Assembly: GCF_000003815.2 (NCBI RefSeq)
Contig: NC_049980.1
Coordinates: forward strand, 27,889,273 to 27,953,272
Direction of reading: 5' to 3'
Source: Branchiostoma floridae
Lineage: Eukaryota; Chordata; Leptocardii; Amphioxiformes; Branchiostomatidae
Length of the DNA: 64,000 nucleotides
Below the pieces are notes generated by a model. It was not told the DNA's origin. It saw nothing but the letters and a program-made list of their open reading frames with translations, and did no database searches. Shown one piece after another: positions 1 through 64,000 of this stretch; the stretch's first letter is position 1, and each line of letters starts with the position of its first letter. Both the position numbers and the translations under genes were made by a program.

Positions 1-570
1 CAGCAATTATAATGTCCGAATCCGGCATTCGACTTTTCAGCCGTGCCGTATTCGGCCCGTTCGAAATAGTTCGATTTACTCGAAGGAAACCTGTGAAGAA
101 AACCAACTTTCGAAGCTGTGTGGTACGGAAGTTATCACACGGTTCGGAACCCTCGTCGGTCGAACGTTTTCACGTCACAGGTATGACATAAATATAAGTA
201 TTTGTGTTTGTATCTATATAGCCCGTATGACCGCCCTTCGACTTTGCAGGCATACGGCGCGGCAGCAGCTACACTAACAGCCTGCACACCCAACCTTTCA
301 AATCTAGCTGCAAGCGTTATTTAAAGCTATCTAACGAAGATTGCTTCAGTATACTTTGTGACCACAAATACCACCCTACGATAATTCTAGGAAAACACGA
401 TATTTATCAATCATAGGTTGACAACTCTGCACGCTGATTTTTTCATTCCTTTTGAGCTGGTAGTTTATTGGTCATAGGTAGATTATAAGTACGTATGTCT
501 CTCTTTTTGATACACAAACGTCTTACAAGATGACCGTAACATATTGGGTACACCATTTCCTTCTTGCCAG
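1..570. other. Non-coding left edge, probably intron of the first GH10 gene
   Basis: I see no exon here. In the paralogue downstream, the exon before the one starting at 571 encodes the GHCVFWG part of the GH10 barrel, and nothing like it occurs in these 570 bases, so the earlier exons of this gene lie outside the window or are lost. The 3' splice acceptor at 569-570 shows that a spliced upstream exon is expected. Confidence 0.5.
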
Positions 571-2358
571 ACTGGTGCATTGGGACGTGAACAACGAGAT
601 GCTGCACGGAAACTACTTCGTGGAGAGAACCGGAAACCCGCAGATCCGGTACGACATGTTCCAGAAGGTGAAGGAGAAGGATCCTGGCGCCAAACTCTTC
701 CTGAACGACTATGGAGCCATCAACAGTGGGGCGTTTACACAGGTCGGTGATCTCTGACCTTGTCTATTAATTAGTTGATCTATCCAGAGATTCTCAAATT
801 TTTGCTGACCACAAATATTCGAAAACACACACACAAGCACACACAGATAGACACAAAGACACACACACAGGCACTCCAGGTACTAGGTACAATGGCTCCA
901 TCTTTGATGGCGGTAACAATGTTTATCATTGCCTTCCCCACAGGCGTACGTACAGCAGGCTGAGGAGTTCCTCGCTAACGGAGCTCCAGTCGACGGGATG
1001 GGGGTCCAGGGACACTTCAAAAGCCGTCCTGACCCCGTCCTTGTTAAGGTGCTGTTTTGATTTTGTTTCCACAGTTTACATGGCAAGGGATTTGCATAGT
1101 AGCATCACAGATATCTATAAAACACCTAGACATACAATCACTAGCTTTTTTTGTATTTTGTATGTACTTGAACTCTCAATGTTCGAGCTTCCAACTATAT
1201 CACTGAGGAACAGAGCAATTGACGAAAAAATCACAACTCTAGGACTTTCAGTATACTGGTTTTAGCCCGCACGGAGGATGAAACTCGTTCTTGTATTTTG
1301 CGGTCAGAACGTACAACCAGACAAAACAGTAATATCCATATGACTTTGACAATTATACTAACTGAGTAAACGCAGAAATGTGCTATGACTCTCTAAATGT
1401 TTTATGTTGTTTGCTAAGCTCATAGTATGTAGATTGTAACCGTCGTATACCTTACAGAAACAATGGTGTAAACGTTGTAAATTAGACCCGCGAGGTCTTT
1501 ACTGAATATATCATTACCAAAGATCATATAATCAATGGCTACCCTTGAGACCCTGATCTTAGTTGATCTTCCCTTTGCAGAGTCGTCTGGACCTGCTGGC
1601 CACTGCTGGCCTGCCCATGTGGATAACAGAGATGACTGTAGCGGAACAAGACGAGCTGGAGAGAGCGGTGGGTTACGAGGACGCCACGCGGGTCATCTTC
1701 AGCCACCCGGCCGTGGAGGGACTCATTCTGTGGTCCTCCGTAGGCAGCCCGACTTTCGGCGATCCTTTGACTGCTATCGCTGGTGGAGATAACTTTGAGG
1801 TACAGTACAAAATGACAGATATGTCATAATTGACGTCGCTATCACATACACGTATCAAGGACATAACAAAAGGTTATAGCTATTAGCCCCTGGTAGCCAC
1901 TTTTGAGACACATCTTAACTTGAACTGCTTGGGGGCCTAAACGTTGAACCCTCAACATATCAAAGATAGTTGTCCCGTTGCAAAGTACGTAATTTTTTTT
2001 TCGTATTCGACGTCTTTAGGTGTCTTTCCCAAATCGAATGATTTTATCAATCTTTGTCTATTTCTTTGTCGATGCAGCTCAACGAGGCAGGTCGCCGCTG
2101 GCGGCAGCTTGTCCACACCGACTGGCGTACCAACCCTGTCCCTGCAACACGTACAACCACGTCAGCTGGGCAGGAGTTCGACTTCCGAGGTTTCCANNNN
2201 NNNNNNNNNNNNNNNNNNNNNNNNNNNNNNNNNNNNNNNNNNNNNNNNNNNNNNNNNNNNNNNNNNNNNNNNNNNNNNNNNNNNNNNNNNNNNNNNCACC
2301 TGGAGACGGGGCGATGTTCGTGGATATAGACATGCCGAATGACATCATTGTTGGCTGA
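571..2358 (+). CDS. GH10 glycoside hydrolase (xylanase-like), 3' end of gene, partial
   Basis: This is the last part of a family 10 glycoside hydrolase, a TIM-barrel enzyme that cleaves beta-1,4-xylan type chains and is normally secreted. Exons are 571-742, 944-1048, 1581-1799 and 2078-2358, all with AG/GT borders in register with the paralogue at 2865-10102. The first exon holds HWDVNNE, whose last Glu is the family's acid/base residue. The third holds WITEM, whose Glu is the nucleophile. The last exon is broken by a 100-N gap at 2197-2296 and ends in DIDMPNDIIVG and a TGA. That tail is a beta-rich C-terminal extension shared with the paralogue. Both catalytic glutamates are present, so it may be active. 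The 5' exons, signal peptide and any binding modules are not in the window. Protein identity is clear; the substrate is not known. Confidence 0.85.
2197..2296. other. Assembly gap (100 N)
   Basis: A run of exactly 100 N inside the last coding exon of the first GH10 gene. The true length is unknown. The paralogous exon suggests roughly 110 missing coding bases. Confidence 0.99.
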
Positions 2359-2489
2359 AGAAGAAGGGTAAAACGTCAGCAGGGCTAGCCCTTTGTAGTA
2401 ACTACACGCTAACTAGGCAGTCTAGCCTATGCGTCCTCAGCAGCCAAACTTATAAATAAACAAATAGTACAAAATGTACCAATCTTACG

Positions 2490-2495
2490 AATAAA
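2490..2495 (+). terminator. Polyadenylation signal AATAAA of first GH10 gene
   Basis: AATAAA lies 132 bp after the TGA of the first GH10 gene, at a usual distance for a 3' UTR. Another AATAAA-like site sits at about 2454. Confidence 0.55.
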
Positions 2496-2864
2496 GATTT
2501 GTCACAATGAAGCGCCTTCAGTAGCTTTATCTATTTTGTTATTCATTTTGTTGACATTACAAAATCACTCTAAACCCTTGTTGTGACAGGAACTATATTA
2601 TAACCTGTAGGGCACTGACCTGTGTAGTTCATCGTTCTGTGGTCCTTCGATAAGGGTTTATATTTGACAAAGGGTCACTCCGGATATTGCTTGTTGCCGC
2701 GTTCCATGTGTATAAATACAAGAAGCAATGTCTATTTGCTCACTCGATCAATATTGCCACCTGTAGGTGTTTGCGCACCTACGTAAGCGCGTTGCTGCGA
2801 CGCTGTAAGCAACATTTGGTCATCTGCTACAGGCGGAACCAAGTGAACAACGGTTTTACCCAAA

Positions 2865-4599
2865 ATGTCCCGTGTGATAGTTTGGGGAGCTTTGCTCCTC
2901 AGCTGCCAATGGCAGTACGCTAGGGCAGCCTCAGAAATATTCCGCAATGCTGGTTTCGAGGGAGCTTTAGGCACCGATAACTGGTACTGCGTCGGATGTA
3001 CCGGTACGCAGCACTCGGACGATAAGGTGGAGGGGACAGGCAGCATGAAGGCGAGCGGGAGGTGGGTTGATGCCTTACTGGCAGCTGACAAACAGTATAT
3101 GCTGTCCAGGGTGCTTGCTAGAGATATAATCTATGCAGGTATAACATGTGTTGTGTTATCACCATGTGCTGTAGTACGTGTCCCCTTTTCACTATAGCTA
3201 GACGATCAAAAAAAATGTACTGCAAGCACCGTTCGTATAGGGTGGGGCAACTTCAGACAAAATATTGGACTTGGGATAAACTAGATTTGGTTGTATGGAT
3301 GGTGCTTTGGGATCATTAGAGGGTCTTCATTTTTGGTAAACAGTTTTGCTTAGCACATATTCCCTCTAACTGAATAATTTTACATTTATGGGGCTACGGT
3401 AGGCAGGATAGGACTATAGGTTCATGTGGCAGATAAACTTGTGTGCACAGCTGTTGTGGTTTTCACGGTTATGTAGCTATCATTGGAAATACATCTACCC
3501 CGTTCAGATAGCTACATGGGTACATACAAAAAAAATGAGAAAACTGTCTCTTTTAACACAAAGTGCTTGAAATAAGTTATTACAGTGCATGGTATCACAG
3601 TTCTAGCATCACAAACATTTTCACTTGAAAGTTCATCTGTGTTGATATAAGTCATTATTGAACTAGTTTAACTGTAATATATATATATATCTCCTGTGAC
3701 ATATATATATACCAAATTTGACGACTGATCAACTGTATTAAATCATTTGGCAAGGAATGAACAATCCACTGATGTCGTGACGTCACGCTTATGCAGATAG
3801 ACACATGACTCAGTAAGCAGAGGATCATAGGTTGCAGGAAGTCTATGGCGCCCACCGTCTCTATAACCATTTGGGAAGCTATGGGGGTATTTGAGAAAAC
3901 AGTGCGATTCTGTGTTAAATAATCCTATTAGAACAGCAGAATGGGCCGGCCCGTCCTACAACCTGCCTTACGGCCGTGGCGTCCTCCCCGGTCAGACGTA
4001 CGAGTTCCAGATCTTCGTCAAACTGCTGGCAGGAGGGGCGGCTCATGTCGAGGTCAAGATCAATCTGGCAATTACCTTCTCTGGTGAGTTTCTTCGATAA
4101 TATAGTTGTTTTATACTGCATGTCTTTTAATCATTTACAACTGTAAGAACTGTTTATTTTTTATTATAATATAGTCTTATAAAACTGTTTTCTATTGAAA
4201 AAACAAAATAATCGTTATTTCAGATGGAGATGTGAACTATCAGCAAATGAAGCAGGCCGACCACATTAGTCAAAGTCACGGTTGGCAGAGGATCGCCACC
4301 AGATGGACTGTACCGTGTAAGTACAGAAAAATGAAAAAGTTTGATACATGTTAGTGATGATGTCACGTTTATAGAAAATGGAACCGACGAAAGTGAAATC
4401 CTTGTCTTCTTTTGCTTACGTGCATCCAATTCTTGAACATTTTTTATTGATATGTTCTTCTTATTGCCTAGATTTTGACAAGGAGGTGACAGAAATGCGG
4501 CTGTACGTTGAGGGTCCACCTGCTAGTACTGACATTCTTGTGGACGCAGCCTCGCTGACATCAGCTGAAGGGCAGTCAAGCCTGGTAGAAGACCTACAG
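2865..4599 (+). CDS. Signal peptide and first CBM4/9 module (exons 1-4)
   Basis: Exon 1 encodes the signal peptide and the start of the first binding module. Exons 2-4 complete it and end with a VDAASL strand, typical of the closing beta-strand of CBM4/9 jelly rolls. Exon borders after codon fragments AG and G recur at the same places in module 2. Confidence 0.75.
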
Positions 4600-7500
4600 G
4601 TGAGATTTTAACATTTTAAACTCATTGTTAGTCTTTCTTGAGAGATTTTGCATTTTAGCAAAGAGGCCTGTTTCTTTTTGCCCTGGCTACTCAGAGTACT
4701 AGAAGCGACGTTAGAATCGCGAGAAAGACTCAGGGTCTATGCTAAATATAAACATATAATTTAGTTGCGTATTATCATTTTATCAGCTTTGTCGACAACA
4801 GATTAACTACACATTACAACTGCATTCTGAACAGACAGTCTCTGGTTCTGAGATGGTGACCAATCCCGGACTGGAGGGTGACCTGAGCGGCTGGTACTGC
4901 ATGTCGTGTACAGGTGTGCATTACACACAGGACACACATGATGGAGGAGGGGCTATGCTGGCGCAGGACAGGTACGCAAAATATAACATGACCAGTTCGT
5001 AAGAAATGTCAGTCCACGCATGCTTAGCCCTCCATGAACTATACTTGCTTTCTAGCGAATCCTCGTAAGTATATCGTCGATATCTACTTGCAAGTCGACA
5101 ATGATGGATTTATTCACGAACGACAATACTGTGCATAGAATCTTAATTATACAAATACCAAATAATGCACATTGTGTAAGCGTCCCCTTCCACGGCGAGT
5201 GGAAGATTAGTCTTCAGTGAGATACACTTGGTCGAGATAACAAACTTTTTACAGTACAGAGTTAGGAAATATGATTTCTGATATTCTTTCTTTTTCATAG
5301 ATCTGCAGAATGGGCGGGTCCATCTCAGGACCTAGCCTGGGGGTCCGCCATCAAGAGCAGATATACCTACATGTTCACCATGTGGGTCAAAGTGCTCGAT
5401 GGTGGAAGCACACCCTACAATGTTCAGGCCAAGCTGAATTATAGGTTCAGAGGTAAGTCAAGTGTAATGTTGTGCACGTGGTCACCTGCTCTTGTTTGAA
5501 GAATGGACAATTGATTTATAGATAGATACAAAATGATAAACGTTGCCACATTTGAATTTGCCATTAATTGATTATATTGCTACTTAATGCTTGCCAGCAA
5601 AGACCGATAAGGTCGATAACTTGAATCAAAGATTTAACAAATGATTCAAAGCGATAACAAACTGCTTCAGACGCCCATAGTGCACTGTATGTAGTGAAAG
5701 TGGAAACTGAAATAGTATAACACATTTATATGGTATCCATATTATATGTATGATTATAGAATTAGATATATATGCACTTGTTTATGCTCGCAGACGGATC
5801 CGAGGACTGGATTGGGATAGCCGCCACAACAGTGTCAGCCCAGGACGGCTGGGTAAGGCTATCCGGCGGACACACCGTGCCTGGTGAGTATTTTTACATT
5901 TTATCAGTATCTAAATCCTTTAACCACACCTGTGATCTACATGTACACACGTAAGTCTGTGGTATGACACCAATATTATCTGCAGGGTTTGCCGAAAGGG
6001 TAGATCACCCTGTAGTATAAGTTACTATAACCCTGAAACGTGTAAGTACGTCGACCGATGATGATAATGATTGTCAGCTGACCAGATTCTGCATTGCACT
6101 GTAAAATCAGGTCCGCACTCTTTTTATGCTCCATGAACAACGCAATACACACATATTTTAGATATGACCACAACATCTATTCTACTTGCTATATAGTGTG
6201 TTACGTGGAGTGATACAAGTCACTTACTCAATCAATGTACATGATGTTTACATGGTCCAAACTAGACAGCACTAGATATGTCTGGTGATGAAGTAGTGAG
6301 GACGCTGGTATCGTCTGGCTTGAATCAAGGAATATAACTTTCATTCAAATCATAAGATTACAAAAGTCAATTACAATTTGAATACGCTTTCTTTGCTGTC
6401 AAACTGGTGCTTTGATTTTGTTTATCTGATCATAGATTACAACGACTGGGTGAGCAATGCCCGGCTGTACGCGGAAGGCCCTCCTGCTGACGTGCGCTTC
6501 CTCATCGATGACGTGTCCCTCCTGTCGTTCATGGACGTGACGTCAGACAACTGGTGGCACGAATCCAACATCAGGATCGACCAGCATCGCAAACGATACG
6601 TCACTCTCAGGTGAGATAGAACTTCCAACAGGGGATCTGGTGACTAGCTTTCAGCGTGTATCTCATTCCGGCATATCACAGCCACCGTACCATTCAGTTG
6701 ACGTTGAAAAATGAATAGAAGGATGTATTATGACTTATTCATATTTAACTTTGAATGGGAATGAGTCACAGAGACAGCAAGAATGTTTGATGTTCATGGC
6801 TGTTGATAGTGTATGACTATTGACTTTGAAAGTTGGCAATGTAAGTCCAGACATACCTGACATTGTCTTCTTTGTGTGCTACAGGGTACAGACTCCAAAC
6901 GCAGATGGTATCAGTGTGGAGGTATGGGCATTGCAGTGGTTTTAAAGCTATTGTGCATAGTGTTATACCACAATACTCTTGTTATAGCTAGACATAAATG
7001 ACAATCATGTGAGATCTATGAAGTTCATTACGTAACGTCGCAGGTATTCTGATGTTTTCCATGATCGACGACACAACCTAACACAAGTGTGGGCGAACGT
7101 AGGTAGCTAATTATATTATGTTTCAGATCACCCAAATCAACCAGTGATTTTAAAGGGCTAGACATAAATGACAATCATGTGAGATATATAAAGTTCATTA
7201 CGTAACGTTACATGTAATTCAAAAACTTATGACGCGACTTCGCTTGAACAAGTGTGGCAAACGTAGGTAGCTAATTGCATTGTGTTTCAGATCACCCAAA
7301 CCAAATCCCACTTCGCCTGGGGTTGCGCTGTGAACGCCTGGATCATGCCCGATGACGCCCGGTACAGAGACTTCTTCCTCAGCAACTTCGAGTGGGCAGT
7401 CTTCGAGAACAACCTCAAATGGACACAAAACGAGCCTAACGAAGTGGGTCGGGTATCATTAGATCTACAACTAGCAAGATAATGATGATGATGATAATGA

Positions 7501-10102
7501 TGATGATGATGATGATGATAATTACGGTGATGACAATTAATGAAGTTGATTGTCAATCTCTTACAAAGTTAACATGAAGTGAGTCATACATATATTTTCA
7601 GGGCCAGCTTGAGTGGGGCCTTGCAGACCGGACGTTGGAAATACTGGAGAATGCTGGGTAAGTGTCGATCACATCTTATGTTATGGCAATATATTATGAA
7701 GGTTTAGGTATCACAGAATGTATACAGTACTTGATGCCCTAGCCTCAGGTTTGATTTGGATTTCTTTCCAGCCACTAAAATCTTACCAGAGACAATTAAA
7801 GTGAACTCTACCATCTGCTTCGTTCTTTTGTCACTATTTAGCATTCCCGTTCGTGGACACTGCGTGTTCTGGGGAGTACCGGAGTTTGTACAGGGTTGGC
7901 TGCACAACTACTGGGGCGGGGATCTGGAGCAGAAGTGCTGGAAACGGGTTGATGATGTCGTGGGTCGATATGCCGGAAGGTATTTTCTTTCTTCATTATT
8001 CACCTGCATACATTAAGACTTGTATTCAGCCTACGTTAGAAAAAAAACAAACACAAAAGCTTAATAACGAACCTCGGTCAGAGACAAACTACGAAATTGG
8101 TTAATTATAATACAGAAAGGTGCGAAAGAAGTGCAAGGTCGACAATGGTGCGAGCATTAACTATTATCAGCTCGATGTACCAAACCTATATTTCTTCTGC
8201 CCTTGCCTCATTGATTGAATTTACGTAACGTTAGTATCGCGTAATGAGTAAATCTTCTTACAAAACTAGTGATTTAAAAGTATATTAGTAGATTATCATT
8301 TTCACTCTTCCTTTACTCAGGTTGGTGCACTGGGATGTAAACAACGAGATGCTACACGGCGACTTCTACGTGCAGCACACGGGCAGCTCCCAGATCCGGT
8401 ACGAGATGTTCCGGAAGGTGAAGGAAAAGGACCCGAGCGCTAAACTGTTCCTGAACGACTACGACATCATCAACTGGTGGGGACAAACTAACGTAAGTGT
8501 CTTTTTTAAAGGACCCCAAGGCCGTGTTTTCATGGCAATGAAGAAGTATTTATATCAAATTATTTAAACACTTTCATATTGAGGCAACCTATTCATTCTC
8601 GACCACAAATAACAAATGAGACTCATAACGCTACACTTCAACATGACTTTCATTTATGCTTTCTGCAGAACTATGCCAACCAGATTTCTGAGTTCCTTGA
8701 CAACGGAGCGCCAGTTGAAGGTGTTGGGGCCCAGGGACACTTTAGCAACCGCCCTGACACTCCAAATGTCCTGGTATGTTATTCATGTAACGTATCTTAG
8801 TTACTTACGTATAATAAATATGATAGATACAATAATGAATTTTTCTTGCTTTCATTTTTTTTTCATTCTCTTACGACGATCGTACTATAACTCCATGCTC
8901 CTTCACGGTATTCAATATGCCGCTTCATGCGTACGCTAATACATATAAAAATTCTATATATATACCCAAGGTGCATTTGCAACAGATAGCTTTAAGTTTT
9001 GTTAAATCAATGAAACAAATAGACACGCTTTACGACGACTCAAGCCAGCCTATGACCTATTTCATAAACATATTCCAAATTTTATGTCCCGAAGTCCAGG
9101 AAAATTAGCTACCTACAAATTATGTATGATACCTAATGGACTGAATGAAATATTTTCAGCACCGTCTTAACGTCATTTCCTCTCGTGGGCTCCCTGTCTG
9201 GATAACCGAACTGGACATAAACGAGCCTAACGAGTATGTGAGAGCGGACGGGTACGAGGACGCCATGCGGGCTGCCTTCAGCCACCCGGCCGTGGAAGGA
9301 CTTCTGATCTGGGGGTTCTGGGACCAGGCGCACTGGAGACCAGACGCTGCACTGGTGAACGGCGACCACTTTTCGGTTGGTTTTCTTCTCCAAATAGTCT
9401 AACAGAGAATGGTTAGCTTATCTCCCAGATGTTTAAGAGCCGGTCATACCTATAATGAATTTAAAAACTCATTGAAATAGTTTATGTGGATGCATCTTGT
9501 CAGCTGATGTTGTCTATGAAGCTAATTATAATGTGTTACGCCAAAGGGTGGTAAAACTGGCTATATAGATACATTTACAGTTGGCATAAATATAAGAAGC
9601 CAGAAAAAGTTTAACCTTTACATACTTGTATACATTAGCCATTATATAGTTGTAGTAAGATACCACATTCTTGTAGAAATGTAATTGCAGGTCTGCTTTC
9701 TCGAAATAACATGTACTTCGTTTTAGGAGCCAAAATGTGCAATTAAGGTCTATCATCCACTAATACATATAAATATACATATACGGTGCATATTAGTGAT
9801 CCCAGTGTTAGATATTGGGCATACGAGTATTTGAACTATAATCTACCTTGCAGATCAATGAAGCAGGCCGCCGTTGGCAGCGGCTTGTCTTCTCCGACTG
9901 GCGCACCAACCTGTCCCTCACGGACGGCATCGTGACGCCAGAAGGCAAGGAGTTCATCTTCCGTGGTTTCCATGGCAACTACGAGGTCACAGTCAAGAAC
10001 CACGGCCAGGTCGTGGCCACGAAGACGTTCTACTTGTCTCCAGGAGCCGGCGCCCTGACCGTGGATGTGGACATGCCGAATGACATCATTGCTGGGAAAT
10101 GA
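2865..10102 (+). CDS. Secreted CBM4/9-CBM4/9-GH10 glycoside hydrolase, complete gene
   Basis: A complete 16-exon gene. Exons: 2865-3061, 3932-4083, 4224-4316, 4472-4599, 4835-4971, 5301-5452, 5794-5883, 6436-6610, 6885-6921, 7291-7443, 7602-7657, 7842-7979, 8321-8492, 8669-8773, 9160-9375, 9854-10102. They sum to 2250 nt (749 residues plus stop) with matching phases and GT-AG borders. The start codon begins a hydrophobic signal peptide ending near ARA. Residues about 23-190 and 191-375 are two carbohydrate-binding modules of the CBM4/9 type (NAGFEG...W and NPGLEG...W starts, EWAGPS core), each built from four exons with matching splice phases, so one arose from the other. GH10 follows from about 375: GHCVFWG, then HWDVNNE with acid/base Glu512, then WITELDI with nucleophile Glu612. 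The last exon adds a beta-rich tail. It is likely a digestive or extracellular xylanase-like enzyme; the true glycan is not shown. Confidence 0.9.
4835..6610 (+). CDS. Second CBM4/9 module (exons 5-8)
   Basis: This module repeats the first, with the same splice phases and with NPGLEG, SAEWAGPS and IDDVSLL in matching places. Exon 8 also carries the linker into the GH10 barrel (DNWWHESNIR). Confidence 0.75.
6987..7300. repeat. Tandem duplication of intron with a decoy exon start
   Basis: Two copies of about 170 bp stand in tandem (about 6987-7157 and 7157-7300). Both hold the word GACATAAATGACAATCATGT and both end in a 3' splice site followed by ATCACCCAA. The second copy is the true start of GH10 exon 10 at 7291. 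The first, with its acceptor at 7125-7126, would open an exon that meets a TGA after six codons, so it looks like an unused decoy. Confidence 0.7.
7481..7520. repeat. (ATG/ATA)n microsatellite
   Basis: A short trinucleotide tract in the intron after GH10 exon 10. The His-rich reading on the other strand comes only from this tract. Confidence 0.9.
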
Positions 10103-10155
10103 TTGAATGAGATAGCATTTCGCAGCTGTCTTTATCTTTAACGTGATCAATGTTG

Positions 10156-10161
10156 AATAAA
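10156..10161 (+). terminator. Polyadenylation signal AATAAA of second GH10 gene
   Basis: AATAAA lies 54 bp after the stop of the complete GH10 gene, in a suitable position for its 3' end. Confidence 0.6.
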
Positions 10162-10317
10162 ATAACCAACGCAATTGTTGAAGAGTTTCTGGTATTTCTG
10201 TTTTCGTTGATCAGACCCATTCTCTTAAGAAGGCCCTTGATCGCTGCAAAACAATTGGTTGCTTTGCATTTTGATGATTTGGTGACTTGTCGGTGATGTC
10301 GCCTGACATTGGTTAAG

Positions 10318-10925
10318 CTAAGAGTACAACCCGGCGTACGTGCAAATACGTGCTGTCTACTTGCCAAAACGTGGGTAATCTTTTGGGATCCGTAAGTGGT
10401 AAGTACCGCCTCCGTAAGAACTCATAGAGAATCTGACGGATTTTGAAGCACGCATACATGCCGCAGAACTTTACGTGATGGCAAAACTTTGTGTGCCATC
10501 GGGCTGCGGATTCGCCCCCGTACGTACCAGTACGGGCGGCGCGCCTGCCCTGTACAGCCTGAACGCTTTCAGAAATACGTGGCTGACATGGCCCCCCAAA
10601 AAGTGCGGACAAATTGCACGTAAGGCTGGTAGTGCTTTAAGCTAAGGGTCGTACGTGCAATTTGTCTGTACGTGTTTTTTGGGAGGCCACGTTCGCCACG
10701 AATTTCTGAAAACGTGGGGAACGACTGGCAATAGCAGAGAGGGTGTACTTCAACGCACGGCACACACAGCTCGTTAAGTTCTACGGCGTGTCTGCGTGCT
10801 ACAAAATCCATCGGATTCCATACGAGTTCGTACGGAGGCGGTACTTGCCACTTACGGATCCCAAAAGATTGCCAGAAGATGGCACGTAGACAGCACGTAT
10901 TTGCCACGTACGGCGGGTTGTGCCC
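10318..10925. mobile_element. Foldback (long inverted repeat) element, about 0.6 kb
   Basis: The two halves are long imperfect inverted repeats. The left arm starts near CTAAGAGTACAACCC; the right arm ends as its reverse complement, GGGTTGTGCCCTTAG. Shared words such as GGATCCGTAAGTGG and CAAATACGTGCTGTCTAC occur at mirrored distances. The centre, near 10605-10670, is a tighter hairpin (ACAAATTGCACGTA and its reverse complement). It looks like a non-autonomous foldback transposon. I could not fix a target-site duplication. Open frames on the minus strand simply read the arms and are not genes. Confidence 0.7.
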
Positions 10926-11019
10926 TTAGGCAGTATAATGTGTTGTTTTCTGTCTATCAATGGTTCCAGCGTTAGTGTAAGGCTCTGGAATGTAAGGCTA
11001 CATATCAGCCGCTGTTTTT

Positions 11020-11053
11020 TTGCGTTTCGTCGCCCTCTGGCGACGAAACGCAA
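11020..11053. repeat. Perfect 15-bp hairpin with 4-nt loop
   Basis: TTGCGTTTCGTCGCC at 11020-11034 is followed by CTCT and then by its exact reverse complement at 11039-11053. It stands alone in non-coding DNA between the GH10 and channel genes. Function unknown; it may be part of a small transposon. Confidence 0.75.
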
Positions 11054-11504
11054 TGTATTGGGTTTTACCTTCAGTGGTTGCTTCGATGGTGCTTGGTTTT
11101 GGTTCAACGAGGGTCTGCATGGGGAGTTCCGATTTACGCTGAATTTAAAAGAACCCCCTACGTATTACGCTAAATCAAGGAAGGCAATTACGCTAAATTT
11201 GGTCGCCTCGCTACGAATTACGTAGATAAGATGGTTTTCCCTACGAATTACGGGAAATAAAATTGGCTGCCTACGCCTTACGTAAAAGAGCATGCAGACC
11301 CTCTTCAACGAGACCGCATGCAACTGCTACAACTGCTACAACGGAAATACCATTGCATTGTGGTTTCGGACTTCAATATCCTGGAAAATGGCCATATAAC
11401 ATCTATTCCACAAGATTGCACAAGAAAAAAAAAGATTTTATCAAGAAAGCGACCGAAAATCGACATAAATAATACTATGTAGTGAGGTTAAAGCATAATG
11501 TACA

Positions 11505-12400
11505 CTCACTTACAGTATACGTGACAACTTAGCTCAATCGGTAAAGTCCTATGCCTTCAGATCCGAAAGTACCTGGTTCGAAACCGAGAGCGGATATTTT
11601 TCTTTTTAAATATTGAAAATAATATATAAATATTCTACTTATTTATTGATATTGTATTTTTATATATAATTTTTTATTACTTTAGTATTCATTTCATATA
11701 TGCAAGACCTTTGTCTTATGAACAGGACTTCATAGATTCCAAACCCGGCATTCGAATTTTTCTGTTCATGGTAATGGAAAATACCGTGCAGCGGCTCCTA
11801 TGCGCGGTAAGATGATTCTCGCAAAACACTCGCCACTAAACTACTATTCATGATGTAAACAGAGGCTCTTGATGTTGTTTGCATGAAACTCCATCAAAAA
11901 CAGCGATCCTTTCTTACAGTAGCAAATGCTCCATTGTTCAGTATCGACTACACTCACAGACAATACACGTAACAACTTAGCTCAATCGGTAAAGTCCTAT
12001 GCCTTCAGATCCGAAAGTTCCTGGTTCGAATCCGAGAGTGAATTTTTTTCTTTTTAAATATTGAAGATAATATATAAATATTCTATTTATTTATTTATTG
12101 ATATTATATTTTTATATATCATTTTTTTATTTATTTTAGTATTCATTTCATGTATGCAAGACATTTGTCTTATGAACAGGACTTCATAGATTCCAAACCC
12201 GGCATTCGAATTTTTCTGTTCATGGTAATGGAAAATACCGTACAGCGGCTCCTATGCGCGGTAAGATGATTCTCGCAAAACACTTGCCACTAAACTACTA
12301 TTCATGATGTAAACAGAGGCTCTTGATGTTATTTGCATGAAACTCCATCAAAAACAGCGATCCTTTCTTACAGTAGCAAATGCTCCATTGTTCAGTATCG
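11505..12400 (+). repeat. Tandem duplicate (about 448 bp unit) of a tRNA-headed SINE-like unit
   Basis: Two near-identical units follow each other with an offset of about 448 bp. Each begins with a tRNA-like head (11523-11592 and 11970-12040) containing TAGCTCAATCGG, close to a pol III A box, and GGTTCGAATCC, a B box (one change in the first copy). The body is AT-rich. The acceptor and anticodon stems do not fold, so this is not a working tRNA but a tRNA-derived repeat, probably a SINE, present as a local tandem pair. Confidence 0.6.
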
Positions 12401-13600
12401 ACTTCATTCAGAAGTTTTCAGACAACACGGATGTAGAAAGTCACACCGCTCGACACAAAAGTATGGAAATTTTCATGAATATTAGCAAAATTATCCAGGA
12501 AAACAAGGAAGAAATGTTGTAAATGCGGAAACCAGTATAATAGAGATGAGGTAGCTGTTAATTGGTTTGGATATTTGTTTGACATTTGGTAGTCAATTTA
12601 GATAGAATCTTGTCACAGTGCTGATGGTGCTTTTTCAAGTGTACATAAGTACCTGAGAATATTGATAGATTTTATAATGAACTTATTGTACATTTGAAAT
12701 AAAGTTGTAAGCCAAGACCAGCTAATAAACAGTACTCCTTTCCAAAATAACAATTTTTCTTATAGACGCAACAGCCCTTGAGTGACTTTTTCTAACAGAT
12801 TTTACTTCAAGAAAAAGACAGTTCACACTCATAAACGTAGACGAAACGCCAGCTTTTTTTAAAAGCACTTGTTTGTTCTGTAGGGCAGATTTTCAACAGG
12901 TGAACGTTCCCATTAGTCGTCTCATAATCACGCGATAACACAGGTAGACAACGTGTTTTTATCAGCGTAAGTATATTGACAGGGTGAGTAGTCACACAAG
13001 TTGGTTCAGGCCCATAGGAACAACATAATTTTTGTCCAGAGGCTCAAAATCTAGAACAGAATTTAAGTGCTATCCCAAGGTTGAACAAACAACCATTTTG
13101 CGTTATCTTGTTCGGTTCAATACATATGTAGATTATATCTTACTGTGTGATCTTGTTTGGTTTTGTGTATATTCAGATTGCAGATCACATGAAGTTCTGG
13201 ACAATAACTTAGGACTAATACAAACATATTTTCTATGCAAAGTTTGTATTTAAGTTGATAACGTCGGAGTCACAAATGAATTAATGAAGAAACATCAGCC
13301 TGCCAACCTGCTAGGGTTTGTATCCTTGTCTACAATTCTCCATAAGTTACAAGCTGTAATGTAATATTTATGAATCCATTTGGTTCAGTTAGACTGTAGT
13401 ACTGCATGAATTCGCTGTGGGTCGCCTCCTGTGTTGACACCCCATTCACGCCAGTGTACGTCATCGTTATCATAAAAATTGACGATTGCAGATTTAAAGC
13501 TTGAATTAAATAGAACTTTATTGCACGACAATTGTACATGGTACAAAGTATGGCAACAACTATTACATAAAGTACAAAATAGAGGTATAGGATAAAGCTT
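12400..13600. other. Intergenic, no gene seen
   Basis: AT-rich sequence with scattered short open frames that lack domains, splice partners or coding bias. A possible AATAAA near 12698 has no gene to go with it. Confidence 0.6.
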
Positions 13601-13855
13601 AACATCATAATCTGACCTTGCACTTGACAAACAACATGACAGGAATTCCCCATTTATTCCTCGATTAATTATAATGTATTTATTCCTCGATTAATTATAA
13701 TGAAGTACGTACAACAATGTATCAGCATTACAAAACCAACATGTACATGTATACTAAGAAATGTTATGACATGATGCCTTAGATTTTGTGATTTCACTAA
13801 CTCACAGGCATGGAGCTAACATCTGTTAATATTTACTGCACAGAATTGGTAAATC

Positions 13856-13955
13856 NNNNNNNNNNNNNNNNNNNNNNNNNNNNNNNNNNNNNNNNNNNNN
13901 NNNNNNNNNNNNNNNNNNNNNNNNNNNNNNNNNNNNNNNNNNNNNNNNNNNNNNN
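13856..13955. other. Assembly gap (100 N)
   Basis: Exactly 100 N. The sequence just before the gap (AGAATTGGTAAATC) matches the sequence just left of the 6.5-kb palindrome near 37040, so the gap covers the site matching the palindrome's insertion point. Confidence 0.99.
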
Positions 13956-14061
13956 TATACTAATGCCAGGCTACACCTAATAAAAATGTCAAATTTATAG
14001 CTTTGGTGAGACTTTTAAAATCTGACCTTGCACTTGACAAACAACATGGCAAGAATTCCCA

Positions 14062-14067
14062 TTTATT
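14062..14067 (-). terminator. Candidate polyadenylation signal of gene A
   Basis: TTTATT on the plus strand reads AATAAA on the minus strand, about 175 bp after the gene A stop codon. Confidence 0.4.
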
Positions 14068-14241
14068 CCTCGATTAATTATAATGAATCTTCAATAGAAC
14101 GCTAAATCCATTTAACATAAGAAAACGTAACAAGACAAAATGTGTGTCAGTTTTCATGACAATAAAGATCTGGCCAACGCATGGTAAAAAAAAATATACA
14201 TGCATGCCATCAAGCATAACTTCGCAAATAGTCAGCGTGGT

Positions 14242-14743
14242 TTAACTTGGGATGATCCGTGGGCGGCCAATGAGCATCGTACACGGTATGGCCACGCAGA
14301 TGGCGATGATGTACAGGATCAGGTTCAACCTGTCGAGGACGTTAGCCAACAAAGCGTACTCTGCGACTTCGTCATCGTCATCAGCACAACTTGCCTGTGT
14401 CATGGCGTCGGACAATTGTCTAACACTAACCTTCAACTCATCTACACTTCCCTTTAACCCCATGAGGGCAGTGCCGACCTCATTTCTTGTGTCCAGAGAA
14501 GGGTTGTCCTCCCCGGATGATGCGCCATCGATGGGCATGTCTAATGAATGATTGTCATGTCCCTCGATGTAATTTACTTTGTTACTTCTGCAGGGTCTTT
14601 TTGGCTCTTCACTTTTCAGCTTCTTGGTCAAGTCTCCCATCAATAGGGCCCTGAAGTAATGAGAAGGTAGAATTACGTTAAGAAGCATATTAAGAAAAAT
14701 CATTGTACGGGTTTGTAAATCATAATGTTTATTTGAACGGTTT

Positions 14744-14791
<48 letters not shown>

Positions 14792-14796
14792 TTTTT

Positions 14797-14833
<37 letters not shown>

Positions 14834-15974
14834 TTGAACGTTTGCCATACCTTGCTATGTTCTTCAGGAAGAGCGTCCGCACCCACTTTGGGACGGGTCC
14901 CTTCTTGTCGTGGATGATGATGATGAAAAGAGTTGACAGCATGAACAGCGCCATCAGAGCCATGCAGACAATGATCAGCATAGCTGGAATTGTAGGACAT
15001 GTGATTTGTAATGAGCACCAAAGTAGCCAAAAGACACTGTGATGAAGCTTATACGTTAACAATTGATATAACTAATGGTCCATACATGCTACATATTTGT
15101 TTGTAATGGAGATAATCTAAGCGATGACAATACTTGTGTATACTACGTCTTTAACAAGTCACAAAGATCGTGCAATCTCAAAAGAAATTGGGATTGTCGC
15201 ATGTGTGATCTGCAGGCCGATTTGTACTTCTCATGAACAAACAAAGGTTTGAATGTGTCATGTATAATTTGGTTTACGAAAAATGCTACACTGACTCCTC
15301 GTTGACGCTTGGTCCTCTCACTGTCTGCTTGAAAGCTCTGTGACTTGAGGTGGTATCTCACTGCACTTCCGTCACGCTGGCGTCACCGCGGGGTTCGTTC
15401 ACTGCAGTACTGTAGTCTATTGTGTTACTTTTTAAATTGTTTTATGATGTTGCGTAATATATAAAAGCATGACTTAGAAGACAACAAAATACAAAACGTA
15501 AGAAAACCCGTTCTTTATCAATGAAATCCGTTGAGCATCTTCGAACCCCGCAGTGACGCAAGCGTGACGCAAGAGCAGGGAGATACCACCTTTACGACGC
15601 GTGTAATTGCGCTGTTGCTGAGTGTCAATACTCACCGATGAATGGCAGCGCACTTGACACAGGTAGGAATCCTGTGACGACCACTAACGACACCACCATG
15701 GACAGAAGAATGGTGACTCCGAACCCTATCCTGTCGCCTTTGTCGATGGGCATGATGAAGGTGATAATCATGAGGATGATGAGGATGAGGCAGGGAGAGA
15801 TGGTTGTGGAGTAGTGGTAGGTGGGGTCTCGTTTGAGTGTCATAGTCAGACAGGCCGTGTTGTTTATGGTTGAAAGTGTTGCTTTTCCTCGCCACTCTCC
15901 TTTGATAATGTCTTTGGCGTTATTTTGGCAGGTCAGGAAGTCCCTGTCTTTGTGTGTTGTTGAATTGGAACATT
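14242..15974 (-). CDS. Gene A membrane and pore exons (M1-M4)
   Basis: Exon 15974-15636 carries the end of the binding domain, then RDPTYHY at the M1 entry, M1 with its Pro ([18 protein letters not shown]), and M2 ([15 protein letters not shown]). Asp-Arg at positions -1' and 0' and Leu at 9' match cation channels of the nicotinic type; there is no Pro-Ala insertion as in glycine or GABA channels. Exon 14983-14851 encodes M3 and the PKWVRTLFL start of the inner loop. Exon 14650-14242 encodes an acidic loop of about 110 residues, M4 ([14 protein letters not shown]) and the tail RPRIIPS. Confidence 0.85.
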
Positions 15975-18900
15975 CTTAAAAAGAAAAGAAAACGTTAAAA
16001 GCATTCAAGGACCTGTATCAAAAGTCAAGCACCAGTAGTCTGTATGAAAAGTGAACAATAAACATTTCATGTTGGTATCTTCACCTGGACGTTAGTTCCT
16101 TTCAAGATCACTTGCAGTTGAGCCAAAGTTAAAAATGTGGTTTGACCCATTTCATTGCCAGAGATATTATTTCCAAATGATTTTACAATCTCGATGGACG
16201 ACTCAAGTTCTGAATTGAAACGTGTGTTTTCTTGGGTTGGTAGGACATAAACAAGATACAAAACGGTGTATTCCATATCGCCCTCGGGCCCAGCCCTCCC
16301 GCGGCTGTTGGCAGTTCTACCCGAGGTCGAGCTGGCACCTCGGGTGTTATTTCTATATAAATGTAAGATGGGTAGAAGTTTCCAGACTGACATACCTATT
16401 GTGTAATCTTCCCCGGCTTTCCAGCACACCGCACACGTCATGTTGTCATGCGGGAAGAGGAAGGGGTCCAATGTACACGTCGTGGTTGTCAGTGATGTGA
16501 TCGGCCAGGTCACTTCACCGGTACTCTCCAATTTTACCTCAGTCTTTGGGAACCCCCCGCTATAATCTGTATCCGCGCTGGTAGAGAAAATATGGTTTGA
16601 CTTTGAAAAGGATTTTATCCAAGAAAATTACTTATTACATTGGTTTGGTTTGACACGCATCAAATGATGCTGTAAAGACTAACGATATTTACTTAGTGTT
16701 TCTATTTTGCAGTTTTAGTTGACCGTCCATGATGAGTCTAAATATTTACATAACTTTCAGCAAAACATCCACTAAATTGATGCAATCAATGAAGTGCAGC
16801 AAATAGATGAACAAAAGTTTTGTGCGATCTGATACTTCGACCTGTGCTAATGAAAGTAGTATAGGGAAAGAAAAAACTTTGTATCACTGTCAAGTATTGG
16901 CACCTATCGTACCTCTGCTGATTTAGACCATACGAGGTTTTGAGTTGCGAATAAAGTCAGAAATAGAAAAAGGGTGATATAAGAAGTTACCCGTGTGTGA
17001 ACCTGTAAATACTGTACGTTGAATATGGTAGAAGACGAATCACATTTTATTTCAAACTGCCCCTTTTATGATCAAGAGAGAAAAGAGCTCTTAAAGAAGC
17101 TACCAAATTCTATCCNNNNNNNNNNNNNNNNNNNNNNNNNNNNNNNNNNNNNNNNNNNNNNNNNNNNNNNNNNNNNNNNNNNNNNNNNNNNNNNNNNNNN
17201 NNNNNNNNNNNNNNNACAGACAAAAAGATAACTACCCCTCTTTTAACGTCGCAAAACGCACACATTACAGAAAAAGTGGGATCTTTCGTCTTCCACTGTC
17301 TCAGAAAAAGAAGTCAAACCCGAACATCTTTAAGTTAGACTAGAATAGTCGCTTACTATACTGTTAACCATTATTTTCTGTCATTTTTTTGTCACTTACA
17401 ATTAGCCCTCGGACAAGAATTTGCAATAAACTTATTTATTTATTTATTTAAAATTCAAACATTTACTTTCTTTGCAGTGTCAACGTTGGTTTCCAGACCT
17501 GGTCATCAACGATGAACATCTGTCCTAAATCTCCATATTCTTTGGGTACCCACTGCAACCGTTCGTCTTTCCATGTCTGTAACATAAAAAAGCAAAAGGC
17601 TTCATTCTGTATTCAGTAGGGATTTATAATTGTAACTATAACATACAGCTACATTAGAATAACAGCTCTATTGGGAAAAAAACTCTTTATATTTGTAACC
17701 CCTCACGGAAGCAGGCCTAGTTTTCGCTCCATACATTTACAATCATAACAAGTGACCGTAGGTGACATACTCTGTGACGTAATTATACCTTATGTCGATT
17801 ATGTCAGTTCTGTCTGATATCTGAAATTATTACATTGATTATAACAACTGCTACCGCGAACAAAACAACGCGCATCATTGCGCAACTGAGAGCAGACGAC
17901 ATGCCAAACTACATACGAATGCGGCAAACGGAACACAGAGATACAGATGCGAACACTCATCACAGCCACCGATCACAATTCTCTGTCGACGGAGGTTACC
18001 CTCCTGTCACAAAGTAATAAGTTGGACATTGTTGGAAAGGAAATTACACAAACTTTCCTCCAACGATATATAATACATAAGCATTGATGCGAAAACAACG
18101 GGAATATGATCAGCCAGAGTTGATATTCCAAACACTTTGCGTCAAGTCCGTACTAGACACAGTATGCAACTGTGCCTTCTCTATACATGTAGTAGGACGT
18201 TAACTAGAGGGCAAAGGAATCAGTGCTTGCACCATCTGGAACTGTTGCACAACATTTCCTAATTGGCTTAATTTTTGTTACCTTAAGTTTCCATGCCGAG
18301 AGTCGAACTTCACCGTTCTTCAAAAATGTTTCATCGTAATGACAAATAATCGACATGTTGTACCTGAGGGAGTGAAAGGAACAATGAACTTACGTATTCC
18401 GCTTTGAAAGATGTTACTATCTGTTCCGCCTTTTCGTCCTGAAAGGAATATACAAAAAGACCGTTGTTACCATTGCCAACTTGAAGGGCGGATGTCTTAC
18501 ACATGGGCAACTGGTAGTAAATTATTATAATTAAAGTCATGTCTAATGTTAACATAAGTATAGGTAACTGTTGTAAAGACACACGATGCCCCGGTATAGA
18601 TACTGCTGTCGAATCTACCAACACGTGCTCTTAATTGCATTCAAAGGGCATAACAACATTTCAAAATTATGCCATTTGGTATTTCTCACTTACCAAGTTG
18701 ATGATGTTGACAACATATGCCTTTATTCCCAGACTAGCTGTTGGAGCCACCGCCATGGCGTAGACATTCGTGCTCAGGAGGTCATTTTGAAGCTTGAAAG
18801 TTTGGTCGACTGCAACACAAATATTACTCCAGATTTGGTATTAGCCTTCACTTGCAGTCTAGATTACTATAAGCTTATATTACGTGTAATTGCACAGATA

Positions 18901-21900
18901 TAACAGACCCCATTTCCTTGATATCAATACGGCTGTCACCATGGTTACTGGAGGTGTGTCAGACACCCTGTGGTATTGGATTACATAATGACTAGCAACT
19001 GACAGTTAGGAGAGAGCAGAGGGGCTGGTCATCCATCACAATGAATGGATTGGAGTAAGAATAAACAGACCAGTAGCTTGTTAGAATAGACAATGTGAAG
19101 GTAAACAGTATCCGTTTGTTGCAAATGTTACCTTTCTAGTAATTCTTACCTTCACAGTATGGTCTCTTTGTTGCCCAGTAGGCTTCTCCTGTTGTGTCGT
19201 TAATAACACATTGTGCTTTATTAGGCGGCGAGTCCTTTTTGAACTTGAATCCTTTATCACATGTGTAGGTGATAGTTTCACCTGGCCAGTAGAACTTCAG
19301 AATGGGTCTTCTCTTTCCAAACGTGGGGTGGCCGGGATCCTTGCACCCTTTATCTGCAGGAACGAGAAAGAAGGGAAAATCCACTGTAGATATATATATA
19401 TACAAGTCTTTCCTGCCGTCATCCTTGAGACCTTTCTCTGACCATGTATGAATTTGATTTGACGACAACGACCCTAATTTGCTATTATTTGTATTGACGG
19501 GTATACGCGTCAAAGTTAATTTTCTCATTTAATGTTACTTCTTGTTTTATTTCATTTGATATATATGTATATGTCTCTCTGGGGTTACCCCCCAAGGCAC
19601 ATTGAAAAGCGCCTAGAAAAGGCGAAACGCTAACCCTGGTAAAATAAAGAAAACAAACAAACTTACCGTTGCAAGGAATGACGTCACAGTACTCAAGTCC
19701 CATTTCGGAGCTAGTGAAGCACCATGGCCTGCTAAAGCTGTATGCGTCAGGGTTGCGGCATTTGTTGTCCACAAGGTTTGCCCAGGGATACGGTGCTATG
19801 AAGGTTGGGTCATCGTCCCATCGGTCACAGCCGACCCCAGACACGGGACCTCTGGCCTCGTCTCCTCTGTAATTGGCACCATTCCCATCGAAGCACTCCT
19901 CTGCGACGGACAAAAAGATCAAACAAATAAAATAAAATGTCAACATTGTTTATTTTCTCAGTTATTGCAACAGCTAGCATAGATGCATAGGGCTAAATCA
20001 AAAAGTAACCCCATAGCATTTTTGAGGCCATATGGGCAGTTTAGGGTAGGTATTGGAAGGCGGAGCCTAACCCTCTCCTTTCATCGCCTTTTACCTCCTC
20101 AACCAAAGCAAACCGAAACAATAGAGGGAGGAAAGTAGGGAGGTACAAGATCGGTAGCATGTCAAAATTTAACAGCATGACCTCTGGGTCTGGAACAAAC
20201 ACTTTGCAGTTACGCCAAACGACTCCACCCACTGGTATAGCTAATGCAAATAGACAAACTACCTCCCTCCGGAGTTGTTGAAGTCTTGACGTTGTTGCAG
20301 TTGGCATGAGGAAAGATCTCGCAGCTGGGGAAGGCTGACCAAGAGTCCAGTTTTTCACACGAGAACTTCACCTCTTCACACCAGGACCGACAGGGCAGCT
20401 GCTGCCTGAGATTCGGGCTGAAACAAAATAAACAGTCAACGGTTGATGATTTAGGAAACAGCTAGATGGCTGCTATACAAAGATGATGAGATTTGTCAAT
20501 AACGTAAAGCAGCCGGATGCTGGACTCCCAAAACTATCAGATAAAATATGAGAAACAATAAGGAAGCAGTTTATGACAAACGCAAGTGTGTCACCCACAA
20601 CTAAACCAACAGTCACAAGTACTATTTATAGCGGAGCTCGGCAGATTTCCTTTAGACTTAGATATATCTGTGCGTGTTATTTGTTACTGGCTACGCTTAT
20701 TACAATTGGATTCTCAAAGACATTTGTTACAAGCTGATGCCCTTTTATATCAACATAGATTTATTTCTAATAGTCGTAGAAGAACCTTGTTACAACGAGT
20801 GAAAGAAATTTTAGATGGTAGTGGCCACTCCTACCTTTTCTATTCATGTAACTCACTTAGTGATATCAGATCTATATGTACAATGATAAGATCTAGAATC
20901 TCTTATATGTTTATCCAAACATCTCGTCATAACTTGAGTATAGATACTGGTAAGCTAAGATTTTATAAGACCTGTAAAACAGCACATACCATGGAAAAAT
21001 ACTTAGAATTAGATAATTTCAATTTACGCTCGGCAATCAGCAAAATTAGAATTAGTGCCCACCCTCTCGAAATTGAGAGAGGGCGGTACAAGAGGCTATT
21101 CGTGTGTGAAAGAACGTGCAAACAATGCGCGTCAAACGTGATGGAAGACGAAACACATTTTATGTCAAACTGCTCTTTCTATAACCAAGAAAGAAAAGAG
21201 CTGTTCAAAGAGGCCATCAAATTTCATCCAAGCTTTCTCACATTCACTGACAAAAAGAAAGCAGTTCACCTTTTAACATCACCAAACCCAAACATAATAA
21301 AAAAAGTGGGATCTTTCGTCTTCCACTGTCTTCGAAAAAGGAGTCGAACCCAATAACCCAGGATCTAGAGTTAGCTTTTACTAGTTTTAGACTAGAGTAG
21401 ACACTTGTGATATTGTATTTTACACTGTTTGAATATTTTATGTTACCTGCAATTAGCCCACGGGCAAGAATTTGCAATAAACTTGATATATGATAAGTAC
21501 AGATAAAGACTTATGTCACACCACGGCGACCTATATTCCAAATAACATTACAATCCATTCAGAGGTTTTAAGTTATGCTGACCACAGATATCCGGAAACA
21601 CAAACACACAGACACACACACAGATACACCCACAAAAAATGCAATACCTTCCTTTAAGGCCCCCTCTCACTTGACGTGCGGCACGCTTGCGGCATTGCTG
21701 CGTTCGTTCACTGCGGTACTGTTTTGTTATTTTCTCCGATTTGTTATAATTCAGATATTGCGCAATACGTAAAAGTGTGACATAGAAGACCACAAAATAC
21801 ACAACAAGTAAGAAAATTCGTTCTTTATCTCTGAAATTCGTTGAGCATCTTCCGAACGCAGCAATGCCGCAAGCGTGCCGCACGTCAAGTGAGAGGGGGC

Positions 21901-24900
21901 CTTTACATGGAGGCAATGATCCAACTTTACCTGGACTCGCAGCGGGGCACGATGGTAGCACACACCAGGTCTCTAACACGGGGGTGACACTTGGAATCTG
22001 CGAGGGTGCTGAGGTTGCTGAACGTTGTTGAGTTTTCAACCTGTGCTACCGTGGTGTGGGTGAAGTCCAGCGGGTTGGGGAGTGTCATATTTTGGTACCC
22101 AATGCCCATGCACATCGTCAAAGACGATGGAATATTTTGGCATGCTGAATAAAAGTAAAATATAATGCACGATGTACCGTTACCATAGACCAAGCCATGT
22201 AACGTTACCGTAGACCAAGTCCAATAACAGTTCTGAAGATAACGCAGTTCTGACGATTTCTGAAGATATGATTTTGAAAACGGTCAGACGTTTCAGGTAG
22301 CATTACCTTCTGTCATTGACTCGGGGTCTGAGTCACTTTTTGGTTTAGTTTGGTTTTAATTAGAATCTCCGTTAGTGACTGATACGTCACCATCCCGGAG
22401 TCCGGAAGAATCCTGGAGTTCTGAAGTTTTCAAACCCATATCCAACTGATTGTCAGTAACTGCTATTCGTTAGTTGAAGATTTATTTCATCGATTGAAAG
22501 TTCCATGTTTAAATGCTTCAATTATGATACTCAAATAAGAATCTGTACCCACCACATCTGCTTGCCTCCTCATCACTGCCGTCCCTGCAGTCATCGTTTC
22601 CGTCGCACCGTTTCCAGGCGTCTATACAGGTCATACCGTCAGCACACCGGTACTGGCCAAACGCACACTCAACAAACACTGGAGATCAAAATACATTATC
22701 ATATGACTTCATATACGGCGACCTTGTATGTGGCAATGCCTTGATACAAGTTATATAACACGACTAGCCGTGGTTTTAGTTTCGGCTAGTGGTGTTATGT
22801 TGACAAATATTTTGATCATTTACAACAAAATGTACAACAAAATTTACAGCAACATTTACCGATCAGCATCAATGTTATGGATACCAAATATAACAAAAAT
22901 GTGTCGCGACGTTGTGAAAAAATGAAACACAAGAGAATCAATATTCTATATTTCAAGATGTTGAGATATGTTACACGGAACTACTTAATATGTACTTAAC
23001 GTTCTATGATAGGATTCAAACGTAATGCAGTGCATTTACACCTTTACCTTCAGCTGTATAGCTGGCCTGAAATCCCTTGCGGTTTATGGAGTGGTCGGTT
23101 TCTAGTAGAACAGTCATGGAGCTCCCAGTTGACGTCACAGGATCGGGGATTCTACTCCCAGTCAGCTGAACTGAGGGGCACAAAACAGTTCGTGACATGT
23201 GTAAGTTATTTTATAGATAACATGACATTGGAGTTTGATTTTAAAAATCCTTTGAGCGTGTCTATAGCTGCCAACATTTCGTTACCTTTTTCAAGACATA
23301 ATTTGTGACTGCAATTTGATATGACCGACCTCTTGTTTCGCTGCGTATAGTTTACATCATATTACTTACCTCTTTTGTATGTTCGCTATAAGTATTGTAT
23401 GACAAGCAAGAACAACCATTCTATATACCAATTGTACCCACAAAGGCTAGCACACCTCATGTAACTACATGTATTTGCGGATTGAGCAGGTTACAGCAAC
23501 GTTTTAAAACAGCCGCAAATCGTGCTCAGACAGTTACAAAAGAATTGTTGGTTTCTCACCTATCTCAAATGCGAAATCAGTTGTGCTTCCATCATACACA
23601 TACACCCTGTCATAGCCGTCCTCAAGGTCAAACTCCGTGAAGGTCAGTCTGATGGCCTTGGGCGGGGTGACGGAGATCTCGTACCGGCAGTAGTGATTTT
23701 CAGGGTAGTTGTTTGGGTAGTTCGGGCTGGTGAAGGTCCCGATGTCAGCAGTTAGGCTCTCGCAAACTGGCATAAGTTATTATTATTAATACGGAAAATA
23801 TATAAATAGTTTATTTAACATTGATACCACAAACAACACATCAATCGTGCAGTCGTAGGACTGAATTGCAGTGAACATTTACATGGATACAATTACCATA
23901 TGCACTACTACCCAGTATAAAGGGTTGAAAATTGGGAACTTATTGCATTCTATTATTTACAATAAAACGAATGCCTAATATACATGTAGTAAATGATGAT
24001 TACCATATGCAGTCAAACCTGTATTAGCGGCCACCTTTGTATAGCAGCCACCTGTCCATAGAAGACACTTTTTGTCGGTCCCTTGGATTCGTAATGATTA
24101 AGAAATAGGCACGTTCCGTGCTCATTCAGGCACGAAAGAAATGGGGCACAGCCTGACTGTCCAGGTCTGTGCCTGGAAGCGCTGTCAATCAGCATCAATG
24201 TTATGGATACCAAATATAGCCAAATTGTGTCGCGACGTTGTGAAAAAAATGAAACACAAGAGAATCAATATTCCATATTTCAAGATGTTGAGATATGTTA
24301 CACGGAATGTACTTAACGTTATATAATAGGATTAAAACGTAATGCAGTGCAATTGCACCTTTATCTTCAGCTGTATAGTTGGCCTGAAATCCCTTGCGGT
24401 TTATGGAGTGGTCGGATACTAGTTTAACAGTCATGGAGCTCCCAGTTGACGTCACAGGATCGGGGATTCTACTCCCAGTCAGCTGAGCTGAGGGGCACAA
24501 AACAGTTCGTGACATGTGTAAGTTATTTTATAGATAACATGACATTGGAGTTTGATTTTAAAAATCCTTTGAGCGTGTCTATAGCTGCCAACATTTCGTT
24601 ACCTTTTTCAAGACATGATTTGTGGCTGCAATTTGACATGACCGACCTCTTGTTTTGCTGCTTGTAGTTTACATCATATTACTTACCTCTTTTGTATGTT
24701 CACTATAAGTATTGTATGACAAGCAAGAACAACCATTCTATGTACCAATTGTACCCACAAAGGCTAGCACACCTCGTGTAACTACATGTATTTGCGGATT
24801 GAGCAAGTTACAGCAACGTTTTAAAACAGCCGCAAATCGTGATCAGACAGTTACAAAAGAATTTTTGGTTTCTCACCTGCGGGATAAGTTGTGCTTCCAT

Positions 24901-27900
24901 CATACACATACACCCAGTCATGACCGTCCTCAAGGTCAAGCTCTGTGAATGTCAGTCTGATGACCTTGGGTGGGGTGACGGAGATCTCGTACCGGCAGGT
25001 CAGATCGTTAGGGTAGTTGTTTGGGTAGTTCGGGCTGGTGAAGGTCCCGGTGTCAGTCGTTAGGCTCTCGCAAACTGACATAAGACATTAAGGAAAGAAA
25101 TAAGATACGAAAAATATATGAATAGTTTATTTAACATTGATATCACAAACAACACCTCAGTCGTGCAGTCGTAGGACTGAATTGCAGTGAACATTTACAT
25201 GGATACAATTACCATATGCACTTCTACCCAGTATAAAGGGTTGAAAATTGAGAACTTATTGCATTCTATTATTTACAATAAGGTTAATGTCTAATATACA
25301 TGAAGTTAATGATGATTACCATATAACTAACATATATGGTACATACTGCTAACTGTTGTGTCCAAAACCGTGCCCGTCCCGTTCTGTGCTCATTCAGGCA
25401 CGGAATGGGGCACAGCCTGACTGGCCAGGTCTGTGCCCGGAAGCGCTGTCAATCAGTATGATTGACGGGACAGTGATAAATAATTATTTACGCCTATGTT
25501 TCCCAATAAGGCTTGATTTTGCGTGATTTTGCGAGAGTTTGTTTCGAGAGTTGGAAAAGTTTGGCAGTTTAGCGGACCTTTTGTGTGCCAGGTATCCAGG
25601 AGAACTGATTAAGATAAGATATATAGTCTTTTTAGTTTTGGTTTGCTGAAACCCCTGTCGTATTGTATAGTGCCCTACATTTCTACTTAATGGCTAAGTT
25701 TATTTATGAGGCAAGAAAAGGACAACAAATTTTAATCTTAAAATAACAGTTGTCTTTTTTGCAAGATAATACACGGAGGTTTTTGCACACTGATGAATAC
25801 AATATGTATGCAGTTAGTGGAAAATTTATCAAATTTGGATGCAGAGTAAACACTATTTTGTCCTTTTTGATTCCCACTATATGATTTGTATCCATAAAAT
25901 TGTTCATGAAAGACAGAATTTAGCGCGTCAACAGTGCATCCCATTTAGATAATTACGAAATACAATATGCATACCATAAAACATAAAAACGTCAAGCTAC
26001 ACCTTGATCAAGTCCCCAAGCAAGAACGTACTTTTGCCCCAGGCACGGTTCTAGATACACGTGGACTATCCAGGACCGTGCCTGTATGGTATTTCCGTGT
26101 CAAAATATCGTATTGTAAATACGCCCACGATATACGGACGTATTTTCCGTTTTAGGTATACGATACCGTCTCGGAACAAAAATATCGCTATACTCCATTA
26201 TACGCAGCAAATTTCACTTGTAAGGCGTACTTACAACGCGTAACGCATTGCCAATCAGGTATATGATATCGCATCTCAGACGATTATTATACGGTATCGA
26301 TCTGGCATGTACATCCAATGTCTTAATCTTTTCTGATGACAAAGCGATCTTTTGTATCTTCCAGTAATGTACCTGTAGTATCTGAGTCTCTGTAGTCGAC
26401 ACAGGCCGAACAGTCACAGTGGGCCGCAGTGTTGCCGCACCATTTGTGCGCGGAGCAGCATGGGTGAATCCCGTCAGGGTTGCATTCAGCAGGGTTACCG
26501 TCTTCAGCAAGGTAGCCGTGCCCGCATCGCTCGTCATCACGCCACTTCTTAGGACCTGGCAGGAAAAAAAATGAGGTAAGCAAGGTTTGGTCGTATATGG
26601 ACAAGCAAAAGACAACAATGGCTAGATAGTGCTATAATTGAAGCATCGTAGATGCATTTACGTTTTGTTTCCTTTATTTAAATTACATTTACGTTTTTAC
26701 GCCTTTTTAAGGTAGTACTACGTTTTTAGATACGATATTTTGACACGGAAATGATGCCCCAGTGCCTGGGCATGGTTCTGGATAAAGCTGTCTTTTATCC
26801 AGAACCGTGCTTGGTGATTATATAATATAGTCTTGGATATTATATCATCGTTGTACTAAAACATCCGTCTGTCTGTGCAACATTAACTTTAAGTCTGTAA
26901 ATGATTCACGACAAGCTTGAAATGTATTTTAATGAGCGAGAATTACGCTGATCCTTCCTCATCCCAGGGACCCAAATAACAAAGATGGCGGGGCTGCAGG
27001 AAAAAAAAACACGTTGGACAGATTCCTCACCTAAAACACTAAGCTCCACCCCAAAGCACAGTATGGGGCAAGGTCCCCTGTGTGTCCAGAACTGTGCGCG
27101 ATTGGGCACACCTCGGGACAGTCCCTGCATGTCCAAAAACGTGATTTTGCCCCAGGCACTGTTCTGGACACGCGGGGACTGTCCCGAACCGTGCCCAAAG
27201 CACGGTTCGGGGCGCAACAGCTAACTCACGAATTAGTGCATACAATTTAAGATGATAAGAGACGTGTAAACACGCTCAGTCCCATTACAGGACCATTGCA
27301 ACAAGTGCCATTTGTAGCTGAAAAGGAGAAGAATACTGATAGATGTGTATTATGCAAAATAAAGACCTAATTTGCATAATAAATGAGAAAATGCTATAAT
27401 GTCAATGTAGTAAATGACGGGAACTTCTTATAGCATTTGGAAGTTATGTACAGATGAATCAGAAAATGCGATAAAAGCAGTCTTCTTATCATAGATTGCA
27501 CATGTCAGTTTGGTGGAGATGATCAAGTCATATAATTTATGCAAATGAGAACCTTATTTGCATAATTAATGACAAACACAATACAGCAGTTGTAAAAGAT
27601 GGAATCATGTGGCGAAGATATGGGGTCGTGGGACTAGTTTTAAGTGAGGTATAATCTAGTCTGGGATGGGAGGATACAGCTGATGACAGATTCGTCACCT
27701 AAAAACACTCAGCTCCGCCCCAAAGCACAGTATGGGATAAGGTCCCCTGTGTGTCCAGATCTGTGCGCGATCGGGCACGGTTCGGGACAGCCCCTGCGTG
27801 TCCCAAAACGTGCTTTTGCCCTAGGCACGGTTCTGGACACACGGGAACTATCCGGAACCGTGCCTAGGTTCGGGACAAACCACGGTTCGGGGCGCAACTG

Positions 27901-28670
27901 CTAACTTACGAATTAGTGCATACAATTTAAGATGAGGAGATATCCAACAATTCAGGTATTTACAATATATGTGGATTCTAATATCATAAAGGATAATTGT
28001 AAATATTTCGCCAAAACACTAGCAGTTATTCAAGAAACTGGATATTATTTCAAAAACGACGTTTCAGGTAGCATCCTTGAATGCTATTTGGCGTGTCGTA
28101 TTACCTGGATTTCATACCTTCATCGGCGTACCAAAGAAATACAGTGTATGATGTTTGCACATGTTCGATGAAATACATGATATTCGCAAGGCCTGACAGT
28201 CCTGATGTGCTAAGTGTAATTCAACATCAAATCTAAGTTAATCATGAATACATTTTGTGATGAAAATAATAAGAAAAACAATAATTATGACTACCTGAAT
28301 GTATTTTGTCAAGCTACTCCCGTACTTAAGGTCAAGTCTTTTGGCCTTGATATCGTAGTAAAAGTGATCAAATATAGGTAGCGGGATGAAAGGAAAAGTA
28401 CCGTAAAATACATTTTCTTTTCTTTTCTTTATTGAAGTAGTGACAAAACAATACACTATACATTTTAAAGTCTGTAATAAAGATGAAATCAATACTTGAT
28501 CACTTCTTGCCTTCCCAGACCATATATCACATAATAGCGCGCGATGTATGAAATGACAGAGATGACAACATAGAGAGAATGGAGCAAAGTTACTTACGCG
28601 TTTGGGAGGAGACGCCATTATAGTACAAGCACCATGCCACCACGCCAACCCACGATGGTAGTGTGTGCAT
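14242..28670 (-). CDS. Gene A: Cys-loop ligand-gated ion channel with a CUB-CUB-LDLa-Frizzled-kringle-Sushi ectodomain
   Basis: Exons, 5' to 3' on the minus strand: 28670-28598, 26555-26373, 25074-24877, 24487-24365, 23766-23560, 23170-23048, 22678-22553, 22144-21931, 20417-20263, 19900-19667, 19353-19150, 18809-18694, 18438-18394, 17576-17467, 16577-16396, 15974-15636, 14983-14851, 14650-14242. They sum to 3174 nt: one continuous frame of 1057 residues. Phases agree at every junction. All borders are GT-AG except the donor after 24365, which reads AT. Order: signal peptide (1-24), Cys-rich module (25-85), two CUB (86-302), LDLa (303-344), Frizzled CRD (345-467), kringle (468-545), Sushi (546-613), pentameric-channel ligand-binding domain (614-about 815), four membrane segments, short extracellular tail. 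It should sit in the plasma membrane as a subunit of a pentamer. The ligand is unknown; the modules suggest binding to matrix, Wnt-like or glycan partners. It is far longer than the usual 450-550 residues for the channel family. Confidence 0.88.
14741..14833. repeat. (TTTC)n microsatellite in gene A intron
   Basis: A long TTTC tract, absent from the matching intron of gene B. It keeps a Lys-Glu-Arg reading open on the minus strand, which falsely joins the last two exons of gene A into one frame. Confidence 0.95.
15348..15591. mobile_element. MITE with AGG...CCT ends, Harbinger-like (TTA target)
   Basis: A 244-bp element with inverted ends of about 50 bp (AGGTGGTATCTC...). Its interior resembles the MITE at 21657-21902. 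The matching intron in gene B reads straight through GTGACTTACGACGCG, which gives the empty site. Flanks TTG and TTA suggest a 3-bp duplication with one change. Confidence 0.7.
16396..18809 (-). CDS. Gene A ligand-binding domain of Cys-loop receptor (4 exons)
   Basis: Exons 18809-18694, 18438-18394, 17576-17467 and 16577-16396. The first gives an early strand ending in YVVNIINL. The next two join to give KAEYTWKDERLQWVPKEYG, the family's W-x-D-x-x-L-x-W motif, followed by VWKPTLTL. The fourth holds the signature loop: Cys738 and Cys752 with exactly 13 residues between and DPFLFPHD inside (the family has FPFD or close). An extra Cys-x-x-Cys follows. No vicinal Cys pair of the nicotinic alpha type is seen, so acetylcholine as ligand is not implied. 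Confidence 0.87.
17000..17455 (+). mobile_element. LINE 3' fragment in gene A intron
   Basis: It matches the C-terminal coding end of the LINE at 20623-21494 (VEDESHF, QERKELLKK, VGSFVFHCLR-like words) and ends with GCAATAAACTTATTTATTTATTT, an ATTT tail. A 100-N gap lies inside. It is short, damaged and inactive. Confidence 0.75.
17116..17215. other. Assembly gap (100 N)
   Basis: Exactly 100 N inside a LINE fragment in an intron of gene A. No coding exon of gene A is affected. Confidence 0.99.
17580..18390. other. Gene A intron, no extra gene seen
   Basis: Non-coding. Parts near 18300-18380 are almost the same in the matching intron of gene B, as expected from the shared duplication. Confidence 0.5.
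19150..19353 (-). CDS. Gene A Sushi/CCP module
   Basis: One exon with 1-1 phase encodes a complete complement control module: [21 protein letters not shown], a third Cys, then YW and PYC. Sushi modules bind proteins and glycans. It stands directly before the channel's binding domain, as a membrane-proximal stalk. Confidence 0.88.
19667..19900 (-). CDS. Gene A kringle module
   Basis: One exon, phase 1-1: CFDGNGANYRG, CDRWDDD, KCRNPD, RPWCF, YCDVIPC. The six-Cys kringle pattern is complete. Lysine-binding residues cannot be judged by eye. Confidence 0.9.
20263..22144 (-). CDS. Gene A Frizzled-type cysteine-rich domain (2 exons)
   Basis: Exon 22144-21931 encodes [29 protein letters not shown] and CATIVPRC. 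Exon 20417-20263 encodes [23 protein letters not shown] and ANCNN. The spacing fits the ten-Cys Frizzled CRD, which in other receptors binds Wnt or lipid. The phase-2 split inside the domain is shared with gene B. A LINE and a MITE lie in the intron. Confidence 0.85.
20623..21494 (+). mobile_element. 5'-truncated LINE, C-terminal coding end
   Basis: The frame from 20625 or earlier to 21356 encodes the C-terminal part of a LINE reverse transcriptase protein: ELGRFPLDLDISVR, RISAHPLEIERGRYK, then a Cys-rich tail CKQCAS...DETHFMSNC. It is flanked by AAGTAC at 20617-20622 and 21495-21500. Gene B has the uninterrupted site (AAGTACTTAAGTAC) at about 52055-52070, so it inserted after the duplication. 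The clade is not certain. The sequence ends GCAATAAACTTGATATATGAT. Confidence 0.8.
21657..21902. mobile_element. MITE with 46-bp inverted ends, TTA target, Harbinger-like
   Basis: Ends AGGCCCCCTCTCACTTGACG and its mirror are nearly perfect over about 46 bp. TTA stands on both sides (21654-21656 and 21903-21905). The matching gene B intron lacks it. Same family as 15348-15591. Confidence 0.8.
22553..22678 (-). CDS. Gene A LDL receptor class A module
   Basis: One exon, phase 1-1: CAFGQYRCADGMTCIDAWK, then [15 protein letters not shown]. All six cysteines and the acidic calcium-binding cluster are present. Confidence 0.92.
23048..23766 (-). CDS. Gene A CUB module 2 (nearer the membrane)
   Basis: Exons 23766-23560 and 23170-23048, phase 1 at both ends. 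SPNYPNNYP and YDRVYVYDG are typical CUB; the C-half ends GFQASYTAE. Only the first Cys pair is seen; the second pair of most CUB modules is absent. Confidence 0.85.
24365..25074 (-). CDS. Gene A CUB module 1 (distal), altered splice donor
   Basis: Exons 25074-24877 and 24487-24365 copy CUB module 2. The donor after the C-half exon reads ATAAAG where the sister copy reads GTAAAG. Six bases further, GTGCAA follows AAAG. Splicing there would add two codons and keep phase 1, so the frame can survive without the old donor. The alternatives are skipping of the exon, intron retention, or a sequence error. Confidence 0.75.
26040..26250. repeat. Dispersed GGCACGGTTCTGGA repeat
   Basis: A CCCCAGGCACGGTTCTGGA-type repeat in a gene A intron. 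It also occurs at 26.75, 27.1, 27.8, 61.18, 63.5 and 63.9 kb. Part of the similarity comes from the A/B duplication; the rest is a dispersed family. Confidence 0.6.
26373..26555 (-). CDS. Gene A N-terminal Cys-rich module
   Basis: One exon, phase 1-1, directly after the signal peptide. It holds RCGHGYLAEDG, PCCSAHKWCGNT and CDCSACVDYRD. Vicinal CCS followed by WCGNT resembles hevein-like chitin-binding folds, but I cannot name the family with certainty. In gene B a kringle exon takes this place. Confidence 0.7.
26725..27910. repeat. GC-rich palindromic repeat cluster in gene A intron 1
   Basis: Two blocks (about 26960-27240 and 27640-27930) share AGCTCCGCCCCAAAGCACAG and inverted words GGCACGGTTC / GAACCGTGCC, with a 27245-27640 block between them. 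The same set is present at 62820-64000 upstream of gene B. Open frames on both strands here are products of this repeat. Confidence 0.65.
28598..28670 (-). CDS. Gene A first exon: start codon and signal peptide
   Basis: The ATG at 28670 opens MHTLPSWVGVVAWCLYYNG, a short hydrophobic signal sequence with a likely cut after VSS. Its donor, GTAAGT, leaves phase 1, and the next exon starts with GT to make Arg, which continues RPKKWRDD. A later ATG in another frame gives no signal peptide, so this start is preferred. Confidence 0.75.
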
Positions 28671-29575
28671 AATGCGCGCTAGCTAGGGGTAATAGAAATA
28701 AATTTTCATTACAATACTTAGTAGCGTGAAATATAACCAAGCCAATGTATAACTATGATCTCAGTGTTTTTGCGACTGTATGCTTATGTGATCAGATCGC
28801 AATGATTTCAACATTTAGAGTATACGTATACAAGGCAAGAAACTGTCGTTTTTATGTTGTTTTTCTGGCTTTCATACGGAACAAGAAATAATTGTTTGCT
28901 GTCACACTTTACGTAGTAAACGACTAATTAACGTTACTGTTGTCCAATGCTTTCTACCTTATCTAGATCTATTTAACCTGGTGTAAGAAATCTCGCCACT
29001 CTTTAAATGTCCTTACGTACTCCAACTGATATCTAGACGATGTAGATCATTTCGAAGAAAAAAAACAAAAAGTGTACTCTTGTAACAAATGTTTAAAGTA
29101 ATATTTGGTATGACTGTCTATTATACAGTGTACATAACTAATGCGTGGCAGAAAAAGAAGCTTTTTTTTGGGGGGGGGGTATTTTTAATGGAGAAAACGA
29201 CCCAAACAATAAGGTAGGCTGAAAAATGAGCTGATTTATTTTTTTAACCTAAAATCGTTATTTTGCACATTTGAGAACGAATGTACGCGTGTTTGACATC
29301 AAACCACCAGCGGCCGATTGGAGCGAGATTTAGCCAAGATACACAGACAGTTCGGAAGAAAGCAGTAGGCAGACCACACACCTGGAAAATGGGTCTAAAA
29401 TGTTGACATAACGTAAATGTCAGGAGTCGGTGTACCCTTGCGCCATGCAGGCAAATTCTGAATACCGTGACGGGCACGCATGAGGAATTCTCCAAGCAGA
29501 TAGTTTGCTTAGGTGGGACGGGGGAGGGGTTTAAGTGGCCGCGATTTCTTACCGCAGCTTACAGAACCACTTCTA

Positions 29576-29599
29576 GCACACACACATACACACAAAACA

Positions 29600-29647
<48 letters not shown>
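29576..29647. repeat. (CA)n microsatellite
   Basis: A CA dinucleotide tract with few interruptions. The Thr-His frame across it is not coding. Confidence 0.95.
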
Positions 29648-30260
29648 GAAACCTCTGCTTGGAGAATACTAATGAGTTCTGTGTCAGTCTCCTATTCCAC
29701 TCAATCTTAGTTAAACCAAACATTACATATCCATAGTTTGTTTAGACCCTATGTACTTTTGCACTTAGAACCTCGGGGGTCGGAAGGTTCGGTGGAAAGT
29801 GCATTTCAAAAGACGTTGTATACATGTTACCATAGCAACCTGATCATTAGTGCGCAGTGCGTGCGCATGCAGTAGAGTCTGACATAAAATGCACTGGCAT
29901 GTTCACCATGACAGACACCTTTGTGTGCGGATAGTTTCAAAGGTGTTTTCTACTTGTATCGTATTTCAAAGTCTCAGCCGCTCCCATATATACACTCATC
30001 AACACAAAAAGCCATTATGCTAGTATGCGTTTTTTTTCAATTGCTTAGTATCCTTTGGCACAAAAGTACATCTTCAAGTTTGTCATCACTCACTGGTGTA
30101 AACTGGCCGTGGTGATTCATGTCTCCATGACAACTGTCTGTAAGATGTTTTACGTCTCGTTGAGAAAAGAAAGGTCTCCCAGGATAACTGCTTTGCCTTG
30201 TTAAGCGCATGCCTGTGTCTCTACAAGTAAAAGTTAGGGGAATGAGGTTGTGTAATCTTC

Positions 30261-30784
30261 CTAAAGCCCCCTTTACAAATCAAGAATTTAGCTCGGCCGA
30301 GTTATTAGCGAGCTCCAAACGGGCATTTTTCAGCTGGAGTATGACCGGCGTTTTGGCGATTATGCGGGCTTCGAGCGATTTTTTGCCGCTCGGCCGAAAC
30401 ACCGGCGTTTGCTGGGCACTTGCAGCTGCGCTTAATTTCAAAGATCTTCGGCGGCGAGTGTTGAGCTCGGAGTGCTCGTCAATGGGTTGCCTGTAGCTCG
30501 ACCGACGCTTGTCCAAGCAATGCCAAAGACTTGGTGGCAATCCGACGGTTTTTGACTCTCTTTTTTTCGGTCGGAGTTGACCGAACTCTTCGGTCTCGCG
30601 CCAGACTCGTTCGGGCTTCCTGCAGTAACCGGTCGATATTACGTCCGACTTTTAACAAGTAGGGCGTGATTTGGGCGAGCGTCGTGCTAGTGTCGCTGGG
30701 AGCTTGGGAGGGCTCTGGCAGAATTTTAACTGTCACCTCATCAATTTGACAACTGTGCTGAACACGTTTGTTTGGGGCTTTCAT
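30261..30784 (-). other. GC-rich block with open frames, possibly a small transposon
   Basis: On the minus strand, 30784-30479 gives a 101-residue frame (RNIDRLLQEARTSLARDRR and other charged helices), overlapped by a second frame to 30280. The ends, AAAGCCCC and GGGGCTTT, are short inverted repeats at 30262 and about 30774. I recognise no family. It could be a degenerate transposon or a small orphan gene. Confidence 0.25.
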
Positions 30785-31530
30785 CTTTTAGTAGACATTT
30801 TGGTCCGTAATATAAGATAATATATACTACCGCATGAATTTGTCTAAGAACGCTGCGTTACTTTTATAATGAAAGGCAATTGGACACCAAGACAATATTA
30901 CCTTTTTAGTTTTCTGCTATATATATGTGTGTGATCAAATATTTTCCATGTCTGAAGTTTTCCAGCCTGGGACTCGGACGGCCTTTGCCGGCCTTTGCCC
31001 GAGGTTCGCCCGAGGTTTGCCCGATTTTCGTATTGTCAAAATTATTGTATTATGGTGAATCAGATTGGTCTGTTCACTTTGTGGCTCTTGCGGTATTTTT
31101 CGGATTGGTGTATCACAACGTTCCTGATGATATTATTGTTTTCAGTGTGCCCGTCTACTCCACTTATATCCTACGTATTTCCCGCAACTCGAAAATTAAC
31201 GGACAAAATTTGGCGTTTTACAAGATTACTCAGTTCTGACAAAGACAAAGCACAATCTAATTTTTAAAAACATTATAATCAGTTGTGTTGGACGGACGTC
31301 GGACGAGATCCGCCATTTGTATAGGAAGAAGATTTTCAGCAAAAAATACAGCCGATACTCGGCTTAAACGATGAATTCTATCGGGTGAAATTTCATTCAA
31401 TGTTACAATTTTCTGTAAGATTCTGAAATGTGTCTTGTCCTTCTATGTCCAATATTTTGTCATGTAAAAGTAAGCGTTGTAAATATAATGTACGAGGGTG
31501 AGTCAGAAAGTAATGCAGGTGGTTTCATAA

Positions 31531-32357
31531 TGCTTAGGTTACACATAGCCGGATTTAGCTCCCGAACACCAGTCGACCCTTAGCCGACTCAGGTCGGCTA
31601 GTGTTCGGGAGCAGTCTGACCTGGTGAGTTTAGGCCACGCCTATCTTTTAGCGCCGAACATGTCACAAACATGTCCTAACCATCTCCCGACCAGTAAATG
31701 ACTTACTCCCGACTGTGTGCCGAATGCTAACTAACCTATTCCCAACCATCCCGACCTCTAGCCGCAGACTGCCGAATCACTCCTGACTGATTCTCAATCG
31801 ATTGCTGACCCTCTCACGAGGGTCAGCAAAACATAGCCATTTTCGTTTTTAATCAAAATAATCCTTTCTTCTATTTTGTAAACATCACCTAAGAGATAAA
31901 ATTTGGATCGCAGATTGCTCTAATACGGTATTTATGGTTCTTTTTGTTTTTGACTTGATGTCGGCCGTGTGAAGTTCGGGGGTGATTCGCCTACGTCCTG
32001 ATAATAGTCACTTTGCTTGGGATTGACTTAGTAAGGATTTGTCTACGGTTTGGGGGTGAATCGTTGGTAGGTTGGAAACAAGATGGGAGTAAGTCAGCAG
32101 TGTCGATGTCTTGGTTAAACAGTTAAAACCGATTGCTGACTTACTCCCGAACACCAGCCTAACACTAGCCAACCGTGCCGAACAACAGCCGACCCATTCC
32201 AGACCTGCCGTTTAGAGCTGAATGTTTTCAACATTTCAAAACATTCGGATGGTGCAGCCGAACACCAGCCGACTACAGCCGACAGGCTCCCGAATCACTC
32301 CTAAACCATAGTCGGGAGAGAGTTGGGAGCCAAGTTCGGCAATGTGTAACCTGGGCA
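31531..32357. mobile_element. Harbinger-like MITE nested in the mariner-like element
   Basis: Inverted ends TGCTTAGGTTACACATAGCC and its mirror at the right end, flanked by TAA (31528-31530 and 32358-32360). The body repeats CCGAACACCAGCCGAC-type words. A shorter relative lies at about 45985-46578. Confidence 0.75.
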
Positions 32358-32836
32358 TAACAGAATTATTTGTTAATCGAATGAGTTGCAATTTGGCACG
32401 AAGGTAGAGGCGTATGTTCTCTTAAGATTAAAATATCTAAATTTGTTGTTTATTATTTTTTGAGTGACTGAGTTGATTCCAAGTGGACCATACCCTAGGA
32501 GTACTAGTCCCGTCAGAAGAAACGTGAGGTCCAATTAATGTACAATCAAGAATTTCCCTAAACCAATTTTTGCCATTGTAGAAGACTGAGCCTGCCCGTG
32601 TGATAAGTTGCATTTCTCCATAAGCCATATGCTTATTTTCAACTCTTGAAATCGATCAGTTTTTCTATTTTCGTTGCTGGTGTAGAGTGAGGTATACGCG
32701 GTCGTCGGGGTCATGAGATTTGCGGTGTTGTGATTAAAAGTTTCTGTAGCCTACTTTCTCATATACTAAGAGAAATGCAACTTAGCACACTTCTAGGCCT
32801 TTAACAGTTGATATCTGTGTAAATTTTTGATTCTTT

Positions 32837-32936
32837 NNNNNNNNNNNNNNNNNNNNNNNNNNNNNNNNNNNNNNNNNNNNNNNNNNNNNNNNNNNNNNNN
32901 NNNNNNNNNNNNNNNNNNNNNNNNNNNNNNNNNNNN
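32837..32936. other. Assembly gap (100 N)
   Basis: Exactly 100 N within the mariner-like element. Confidence 0.99.
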
Positions 32937-33129
32937 TGACAAGCTTCCAAGGGGTGTGGTCATCTTGAAATAGACTCAGTTGCTAATAAAGTGGTAAGAA
33001 AACAAATTTAAAGCTTTCAATCTCAAGAGGACATATGTCTCTACCTATGTGCCAAATTCCAAATCAATCTATTAAAAAATGATTCTGTTATGAAACCACT
33101 TGCATTACTTTCTGACTCACCCTCGTATG

Positions 33130-34090
33130 CAGCATAGAATATGCATGAACAGAAGAACAAGCTAAGGGTTCAACTCACCGTTGTAGCTCTCAAACCTGGT
33201 GTAGAAGACCGCGGGTCGTGTCTACCTGTGGCTTGTGTTTGAAGGAATGAACGGGCAGACAAGCAACCACCCGATCTTGACATACATGGTCAGGACTTGG
33301 AGCTCGTTTTTTGAGAAAACAGCCTTTGTTCATGCATGAAACCCGGATGATCGCTTTACACTATTCACGTTAAGCCCCACTGACGGATGCATGGTCATGG
33401 TTTATTTACATAACAAATGGCCCAGAAGTTGCTTTAAGAAGTTGTTTGAACTTCAGACCAAGCCTACCATTCTTCTACCGCTACGTAACTCATTCCGTCG
33501 TAAGCAAAATATTTGTCTGCCTGTCTGTCAGTCTGTATGTCTTATGAACAGCATCTATTTAAGTTATAGGTGTTTTTTTTATGTTATTTGCAACGTTGGT
33601 AAAATGAACCTAGTGGCTTTCCATGGTGCAGGACTTCCAGTTTTCATACCTTCCTTTCCAGACACGTTATATATATATAGTTATGGTATTTTAATTGGAG
33701 CTCTTGGACTGAAGTGGCGTACTAGTTTTTGACCCCCTAGCACCTATTTTCAAAATTGCAGGAGCCGCCTTTGTGTGAGAATTTGATGTAGAATAATTAA
33801 CATGGTTGTTCTGAATGATCATTTTTAAGTGAACATCATTAGTCATAAAATAAAGGAATCAGTGCGTAAAAACAAGGATATACTTTACAAGAACCCAAGG
33901 GAGGAATGTTCTGTGTAAAGTGATGAGAAAAAATGCAACAGCCTTTTTGGCTTTGATACGCCTTTAAGACTTGTTTTAAGATGTAGAAAAATATATCTGT
34001 TGTTTTAATGGTAGTCGCTGGGTGTCGCTGTTTAGCTGCGAAGAAATTAGAACGAGTGTCAAATCTATAGCTTTGGTTTAGAGTTTTTTT
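33130..34090. other. Intergenic, no gene seen
   Basis: AT-rich sequence with only short frames. A fragment near 33725-33800 (GACCCCCTAGCACC...GCAGGAGCCGCC) resembles the dispersed repeat at 59.4-60.5 kb. Confidence 0.5.
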
Positions 34091-34258
34091 TATAATCTGA
34101 CCCTGCACTTCAACAATGACCATGACAGAAATTCACCATTTATTTTTCGATTAATTATGATGAATTTATTCCTCGATTAATTATCATGAATTATGCACAA
34201 AAATGTATCAACATTACAAAACCAAAAGTTATATAAAAAAAGCTGAGTAAGTTATGAC

Positions 34259-36964
34259 AATCAAGCTTTATTGACACGACAAATAGTACAGTCACTTTTG
34301 TATGACCAACTATAAACTACAACAAAAAAGAAAAAGAAAACACAATACATTGTAAGCTGGGTGTGGGTGTGTGTTGTGGTCCAGTTCTTTAAATGCTGCA
34401 CGAGGAACGTTTAAACTACAGGACTATAAAGAAACACGCACAAGACACAGGCCATGCCGTTGACACGCACGGGAGCTGCTGAGTTGGGACCCTCTCTGCT
34501 TCCTTCTCTGACTCAAGCCTCTCTCTAACTGCCTTCAACTCCCAACTCCAGGCTACTTCTATGCTACTTTTCACCTACATGGCTTCTCTTTCATGCACTG
34601 ATTGATCAAAGAATGTGATTTGCATTCACAGTGATCATGATGATGCTAACAATTTTCTTGGTGCCAATAAGACGACAGTGCTGTTGCAGATTGGCAGACT
34701 TAACACTTATATGAGATACAGCTGCGTCTCAAAAACACAACAAAGGCTACTAAGCATATCAGCATAACCAGGAAAACAACAATGTTAAAATCTGCGCAAT
34801 TCTGCTACACTTACACCCACCCCTGATGAAATCCTGATCCGTCATCGGCGAAGTGTACGGATTTTCCTACATAAAACATACGACGTGTAAAATATAAAAC
34901 ATCTGCTAAAAGTTACGCAGAGCTTGAACGGACTGACTACATACGGTAAACATACAAGACAGTTCAATGTTTGTGAAACTAAACAACTAGAAACAGTTCA
35001 GTAGACATATGTGCAGGTCGGTCCATCGATATTTTAACTGTCTATAGTCTCAACGTCCTCCACTTCTCCGCTGCTCATCTTCACACCCCCAGTTCACGAC
35101 CCCACTCCGTTCGGATGCCGTCTTCTACTGCCCGCGGCCTCCTGTCCCGAGTTCCACTCCCCTCACAAGTATCGTGCTATCCTCCCTCCGTCCCTTCATT
35201 GCACGGCCACAAACGTCCTCTCCACTGTCGCTCCTCGGGCGCTGTCGCACTCGCCGGTCTTCAGTGGAAGGTGTCCCGGCGACGATGCTGGCGCTGCAGG
35301 AGTCCCTGTTAGGGTGGTGACCGGAACGCGCCCGTCTGGTGGGCATGGTTATTAACGCGTGCCATGAACACGTGATCGCCAACACTCTCATGCCCGATGT
35401 GACCCATGCAAGGATAAACCCTGGAGAAGAATAGAACACACAGGCACACACACCCTGACCGTCCTATAAGACCTATAAGAAATTCTCTGACCGACCTATA
35501 GCTAAACTATGACATTGCGTTGTCTCGCACTGTCTCATCAGTGTATCTTCCTGTCTACAAAAATCCACATAGCAACATTAACATAATAACACTGCCCATC
35601 TAAATTTTGCCTTATGAAAGAAATGCTTTTCTATTTTTTTCAAACCACCGTAAACCAAGTCTCACAAGATCTAAGGACCCTAAATTGTGGGATCGGAACT
35701 TGGGTCTCCTTAGAGCCTGAACCAGGCACGCTCACTACCTTCCCTATGTAGCCCAGGAGCTAGTCTGTGGGTGCTACACAGCGCTCAACCGCAGCAATCG
35801 GTAGAGCTTCTAGCGACCTGTCTTACCGGATTCTCAAAACATTCAAGATTCTTCTAATACGGATTCTTACTCAGTCACAGTTTCCAAGGAAAGAGTGACA
35901 ACCTGCTAATCAAACACCATGAATATTGCTTAATACCTAAACCCTCTGAATATTCTATATACAAAAAAACCGTCAAATTACCTCCATAGCAGACATGTAA
36001 ACTTTACCACTCAATCTGGAGAAAACAATACAAGACGCCAACAACAATAACATAAAAACACGAGCGACCAACAACAAAGACGAAGAAGATTTTACCTATT
36101 CCGGGCAATGATCGGCAATGTAACCCCCGGAATGACCTACGTCAGAGACCTAAGTCAAACCCCCGAAGTCTGGGTTTCCTCAGAGATTACATCACCGTTC
36201 CTACCTAACATAGACATTTCACTCCACAATAATAACATACTCCTCTCCTCCCTTTTAAACATCTTAGCTCACACAATTCAAACTGGACTAACTCTATTGG
36301 TCCCGTATCTTTCCCAAAAAGAGAAAACACAACGTCTCCATCTGTAAGCGCGCCATTCTATCTCTCCAAAACAACCCTGGCCCTCACATAATCGACACAG
36401 TCAGACCTGCTAATAACTGACACAGAAACAACTTCCATGGATTTCATAATAAAAACATCATCACATAAATCAAAGCAATTGATCAACCTCCAAACACCCT
36501 AAGAACTTCTGCATCATTTGTGCCAGCGCTGACTGCCAAAAACAACATAGGGAAGCCATATCCTCGCTAATGACAACAACTTTAAATGTCAATATCGACA
36601 AACATCCTAAATACTTCTTGCTAAATCTAAAACAATGAAACTGAGCTAAACTCCGACAAAAACGTCAGGTAGTGGCAGACATGACAGACATTAGTGCTAA
36701 TTTAGATCTTATATTGCTACTTTTCACCTACGTGGCTTCTCTTTGATGCACTGATTGATCAAAGAATGTGATTTGCATTGACAGTCATCATGATGATGAT
36801 AACAATAAGGTGCCAATAAGGCGACAGTGCTGTTGAAGATTGGCAGACTTCACACTGCTATGAGCTACAGCTGCGTCTCCAAAACACAACAAAGGCTACG
36901 AAACATATCAGCATAACCAGAAAACAAAAATGTTACAATCGGCGCAATTCTGCCAAACTCACAA
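34259..36964. mobile_element. 2.7-kb insertion with 245-bp direct repeats, family unknown
   Basis: Relative to the gene A flank (13740-13800), the gene B flank is opened between GTTATGACA and ATGATGCTTTAG. The inserted block starts ATCAAGCTTTATTGACACGAC and holds two direct repeats of about 245 bp at 34562-34806 and 36715-36957 (both start TGCTACTTTTCACCTAC). No polymerase or capsid frame is visible. A 79-residue frame at 36108-36347 is unrecognised. Confidence 0.45.
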
Positions 36965-37073
36965 CATGATGCTTTAGATTTTGTGATTTTGTTAACTTAC
37001 AGCAGGCATCTGTAATATTTACTTCATAGAATTGGTAAATCTTGAATTATATCAAAATATACAAATGGTCCAA

Positions 37074-37255
37074 AGTAGTATAGTAGGGACAGGATCACTA
37101 TTATTATTCAGGCGCAAGCAGGCGCAGGTCAAAGGTCATCGCCTGCCGATATTATCTATTCAGGCGCAGGTCAGAGGTCAAATATGATTTATTCAGGCGG
37201 CGCAGGTCAGGGGTCAGATATCATATATTCAGGCGGAGCAAGGTAACTACGACAA
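37074..37255. repeat. Left terminal subrepeats of the palindrome
   Basis: About four copies of ATTCAGGCGCAGGTCAGAGG-like units follow the left end. The mirror image lies at about 43434-43615. Confidence 0.75.
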
Positions 37256-37395
37256 CCCCACCCCACCCCAAACGAACCTCCCCCTCCCCAATTGTGAAAG
37301 ACATGTCCTTATTTGGCCTGGTTCTAAGTCTCTATCGTATAAGATAAAGATGACAATGACCGTTTGATTTTTATCCGTTCTTTTATTCTGTACTT

Positions 37396-38145
37396 TCAAA
37401 AGTCAGCATCCAGCGTGAACTTCTGCTGTTCAGAGGAGGACATAACCCCCATCTTCTGGTACTCTCCCACCTTTTTCTCAAAGAAGTTGGTCTTTCCCTC
37501 CAGAGAAATGTTCTCCATGAAGTCAAAGGGGTTCTCGCTGTTGTAAAGCTTACTGCACATGAGTTCGCCCAGCAGCCTATCCGCGACAAACTCGATGTAC
37601 TGTTTCATCAGGTCTTGATTCATCCCAATCAGCTTCACAGGAAGAGCTTCCGTCAGGAACTCTTGCTCAATCTTAACAGCATCGTCGATAATCTGGTGAA
37701 TGCGTTCTTGACTAGGCTTATTGATCAGATAGCTGACCATAAGACAGGCAAAGTCGGCGTGCAGACCCTCGTCTCTACTGATCAGCTCATTAGAGAAAGT
37801 TAGCCCCGGCATGAGTCCTCTTTTCCTTAACCAGAAAATTGCTGCGAAGGCCCCGGAGAAAAATATCCCTTCCACAGCGGCAAACGCAACCACACGATCC
37901 CCAAAAGTGCTTTTCTCGTCTCCGGTCCACTTTAGGGCCCAGTCAGCCTTCTTCTTTACACAAGGTATGGTCTCAATGGCACTGAACAGATGCTCTCTTT
38001 CATGCGGATCCTTCACATAGGTGTCGATTAAGAGGCTGTACATTTCAGAATGGATGTTCTCAATGGCAATCTGGAAGCCATAGAAGCACCTCACCTCAGG
38101 CACCTGCACCTCTTTGGTGAATCTCTCTACCAGATTTTCATTCAC
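37396..38145 (-). CDS. RRM2-like: Ribonucleotide reductase small subunit (R2)-like ORF, left arm
   Basis: 249 codons with no intron, matching the C-terminal two thirds of animal R2, the radical-bearing subunit that helps make deoxynucleotides. Visible family marks: IENIHSEMY (iron ligands Glu and His, radical Tyr), AVEGIFFSG and DEGLHADFA (further iron ligands), and the R1-binding tail FTLDADF. Homology continues in frame just before the first ATG (FFAASDGI). The lack of introns and a nearby AATAAA suggest a copy made from mRNA, then carried by the element. It points outward from the palindrome centre. Confidence 0.8.
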
Positions 38146-38219
38146 GATACCGTCACTAGCTGCAAAGAATGCCAGGACAAGGCTTATTAGTTGCTTTATT
38201 CTAGAGTAGCTATATGTGT

Positions 38220-39365
38220 TGCTCAGGAGTAAAGAAAACTGCTCCGGAGTAAAATAAACTGCTCCGGAGTAAAAGAAAATTGCTCCGGAGTAAAATAAAG
38301 CTGCTCCGGAGTATGCTCCGGAGTAAGTGAGTAAGTATATTTGTTGTATGTATATTTGTCATGTACGTACGAACATATACCATCTATATGTACATGCAGT
38401 GAAACATTGCTTTGGAGTTACTATACGTGTTGCTCCGGAGTAAAAACACTGCTCCGGAGTAAAATAAAACTGCTCCGGAGTATGCTCCGGAGTAAGTGAG
38501 TAAGTATATTTGTTGTAAGTATGTATATTTGTCATGTACGTACGAACATATACCATCTATATGTACATGCAGTGAAACATTGCTTTGGAGTAACTATACG
38601 TGTTGCTCCGGACTAAAATAAACTGCTCCGGAGTAAAAGAAAATTGCTCCGGAGTAAAATAAAGCTGCTCCGGAGTATGCTCCGGAGTAAGTGAGTAAGT
38701 ATATTTGCTGTATGTATATTTGTCATGTACGTACGAACATATACCATCTATATGTACATGCAGTGAAACATTGCTTTGGAGTAACTATACGTGTTGCTCC
38801 GGAGTAAAAACACTGCTCCGGAGTAAAAGAAAACTGCTCCGGAGTAAAATAAACTGCTCCGGAGTAAAATAAAACTGCTCCGGAGTATGCTCCGGAGTAA
38901 GTGAGTAAGTATATTTGTTGTAAGTATGTATATTTGTCATGTACGTACGACCATATACCATCTATATGTACATGCAGTGAAACATTGCTTTGGAGTAACT
39001 ATACGTGTTGCTCCGGTGTAAAAGCACTGCTCCGGAGTAAAAGAAAACTGCTCCGGAGTAAAAGCACTGCTCCGGAGTAAAAGAAAACTGCTCCGGAGTA
39101 AAACACTGCTCCGGAGTAAAAGAAAACTGCTCCGGAGTAAAATAACTGCTCCGGAGTAAAATAAACTGCTCCGGAGTATGCTCCGGAGTAATGAGTAAGT
39201 ATATTTGTTGTAAGTATGTATATTTGTCATGTACGTACAAATATATACCATTTATATGTACATGCAGTGAATCATTGCTTTGGAGTAACTATACGTGTTG
39301 CTCCGGAGTAAAAACACTGCTCCGGAGTAAAAAAACTGCTCCGGAGTATGCTCCGGAGTAAGTGA
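38220..39365. repeat. CTCCGGAG satellite, left arm
   Basis: Dozens of GCTCCGGAGTAAAA units in higher-order blocks of about 170-240 bp, each separated by a spacer (GTACATGCAGTGAAACATTG). The core TACTCCGGAGTA is itself a palindrome. Reading frames through it are artefacts. Confidence 0.9.
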
Positions 39366-39706
39366 GTAAGTATATTCGTGTTAAGTAACGCATACGTATT
39401 TGCCATGTACGTGCCTGTTATGTAGACATATATCAACACAACAACACAAAAGACAGTAGTGTACGGTGATCCTATCACTTGACGTGTATAAAAAATATAT
39501 CAAGGAATTCATAACCAACGTATATTTCGTCCTATATGTGAAACATGGTATCACATCAGGAAAGAAAAGTTGTACTGCAAACGATATGGCGACCTCACAT
39601 TACTTCAGGACGAGGTAACCATATTTTTTCATCAGTGTCTGTTCTGAGACCCAGTTCTTGCTGTGTACAATCTCATTACTGTAACGAGGCAACGCAGCGA
39701 ACTCTA

Positions 39707-40216
39707 TTAGATAAAACTTTTTGCCAGCGCGCTTCGTCTGTGAGGAACATCGCCTGGCTGGTGAGGTAGTGCGATGGACCAGTCTCGATAGAGTGTCCAC
39801 TCCTCGTCGTCACCGCTGTGGTAGCCGCTGTCGTAGCCGGTACGTTCACTTTCATCAGATGATACCGTCCCGGAGGACACATCTGTCCCTGTATCACTCT
39901 CGGAACCACTTTGGGCGCTGTCGGTTTCTGATGTGGAGTCTCCCTGCTCGGAGCCCAGCACAGATTTGGCGTCTGAGAAGCTTTCTTCATCTTGTGACGC
40001 CATCGAATCTTCGGAACCAACCGTGTCCGTGTCGTGTTCAGATGACACGTCGGAGTCGTCAAAAACATCGCGTTCCCGGTAAGAGCCCGTCTCGGCATCA
40101 ACGACGACTTCTCCGGAGGCAACACCTGACTTGTCTCGGTGTTTTCTTTCCATATGACGCTCGAGGTTGAACGCACGATCAAATTCCCGAGCACAAATGT
40201 CGCAGACGTGAGGCAT
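39707..40216 (-). CDS. One-finger C2H2 acidic protein ORF, left arm
   Basis: 169 codons starting MPHVCDICAREF. One C2H2 zinc finger (C-x2-C-x12-H-x4-H, residues about 5-26) is followed by a long Ser/Asp/Glu-rich region. It could bind DNA or act as a regulator of the element. The start shared by both arms was chosen; longer upstream starts are not shared. No family recognised. Confidence 0.6.
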   Translation of the reverse strand: MPHVCDICAREFDRAFNLERHMERKHRDKSGVASGEVVVDAETGSYRERDVFDDSDVSSEHDTDTVGSEDSMASQDEESFSDAKSVLGSEQGDSTSETDSAQSGSESDTGTDVSSGTVSSDESERTGYDSGYHSGDDEEWTLYRDWSIALPHQPGDVPHRRSALAKSFI

Positions 40217-40328
40217 GCTTTTTGTCCGGCGGACCGAAGGAAAATGTCCCTAAACTTAAATGCGCGACAAATATATGTGTGCACATCAATATCTTATCAC
40301 TTTCCTTCTGTGCACCGGACGAAAAAGT
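40217..40328. other. Central spacer of the palindrome
   Basis: 112 bp between the two C2H2 start codons. The two sides are only partly alike (GTCCGG and GAAGGAAA words mirror each other). This is the natural place for a divergent promoter driving both arms; no promoter motif can be named. Confidence 0.5.
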
Positions 40329-40838
40329 ATGCCTCACGTTTGCGACATTTGTGCTCGGGAATTTGATCGTGCGTTCAACCTCGAGCGTCATATGGAAAGA
40401 AAACACCGAGACAAGTCAGGTGTTGCCTCCGGAGAAGTCGTCGTTGATGCCGAGACGGGCTCTTACCGGGAACGCGATGTTTTTGACGACTCCGACGTGT
40501 CATCTGAACACGACACGGACACGGTTGGTTCCGAAGATTCGATGGCGTCACAAGATGAAGAAAGCTTCTCAGACGCCAAATCTGTGCTGGGCTCCGAGCA
40601 GGGAGACTCCACATCAGAAACCGACAGCGCCCAAAGTGGTTCCGAGAGTGATACAGGGACAGATGTGTCCTCCGGGACGGTATCATCTGATGAAAGTGAA
40701 CGTACCGGCTACGACAGCGGCTACCACAGCGGTGACGACGAGGAGTGGACACTCTATCGAGACTGGTCCATCGCACTACCTCACCAGCCAGGCGATGTTC
40801 CTCACAGACGAAGCGCGCTGGCAAAAAGTTTTATCTAA
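40329..40838 (+). CDS. One-finger C2H2 acidic protein ORF, right arm
   Basis: The mirror copy of the left-arm ORF, same length (169 codons) and apparently the same protein. It diverges from its partner across the 112-bp spacer. Confidence 0.6.
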   Translation: MPHVCDICAREFDRAFNLERHMERKHRDKSGVASGEVVVDAETGSYRERDVFDDSDVSSEHDTDTVGSEDSMASQDEESFSDAKSVLGSEQGDSTSETDSAQSGSESDTGTDVSSGTVSSDESERTGYDSGYHSGDDEEWTLYRDWSIALPHQPGDVPHRRSALAKSFI

Positions 40839-41090
40839 TAGAGTTCGCTGCGTTGCCTCGTTACAGTAATGAGATTGTACACAGCAAGAACTGGGTCTCA
40901 GAACAGACACTGATGAAAAAATATGGTTACCTCGTCCTGAAGTAATGTGAGGTCGCCATATCGTTTGCAGTACAACTTTTCTTTCCTGATGTGATACCAT
41001 GTTTCACATATAGGACGAAATATACGTTGGTTATGAATTCCTTGATATATTTTTTATACACGTCAAGTGATAGGATCACCGTACACTACT

Positions 41091-41242
41091 GTCTTTTGTG
41101 TTTGTCGATGTAGGTTAGACATCCAGGTAATAAGATACGCCAAAAATAGTTACTCAAGCAACTGGATATGGTTTTGATTGGTTTACCTATAAGAACCATA
41201 TCCAGTTGCTTGAGTAACTATTTTTGGCGTGTCTTTTGTGTT
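41091..41242. mobile_element. 140-bp hairpin insertion present only in the right arm
   Basis: GTCTTTTGTGTT at 41091-41102 recurs at 41231-41242. Between them lies 128 bp with a perfect 36-bp stem (41138-41173 and 41194-41229) and a 20-base loop. The left arm has one uninterrupted GTCTTTTGTGTT in its mirror. This accounts for nearly all of the 144-bp shift between inner and outer symmetry centres. Confidence 0.85.
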
Positions 41243-41309
41243 GTTGTGTTGATATATGTCTACATAACAGGCACGTACATGGCAAATACGTATGCGTTAC
41301 TTAACACGA

Positions 41310-42480
41310 ATATACTTACTCACTTACTCCGGAGCATACTCCGGAGCAGTTTTTTTACTCCGGAGCAGTGTTTTTACTCCGGAGCAACACGTATAGTTAC
41401 TCCAAAGCAATGATTCACTGCATGTACATATAAATGGTATATATTTGTACGTACATGACAAATATACATACTTACAACAAATATACTTACTCATTTACTC
41501 CGGAGCATACTCCGGAGCAGTTTTATTTTACTCCGGAGCAGTTTATTTTACTCCGGAGCAGTTTTCTTTTACTCCGGAGCAGTGTTTTTACTCCGGAGCA
41601 GTTTTCTTTTACTCCGGAGCAGTGCTTTTACTCCGGAGCAGTTTTCTTTTACTCCGGAGCAGTGCTTTTACACCGGAGCAACACGTATAGTTACTCCAAA
41701 GCAATGTTTCACTGCATGTACATATAGATGGTATATGGTCGTACGTACATGACAAATATACATACTTACAACAAATATACTTACTCACTTACTCCGGAGC
41801 ATACTCCGGAGCAGTTTTATTTTACTCCGGAGCAGTTTATTTTACTCCGGAGCAGTTTTCTTTTACTCCGGAGCAGTGTTTTTACTCCGGAGCAACACGT
41901 ATAGTTACTCCAAAGCAATGTTTCACTGCATGTACATATAGATGGTATATGTTCGTACGTACATGACAAATATACATACAGCAAATATACTTACTCACTT
42001 ACTCCGGAGCATACTCCGGAGCAGCTTTATTTTACTCCGGAGCAATTTTCTTTTACTCCGGAGCAGTTTATTTTAGTCCGGAGCAACACGTATAGTTACT
42101 CCAAAGCAATGTTTCACTGCATGTACATATAGATGGTATATGTTCGTACGTACATGACAAATATACATACTTACAACAAATATACTTACTCACTTACTCC
42201 GGAGCATACTCCGGAGCAGTTTTATTTTACTCCGGAGCAGTGTTTTTACTCCGGAGCAACACGTATAGTTACTCCAAAGCAATGTTTCACTGCATGTACA
42301 TATAGATGGTATATGTTCGTACGTACATGACAAATATACATACAACAAATATACTTACTCACTTACTCCGGAGCATACTCCGGAGCAGCTTTATTTTACT
42401 CCGGAGCAATTTTCTTTTACTCCGGAGCAGTTTATTTTACTCCGGAGCAGTTTTCTTTACTCCTGAGCAACACATATAGC
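41310..42480. repeat. CTCCGGAG satellite, right arm
   Basis: Mirror of the left satellite, with the same higher-order blocks and small copy-number differences. Confidence 0.9.
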
Positions 42481-42543
42481 TACTCTAGAATAAAGCAACT
42501 AATAAGCCTTGTCCTGGCATTCTTTGCAGCTAGTGACGGTATC

Positions 42544-43293
42544 GTGAATGAAAATCTGGTAGAGAGATTCACCAAAGAGGTGCAGGTGCCTGAGGTGAGG
42601 TGCTTCTATGGCTTCCAGATTGCCATTGAGAACATCCATTCTGAAATGTACAGCCTCTTAATCGACACCTATGTGAAGGATCCGCATGAAAGAGAGCATC
42701 TGTTCAGTGCCATTGAGACCATACCTTGTGTAAAGAAGAAGGCTGACTGGGCCCTAAAGTGGACCGGAGACGAGAAAAGCACTTTTGGGGATCGTGTGGT
42801 TGCGTTTGCCGCTGTGGAAGGGATATTTTTCTCCGGGGCCTTCGCAGCAATTTTCTGGTTAAGGAAAAGAGGGCTCATGCCGGGGCTAACTTTCTCTAAT
42901 GAGCTGATCAGTAGAGACGAGGGTCTGCACGCCGACTTTGCCTGTCTTATGGTCAGCTATCTGATCAATAAGCCTAGTCAAGAACGCATTCACCAGATTA
43001 TCGACGATGCTGTTAAGATTGAGCAAGAGTTCCTGACGGAAGCTCTTCCTGTGAAGCTGATTGGGATGAATCAAGACCTGATGAAACAGTACATCGAGTT
43101 TGTCGCGGATAGGCTGCTGGGCGAACTCATGTGCAGTAAGCTTTACAACAGCGAGAACCCCTTTGACTTCATGGAGAACATTTCTCTGGAGGGAAAGACC
43201 AACTTCTTTGAGAAAAAGGTGGGAGAGTACCAGAAGATGGGGGTTATGTCCTCCTCTGAACAGCAGAAGTTCACGCTGGATGCTGACTTTTGA
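42544..43293 (+). CDS. RRM2-like: Ribonucleotide reductase small subunit (R2)-like ORF, right arm
   Basis: Mirror copy of the left-arm ORF, giving the same 249-residue protein, with an AATAAA at about 43302. It faces gene B, whose transcript runs toward it on the other strand. Confidence 0.8.
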
Positions 43294-43777
43294 AAGTACA
43301 GAATAAAAGAACGGATAAAAATCAAACGGTCATTGTCATCTTTATCTTATACGATAGAGACTTAGAACCAGGCCAAATAAGGACATGTCTTTCACAATTG
43401 GGGAGGGGGAGGTTCGTTTGGGGTGGGGTGGGGTTGTCGTAGTTACCTTGCTCCGCCTGAATATATGATATCTGACCCCTGACCTGCGCCGCCTGAATAA
43501 ATCATATTTGACCTCTGACCTGCGCCTGAATAGATAATATCGGCAGGCGATGACCTTTGACCTGCGCCTGCTTGCGCCTGAATAATAATAGTGATCCTGT
43601 CCCTACTATACTACTGTCCAACACCGGATAAAGAATGAATCTTGAATAGAAACGCTAAATCCATTTAACATAACAAAACGTAACATGACAAAATGTGTGT
43701 CAGTTTTCATGACAATAGAGATCTGGCCAACGCATGGTAAAAACAAAATATGCATGCCATCAAACATAACTTCGTAA

Positions 43778-45173
43778 TTAGTCAGGAATGATCCGTGGGC
43801 GACCAATGAGCAGAGTACACGGTATGGCCACACAGATGGCGATGATGTACAGGATCAGGCTCAACCTGTCGAGGACGTTAGCCAACAAAGCGTACTCTGC
43901 GACTTCGCCATCGTCATCACCACGGCTCGCCTGTGTCAGGGCGTCGGACAATTGCCTAACACTGACCTTCAACTCATCCAGTCTCCCAATGATGGCAGTG
44001 CCGACCTCATTTCTTGTGTCCAGAGAAGGTTTGTCATCTTCGGATGATGCGCCATCGATGTGCATGTTGAATAAGGGGATGTCGCATCCTTCGGTGTCGT
44101 CTACTTTGTCACTTGTGCTGGGTCTTGTTGGCTCTTCACTTTTCAGCTTCTTGGTCAAGTCTCCCATTAATAAGGCCCTGAAGCGATGAGAAGATAGAAT
44201 CACGTTAAGAAGCATATTACGAAAAAGGATACTTTAGTATCTGTAAACCATAAAGGTTATTTGACCAATTTTCATGGATTTGAACGTTTGCCATACCTTG
44301 CTATGTTCTTCAGGAAGAGCGTCCGCGCCCATTTTGGGACAGGTCCCTTCTTGTCGTGTATGATGATGATGAAAAGGGTCGTCAGCATGAACAGTGCCAT
44401 CAGAGCCATGCACACAATGATCAGCATAGCTGGAAGAATAGGACATGACACTTGTAATAAGCACTAAAGTAGCCAAAAGACGCAATGACGCTTATACGTT
44501 GACAAGTGATATCGCTTATGGTACATGCGTATACTACGTACATACGTGTTACATATTTGTCTGTAATGGAAATATTCTAAGCGATGACAATAGGTGTACA
44601 CTACGTCTTTAACAAGTCACAAAGATCGCGCGATCTCAAAAGACATTGGAATTGTCATATATGTAATCTGCAGGCCGATTTAAGCTTCTCATGAATAAAC
44701 AAAGGTTCAAATGTGTCTTACGAAAAATGCTACACTATAGTAGATCCTTGAAGATGTTTAATTCTCTCATCTAAGCTCTGTGACTTACGACGCGTGTGAT
44801 TGCGCTGTTACTGAGTATCGATAAGTCAACTCACCGATGAATGGCAGCGCACTTGACACAGGTAGGAATCCTGTGACGACCACCAGCGACACCACCATGG
44901 ACAGAAGAATGGTGACGCCGAAGCCAATCCTGTCGCCTTTGTCGATGGGCATGATGAAGGTGATGATCATGAGGACGATGAGGATGAGGCAGGGAGAGAT
45001 GGTTGTGGAGTAGTGGTAGGTGGGGTCTCGTTTCAGAGTCATAGTCAGACAGGCCGTGTGGTCGATGGCTGAAAGGGTCGTTTTTCCTCGCCACTCTCCG
45101 GTGACAATGTCCGCCTCGTTATTTTGGCAGGTCAGGAAGTTCGTGTCTCTGCGTGTTGTTGAATTGGAACATT
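43778..45173 (-). CDS. Gene B membrane and pore exons (M1-M4)
   Basis: Exons 45173-44835, 44429-44297 and 44177-43778. M1, M2, M3 and M4 match gene A closely; M2 again reads [13 protein letters not shown]. The inner loop is three residues shorter. The protein ends RPRIIPD. Confidence 0.85.
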
Positions 45174-48100
45174 CTTGAAAAGAAAAAAAAGGACCTGCAT
45201 TCAAGGACCTGTATCAAAAGGCAAGCACCAGTAGTCTGTATGGAAAGTCAACAATAAACAGTAACATGTATGTAGTTGGTATGTTCACCTTGACGTTGGT
45301 TTCTTTCAAGGTCACTTTTCATTGCCAGAGATAGTGTTTCGAAATTATTTCACAATGTCGATGGAGGACTCAAGTTCTGAATTGAAACGTGTGTTTTCCT
45401 AGGTGGGTGGGACATAAATAAGATGTGTATTCCATATCGCCCTCGGTCACAGCGCTCCCGTGGCTGTTGTTTGCCATCCTACCCGGGGTCGGGCTGGCAT
45501 CTCGGGTGTTGTTTCTATGTGAATGTAAGATGTGCAGAAGTGTTCAGACTTACATACCTATTGTGTTAACTTCTCCGACTTGCCAGCACACCTTACACGT
45601 CATGTTGTCGTGCGGGAAGAGGAAGGGGTCCAATGTACACGTCGTGGTTGTTAGTGATGTGATCGGCCAGGTCACGTCACCGGTACTATCCAGTCTTACC
45701 TCAGTCTTTGGGAACCCCCCGCTGTAATCCGTGTCCGCGCTGGTAGAAAAAATAAGATTTGACTTTGAAAATGACACTATTCAGGAATCTTACTTACTTC
45801 ACTAGTACATTGTTGTGGCATATCTATCCACCAAATGACTCTACAATGACTGCCGATATCTATTTAGTGTTTCTATTTTGCAACTTGTAATTGGCTGTCC
45901 ATGATGAGTCTACATATGTACATAACCTTCAGTAAAAACATGCATACGTGCAGCAAACATATGGACAACAGTTTTGTGAGATGACTGATTCCCAACCGAT
46001 TGCTGTCTCACGAATTGAAATGGACATAATAAGAGATTTTCACAAAGAGTGGTAATTTTTGTTTTCAATAAAAATAATTTTTCTATGCTGTTACGTCACC
46101 AAGAGATCAAATTTTGATCATAGATAGCGCCAATACGGCATTTATCGTTCTTCTTTGTTCTTGGCTGGATGTCCGTCGTGTAAAATTCGGGAGTGTTTCG
46201 CGCACGTTCTGGTAATTTTTCTTTTGCTTGGGAATGACTTAGCAGAGATTTTTCCATGGTCTGAGGCTGAATCGTGGGTAGGTTGGAAACTGGCTGTGAG
46301 TAAGTTAGCAGTGGTTATGGTGTGGTTAAGATTTAAATTTGACTGCTGACTTATAACCAAACACCAGCCAACCGAGCCAAACACCAGCAGATCACTGGCC
46401 AACCCATTCCAGACCAGCCGTTCAGAGCAGAATGCTTTGAACATTTCAAAACATTCAGATGGCGCAGACGAACACCAGCCGAACGCTAGCCGACTACAAC
46501 CGACTTAGCTCCGGAATCACTCCTAACCATAGTCAGGAGAGAGTCGTAATCCAAATTCGGCTATGTTTAACCTAGGCATAAGAAAGAAATATTGAAAAAG
46601 AAAAACTTTTGCATCACTGTGAAGTAATGGCACCCATCGTACTTCTGATGAGTTAGACCATAGGATATTTTGAGTAGCGAATGAAGACAAAATAAAAGAA
46701 ATTTACTTTCTCTGCAGTGTCAACGTTGGTTTCCAGACCTGGTCATCAAGGACAAGGGGAACAAAAGACCGACCATATTCTTCGGGATCCCACTGCAACC
46801 GGTTGTCTCTCCATGTCTGTAACATACAAAAACAACAGGCCCCATACTATATTCCAGATGGACTTATAACTATAACTATAATATGCATGCATATGTAAAA
46901 TAACTTCTTTCGAGCTATTATTGGAAATAGATTTTTCATATTTGTGATCCATCACGTGAGCAGGCCATGTGCTCGTTCTATGCCTTTACAATCGTAATAA
47001 GTTGTATATCATTTGAAAGGATATACATGTATTATACATTAACATTGAAGCAGAAACAATGGAAATATGATCAAAGTTGATATTCATATGATTGACATTT
47101 TGGGCCGATTACATAGGGATAGATAAAGTATGCAATTGTGCTTTCTCTATACATGTGGTAGTACCGGTGGAAACCTTATCTATAAGGCAAAAGCAACAGT
47201 GGTTGCACCATCTGGAACTGTTGCATAACATTTCCTAATTAGCTTAATAAGTTTTTGTTTTTATACCGTTAGTCTTCACCGTTCTTCAGAATTTTTTCAT
47301 TGTAATGACAAATAACTGATATATTGTACCTCAGAGAATGAAAGGAACAATGAACTTACGTATTCAGCCTTAAACGATGTTACTATTTGTTCCGATTTTT
47401 CATCCTGAAAGAAATATACATAAAAAGACCGTTATTACGTATAACATTTGCCACCTTGAAGGACGGAAGTCTTACACATCGGCAACTGGTAGTAATACAC
47501 ATTGATTAAAGTCATTTCTAATGTTAACATAAGTGTGGATGAAAAATACAGGTGCCTTGTTGTAAAGATAGGCAATGTCCCGACTTAGATACTGCTGTCG
47601 AATCTACCAACACATGCTTTGCCAGTTGCATTCCAGTATCCATGGCAAAACAACATTTGGAACTTCTGCCATTTGGTATTTCCCCCTTACCAGGTTGATG
47701 ATGTTGACAACATATGCCTTTATTTTCAGTCTAGTTGTTGGAGCCAACTCCTTGACGTAGACATCCGCGCTCAGGAGTTCCTTTTGGAACTTGAAATTGT
47801 AGTCGACTGCAACACAAATATTACTCACAAAATTGTCATTAGCCTGTACTTGCATTCTAGATTACTATAAGCTTATATTACGGGTAACTGCACTCAGAGA
47901 TAACAGACTCTATTTCCTTGATATCAATACGTCTGTCACCATGGTTACTGGAGGTGTGTCAGATACCTTGTGGTGTTCGATTACACCATGTAACAACTGA
48001 CAATTAGGAGAGAGTGGGGGGGGGGGGGCTGGTCGTTATACACAATGAATGTGTTGGTGAATTAATAAACAGAGCAGTGGTTTGTTAGGCTAGACAATGT

Positions 48101-51100
48101 AAAGGTAAACAGTATCCATTTCCTTGCAAATATTACCTTTCTAGTAATTCTTACCTTCGCAGTCTGGTTGCCGTGTGTCCCAGTCAGCATCTCCTGTTGT
48201 GTTATTAATAACACATTTTGCTCTATTAGGCGAGGAGTCTTCTCTGAACTTGAATCCTGTATCACATGTGTAGGTGATAGTTTCACCTGGCCAGTAGAAC
48301 TTCAGAATGGGTTTTCTCTTTCCAAACTGGGGGTTGCCGGGATCCTTGCACCCTTTAACTGCAGGGACGAGAAAGAAGGGAAATTCCACTGTAAAGATAT
48401 ATGTACAAGTCTTTCCTGCCGTCATCCATGAGACCTTTTAACCTGTCATATCTTTCTCTGACTACCATGTATGAATTTGACTTGACGACAACGACCCTAA
48501 GTTGCTATGATTTGTATTGACGGGTATAGGCGTCAAAGTTAATTTTCTCATTTAATGTTACTTCTTATTTTATTTTATTTGATATGTATGTAAATGTATA
48601 TCTGGGGTTACCCCCCAAGGCACATTGAAAAGCGCCTAGAAAAGGCGATATGTTAACCCTGGTAAAAGAAATAAAACAAACAAACAAACAAACTTACCGT
48701 TGCAAGGAATGACGTCACAGTAGTCGAATCCACTATTGTTAGTGAAGCACCATGGCCTGGTGAAACCGAACGGGTTACGACATTTGTTGTCCACAAGGTT
48801 TGCCCAGGGGTACCGTTCTATATAGTAATTGTCCCATTGGTCACAGTCCACCCCAGCCCTGGGACCTCTGGCCTCGTCTCCTCTGTAATTGGCACCAATG
48901 CCATCGAAGCACTCCTCTACGACGGACAAAAGGTACAAGCAAAACGTCGACCTTGTCAATTTTGTCAGCTGTTTGCAGATTGCAACATTTGACATAGAGT
49001 GTATCGGGGGAAAAGGTAAAAGTAACCCCACAGCAAATTTAACCCTATTCAGACCGGGCTTTTTTGGTCATCCCTGGACTTGGTGGCTTTTGAGGCCCTC
49101 CACTTCTTTCTTTCTTTCTTTCTTTATTCGCACATAACGTGGCTTAAAAACAAATGTAAATACAGAAATGAAGTACATGCAGGTGGTGGGCAGAAGCCTA
49201 TTTGGCTTTTCTTGGGCCTCCCCCAGAACTAAGTCACAGAAATAATGATTATATATAATTAAAGGAACGAAAAATGCACATAACATAAGTTGAAATCAAT
49301 ATGTGAAGCATACTTATGGAATAGAAGTTATATTACAAATGATCAAATGAAATAATAAATACAAAGCAAAATTTGACAAATCATATACAAGTAAGTCGGA
49401 ATTTGACAAAAAAATGTAGGATCTCTAAGTCTTTGGAAACAATAGCTATCAACTACCAAGAACAACCAAAAACGAATGTGAAAAACAAGGAAATCAAACA
49501 AATCAGGTAAAAGTTATGCTTGGGTGTGTGATGCAATCAATCTTAATAAGCTTTTTGAACCTGGGTAATGATAAGCAGCATTGTTGGACTTGACTTAAAT
49601 TATTCCAGATGGTGGGGCCTCTAAACTTTATTGTGTGTTGTTTTAGACAAGATTTTTCTTTAACTGGTCTTAAAAGATTCTGCTGTCTTGTGAAGTGGTG
49701 GTGAAAATCTGAGTTGGAATTGAAATTAAAAAGACATCTAAATTGTTGTGGTAGTAAAGAACTGTTGTGGACAATTTTATGTACAAATATGGCAACTTGA
49801 AATTTGTTGATATCAAATACCGTCATAACGTTTAAATCATGAAAGAGAGATGCTGTGTGTGCTGTAAAAGTGGCATTGCCCGCAATTCGTACAAAGCGCT
49901 TTTGGAAGGAGGTACAGCGGTTTGATAGATGTAGGGTACGTGCTAGCCCATATAATATTGCAGTAAGTTAGGTAAGGATAAATCAAACTGTTATGAGTAT
50001 ATTTCGTGATAACAAGGTTTTGACTTTTCTTATAATGCCTATGTTTTTCGAAATTTTTTTGCAAACCTTATTAATTTGGATCTTCCATGAAAGTTTCTCG
50101 TCAACTATTATACCTAAGAAGCGGGTATGGCTTACTTCTAAGTCCTATAACTCTAACACGACGTGCCGTAGAGCCACCGAATTTTCAGGACAAGATGTCG
50201 ACGTACTATCTGACAAGTATTTGACGTTTGACGTTACGCTGACGTAAGATGACGTAATTACGACGTCATCAATTTGATTATGTTGGCCGGACCCATGAAA
50301 AAAGGGTATTCTCAGAAAACTTCAAGTTATGCTACAAAAATGTAACAACAAGTGCAGATGATAGAATAATAATGTTTATTATGACTTGCGTTGCCAATAG
50401 CAACATCAAAGACGTCAAGATGACGTCATAAAATGACGCCATGCACATCTACGATACGAGTTGGGCTCCGCCATATTATATCCACAACCTTGAATTTTTA
50501 AAAATCCTTTTTTTGCAACAATTAATCACAAAGGGCAATGAAAATAGACTACATTCATTCATTTAGATGGTTTTTGATGAAAAAATACCAGGTAGTTACA
50601 AATGTTAAGGGATAATTAGCTTGTTATTCTTGATCTGGCCATACGGTCCGCCATCTTGGATTTTGGGCTGATGACGTCATCAAATTAGCATAATTTATGC
50701 ATATATAATTATGAAAGATATGCTAAATAATATAAGATTTTATTTATGTAACAAAATAGCAGTAATATAGCAAATAAATGTGAAAAATACATTGGTTTTT
50801 GGCAAAACTGCCTGCGGACAAAAGGTTGCCATGGCAACACGAAAAAATGGAAAATAGGAGTTGGCGCGGGCCGCAAAAGCCCCCCCCCCCCCCCACAACT
50901 GAATAGGGTTAAGGCCATAAGGGTAGTTGATTATTATCCACTGATTGTTATCCACTTTGTCCAGGGCACAGTATTGGAAGGCAAAACCTAACCCTCTCCT
51001 TCTGTCGCCTTTTACGTCCCCATTCGAAGCAGTCAGGTACCTATTTCTATAACAATGGAGTGGGGAAAGTCGTGGAAAATGTCTTTCTCAAGGGCAGAAG

Positions 51101-54100
51101 ATCGGCACACGACTTGCAGTTATGCCACACGACTCCAGATCCCCCTGGTATAGCTATAAATGAAAATAGACCTACTTCCTTCCGGAGTTGTTGAAGTATT
51201 GACGTTGTTGCAGTTGGTGTGAGGGAAGATCTCACAGCTGGGGAAAGCTGACCAAGAGTCCAGGTCTCCACAAGAGAACTTCACCTCTTCACACCAGGAC
51301 CGACAGGGCAGCTGCTGCCTGGGATTCGGGCTAAAACAAAATGAACAGTCAATGGTTGATACGTTTATGAAGGTTAGACATCCGGGTAAACAATATTCAA
51401 CAACGATCTAATCTCTACAACTGGATAATGAACGGAGATTTACATCCGGACGTTTCCAGTGTTCGGTTGTCAATGGTTGATGAATCAAGAAACAGCAAGA
51501 TGGTTGCTACAAAAAGATGCTGAGATTTGTCAATAACGTAAAATGAGAGCAGTATGCTGGACTCCCAAAACTATCAGATAAAATAGGAAATGAATTTCTG
51601 AGGCTTTCTTGACACTGCAGCAGAAATAATAAGGAAGCAATGTCCAACTTGGTTCCTATCACATGGCCGGAAGGAGGCCAGGAACACCGCCCCTAGCCTA
51701 CCTTGATGTGCTGAAGAGACATATTGGGTAAATCATGGATATAGATAATCCTGTGCAGCCAAGGTGGCTTGGGGGTAGAGGAGGAGTGGCACCCGACGTA
51801 AGTCAAAGTAAGTCAATGTTGATGAATGTATAATGGCATGACAATCAGTGACGACATCTTTGAGGGTTCTCGCTCTTGAACGTGACTGAGACATATGTAT
51901 AATGACAGTAAATATTTACCTATCAAGATACGTATTTATGCATTTATTAATTTTTATTAGTAATGCTTGTGCAATAACTGAATTGGCTAATACGCATCCA
52001 GGTTTTAGTGGGACAAACGCAGATGTTTCACCAACAACCAACCCAACAGTTACAAGTACTTAAGTACAGATAACAACAATGTCATACACCACGGCGCCCC
52101 AAATCGACCTTGACCATTTTTCCAAATAACATTACAATCCATACAGAGCTTCTAAAGTTATGCTGACCACAGATATCCGGAAACACATATACACAGACAG
52201 ACAGACATACACATACACAGACACACCTAAAGCAATACCTGCAAATTCATTCTCATGGAGGCAATGATGTAAAGTTACCTGGACTCGCATCGGGGCACGA
52301 TGGTAGCACAGACCAGGTCTCTAACACGGGGGTGACACTTGGAATCTGCGAGGGTGCTGAGGGTGCTGAACTCTGTTGAGTTTTCAACCTTTTCTACCGT
52401 GGTGTGGGTAAAGTCCAGCGGGTTGGGGAGTGTCATATTTTGGTACTCAATGCCCATGCACATCGTCAAAGACGATGGAATATCTTGGCATGCTGAATAA
52501 AAGTAAAATATAATGAACGATGTACCGTTACCATAGAACAAGCTATGTAACGTTACCGTATACCAAATCTTCCAGTAAACAATTCTGAAGATTACGCCAA
52601 ATAGTAGATACTCAAGCACTGGAAATGATTTTGAAAACGGTCAGACGTTTCAGGTAGCATTACCTTCCGTCATAGACTCGGGGTCTGAGTCACTTTTTGG
52701 TTTGGTTTGGTTTAAATTAGAATCTCCGTTAGTAACTGATACGTCACTATTCCGGAGTCCGGAAGAATCCGGGAGTTCTGAAGTTTTTAAAACCATATTC
52801 AGCTGATTGTCAGTAACTGCTGCTCGTTAGTTCTGAAGATAAATTTCATTGATTGAAAGTTCCATGTTGAAATGCTTCAATTATGACACTCAACTAAGAA
52901 GCTGTACCCACCACAACTGCTCGCCTCCTCGTCACTGCCGTCCCTGCAGTCATCCTTTCCGTCGCACCGTTTCCGGGCGTCTATACAGGTCACATTGTCA
53001 GCACACCGGTACTTGCCAACCGCACACTCAGCAAACACTGGCAATCAAAATACATCATCTATCGTACATTTGACTTCATAAACGGTGGCAATGCCTTGAT
53101 ACAAGTTACATAACGCCACTAGCCGTGTTTTTTTTTTCGAAGTACAGCTCTTTGTTGACAAAAAATTTGATCATTTACAACAAAATTTACCGATCAACAT
53201 CAATCATATGGATACAAAGTGCAGCAAAAAAATGTGTCACAACGTCTTGATAAATGACACACACGGGAGTCAATGTATATTCTAAGACCTACTTGATATG
53301 AACTAATATGATAGGGTTCAAACGTAATACAGTGCATTTACACCTTTACCTGTAGCTCTATAGCTGGCCTGAAACCCCTTCCAGCTTTCAATGTAGTCGG
53401 ATACTAGTTGAACAGTCATGGAGCTCCCAGTTGACGTCACAGGATAGGGAATTCTACGCCCAGTCAGCTCAGCTGAGGGGCACGAATCAGTTCGTGACAT
53501 GTGTAAGTTATTTCATAGATAGCATGACATTGGAGTTTGATCTTAGAGAAATCCTTTGAGAAAGTCTATGGCTGCCAACATTTCGTTACCTTTTTCAAGA
53601 CATGTTTTGTATCCAAATTACGTCAGTATCTAGAATTCGTACTAAGCCGCATCCTGGATAACCAGAAAATGCCCTGAGCAGGAGGACGCGCTCTGGATAT
53701 CCAGAACACGGCCAAAACAGGACGCATCCTGGATAAACAACGGTGTTTATTCAGAACGTGTACTTGGGGGTGGAGCTTCCTGTTTTCGAGGACGGAGACT
53801 ATCTTGCATGTTGTTTTCGTAGTCATAAGGCCGCCATCTTTGTATCTCCCTGCGAGAGTTTTATATAGAATTTATTCAGCTCCTCATGTTACAGAACTTA
53901 AACAAATGATCGATAACAATACTTCGATGTTCACATGTTACTTACGTATCAGGCCCAAAATGCCTTTTGTGTAATGATGTAAAAAAACTGGCAGTAAAGA
54001 TGGGATTAAGTCTCAGTTGTTTTCCGTGTAGCGTCACATTCTAGTTACGTGTTTATAGCATACAGCTGGCGTCCCTATCATGGGGAGGGCATCGGTCACT

Positions 54101-57100
54101 TCCGGGTTTCAAACTCTCGCAACTAGAGTCTCTCGAGGTCTCACGAGGTCGACCCAAATATGGAAACATGGACGTGCATAATTACTGTTTTCTGTCCTGT
54201 TTTCTTGATTGACATCACCGGAAGTACGAATCCTGGATATCTAGTTTACGTGCGTTTTTGGACGAATCCTGGAGCCGAAGAAATCTAGATACACCAACAT
54301 GATTTGTGGCTGCAATTTGATTTGACCTATCCACATATGGCTGAGCCATGACAATTTGAATGATTGTCCTTACTTTTCACAGTTCTGCATTGCAATGTGG
54401 TATATGTTTTACCTAGACTAATATAAACGGGGAAGCAATGTTATGCTAATTACAGCCTTATTTGTTGCATAAATGACACTACATAAAGCAATGAATCTAC
54501 AAACTCAAATATTTCACTAGAAAGGCCGACATTTGCTTAAGAGCAAATACAGCATATTTCAGCCATACCCCTTTCCACGCAACATTGGACTGTTCCAAAT
54601 CACCCCTGCGCAAAAATGGAACATCCTCTTAACAGTACATTATCCCCCAAAGTGGACTGGTATTGTGAATTGATTCCAGGTAAAAACAGAGCTTACTTTT
54701 ATTTTTCAGAAAATGACAATAATCACACCTTCCATTCAGAAAATTTTCATCATGACTGAAAATTGTTGAATGACTTCATGTAATGTCATTAACAATTTTC
54801 AGTACGATAGCTAGGTGTAAGTTTAAAAAAGTATAAGCTCCTTGTGATGTGGGTACATTTATTATTGCAGTGAACTTTTTTTATTCAAGTAGGGCATACG
54901 ATTTAATAATTATCAAGCAGGTGCAGGTACTGTAGCAGCGTTTGTTTTCTTCAAGCTGTAAAACTGTTAAACTGTTTTACTTTGTATGCAATCAGCCATC
55001 GAGCCTATTCTTATTTTAGTTTAACAACTTCCTGCCAGACCCGGAAGATACGATTGAACCTTGTTCGAGGATTTATTTTCGTCTGTCTGGTCAGTCTGTT
55101 CATACCCTGGCGCTGAGAGTGTTTTATTGGGCTGAAACTCTGGCAGTTTAAAGTTACTTACAATTTAAATGTTCAAAGTTTATGTCAAACAACAACAGCA
55201 CTAGGAAATGTGGCCACTATAGACAGGTGGTCACTATAGAGAAAATGCTGATCTATTGACTAGGAGCCATACGTTACACATGATTTCAGTACACTGATCA
55301 TTAATCATATAAACATTGCACAGGTAAGCCAATTGTTTAGATGTACAATTAAGTTCAAATAATTCTTAAGAGAAATATTGATGAGAAAATAATCATTCTC
55401 GCCACTGTCTAACTTATAATTACGTATCAAAACTAAACGCAGATTTTCTAACTAAGGCACCTTTCGCCGACTTCATCAAAGGACCGCCGGCTATCAATCA
55501 AACACGGCTGTTGATTAGACTTAGAGTTTCAAACAGTCATGTGCTGTGTGCCAGTTGACAGCGAACTTCATGCTACGTGATGTTTTACATTGCTTGGACC
55601 TTCTTTCCTACAGCGGTGCTTCTACAAAATATTTAGACTGTAACACTGAGTCCTACATGTTTTATAGAATAGAATTTGACGCAGAACAGCATTTTTTGCT
55701 GGGTACTTTTCTTGAAACATGTCCGTGGGAATATCAGCGAGGCGGCGACGTAGGGATATCAGACCGTCAACAAAAGTCGCACGGCGGCTAACGGCGCAGC
55801 GAAGATACTAGCGCTATAAATAAGCGCTTCAACTAAGGATGGCAACCCGTACAATATTTTTGTCTACTGTTGAGCTAAGTAAAGTTTGTTGTTTATGAGG
55901 TTTTAGTTATCTTTGAAGCTTTGACCCGAAATATCTTAAAGTCAAAGCTGCTGAAGAGAAGTAAGTGACTGCTACTATTATCGTAGATATGGCCCTAAAA
56001 AAACTGATAAAAGAAGCCTTCTCAATAGTCTAAAATGCAAGAGCTTCCGGGGGGGCTTCGCCCACCTGGGTCCCCCCCACAGTGGCCCTGCCCCTGGACC
56101 CCGCCAGGGACATTCGGCGGCCCCCGGACCCCTGTCCGACGCTTTGAAAAAATCCTGGCGAGAAGTCTGTACGGCCTGAGTCTTCAAGTTAACGTATTGT
56201 GTGGTCCCGCTTATGAATATTAATTAGCCTTCGCTTTCCTCTTCGCTGATTGGCTGAACCATTAATTGAATTAACCCTTCCTGCCGGCTAGACGCAGGTG
56301 CAGATGTCGGCTCTGTGGGGTGAACGTCCGAAAGGTCATGGCATGGAGAACGAAAGAAAACCAATTTCCCCCCCCCCCAAAAAAGTGCTGTAATTAAGCC
56401 TTTTACAGTACTTTATGCCAAAAATTTCACTTGGATCATTTTACCAACTATCTTATGCCTATCTATACCAAATGTTACTCATACCAGGGTACAGGGGTGC
56501 AAAATATACCGTTATAAGACCGTCAACAACAGTCGCACGGAGCTAACAGCGCAGCGAAAATACCATCGCTAGCGTTTCAACTTCGGATAACAAGTTATAA
56601 GTACTGTTGAACTCAGTAACGTTAAAGTTTGTTTTTAGTTGCCTTTGACGGTTTGACCTGAAATAGTGTTACGCTAAACTCCTGAAGAGAAGTTAAGTGA
56701 CTGCTGCGATTATCATAGATATGCCCCTAAGAACTGATACAATATAAAGCCTTCTGAATAGTCTAAAATGCGAGAGCCTTAGGCGGGCTTCGCTCCCCCT
56801 GGCGGGAACACTGCTATATGCGGGATCATGAGGCCCCGCTTATGAATATTAATTAGCCTTTGGCCTCCTCTTCGCTGATTGGCTAGGTCTTTGATTCAAT
56901 TAACTCTCCGGCTGACGCGCACAGGTGTGGCTCTGTGCGGGGTCACGGAAGGTCACGTCAGGAGGCCAAAAGAAAACAAATTTCCCCTCAGAAAAGTGCC
57001 AAAATTAATCATTTTAAAGTTGTTTATGTCAAAAATTTTACTTGAATCTTGTTACCAAGTATCTAATGCCTATCTATACCAAATTTCAGGTCATTTAATT

Positions 57101-60100
57101 GTAATACCAGGGTACAGGTGCCAAAAGTGTCCTTTTTTGGTCAAAAATTGGCCAAAAATCGCAAAAATAAGCATTTTGTTGTACTGTACACCAAAAGTGT
57201 TATCGAATTTATATGGGGGCATTATCAAGGCACATCTCTGTCAAATTTCAGCTCATTTGGTTGTAATACCAGGGTACAGGGGCCAAAATATACAGTTTTG
57301 GTCTAAAATTGACCACAAAATCTCAATAAAATCATTTTAGAGGCAGATATGAAAAAACTGAGAAAAAAACATCAAGGTATTGGCACATTCTACCCCTGTG
57401 CCAAATTTCAGGTCATTCGGTCCAGGAACGGCGGAGATGAATCACTTTGAAGATTTGACAGGAGAAGACGAAGAAGAAGAAGAAAGAAGAAACATTACGA
57501 ATACAATATATTTCACCATACTATGTATGGCTGAAATATAATGAAGGTCTGAGGTCTCCAACCTCTTGTTTTGCTGCTTGTAGTTTCCATCACATTACTT
57601 TCCTCTTTTGTATGTTCGCTATAAGTATTGTATGACAAGCAAGAACAACCATTCAACGTACCAATTGTACCCACCAAGGCTAGCACTGCCTCATGCAGCT
57701 ACGACCGGTGATCAATATGTCCTCGGCCTCACCCAGAAATAATAATCACAGCTCAGATTTCGAAGCATAGATGTCAAGTATAAAGTCTTATATGAATGTG
57801 TACCAAAATTCAAATCATTATGATCATTACTTTGCAGGCGACACCCAGTAACGTTAGGTAAGAGAGAAGGGGAAAAACGTGGACTTTTGAGCTGTGACCT
57901 GAGCGTCAACTATCGCTGCTGGAAGTCAGATACTCAATTCTTTCTGCTTGAAATAGGAAGAAAATCAGTATCAAACATTTTGACAATGTCTCTTGTTAAT
58001 GACAAAAAATTTACGGCATGGGGAACTCGACCCACACATGTCTGTCCACAATTCACACTTGTTTTTCTCGCCACCTACCTTCTGATTTGCAAAAAACTAT
58101 GGCCTGTAAAAATATGACTGTAAAGATTTGAAATTTGTAAGATATTGATAAAAGGCTTCATACTATGAAGCTGTGCCTGAAAATTTGAGCTGTGCTTATT
58201 TTTTCTGGGTGAGACCGAGGACTTATTGATCACTCCTCGTACATGTATTTGCGGATTGAGCAAGTTACAGAAACGTTTTAAAACAGCCGCAAATCGTGCT
58301 CAGACAGTTACAGAAGAATCGTTGGCTTCTCACTTATCTGAAATGTGGAATCTGTTGTGTTTCCGTCATACACATACACCCAGTCAAAGGGGTCCTCAAG
58401 TTCAAAGTACGTGAAGGTCAGTCTGATGACCTTGGGCGGGGTGACGGAGATCTCGTACCGGCAGTTCAGATTTTCAGGGTAGTTGTCTGGGTAGTTCGGG
58501 CTGGTGAAGGTCCCGGTGTCAGTCGTTAGGCTCTCGCAAACTGACATAAGACATTAAGGAAAGAAATAAGATACGAACAATATATGAATAGTTTATCTAA
58601 CATTGATATCACAGACAACACATCAGTCTTGCAGTCGTAGGACTGAATTGCAGTGATCATGGATACAATTATCAAACGCATTACTACACAGTATAAAGGG
58701 TTGAAAAGTGGGAAATCATTGCATTCTATTATTTACAATAAGGTTAATGTCTAAAATGATAAATGATGATTACCATATAAGTAACATATATGGTACATAC
58801 TGCGAACTGTCGTGTCCCAAACCGTGCCAGTCCCGTTCCGTGCCCATTCAGGCACGGAATGGGGCACAGCCTGACTGTCCAGATCTATGCCCGGAAGCGC
58901 TGTCAATCACTGTGATTGACGGGACAGTGAAATAATTACTTATGCCTATGTTTCCAAATAAGGCTTGATTTTGGGAGATTTTGCGAGAGTTTGTTTCGAG
59001 AATTGAAAAAAGTTTGGCAGTTAAGCGGATCTTTTCTATGCCAGGTACCTAGAGGAGCTGAATGAGATAACAGAATATACAGTCTTAGGTATTGGTTTGC
59101 TCAAAGCCATGTCGTACTGTATAGTAACTTTTATTTCTCCTTCATGGCTAACTTTATTTATGGTGCAAGAAAAGTACAACAAATGGTAATCTTAAAATAA
59201 CAGTTATTTTTATTGCAAGATAATACACGGAGGTAATTGCACACTGATGAATACAATATGTATACAGATAGTGGGAAATTTATCAAATTTGAATGCAGAT
59301 TAAACACTATTTTGTCTTTTTTGATTCCCACTATAAGATTTTTCTCTTCGCCAAGAAGAGTATGTTTTTGTCGACTTGGGTCTTTATGTAGGTCAACAGC
59401 ATATAACTTGAGAAATTGTGGATGGAACTTTGTGATTTTTGGTAGGTGTGCAGCGGTTGTCGAAAGGAATGCCAAGTTCGAAAACGGTTTACCTGGCGTT
59501 TTCCTACGGTATTACAGCGAGCTTGGTATGTTTTTTGCGGTTTGTTTTCGGCAGCGTAAGTCAATATGCAGCTGGGCGATTTCCACGATACTTGGTAGGT
59601 GTGTAGCTGTTTTGGAGAGGTCAAGTGCGAAAATGGTTTACCTGGCTCTTACCTACGGTGCTGTAGCGGTATTTGTATGTAAGTGCGTTTGTCTGTATGC
59701 AAGATAACTCGAGAACCCTTGCATGGATCCTGATGATATTTGGTAGGTGGGTGGGGTTCAGGAAAACGAAGGTCAATTTTGATAATGGGCCCCCTAGTGA
59801 CTGCGTAAGGTAGGGCAGCAAAACTTTTAATTTTGACACTTCATGTTCTGGACATGCTGTGGTCATGATTTTTAAGTGGTAGATAGCCCTTGGGGCAGAA
59901 AATAAGTCATGTGAGTTTGGACCCCTAGCGGCGTTTTGGAAACTGCAGGCACCGATTTCCTTTCAAACTTTGAACGAGAATAACTCGAGAACGTGTTGAC
60001 GGATCATCAGGATTTTTGGTATGTAGATAGAATAAGTGATGACTTAAACATATTATACTAATTATGTAAATCAGCAGCTAATTTGCATAATTAATGAGGA

Positions 60101-61892
60101 AAATTCATAAATCCATGCCAACAGCATATAACTCAAGAAGCTGTGCATGGATTTTCATGATATTTGGTATTTGAGTAGCGGTTGCAAAAAGGAAGGTTGG
60201 GTTTGAAAATAGTTGGCGTAGCATTTTTTGTTAGGACGGTAGCACGCCGAGTGTGTACGTCCGTTTGTTTGTGGAATGCATAACTCGAGAAGCATTGAAA
60301 GGATCCTGATAATATTTGGTAGGTGGGTAGGGGTCAGGACAACGAAGGTCGAGTATGATAGTGGCCCCCTAGCGGCTTCCTAAGGTACTGCAAAAAAAAA
60401 ACTTCAATTTTTGACATCTCGTGTTCTGAACATGCTGTGGTCGTGAATTTTGAGTGGCTAGTAATACTAATTATGCAAATGAACAGCTAATTTGCATAAT
60501 TAATGAGGAAAGTTCAGAAATCCACTGAATTCCATGATAGGACTTTCAAACTTGTTTGCATTGTTTTTGGCTGAAAGGTACTTAAGATAATAATCTACAT
60601 TGAATGATGCATTTAATTGTAATCAGTGGCCAATTAACAGAAATAAACTGTTTTGTATATACATGTATCTCATTTGACCTATATCTATGGACACAGCTGT
60701 TTCAAAGATCTTTTGCTGGAGGACACACTGATAAGCATGTGAGCTGGACGCATTGAAAAGCATGAAATTCTGATTGACCAGGGATGCTATCAGGTCATCT
60801 GTGTACAATCAGGTCTTGTTTTGGTTTGTGGGTTTGTGAGGAACACAGTTCATGCGCAGTCATTTGCTTTTGGGGTAGGTACTATTTTGTAATACATGAA
60901 TAAGACCTTAAAGTCTTAAAAAAAGGCATGATTGTTTGGCAAAGAGATGTGTTCGTCGAACTCTAGTTATCCATAAAATTGTTCATGAAAGACACATAAT
61001 TTAGTACGTCAAAGTGCATCCTATCTAGATAATTACAAAATACAAAATGCATACCATAAAACATGAAAACGCCAAGCTGCACCTTGATCAAGTCCCCAAG
61101 CCATTAAGTTCGTTGTGTCAGACGTCAGTGTACAATCTCAGGCAAAGTTCGACAGTCGTCGAATATCCTATAACGTGCTTTTGCCCCAGGCACGGTTCTG
61201 GATACACATGGACTATCCAGGACTGTGCCTGTATGGCATCATTTCCGTGCGAAAATATCGTATCTAAAAACGTACCCTAACATAGCGTAAATACATCTAC
61301 GATATACGTAATTTTCGATTAAAACGATATCGTTTTATTCATACGATATCGTCTCGGAACAAAAATAATGCTATACTCCGTTATACTCAGCAAAATGCAC
61401 TTGATGGCATCATTTCCGTGCCAAAGCATCGTACCTTAAAATAACAAAAATCGGTCTAAGATAATCGCATTTTCGGTTAAAACGATATCGTTGTAAGACT
61501 TTTTTCATTCTATAATTGAATAATCGTAAATGCATTTACATTTAGTTTCTTTTATTCACGGCACCTATAAAAAAATTGAAATGTTAAGGAGCAAATGTAG
61601 TACAGATGATAGGAGATCATAACACACACCTAAAGGTTACATAATCAGGCCTTACCACATGGTATGTCACACAGCTCCCATCTCATGCCGGGATCCGTGG
61701 TGAAGCACCAAACTCCTGGTTCGCCGTCAGGATTCCGGCAGTAGTTCTGCTCCAGTCCGGCCTGTGGGTAATTAGCAGGTGTCCTGTCGTGTCCATGAGG
61801 AGTCTGACTGTCCCAGCGCTGACACGTCCTGCCTGTTCTGGTCACGGCGACTGTTCCTCGGTAAGATGTTCCGTCTCCAACCTGGCAATCTC
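43778..61892 (-). CDS. Gene B: paralogue of gene A, Cys-loop channel with modular ectodomain, 5' end outside window
   Basis: Exons, 5' to 3': 61892-61656, 58540-58334, 53472-53350, 53037-52912, 52492-52279, 51330-51176, 48916-48698, 48358-48155, 47806-47691, 47404-47360, 46816-46707, 45739-45558, 45173-44835, 44429-44297, 44177-43778. They give 2810 nt in one frame (about 936 residues) with the same phases as gene A; ten of the fourteen counterparts also keep the same length. Order: kringle, one CUB, LDLa, Frizzled CRD, kringle, Sushi, channel. It differs from gene A by a kringle in place of the Cys-rich module, by a single CUB, and by a shorter second kringle and inner loop. The first exon and signal peptide should lie past 64000, since gene A's lies about 2.1 kb beyond the matching exon. 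Confidence 0.87.
45558..47806 (-). CDS. Gene B ligand-binding domain (4 exons)
   Basis: Exons 47806-47691, 47404-47360, 46816-46707 and 45739-45558, all equal in length to gene [16 protein letters not shown] and the Cys-loop with [11 protein letters not shown] are kept. Differences cluster after DPEEYG and after the Cys-loop ([12 protein letters not shown]), so ligand preference could differ. Confidence 0.86.
45985..46578. mobile_element. Harbinger-like MITE, shortened copy, in gene B intron
   Basis: A relative of 31531-32357: right end GTTTAACCTAGGCA followed by TAA, and the same CCGAACACCAGCCGA words. The left end is missing. Gene A lacks it at this place. Confidence 0.65.
48155..48358 (-). 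CDS. Gene B Sushi/CCP module
   Basis: Same length and phase as gene [33 protein letters not shown]. The Cys pattern is complete. Confidence 0.88.
48698..48916 (-). CDS. Gene B second kringle
   Basis: [31 protein letters not shown]. Fifteen bases shorter than in gene A, with phase kept. Confidence 0.88.
49039..50912. mobile_element. piggyBac-like element, non-autonomous, with a LINE inside
   Basis: TTAACCCTATTCAG at the left and CTGAATAGGGTTAA at the right are exact mirrors and include the TTAA target typical of piggyBac. Gene A has an uninterrupted match near 20010 (GTAACCCCATAGCATTTTTG). No transposase frame is seen. A minus-strand LINE fragment takes up more than half of the element. Confidence 0.75.
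49100..50155 (-). mobile_element. LINE fragment, minus strand, CR1/jockey-like
   Basis: Reading 5' to 3' on the minus strand: [14 protein letters not shown], then [13 protein letters not shown], then [12 protein letters not shown] with FKKLIK. These are the usual end motifs of reverse transcriptases of this LINE group. It ends in an AAAG-rich tail near 49105. It is truncated and broken by frame changes. Confidence 0.75.
51176..52492 (-). CDS. Gene B Frizzled-type cysteine-rich domain (2 exons)
   Basis: Exons 52492-52279 and 51330-51176, same lengths and phases as gene [20 protein letters not shown] and the later [14 protein letters not shown] are kept. Confidence 0.85.
52912..53037 (-). CDS. 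Gene B LDL receptor class A module
   Basis: [19 protein letters not shown], then [15 protein letters not shown]. Six Cys and the acidic cluster are present. Confidence 0.92.
53350..58540 (-). CDS. Gene B single CUB module, split by a 4.9-kb intron
   Basis: N-half exon 58540-58334 and C-half exon 53472-53350. In gene A the same intron is about 390 bp. Here it is stretched by at least three insertions. The N-half keeps SPNYPDNYP and FDWVYVYDG. Confidence 0.83.
53626..54292. mobile_element. Insertion with GTATCTAGA inverted ends (small DNA element)
   Basis: Compared with the gene A intron, a 0.69-kb block interrupts CAAGACATG|ATTTGTGGCTG. The ends GTATCTAGA and TCTAGATAC mirror each other, and GAATCCTGGA/GCATCCTGGA words recur inside. 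It is probably a MITE. Confidence 0.5.
54330..57556. mobile_element. 3.2-kb insertion with ATTTCAGCCATAC ends and internal tandem copies
   Basis: Absent from gene A. ATATTTCAGCCATAC near 54555 mirrors GTATGGCTGAAATAT near 57525. Inside, two similar blocks start with GACCGTCAACAA (55763 and 56519), contain GTCGCACGG and the GGGGCTTCGC tract, and run in tandem. No gene recognised; frames at 55978-57340 have no domain. Confidence 0.5.
57708..58232. mobile_element. MITE with about 55-bp inverted ends in gene B CUB intron
   Basis: GTGATCAATATGTCCTCGGC at the left mirrors the right end near 58178-58232 over some 55 bp with few changes. It interrupts an intron stretch that is continuous in gene A (CTCATGTAACTACATG). 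Confidence 0.75.
59342..60967. repeat. 1.6-kb insertion of diverged tandem units, gene B intron
   Basis: The gene A intron reads CCCACTATATGATTTGTATCC; gene B is opened here. The block consists of diverged units with ATAACTCGAGAA, GGATCCTGATGATATTTGGTA and CCCCCTAGCGGC words, also seen at 61.98-62.3 and 62.6-62.8 kb. Open frames follow these repeats and are not genes. Confidence 0.6.
61656..61892 (-). CDS. Gene B first kringle (replaces gene A Cys-rich module)
   Basis: One exon, phase 1-1: [42 protein letters not shown] classical kringle. Intron sequence on both sides matches the introns around the Cys-rich exon of gene A, so the two exons hold the same place. Confidence 0.9.
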
Positions 61893-61979
61893 CTGGTTTA
61901 TGTGATTTAAAAAGACAGTATTTGATACACGCTGGCTTAATTACCTTCGCCAGAATGGCAAGGTTATGTTTTGGGTAGC

Positions 61980-62830
61980 GTGTGTATGTATATTTGTATG
62001 TTTGTAGAAGACCAACATAACTCAAGAACGCCTTGATGGATTGTATTGATATTCGGTAAGTGCGTAGGTCTTGATGAGACCTGACAACGATTAGATTTTG
62101 AGCCCCCTAGCGGCCTGTCAAGGTACTGCAGCGGAACTTCCGGGTTGAGAGTAAGTGGTGTAGGTTTGGGCCCCTTAGCAGCTTGTTTTGGGACTGCAGG
62201 GCAGGTTTAGTGTCAGACTTTGAAAGGAGACAACTCAAGAAGGGGTTGATGGATTTTCATGATGTTTGGTATGTAGATAGCTTGAGCTTCATATGATGAC
62301 ATATTAATTGTGCAAATTGGTACCCCAATTGCCATGCGCATTCCATGAAAAATTCTTTCTTACCAACAAATCCTACCCATTCTGCTAGCTGGGAACTACT
62401 TGGTACGGTCCGCCCGTCTGGAAAGTGACGCGTGGGGATCAGGGAGTCTGACCCGTGGGCCTTGGGAACCCGTCAACTGTCAGGTACAGCTGTGAAGGGT
62501 GGAAGGAACCAAACCAGGCTGGGGATTTGTAATGCTTCAGACGTTTTTGACAAAAAATGCCCCTCCAAAACTAGCCGCTAGGTGGCACAAACTTATGTCA
62601 CTTATTCCTGAGTACAAGAGCTATCCAACACCCCAAAATCGTGACCATAGCTTGTTGGGAACACGAGATAGCGAACCCGGAAGTTGCGCTGCAGTACCAA
62701 GGGAATCCGCTAGGGGGCCCAATATCTAATCATTTCCAGCTTTTATCACACACTACCAACACACCAAGTATGAAACCAATTCACCCAGCCGTTCTTGAGT
62801 TATCTTGTTTACACACAGACGTGTAAACAC
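61980..62830. repeat. Dispersed tandem-unit repeat upstream of gene B kringle
   Basis: The same units as 59342-60967 (AACTCAAGAACGCC, CCCCCTAGCGGCC, TTTGGTATGTAGATAG). No exon seen. Confidence 0.5.
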
Positions 62831-64000
62831 GCTCAGTTCCATTACAGGACCATTGCAACAAGTGCCATTTGTAGCTGAGAAGGAGAAGAATACTGATAGA
62901 TGTATATTATGCAAAATAAAGACCTAATTTGCATAATTAATGAGAAAATGCTATAATGTCAATGTAGTAAATGACGGGAACTTCTTGTAGCATTTGGAAG
63001 TTATGTACAGATGAATCAGAAAATGCGATAAAAGCAGTCTTATCTTCTTAACATAGATTGCACATGTCAGTTTGATGGAGATGATCAAGTCATATAATTT
63101 ATGCAAATGAGAACCTTATTTGCATAATAAATGACAAACACAATACAGCAGTTGTAAAAGATAGAATCATGTGGCGAAGATGTGGGGTCGTGGAACTAGT
63201 TTTAAGTGGGGTATAAGCTAGTCTGGGATGGGAGGATACAGCTGATGACAGACGTGGGGTAATGACGCATTGCTTCATGTGCTACCGTGTGGTGATTGCG
63301 TTGTATCGTTACGCTTTATCGCTTCTTTAAGGAATCTTTCGAGACAGAAAAACAAACAAAATTGAACATTTCTAGTCTGTTCTAAAATTGGAATCGTTCA
63401 GAAGGCTCCTTTCGTCCTACCGAAACGACGTTTTTTTCGTGCATCTTTTTCAAACGAAATTTTGACACGGAAATGATGCCATACTGTGCCTGGGCATGGT
63501 TCTGGATAAACGCATGGTTCTGGATAAAGCCGTCTTTTGTCCAGAACCGTGCCTGGTGGTTAAATAATACAGTCTTGGATATTATATCATTGTTGTAGAA
63601 ATTCTTACTAAGACGACCGTCTGTTTGCGCAACATCAACTCTAAGTCTGTAAATGATCCAAGACAAGCGTGAAATGTATTCTAATGAGCTAGAATTACGC
63701 TGATTCTTACTCATCCCAGCGACCCGAAAAACAAAGATGGCGGGGCTGCAGGAAAAAAAGCACGTTGGACAGATTCCTCACCTAAAAACACTAAGCTCCG
63801 CCCCAAAGCACAGTATGGGATAAGGTCCCCTGTGTGTCCAGATCTGTGCGCGATTGGGCACGGTTCGGGACAGCCCCTGCGTGTCCCAAAACGTGCTTTT
63901 GCCCCAGGCACGGTTCTGGACACACGGGGACTGTCCGGAACCGTGCCTAGGCACGGTTCGGGGCGCAACAGCTAACTCACGAATTAGTGCATACAATTTA
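62820..64000. repeat. Gene B intron 1 block, matches gene A 26.7-27.9 kb
   Basis: 62820-63255 matches 27245-27660, and 63463-64000 matches 26725-27245, including AAAGATGGCGGGGCTGCAGG and the GGCACGGTTC palindromes. It marks the region as gene B's first intron, with the first exon to the right of the window. Confidence 0.65.

Follow-up and report, generated by a model that had tools for sequence, protein, structure and literature searches.

A predicted Cys-loop channel subunit with a modular extracellular arm, and its tandem copy, in Branchiostoma floridae

Few receptors have been studied as thoroughly as the pentameric channels, and in 5-HT3 and nicotinic subunits the binding domain comes straight after the signal peptide. 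The locus described here lies within a 64,000-base stretch of the Branchiostoma floridae genome (the window) and raises the question whether a Cys-loop channel carries a long series of extracellular modules ahead of its binding domain, or whether two neighbouring genes have been wrongly joined.

Gene model and modules of the arm

Gene 1 comprises 18 exons between 28670 and 14242 on the minus strand, which join into a single frame of 1059 residues; the introns are GT-AG in 17 of 17 cases, and the phases agree at 17 of 17 junctions. The initial annotation had claimed 18 exons in one frame with matching phases, which was borne out, and a length of 1057 residues, which was not, presumably as a result of different splice-site choices. 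The encoded order is signal peptide, hevein, CUB, CUB, LDLa, Frizzled, kringle, Sushi, Cys-loop binding domain and channel, and at the DNA level 14242-28670 is shown to read as one Cys-loop channel-subunit gene with an outer part lengthened by modules. In the following list the exon assignments rest on the frame and the Pfam scan, except where another basis is named:

28598-28670, minus strand: exon 1, ATG and short signal-peptide-like stretch (24 aa, phase-1 donor; hydrophobicity only)
26373-26555, minus strand: exon 2, hevein-type chitin-binding domain, a 1-1 module (PGRP3 structure match)
24877-25074, minus strand: exon 3, CUB 1 first half
24359-24487, minus strand: exon 4, CUB 1 second half
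23560-23766, minus strand: exon 5, CUB 2 first half
23048-23170, minus strand: exon 6, CUB 2 second half
22553-22678, minus strand: exon 7, LDL-receptor class A module (Pfam 2.9e-9)
21931-22144, minus strand: exon 8, Frizzled cysteine-rich domain, first part
20263-20417, minus strand: exon 9, Frizzled cysteine-rich domain, second part
19667-19900, minus strand: exon 10, kringle (Pfam 7.2e-14, exon alone; plasminogen and HGF matches)
19150-19353, minus strand: exon 11, Sushi/CCP (Pfam 6.8e-5, exon alone)
18810-19149, minus strand: joint intron from Sushi to binding domain, 340 bases, on which the fusion depends
18694-18809, minus strand: exon 12, ligand-binding domain part 1
18394-18438, minus strand: exon 13, ligand-binding domain part 2 (15 aa)
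17467-17576, minus strand: exon 14, ligand-binding domain part 3
16396-16577, minus strand: exon 15, ligand-binding domain part 4, Cys-loop C-x13-C
15636-15974, minus strand: exon 16, binding-domain end, M1, M2 pore, M3 start (frame, Pfam, 5-HT3A alignment)
14851-14983, minus strand: exon 17, M3 and start of intracellular loop
14242-14650, minus strand: exon 18, intracellular loop, M4, stop

The weakest exon of the model is exon 1, which has an in-frame stop immediately upstream. The module set named in the initial annotation was recovered by Pfam scans, both full-length and exon by exon. Above cut-off, the full-length scan yielded CUB (in two stretches), Fz, LDLa, Neur_chan_LBD and Neur_chan_memb; the kringle is absent from that list and reached 52.3 bits (cut-off 34.3) with exon 10 alone, while Sushi reached 23.6 bits (cut-off 20.7) with exon 11 alone and 16.2 bits (E 0.014), below cut-off, in the full-length scan. 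The Frizzled module (55.1 bits, cut-off 32.1) contains ten cysteines, as read from exons 8-9, and its nearest solved structures are sizzled, Frizzled-5 and Frizzled-8. Judging from the source repeats (22862-24008 and 24188-25324, 91.6% identity), the two CUBs of gene 1 arose by tandem duplication. About 590 residues in seven modules precede the binding domain, and nothing membrane-like was found on the way from signal peptide to binding domain, where the 19-residue mean peaks at 0.72.

The module that had been described only as Cys-rich is present and now appears as a hevein-type chitin-binding domain. Chitin_bind_1 stayed below its Pfam cut-off in exon 2 (19.6 versus 27.8 bits, E 0.0011), and exon 2 matched, in the PDB, the hevein-like domain of amphioxus PGRP3 (4z8i, E 2e-15), with 29 of 54 residues identical and 8 of 8 cysteines shared in the alignment. 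The hevein-type domain of PGRP3 (4z8i, 4zxm) is reported to bind chitin and, unlike exon 2, is fused to a peptidoglycan amidase domain (PMC4610682). Three of the four chitin-contact positions are kept, exon 2 having S, H, W and H where PGRP3 has S, W, W and H; because Trp53 of PGRP3 is replaced by His, chitin binding may be weak. Modules of the same kinds (kringle, CUB, LDLa, in addition to somatomedin B) are described on another receptor class of amphioxus, the adhesion GPCRs, which are G-protein-coupled and, unlike gene 1, contain no ion channel (PMC2246102).

The channel half

Neur_chan_LBD matched with 85.0 bits (cut-off 26), covering only profile positions 6-142 of 216, and Neur_chan_memb with 86.3 bits (cut-off 28.1), covering positions 1-227 of 233, on which the call of four membrane segments rests. 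The Cys-loop is formed by two binding-domain cysteines 13 residues apart, in a segment that is identical in gene 1 and in a second copy described below. A simple hydropathy scan marks M1, M3 and M4 and does not mark M2 separately; the M2 assignment rests on the alignment with 5-HT3A, the best solved-structure match (about 400 residues, E 2.5e-38). The M2 region aligns gap-free to PPDSGERVSFKITLLLG of 5-HT3A, with GDRIGFG versus GERVSFK. A cation-type M2 has an acidic residue at -1' and lacks the Pro insertion, and according to the alignment M2 of gene 1 is of this type, as in the 5-HT3/nicotinic subgroup. The subunits would thus form a pentameric cation channel of the 5-HT3/nicotinic type.

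The likeness does not extend to the transmitter site. In the 5-HT3A alignment the acetylcholine/serotonin aromatic box is mostly missing: the Trp of loop B is Gly, that of loop D is Phe, and gene 1 lacks the aromatics of loops A and C, the latter loop being short; the loop A-D positions are those that we take to be the transmitter-site aromatics. The gene 1 product is therefore not classed as a nicotinic or 5-HT3 receptor. It shares with 5-HT3A and nicotinic subunits the binding domain, the C-x13-C Cys-loop, the four-segment channel and the cation-type M2, whereas those subunits keep the aromatics, have no seven-module arm and lack four additional cysteines that are read from the binding domain of gene 1.

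A tandem second copy and selection on its parts

The window contains a second copy that had been missed in the initial annotation. Gene 2 has 14 exons on the minus strand between 58540 and 43778; from CUB to stop its module order is identical to that of gene 1, and the shared junction phases agree in 13 of 13 cases. It has one CUB, compared with two in gene 1, and where gene 1 has hevein its N-terminal module is probably a kringle. The kringle exon would belong to gene 2 on the basis of its strand, phase and position:

61656-61892, minus strand: kringle exon (1-1) 5' of gene 2 (Pfam 2.6e-28; acceptor looks weak)
58334-58540, minus strand: CUB first half
53350-53472, minus strand: CUB second half
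52912-53037, minus strand: LDLa
52279-52492, minus strand: Frizzled part 1
51176-51330, minus strand: Frizzled part 2
48698-48916, minus strand: kringle
48155-48358, minus strand: Sushi
47691-47806, minus strand: binding domain part 1
47360-47404, minus strand: binding domain part 2
46707-46816, minus strand: binding domain part 3
45558-45739, minus strand: binding domain part 4, Cys-loop
44835-45173, minus strand: binding-domain end, M1-M3
44297-44429, minus strand: M3 and loop
43778-44177, minus strand: loop, M4, stop

A scan of five regions for further cysteine-rich 1-1 exons that the model might have overlooked gave no convincing candidate; it was not exhaustive, as the kringle exon 61656-61892 is also absent from its list. 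Rfam (gathering threshold) and ARAGORN scans of the whole window gave no matches.

Is the copy, or the gene itself, a product of the assembly? Allelic copies rather than paralogues were considered and rejected, because the divergence is well above the SNP rate of 4.39% reported for the Chinese lancelet (PMC4284660). The genome is rich in repeats and highly polymorphic, and mis-assembly could also have united exons of unrelated genes; there are indeed four 100-N gaps, one of them (17116-17215) within gene 1, and a near-perfect palindrome between the two genes. Nevertheless, the stretch from 28670 to 17467, with the whole arm and the joint, is free of gaps, the gap in gene 1 sits in an intron of the channel half, and a copy about 30 kb away, too divergent to be a second haplotype, has the same order at 82% protein identity, so that an assembly artefact is very improbable indeed.

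It should be noted that the copies are recent duplicates, and their common module order is therefore not independent evidence; only joint preservation counts. Protein identity is 82% both for the channel and for the LDLa-to-Sushi block, with dS values of 0.23 and 0.16, respectively. Taken block by block, dS ranges from 0.08 to 0.28 in the arm and from 0.17 to 0.27 in the channel, and given this spread gene conversion between the copies is possible. The 2573 aligned coding bases contain no stop in either copy and no frame-breaking gap (none of four coding gaps), whereas 17 of the 22 gaps in five introns compared between the copies are not multiples of three.

dN/dS was calculated with a Nei-Gojobori script on whole codons inside exons, intron-split codons being dropped and exons 1 and 2 of gene 1, which have no partner in gene 2, being left out; Fisher tests were run on rounded counts. 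The channel gave a value of 0.42 (0.31-0.60, Fisher p 1.7e-6) and the LDLa-to-Sushi block one of 0.61 (0.39-0.99, p 0.033), and purifying selection acts on each of them as a block. For the single modules LDLa (1.18), Fz, kringle and Sushi the interval spans 1 in each case, as it does for the CUB values, 1.65 and 1.11, which are indistinguishable from neutral. The change ratio of the LDLa-to-Sushi block could not be distinguished from that of the channel (p 0.22), and that of the CUB was looser than the channel's (Fisher p 0.006 and 0.049, in two non-independent comparisons).

These values bear on the view that exon shuffling in lancelets left the modules behind as decoration, that they do little by themselves and that only the channel matters, which would be compatible with a single gene. 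Decoration would fit the looser CUB ratio, the unlike N-terminal modules of the two copies and the report that domain pairs accrue in lancelets at 10 to 100 times the rate normal for metazoans (PMC4284660), a rate that is disputed (PMC4967905, PMC6071037), but it sits poorly with the constraint on the LDLa-to-Sushi block, with the lack of frame-breaking changes in any compared module and with chitin-contact residues that are largely kept, and it is regarded as doubtful.

One gene or two, and what the arm might do

The fusion stands or falls with the joint intron, which has 340 bases in gene 1 and 348 in gene 2 and aligns end to end; exit from the Sushi exon and entry into the binding domain are in phase 1 in both copies. 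First exons of signal-peptide character, running from an ATG to a phase-1 donor with a hydrophobicity bar of 1.6, were sought in seven regions, namely the joint and kringle-Sushi introns of both genes, the first intron of gene 1 and two upstream stretches, 5' of the gene 2 CUB and 5' of gene 1. Six candidates passed the bar, two each in the first intron of gene 1, upstream of the gene 2 CUB and upstream of gene 1, and by these criteria the four introns near the joint in the two copies contain no spliced signal-peptide exon. A separate signal peptide ahead of the channel exons, which the initial annotation had named as the mark of two genes, is thus, by the same criteria, absent in spliced form from the joint intron of either copy. 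Neither AATAAA/ATTAAA nor TATAAA/TATATA occurs in the joint intron of either copy.

The alternative is that two genes have been wrongly joined, one for a secreted protein made of the modules as far as Sushi and one for an ordinary Cys-loop channel that starts at the binding-domain exon. Read-through past the Sushi donor reaches a stop within a few codons in both copies (CEGKNY, stop). In addition, fusion of neighbours is a documented error of lancelet predictions (PMC4967905), and other introns of the arm lie outside the seven regions scanned. In gene 2, moreover, an in-frame ATG lies 16 codons upstream of the binding-domain exon, and its unspliced leader contains a hydrophobic 9-mer with a mean of 2.21, above the bar of 1.6, which slightly raised our estimate for two genes and slightly lowered that for a channel with a modular arm. 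The joint intron of gene 1, however, has no in-frame ATG before a stop, so that the gene 2 ATG is not conserved, and the end-to-end alignment of an intron devoid of the signals sought, with phase 1 on both sides in both copies, argues for continuity. One gene thus appears likelier than two, and a wrong joining is considered quite unlikely. The architecture claimed in the initial annotation, at least as one gene, is well supported at the DNA level by frame, phases, sister copy, selection and joint intron.

Both forms might also be produced, a long channel and, via retention of the intron after Sushi, a secreted arm, which would be compatible with the single gene. The stop just within this intron in both copies would allow it, but in any intron a stop can be expected by chance at such a short distance, and this one has no poly(A) signal, and this variant is rather unlikely.

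As a whole, the locus is best explained, with somewhat more confidence than doubt, as encoding a Cys-loop cation channel that is tethered or modulated by a modular arm. Phase 1-1 modules were probably inserted between signal peptide and binding domain by exon shuffling into a phase-1 intron, and module swapping at the N-terminal end may continue. Five module arms would stand above the binding domains of the pentamer, where they could hold the channel to surfaces rich in glycans or proteins, such as chitinous or mucous linings, matrix or microbes, and modulate gating, much like the N-terminal domain of the bacterial channel DeCLIC. With most of the classic aromatic box missing, the channel might be opened either by some non-classical small ligand at the interface between subunits or by the arm itself, through binding and strain. 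The proposal in the initial annotation that large extracellular partners gate or localise the channel gains some weight from the missing transmitter-site aromatics and the three of four chitin-contact residues kept. A bolder version is an ionotropic recognition receptor, in which the arm, with its chitin-binding or kringle tip, directly senses microbial, food or matrix glycans, lipids or proteins and opens a fast cation channel, the transmitter site having been given up and the outermost modules diversified between copies as in immune or contact-chemosensory receptors; this is a tentative possibility, and an improbable one at present.

A tethered or modulated channel would have parallels outside the eukaryotes. 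Extra N-terminal domains are reported in several prokaryotic pentameric channels and as not observed in any eukaryotic homologue, and the working of such peripheral domains is called poorly understood (PMC9897478). In the gene model, gene 1 has such an extra outer part in the same chain as the binding domain and ahead of it. The prokaryotic channels, DeCLIC among them, are likewise members of the family with additional outer domains in front, but DeCLIC is bacterial and has two jelly-roll lobes instead of animal matrix modules (PMC9897478); the comparison is one of the way of working. A limited literature search found no report of a Cys-loop receptor with CUB and kringle, or with Sushi and CUB in Branchiostoma. 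The initial annotation had known of no described receptor with this architecture, which agrees with the statement on eukaryotic homologues (PMC9897478) and has to be qualified in that Banyai and Patthy (2016) include an architecture with Neur_chan_memb, 269420_PRF0, that is apparently unique to Branchiostoma (PMC4967905). By its description in the text, this entry has the same channel domain and could belong to the same family as gene 1; section 12 does not describe it as a receptor and warns that cases of this kind may be prediction errors. Lancelet predictions are shown there to fuse neighbours at times, and agreement among relatives is no proof (PMC4967905).

If the architecture is true, a chordate subfamily would offer an animal system for how outer accessory domains place or gate pentameric channels, with a build that is reported to be unobserved among the family's eukaryotic members (PMC9897478), and a phase-1 intron after the signal peptide would have opened to exon shuffling a family of channels that is not noted for it. 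The locus also bears on the dispute over whether the domain novelties of lancelets are genuine or come from faulty predictions, and selection across the two sister genes supports a real architecture in this case.

Architecture of the channel gene and identity of its modules

Reconstruction from splice sites joined 18 minus-strand exons at 14242-28670 (gene 1; first exon 28670-28598, last exon 14650-14242) into one model with 17/17 GT-AG introns, junction phases of 1,1,1,1,1,1,1,2,1,1,1,0,0,2,1,1,2 and an open reading frame of 1059 residues, in agreement with the initial annotation, which had read these exons as one protein, a Cys-loop channel preceded by seven extracellular modules. Four gaps of 100 N are present in the window (starting at 2197, 13856, 17116 and 32837), and the only one within gene 1 (17116) interrupts an intron on the channel side. 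The arm of outer modules (hevein, CUB, CUB, LDLa, Frizzled, kringle and Sushi) is thus free of gaps, up to and including the point where it joins the channel. At the level of DNA sequence, the architecture of a seven-module arm plus channel is well supported. A domain search with the predicted protein placed five families above the cut-off at full length, and Kringle and Sushi above it as single exons.

Pfam matches of the gene 1 product
CUB, two stretches: full-length scan 1.9e-50, above cut-off
Neur_chan_memb: full-length scan 4.9e-24, above cut-off
Neur_chan_LBD: full-length scan 6.6e-24, above cut-off; profile positions 6-142 of 216
Fz: full-length scan 1.3e-14, above cut-off
LDLa: 6.3e-7 full length and 2.9e-9 exon alone, both above cut-off
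Sushi: 0.014 full length, below cut-off; 6.8e-5 exon alone, above cut-off
Kringle: 7.2e-14 exon alone, above cut-off; absent from the full-length scan list

The exon described initially only as Cys-rich is now identified as a hevein-type chitin-binding domain: among solved structures it is closest to the N-terminal domain of PGRP3 from amphioxus (4z8i, E 2e-15), with which it has 29 of 54 residues and 8/8 cysteines in common; the Pfam hevein profile gives 0.0011 on this exon, below cut-off. Work on PGRP3 names Ser51, Trp53, Trp55 and His62 as putative chitin-binding residues, and reports that binding to chitin beads is absent when Trp53 and Trp55 are both mutated (PMC4610682); the corresponding residues in gene 1 are Ser, His, Trp and His. 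The nearest solved structures are sizzled and Frizzled-5/8 for the Frizzled domain, cubilin for the second CUB, plasminogen and HGF for the kringle, and 5-HT3A, followed by nicotinic subunits, for the channel half. The two CUBs form a tandem duplication of 1.1 kb with 91.6% identity.

Exon shuffling into a phase-1 intron behind the signal peptide is the classic picture of module acquisition (Patthy's rule). The arm fits this picture, since the exon for the signal peptide has a phase-1 end and all inserted modules are 1-1 units, with Frizzled composed of a 1-2 and a 2-1 exon.

The sister copy and the joint between Sushi and channel

A window-wide frame listing and tblastn revealed that gene 1 has a sister, likewise on the minus strand, at 58540-43778 (gene 2), with 14 exons, GT-AG introns and 13 junction phases equal to those of gene 1. 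Its CUB-to-stop product has 857 residues and one CUB; its 5' end was not found within the window and may lie beyond it. No hevein exon of gene 2 was found by tblastn, and the stretch corresponding to the hevein location is occupied by a strong kringle exon (61656-61892, minus strand, Pfam 2.6e-28, phase 1-1 intact, acceptor weak-looking). DNA matches between the copies around these exons lie at 26220/61403, 26632-26678/61510-61556 and 26724/63446, with others out of order; because repeats are present in this stretch, the comparison is suggestive, but not proof, of a swap of hevein and kringle between the tandem copies.

Fusion of neighbours is a known fault of lancelet gene predictions, and Banyai and Patthy used ESTs against such chimeras and cautioned that agreement among relatives can be shared error (PMC4967905, PMC6071037). 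Therefore, the joint, that is, the intron between the Sushi exon and the binding-domain exon, was tested directly.

19150-18809, minus strand: joint of gene 1, intron of 340 bases
48155-47806, minus strand: joint of gene 2, intron of 348 bases

The two introns can be aligned over their whole length, with 87% identity when gapped columns are left out, and the phases agree across the joint in both copies. One observation speaks for two genes, a secreted module protein and a separate channel: 16 codons upstream of its binding-domain exon gene 2 has an in-frame ATG, and the leader that this would give is hydrophobic enough (9-mer mean 2.21) to pass the signal-peptide bar. This ATG is absent from gene 1, in which no in-frame ATG precedes a stop upstream of that exon, and this weakens the point. 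In neither joint intron was there an ATG-to-phase-1-donor exon of signal-peptide character by the hydrophobicity criteria used, and a search for AATAAA, ATTAAA, TATAAA and TATATA found none. Of the other introns of the arm, the scan for first exons covered the kringle-Sushi introns of both genes, again with no candidate, and the first intron of gene 1, with two that passed the bar.

With arm and channel read as one gene, retention of the joint intron would stop the protein within a few codons after Sushi (CEGKNY) in both copies, so that a secreted arm-only isoform is conceivable from the sequence.

Selection between the copies

The synonymous divergence between the copies is 0.16 for LDLa-Sushi and 0.23 for the channel. 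Alleles of one gene are ruled out, because the copies differ too much for the SNP rate of 4.39% reported for the Chinese lancelet (PMC4284660).

Over the 436 codons of the channel dN/dS was 0.42 (0.31-0.60), and over the 301 codons of LDLa-to-Sushi it was 0.61 (0.39-0.99). When the numbers of changes were compared with the numbers of sites by Fisher test, p was 1.7e-6 for the channel and 0.033 for LDLa-to-Sushi, and the change ratio of the latter was not looser than that of the channel (p 0.22). The intervals of LDLa, Fz, kringle and Sushi taken singly include 1 (LDLa point estimate 1.18). The CUB values, 1.65 (0.82-4.91) and 1.11 (0.59-2.51), do not differ from neutral, and their change ratios are looser than that of the channel, with p 0.006 and 0.049 in two non-independent comparisons. 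All four coding gaps between the copies (4/4, 2573 aligned bases) keep the frame, and 17 of 22 intron gaps are not multiples of three (five introns aligning along their length, of 11 compared). The block ratios, together with the frame-keeping coding gaps, indicate that arm and channel halves, as blocks, are maintained as protein.

Channel properties, precedents and neighbourhood

Between the signal peptide and the binding domain of gene 1 there is no membrane-like stretch, and thus an extracellular position of the arm is expected. M2 aligns gap-free with the cation-type 5-HT3A pore and has an acidic residue at -1'; the product is most likely a cation channel. Compared with 5-HT3A, the loop B tryptophan is replaced by glycine, the aromatics of loops A and C are absent, loop C is short, and an aromatic is retained at loop D (Phe). 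Binding of acetylcholine or serotonin in the usual mode is therefore unlikely. In the reading that we infer as most likely, the arm would tether the channel to glycan- or protein-rich surfaces and modulate its gating, and opening would be triggered either by an agonist of a non-classical kind or by the arm.

According to a statement in the paper on DeCLIC, a bacterial pentameric channel with an N-terminal domain, extra N-terminal domains are observed in none of the eukaryotic homologues (PMC9897478), and a survey of nicotinic receptors that includes amphioxus mentions no armed form in the 12 of 17 places covered (PMC6354393). In the material on lancelet architectures by Banyai and Patthy, one Branchiostoma-unique architecture contains Neur_chan_memb (269420_PRF0; PMC4967905); it may belong to the same family as gene 1 and gene 2. 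Amphioxus adhesion GPCRs are described as bearing kringle, CUB and LDLa (PMC2246102), and thus lancelets have armed another receptor class likewise. No description of such a channel was found in the open-access literature searched.

The region between the genes contains a near-perfect palindrome, with arms at 37074-40194 and 40351-43615 (99.7-100%) and a 156-base spacer. Each arm contains the same open frames, namely a ribonucleotide reductase small subunit (Pfam 3.4e-92 at 37396-38358, the copy scanned) and a frame with a C2H2-like match below cut-off (39707-40249). The palindrome may stem from an inverted duplication that happened very recently, or it may be a join made in assembly; it touches neither gene, but makes the distance and link between them less certain.

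By eye, frames at 20577-21356 (plus strand) and 49503-49967 (minus strand; no Pfam match) resemble retroelement-type gene fragments, and they sit in one intron of gene 1 and one of gene 2, respectively. On the plus strand, 1-10100 contains exons from at least one glycosyl hydrolase gene of family 10: 482-757 is above cut-off (Pfam 1.2e-5), 2847-3197 is a weak CBM_4_9-like exon (0.0073, below cut-off), 1563-1829 and 9842-10102 have no Pfam match, and similar glycosyl hydrolase exons were seen by eye at about 8292-9402. A tandem pair of about 460 bases each, with 93.7% identity, is located at 11501-12410.
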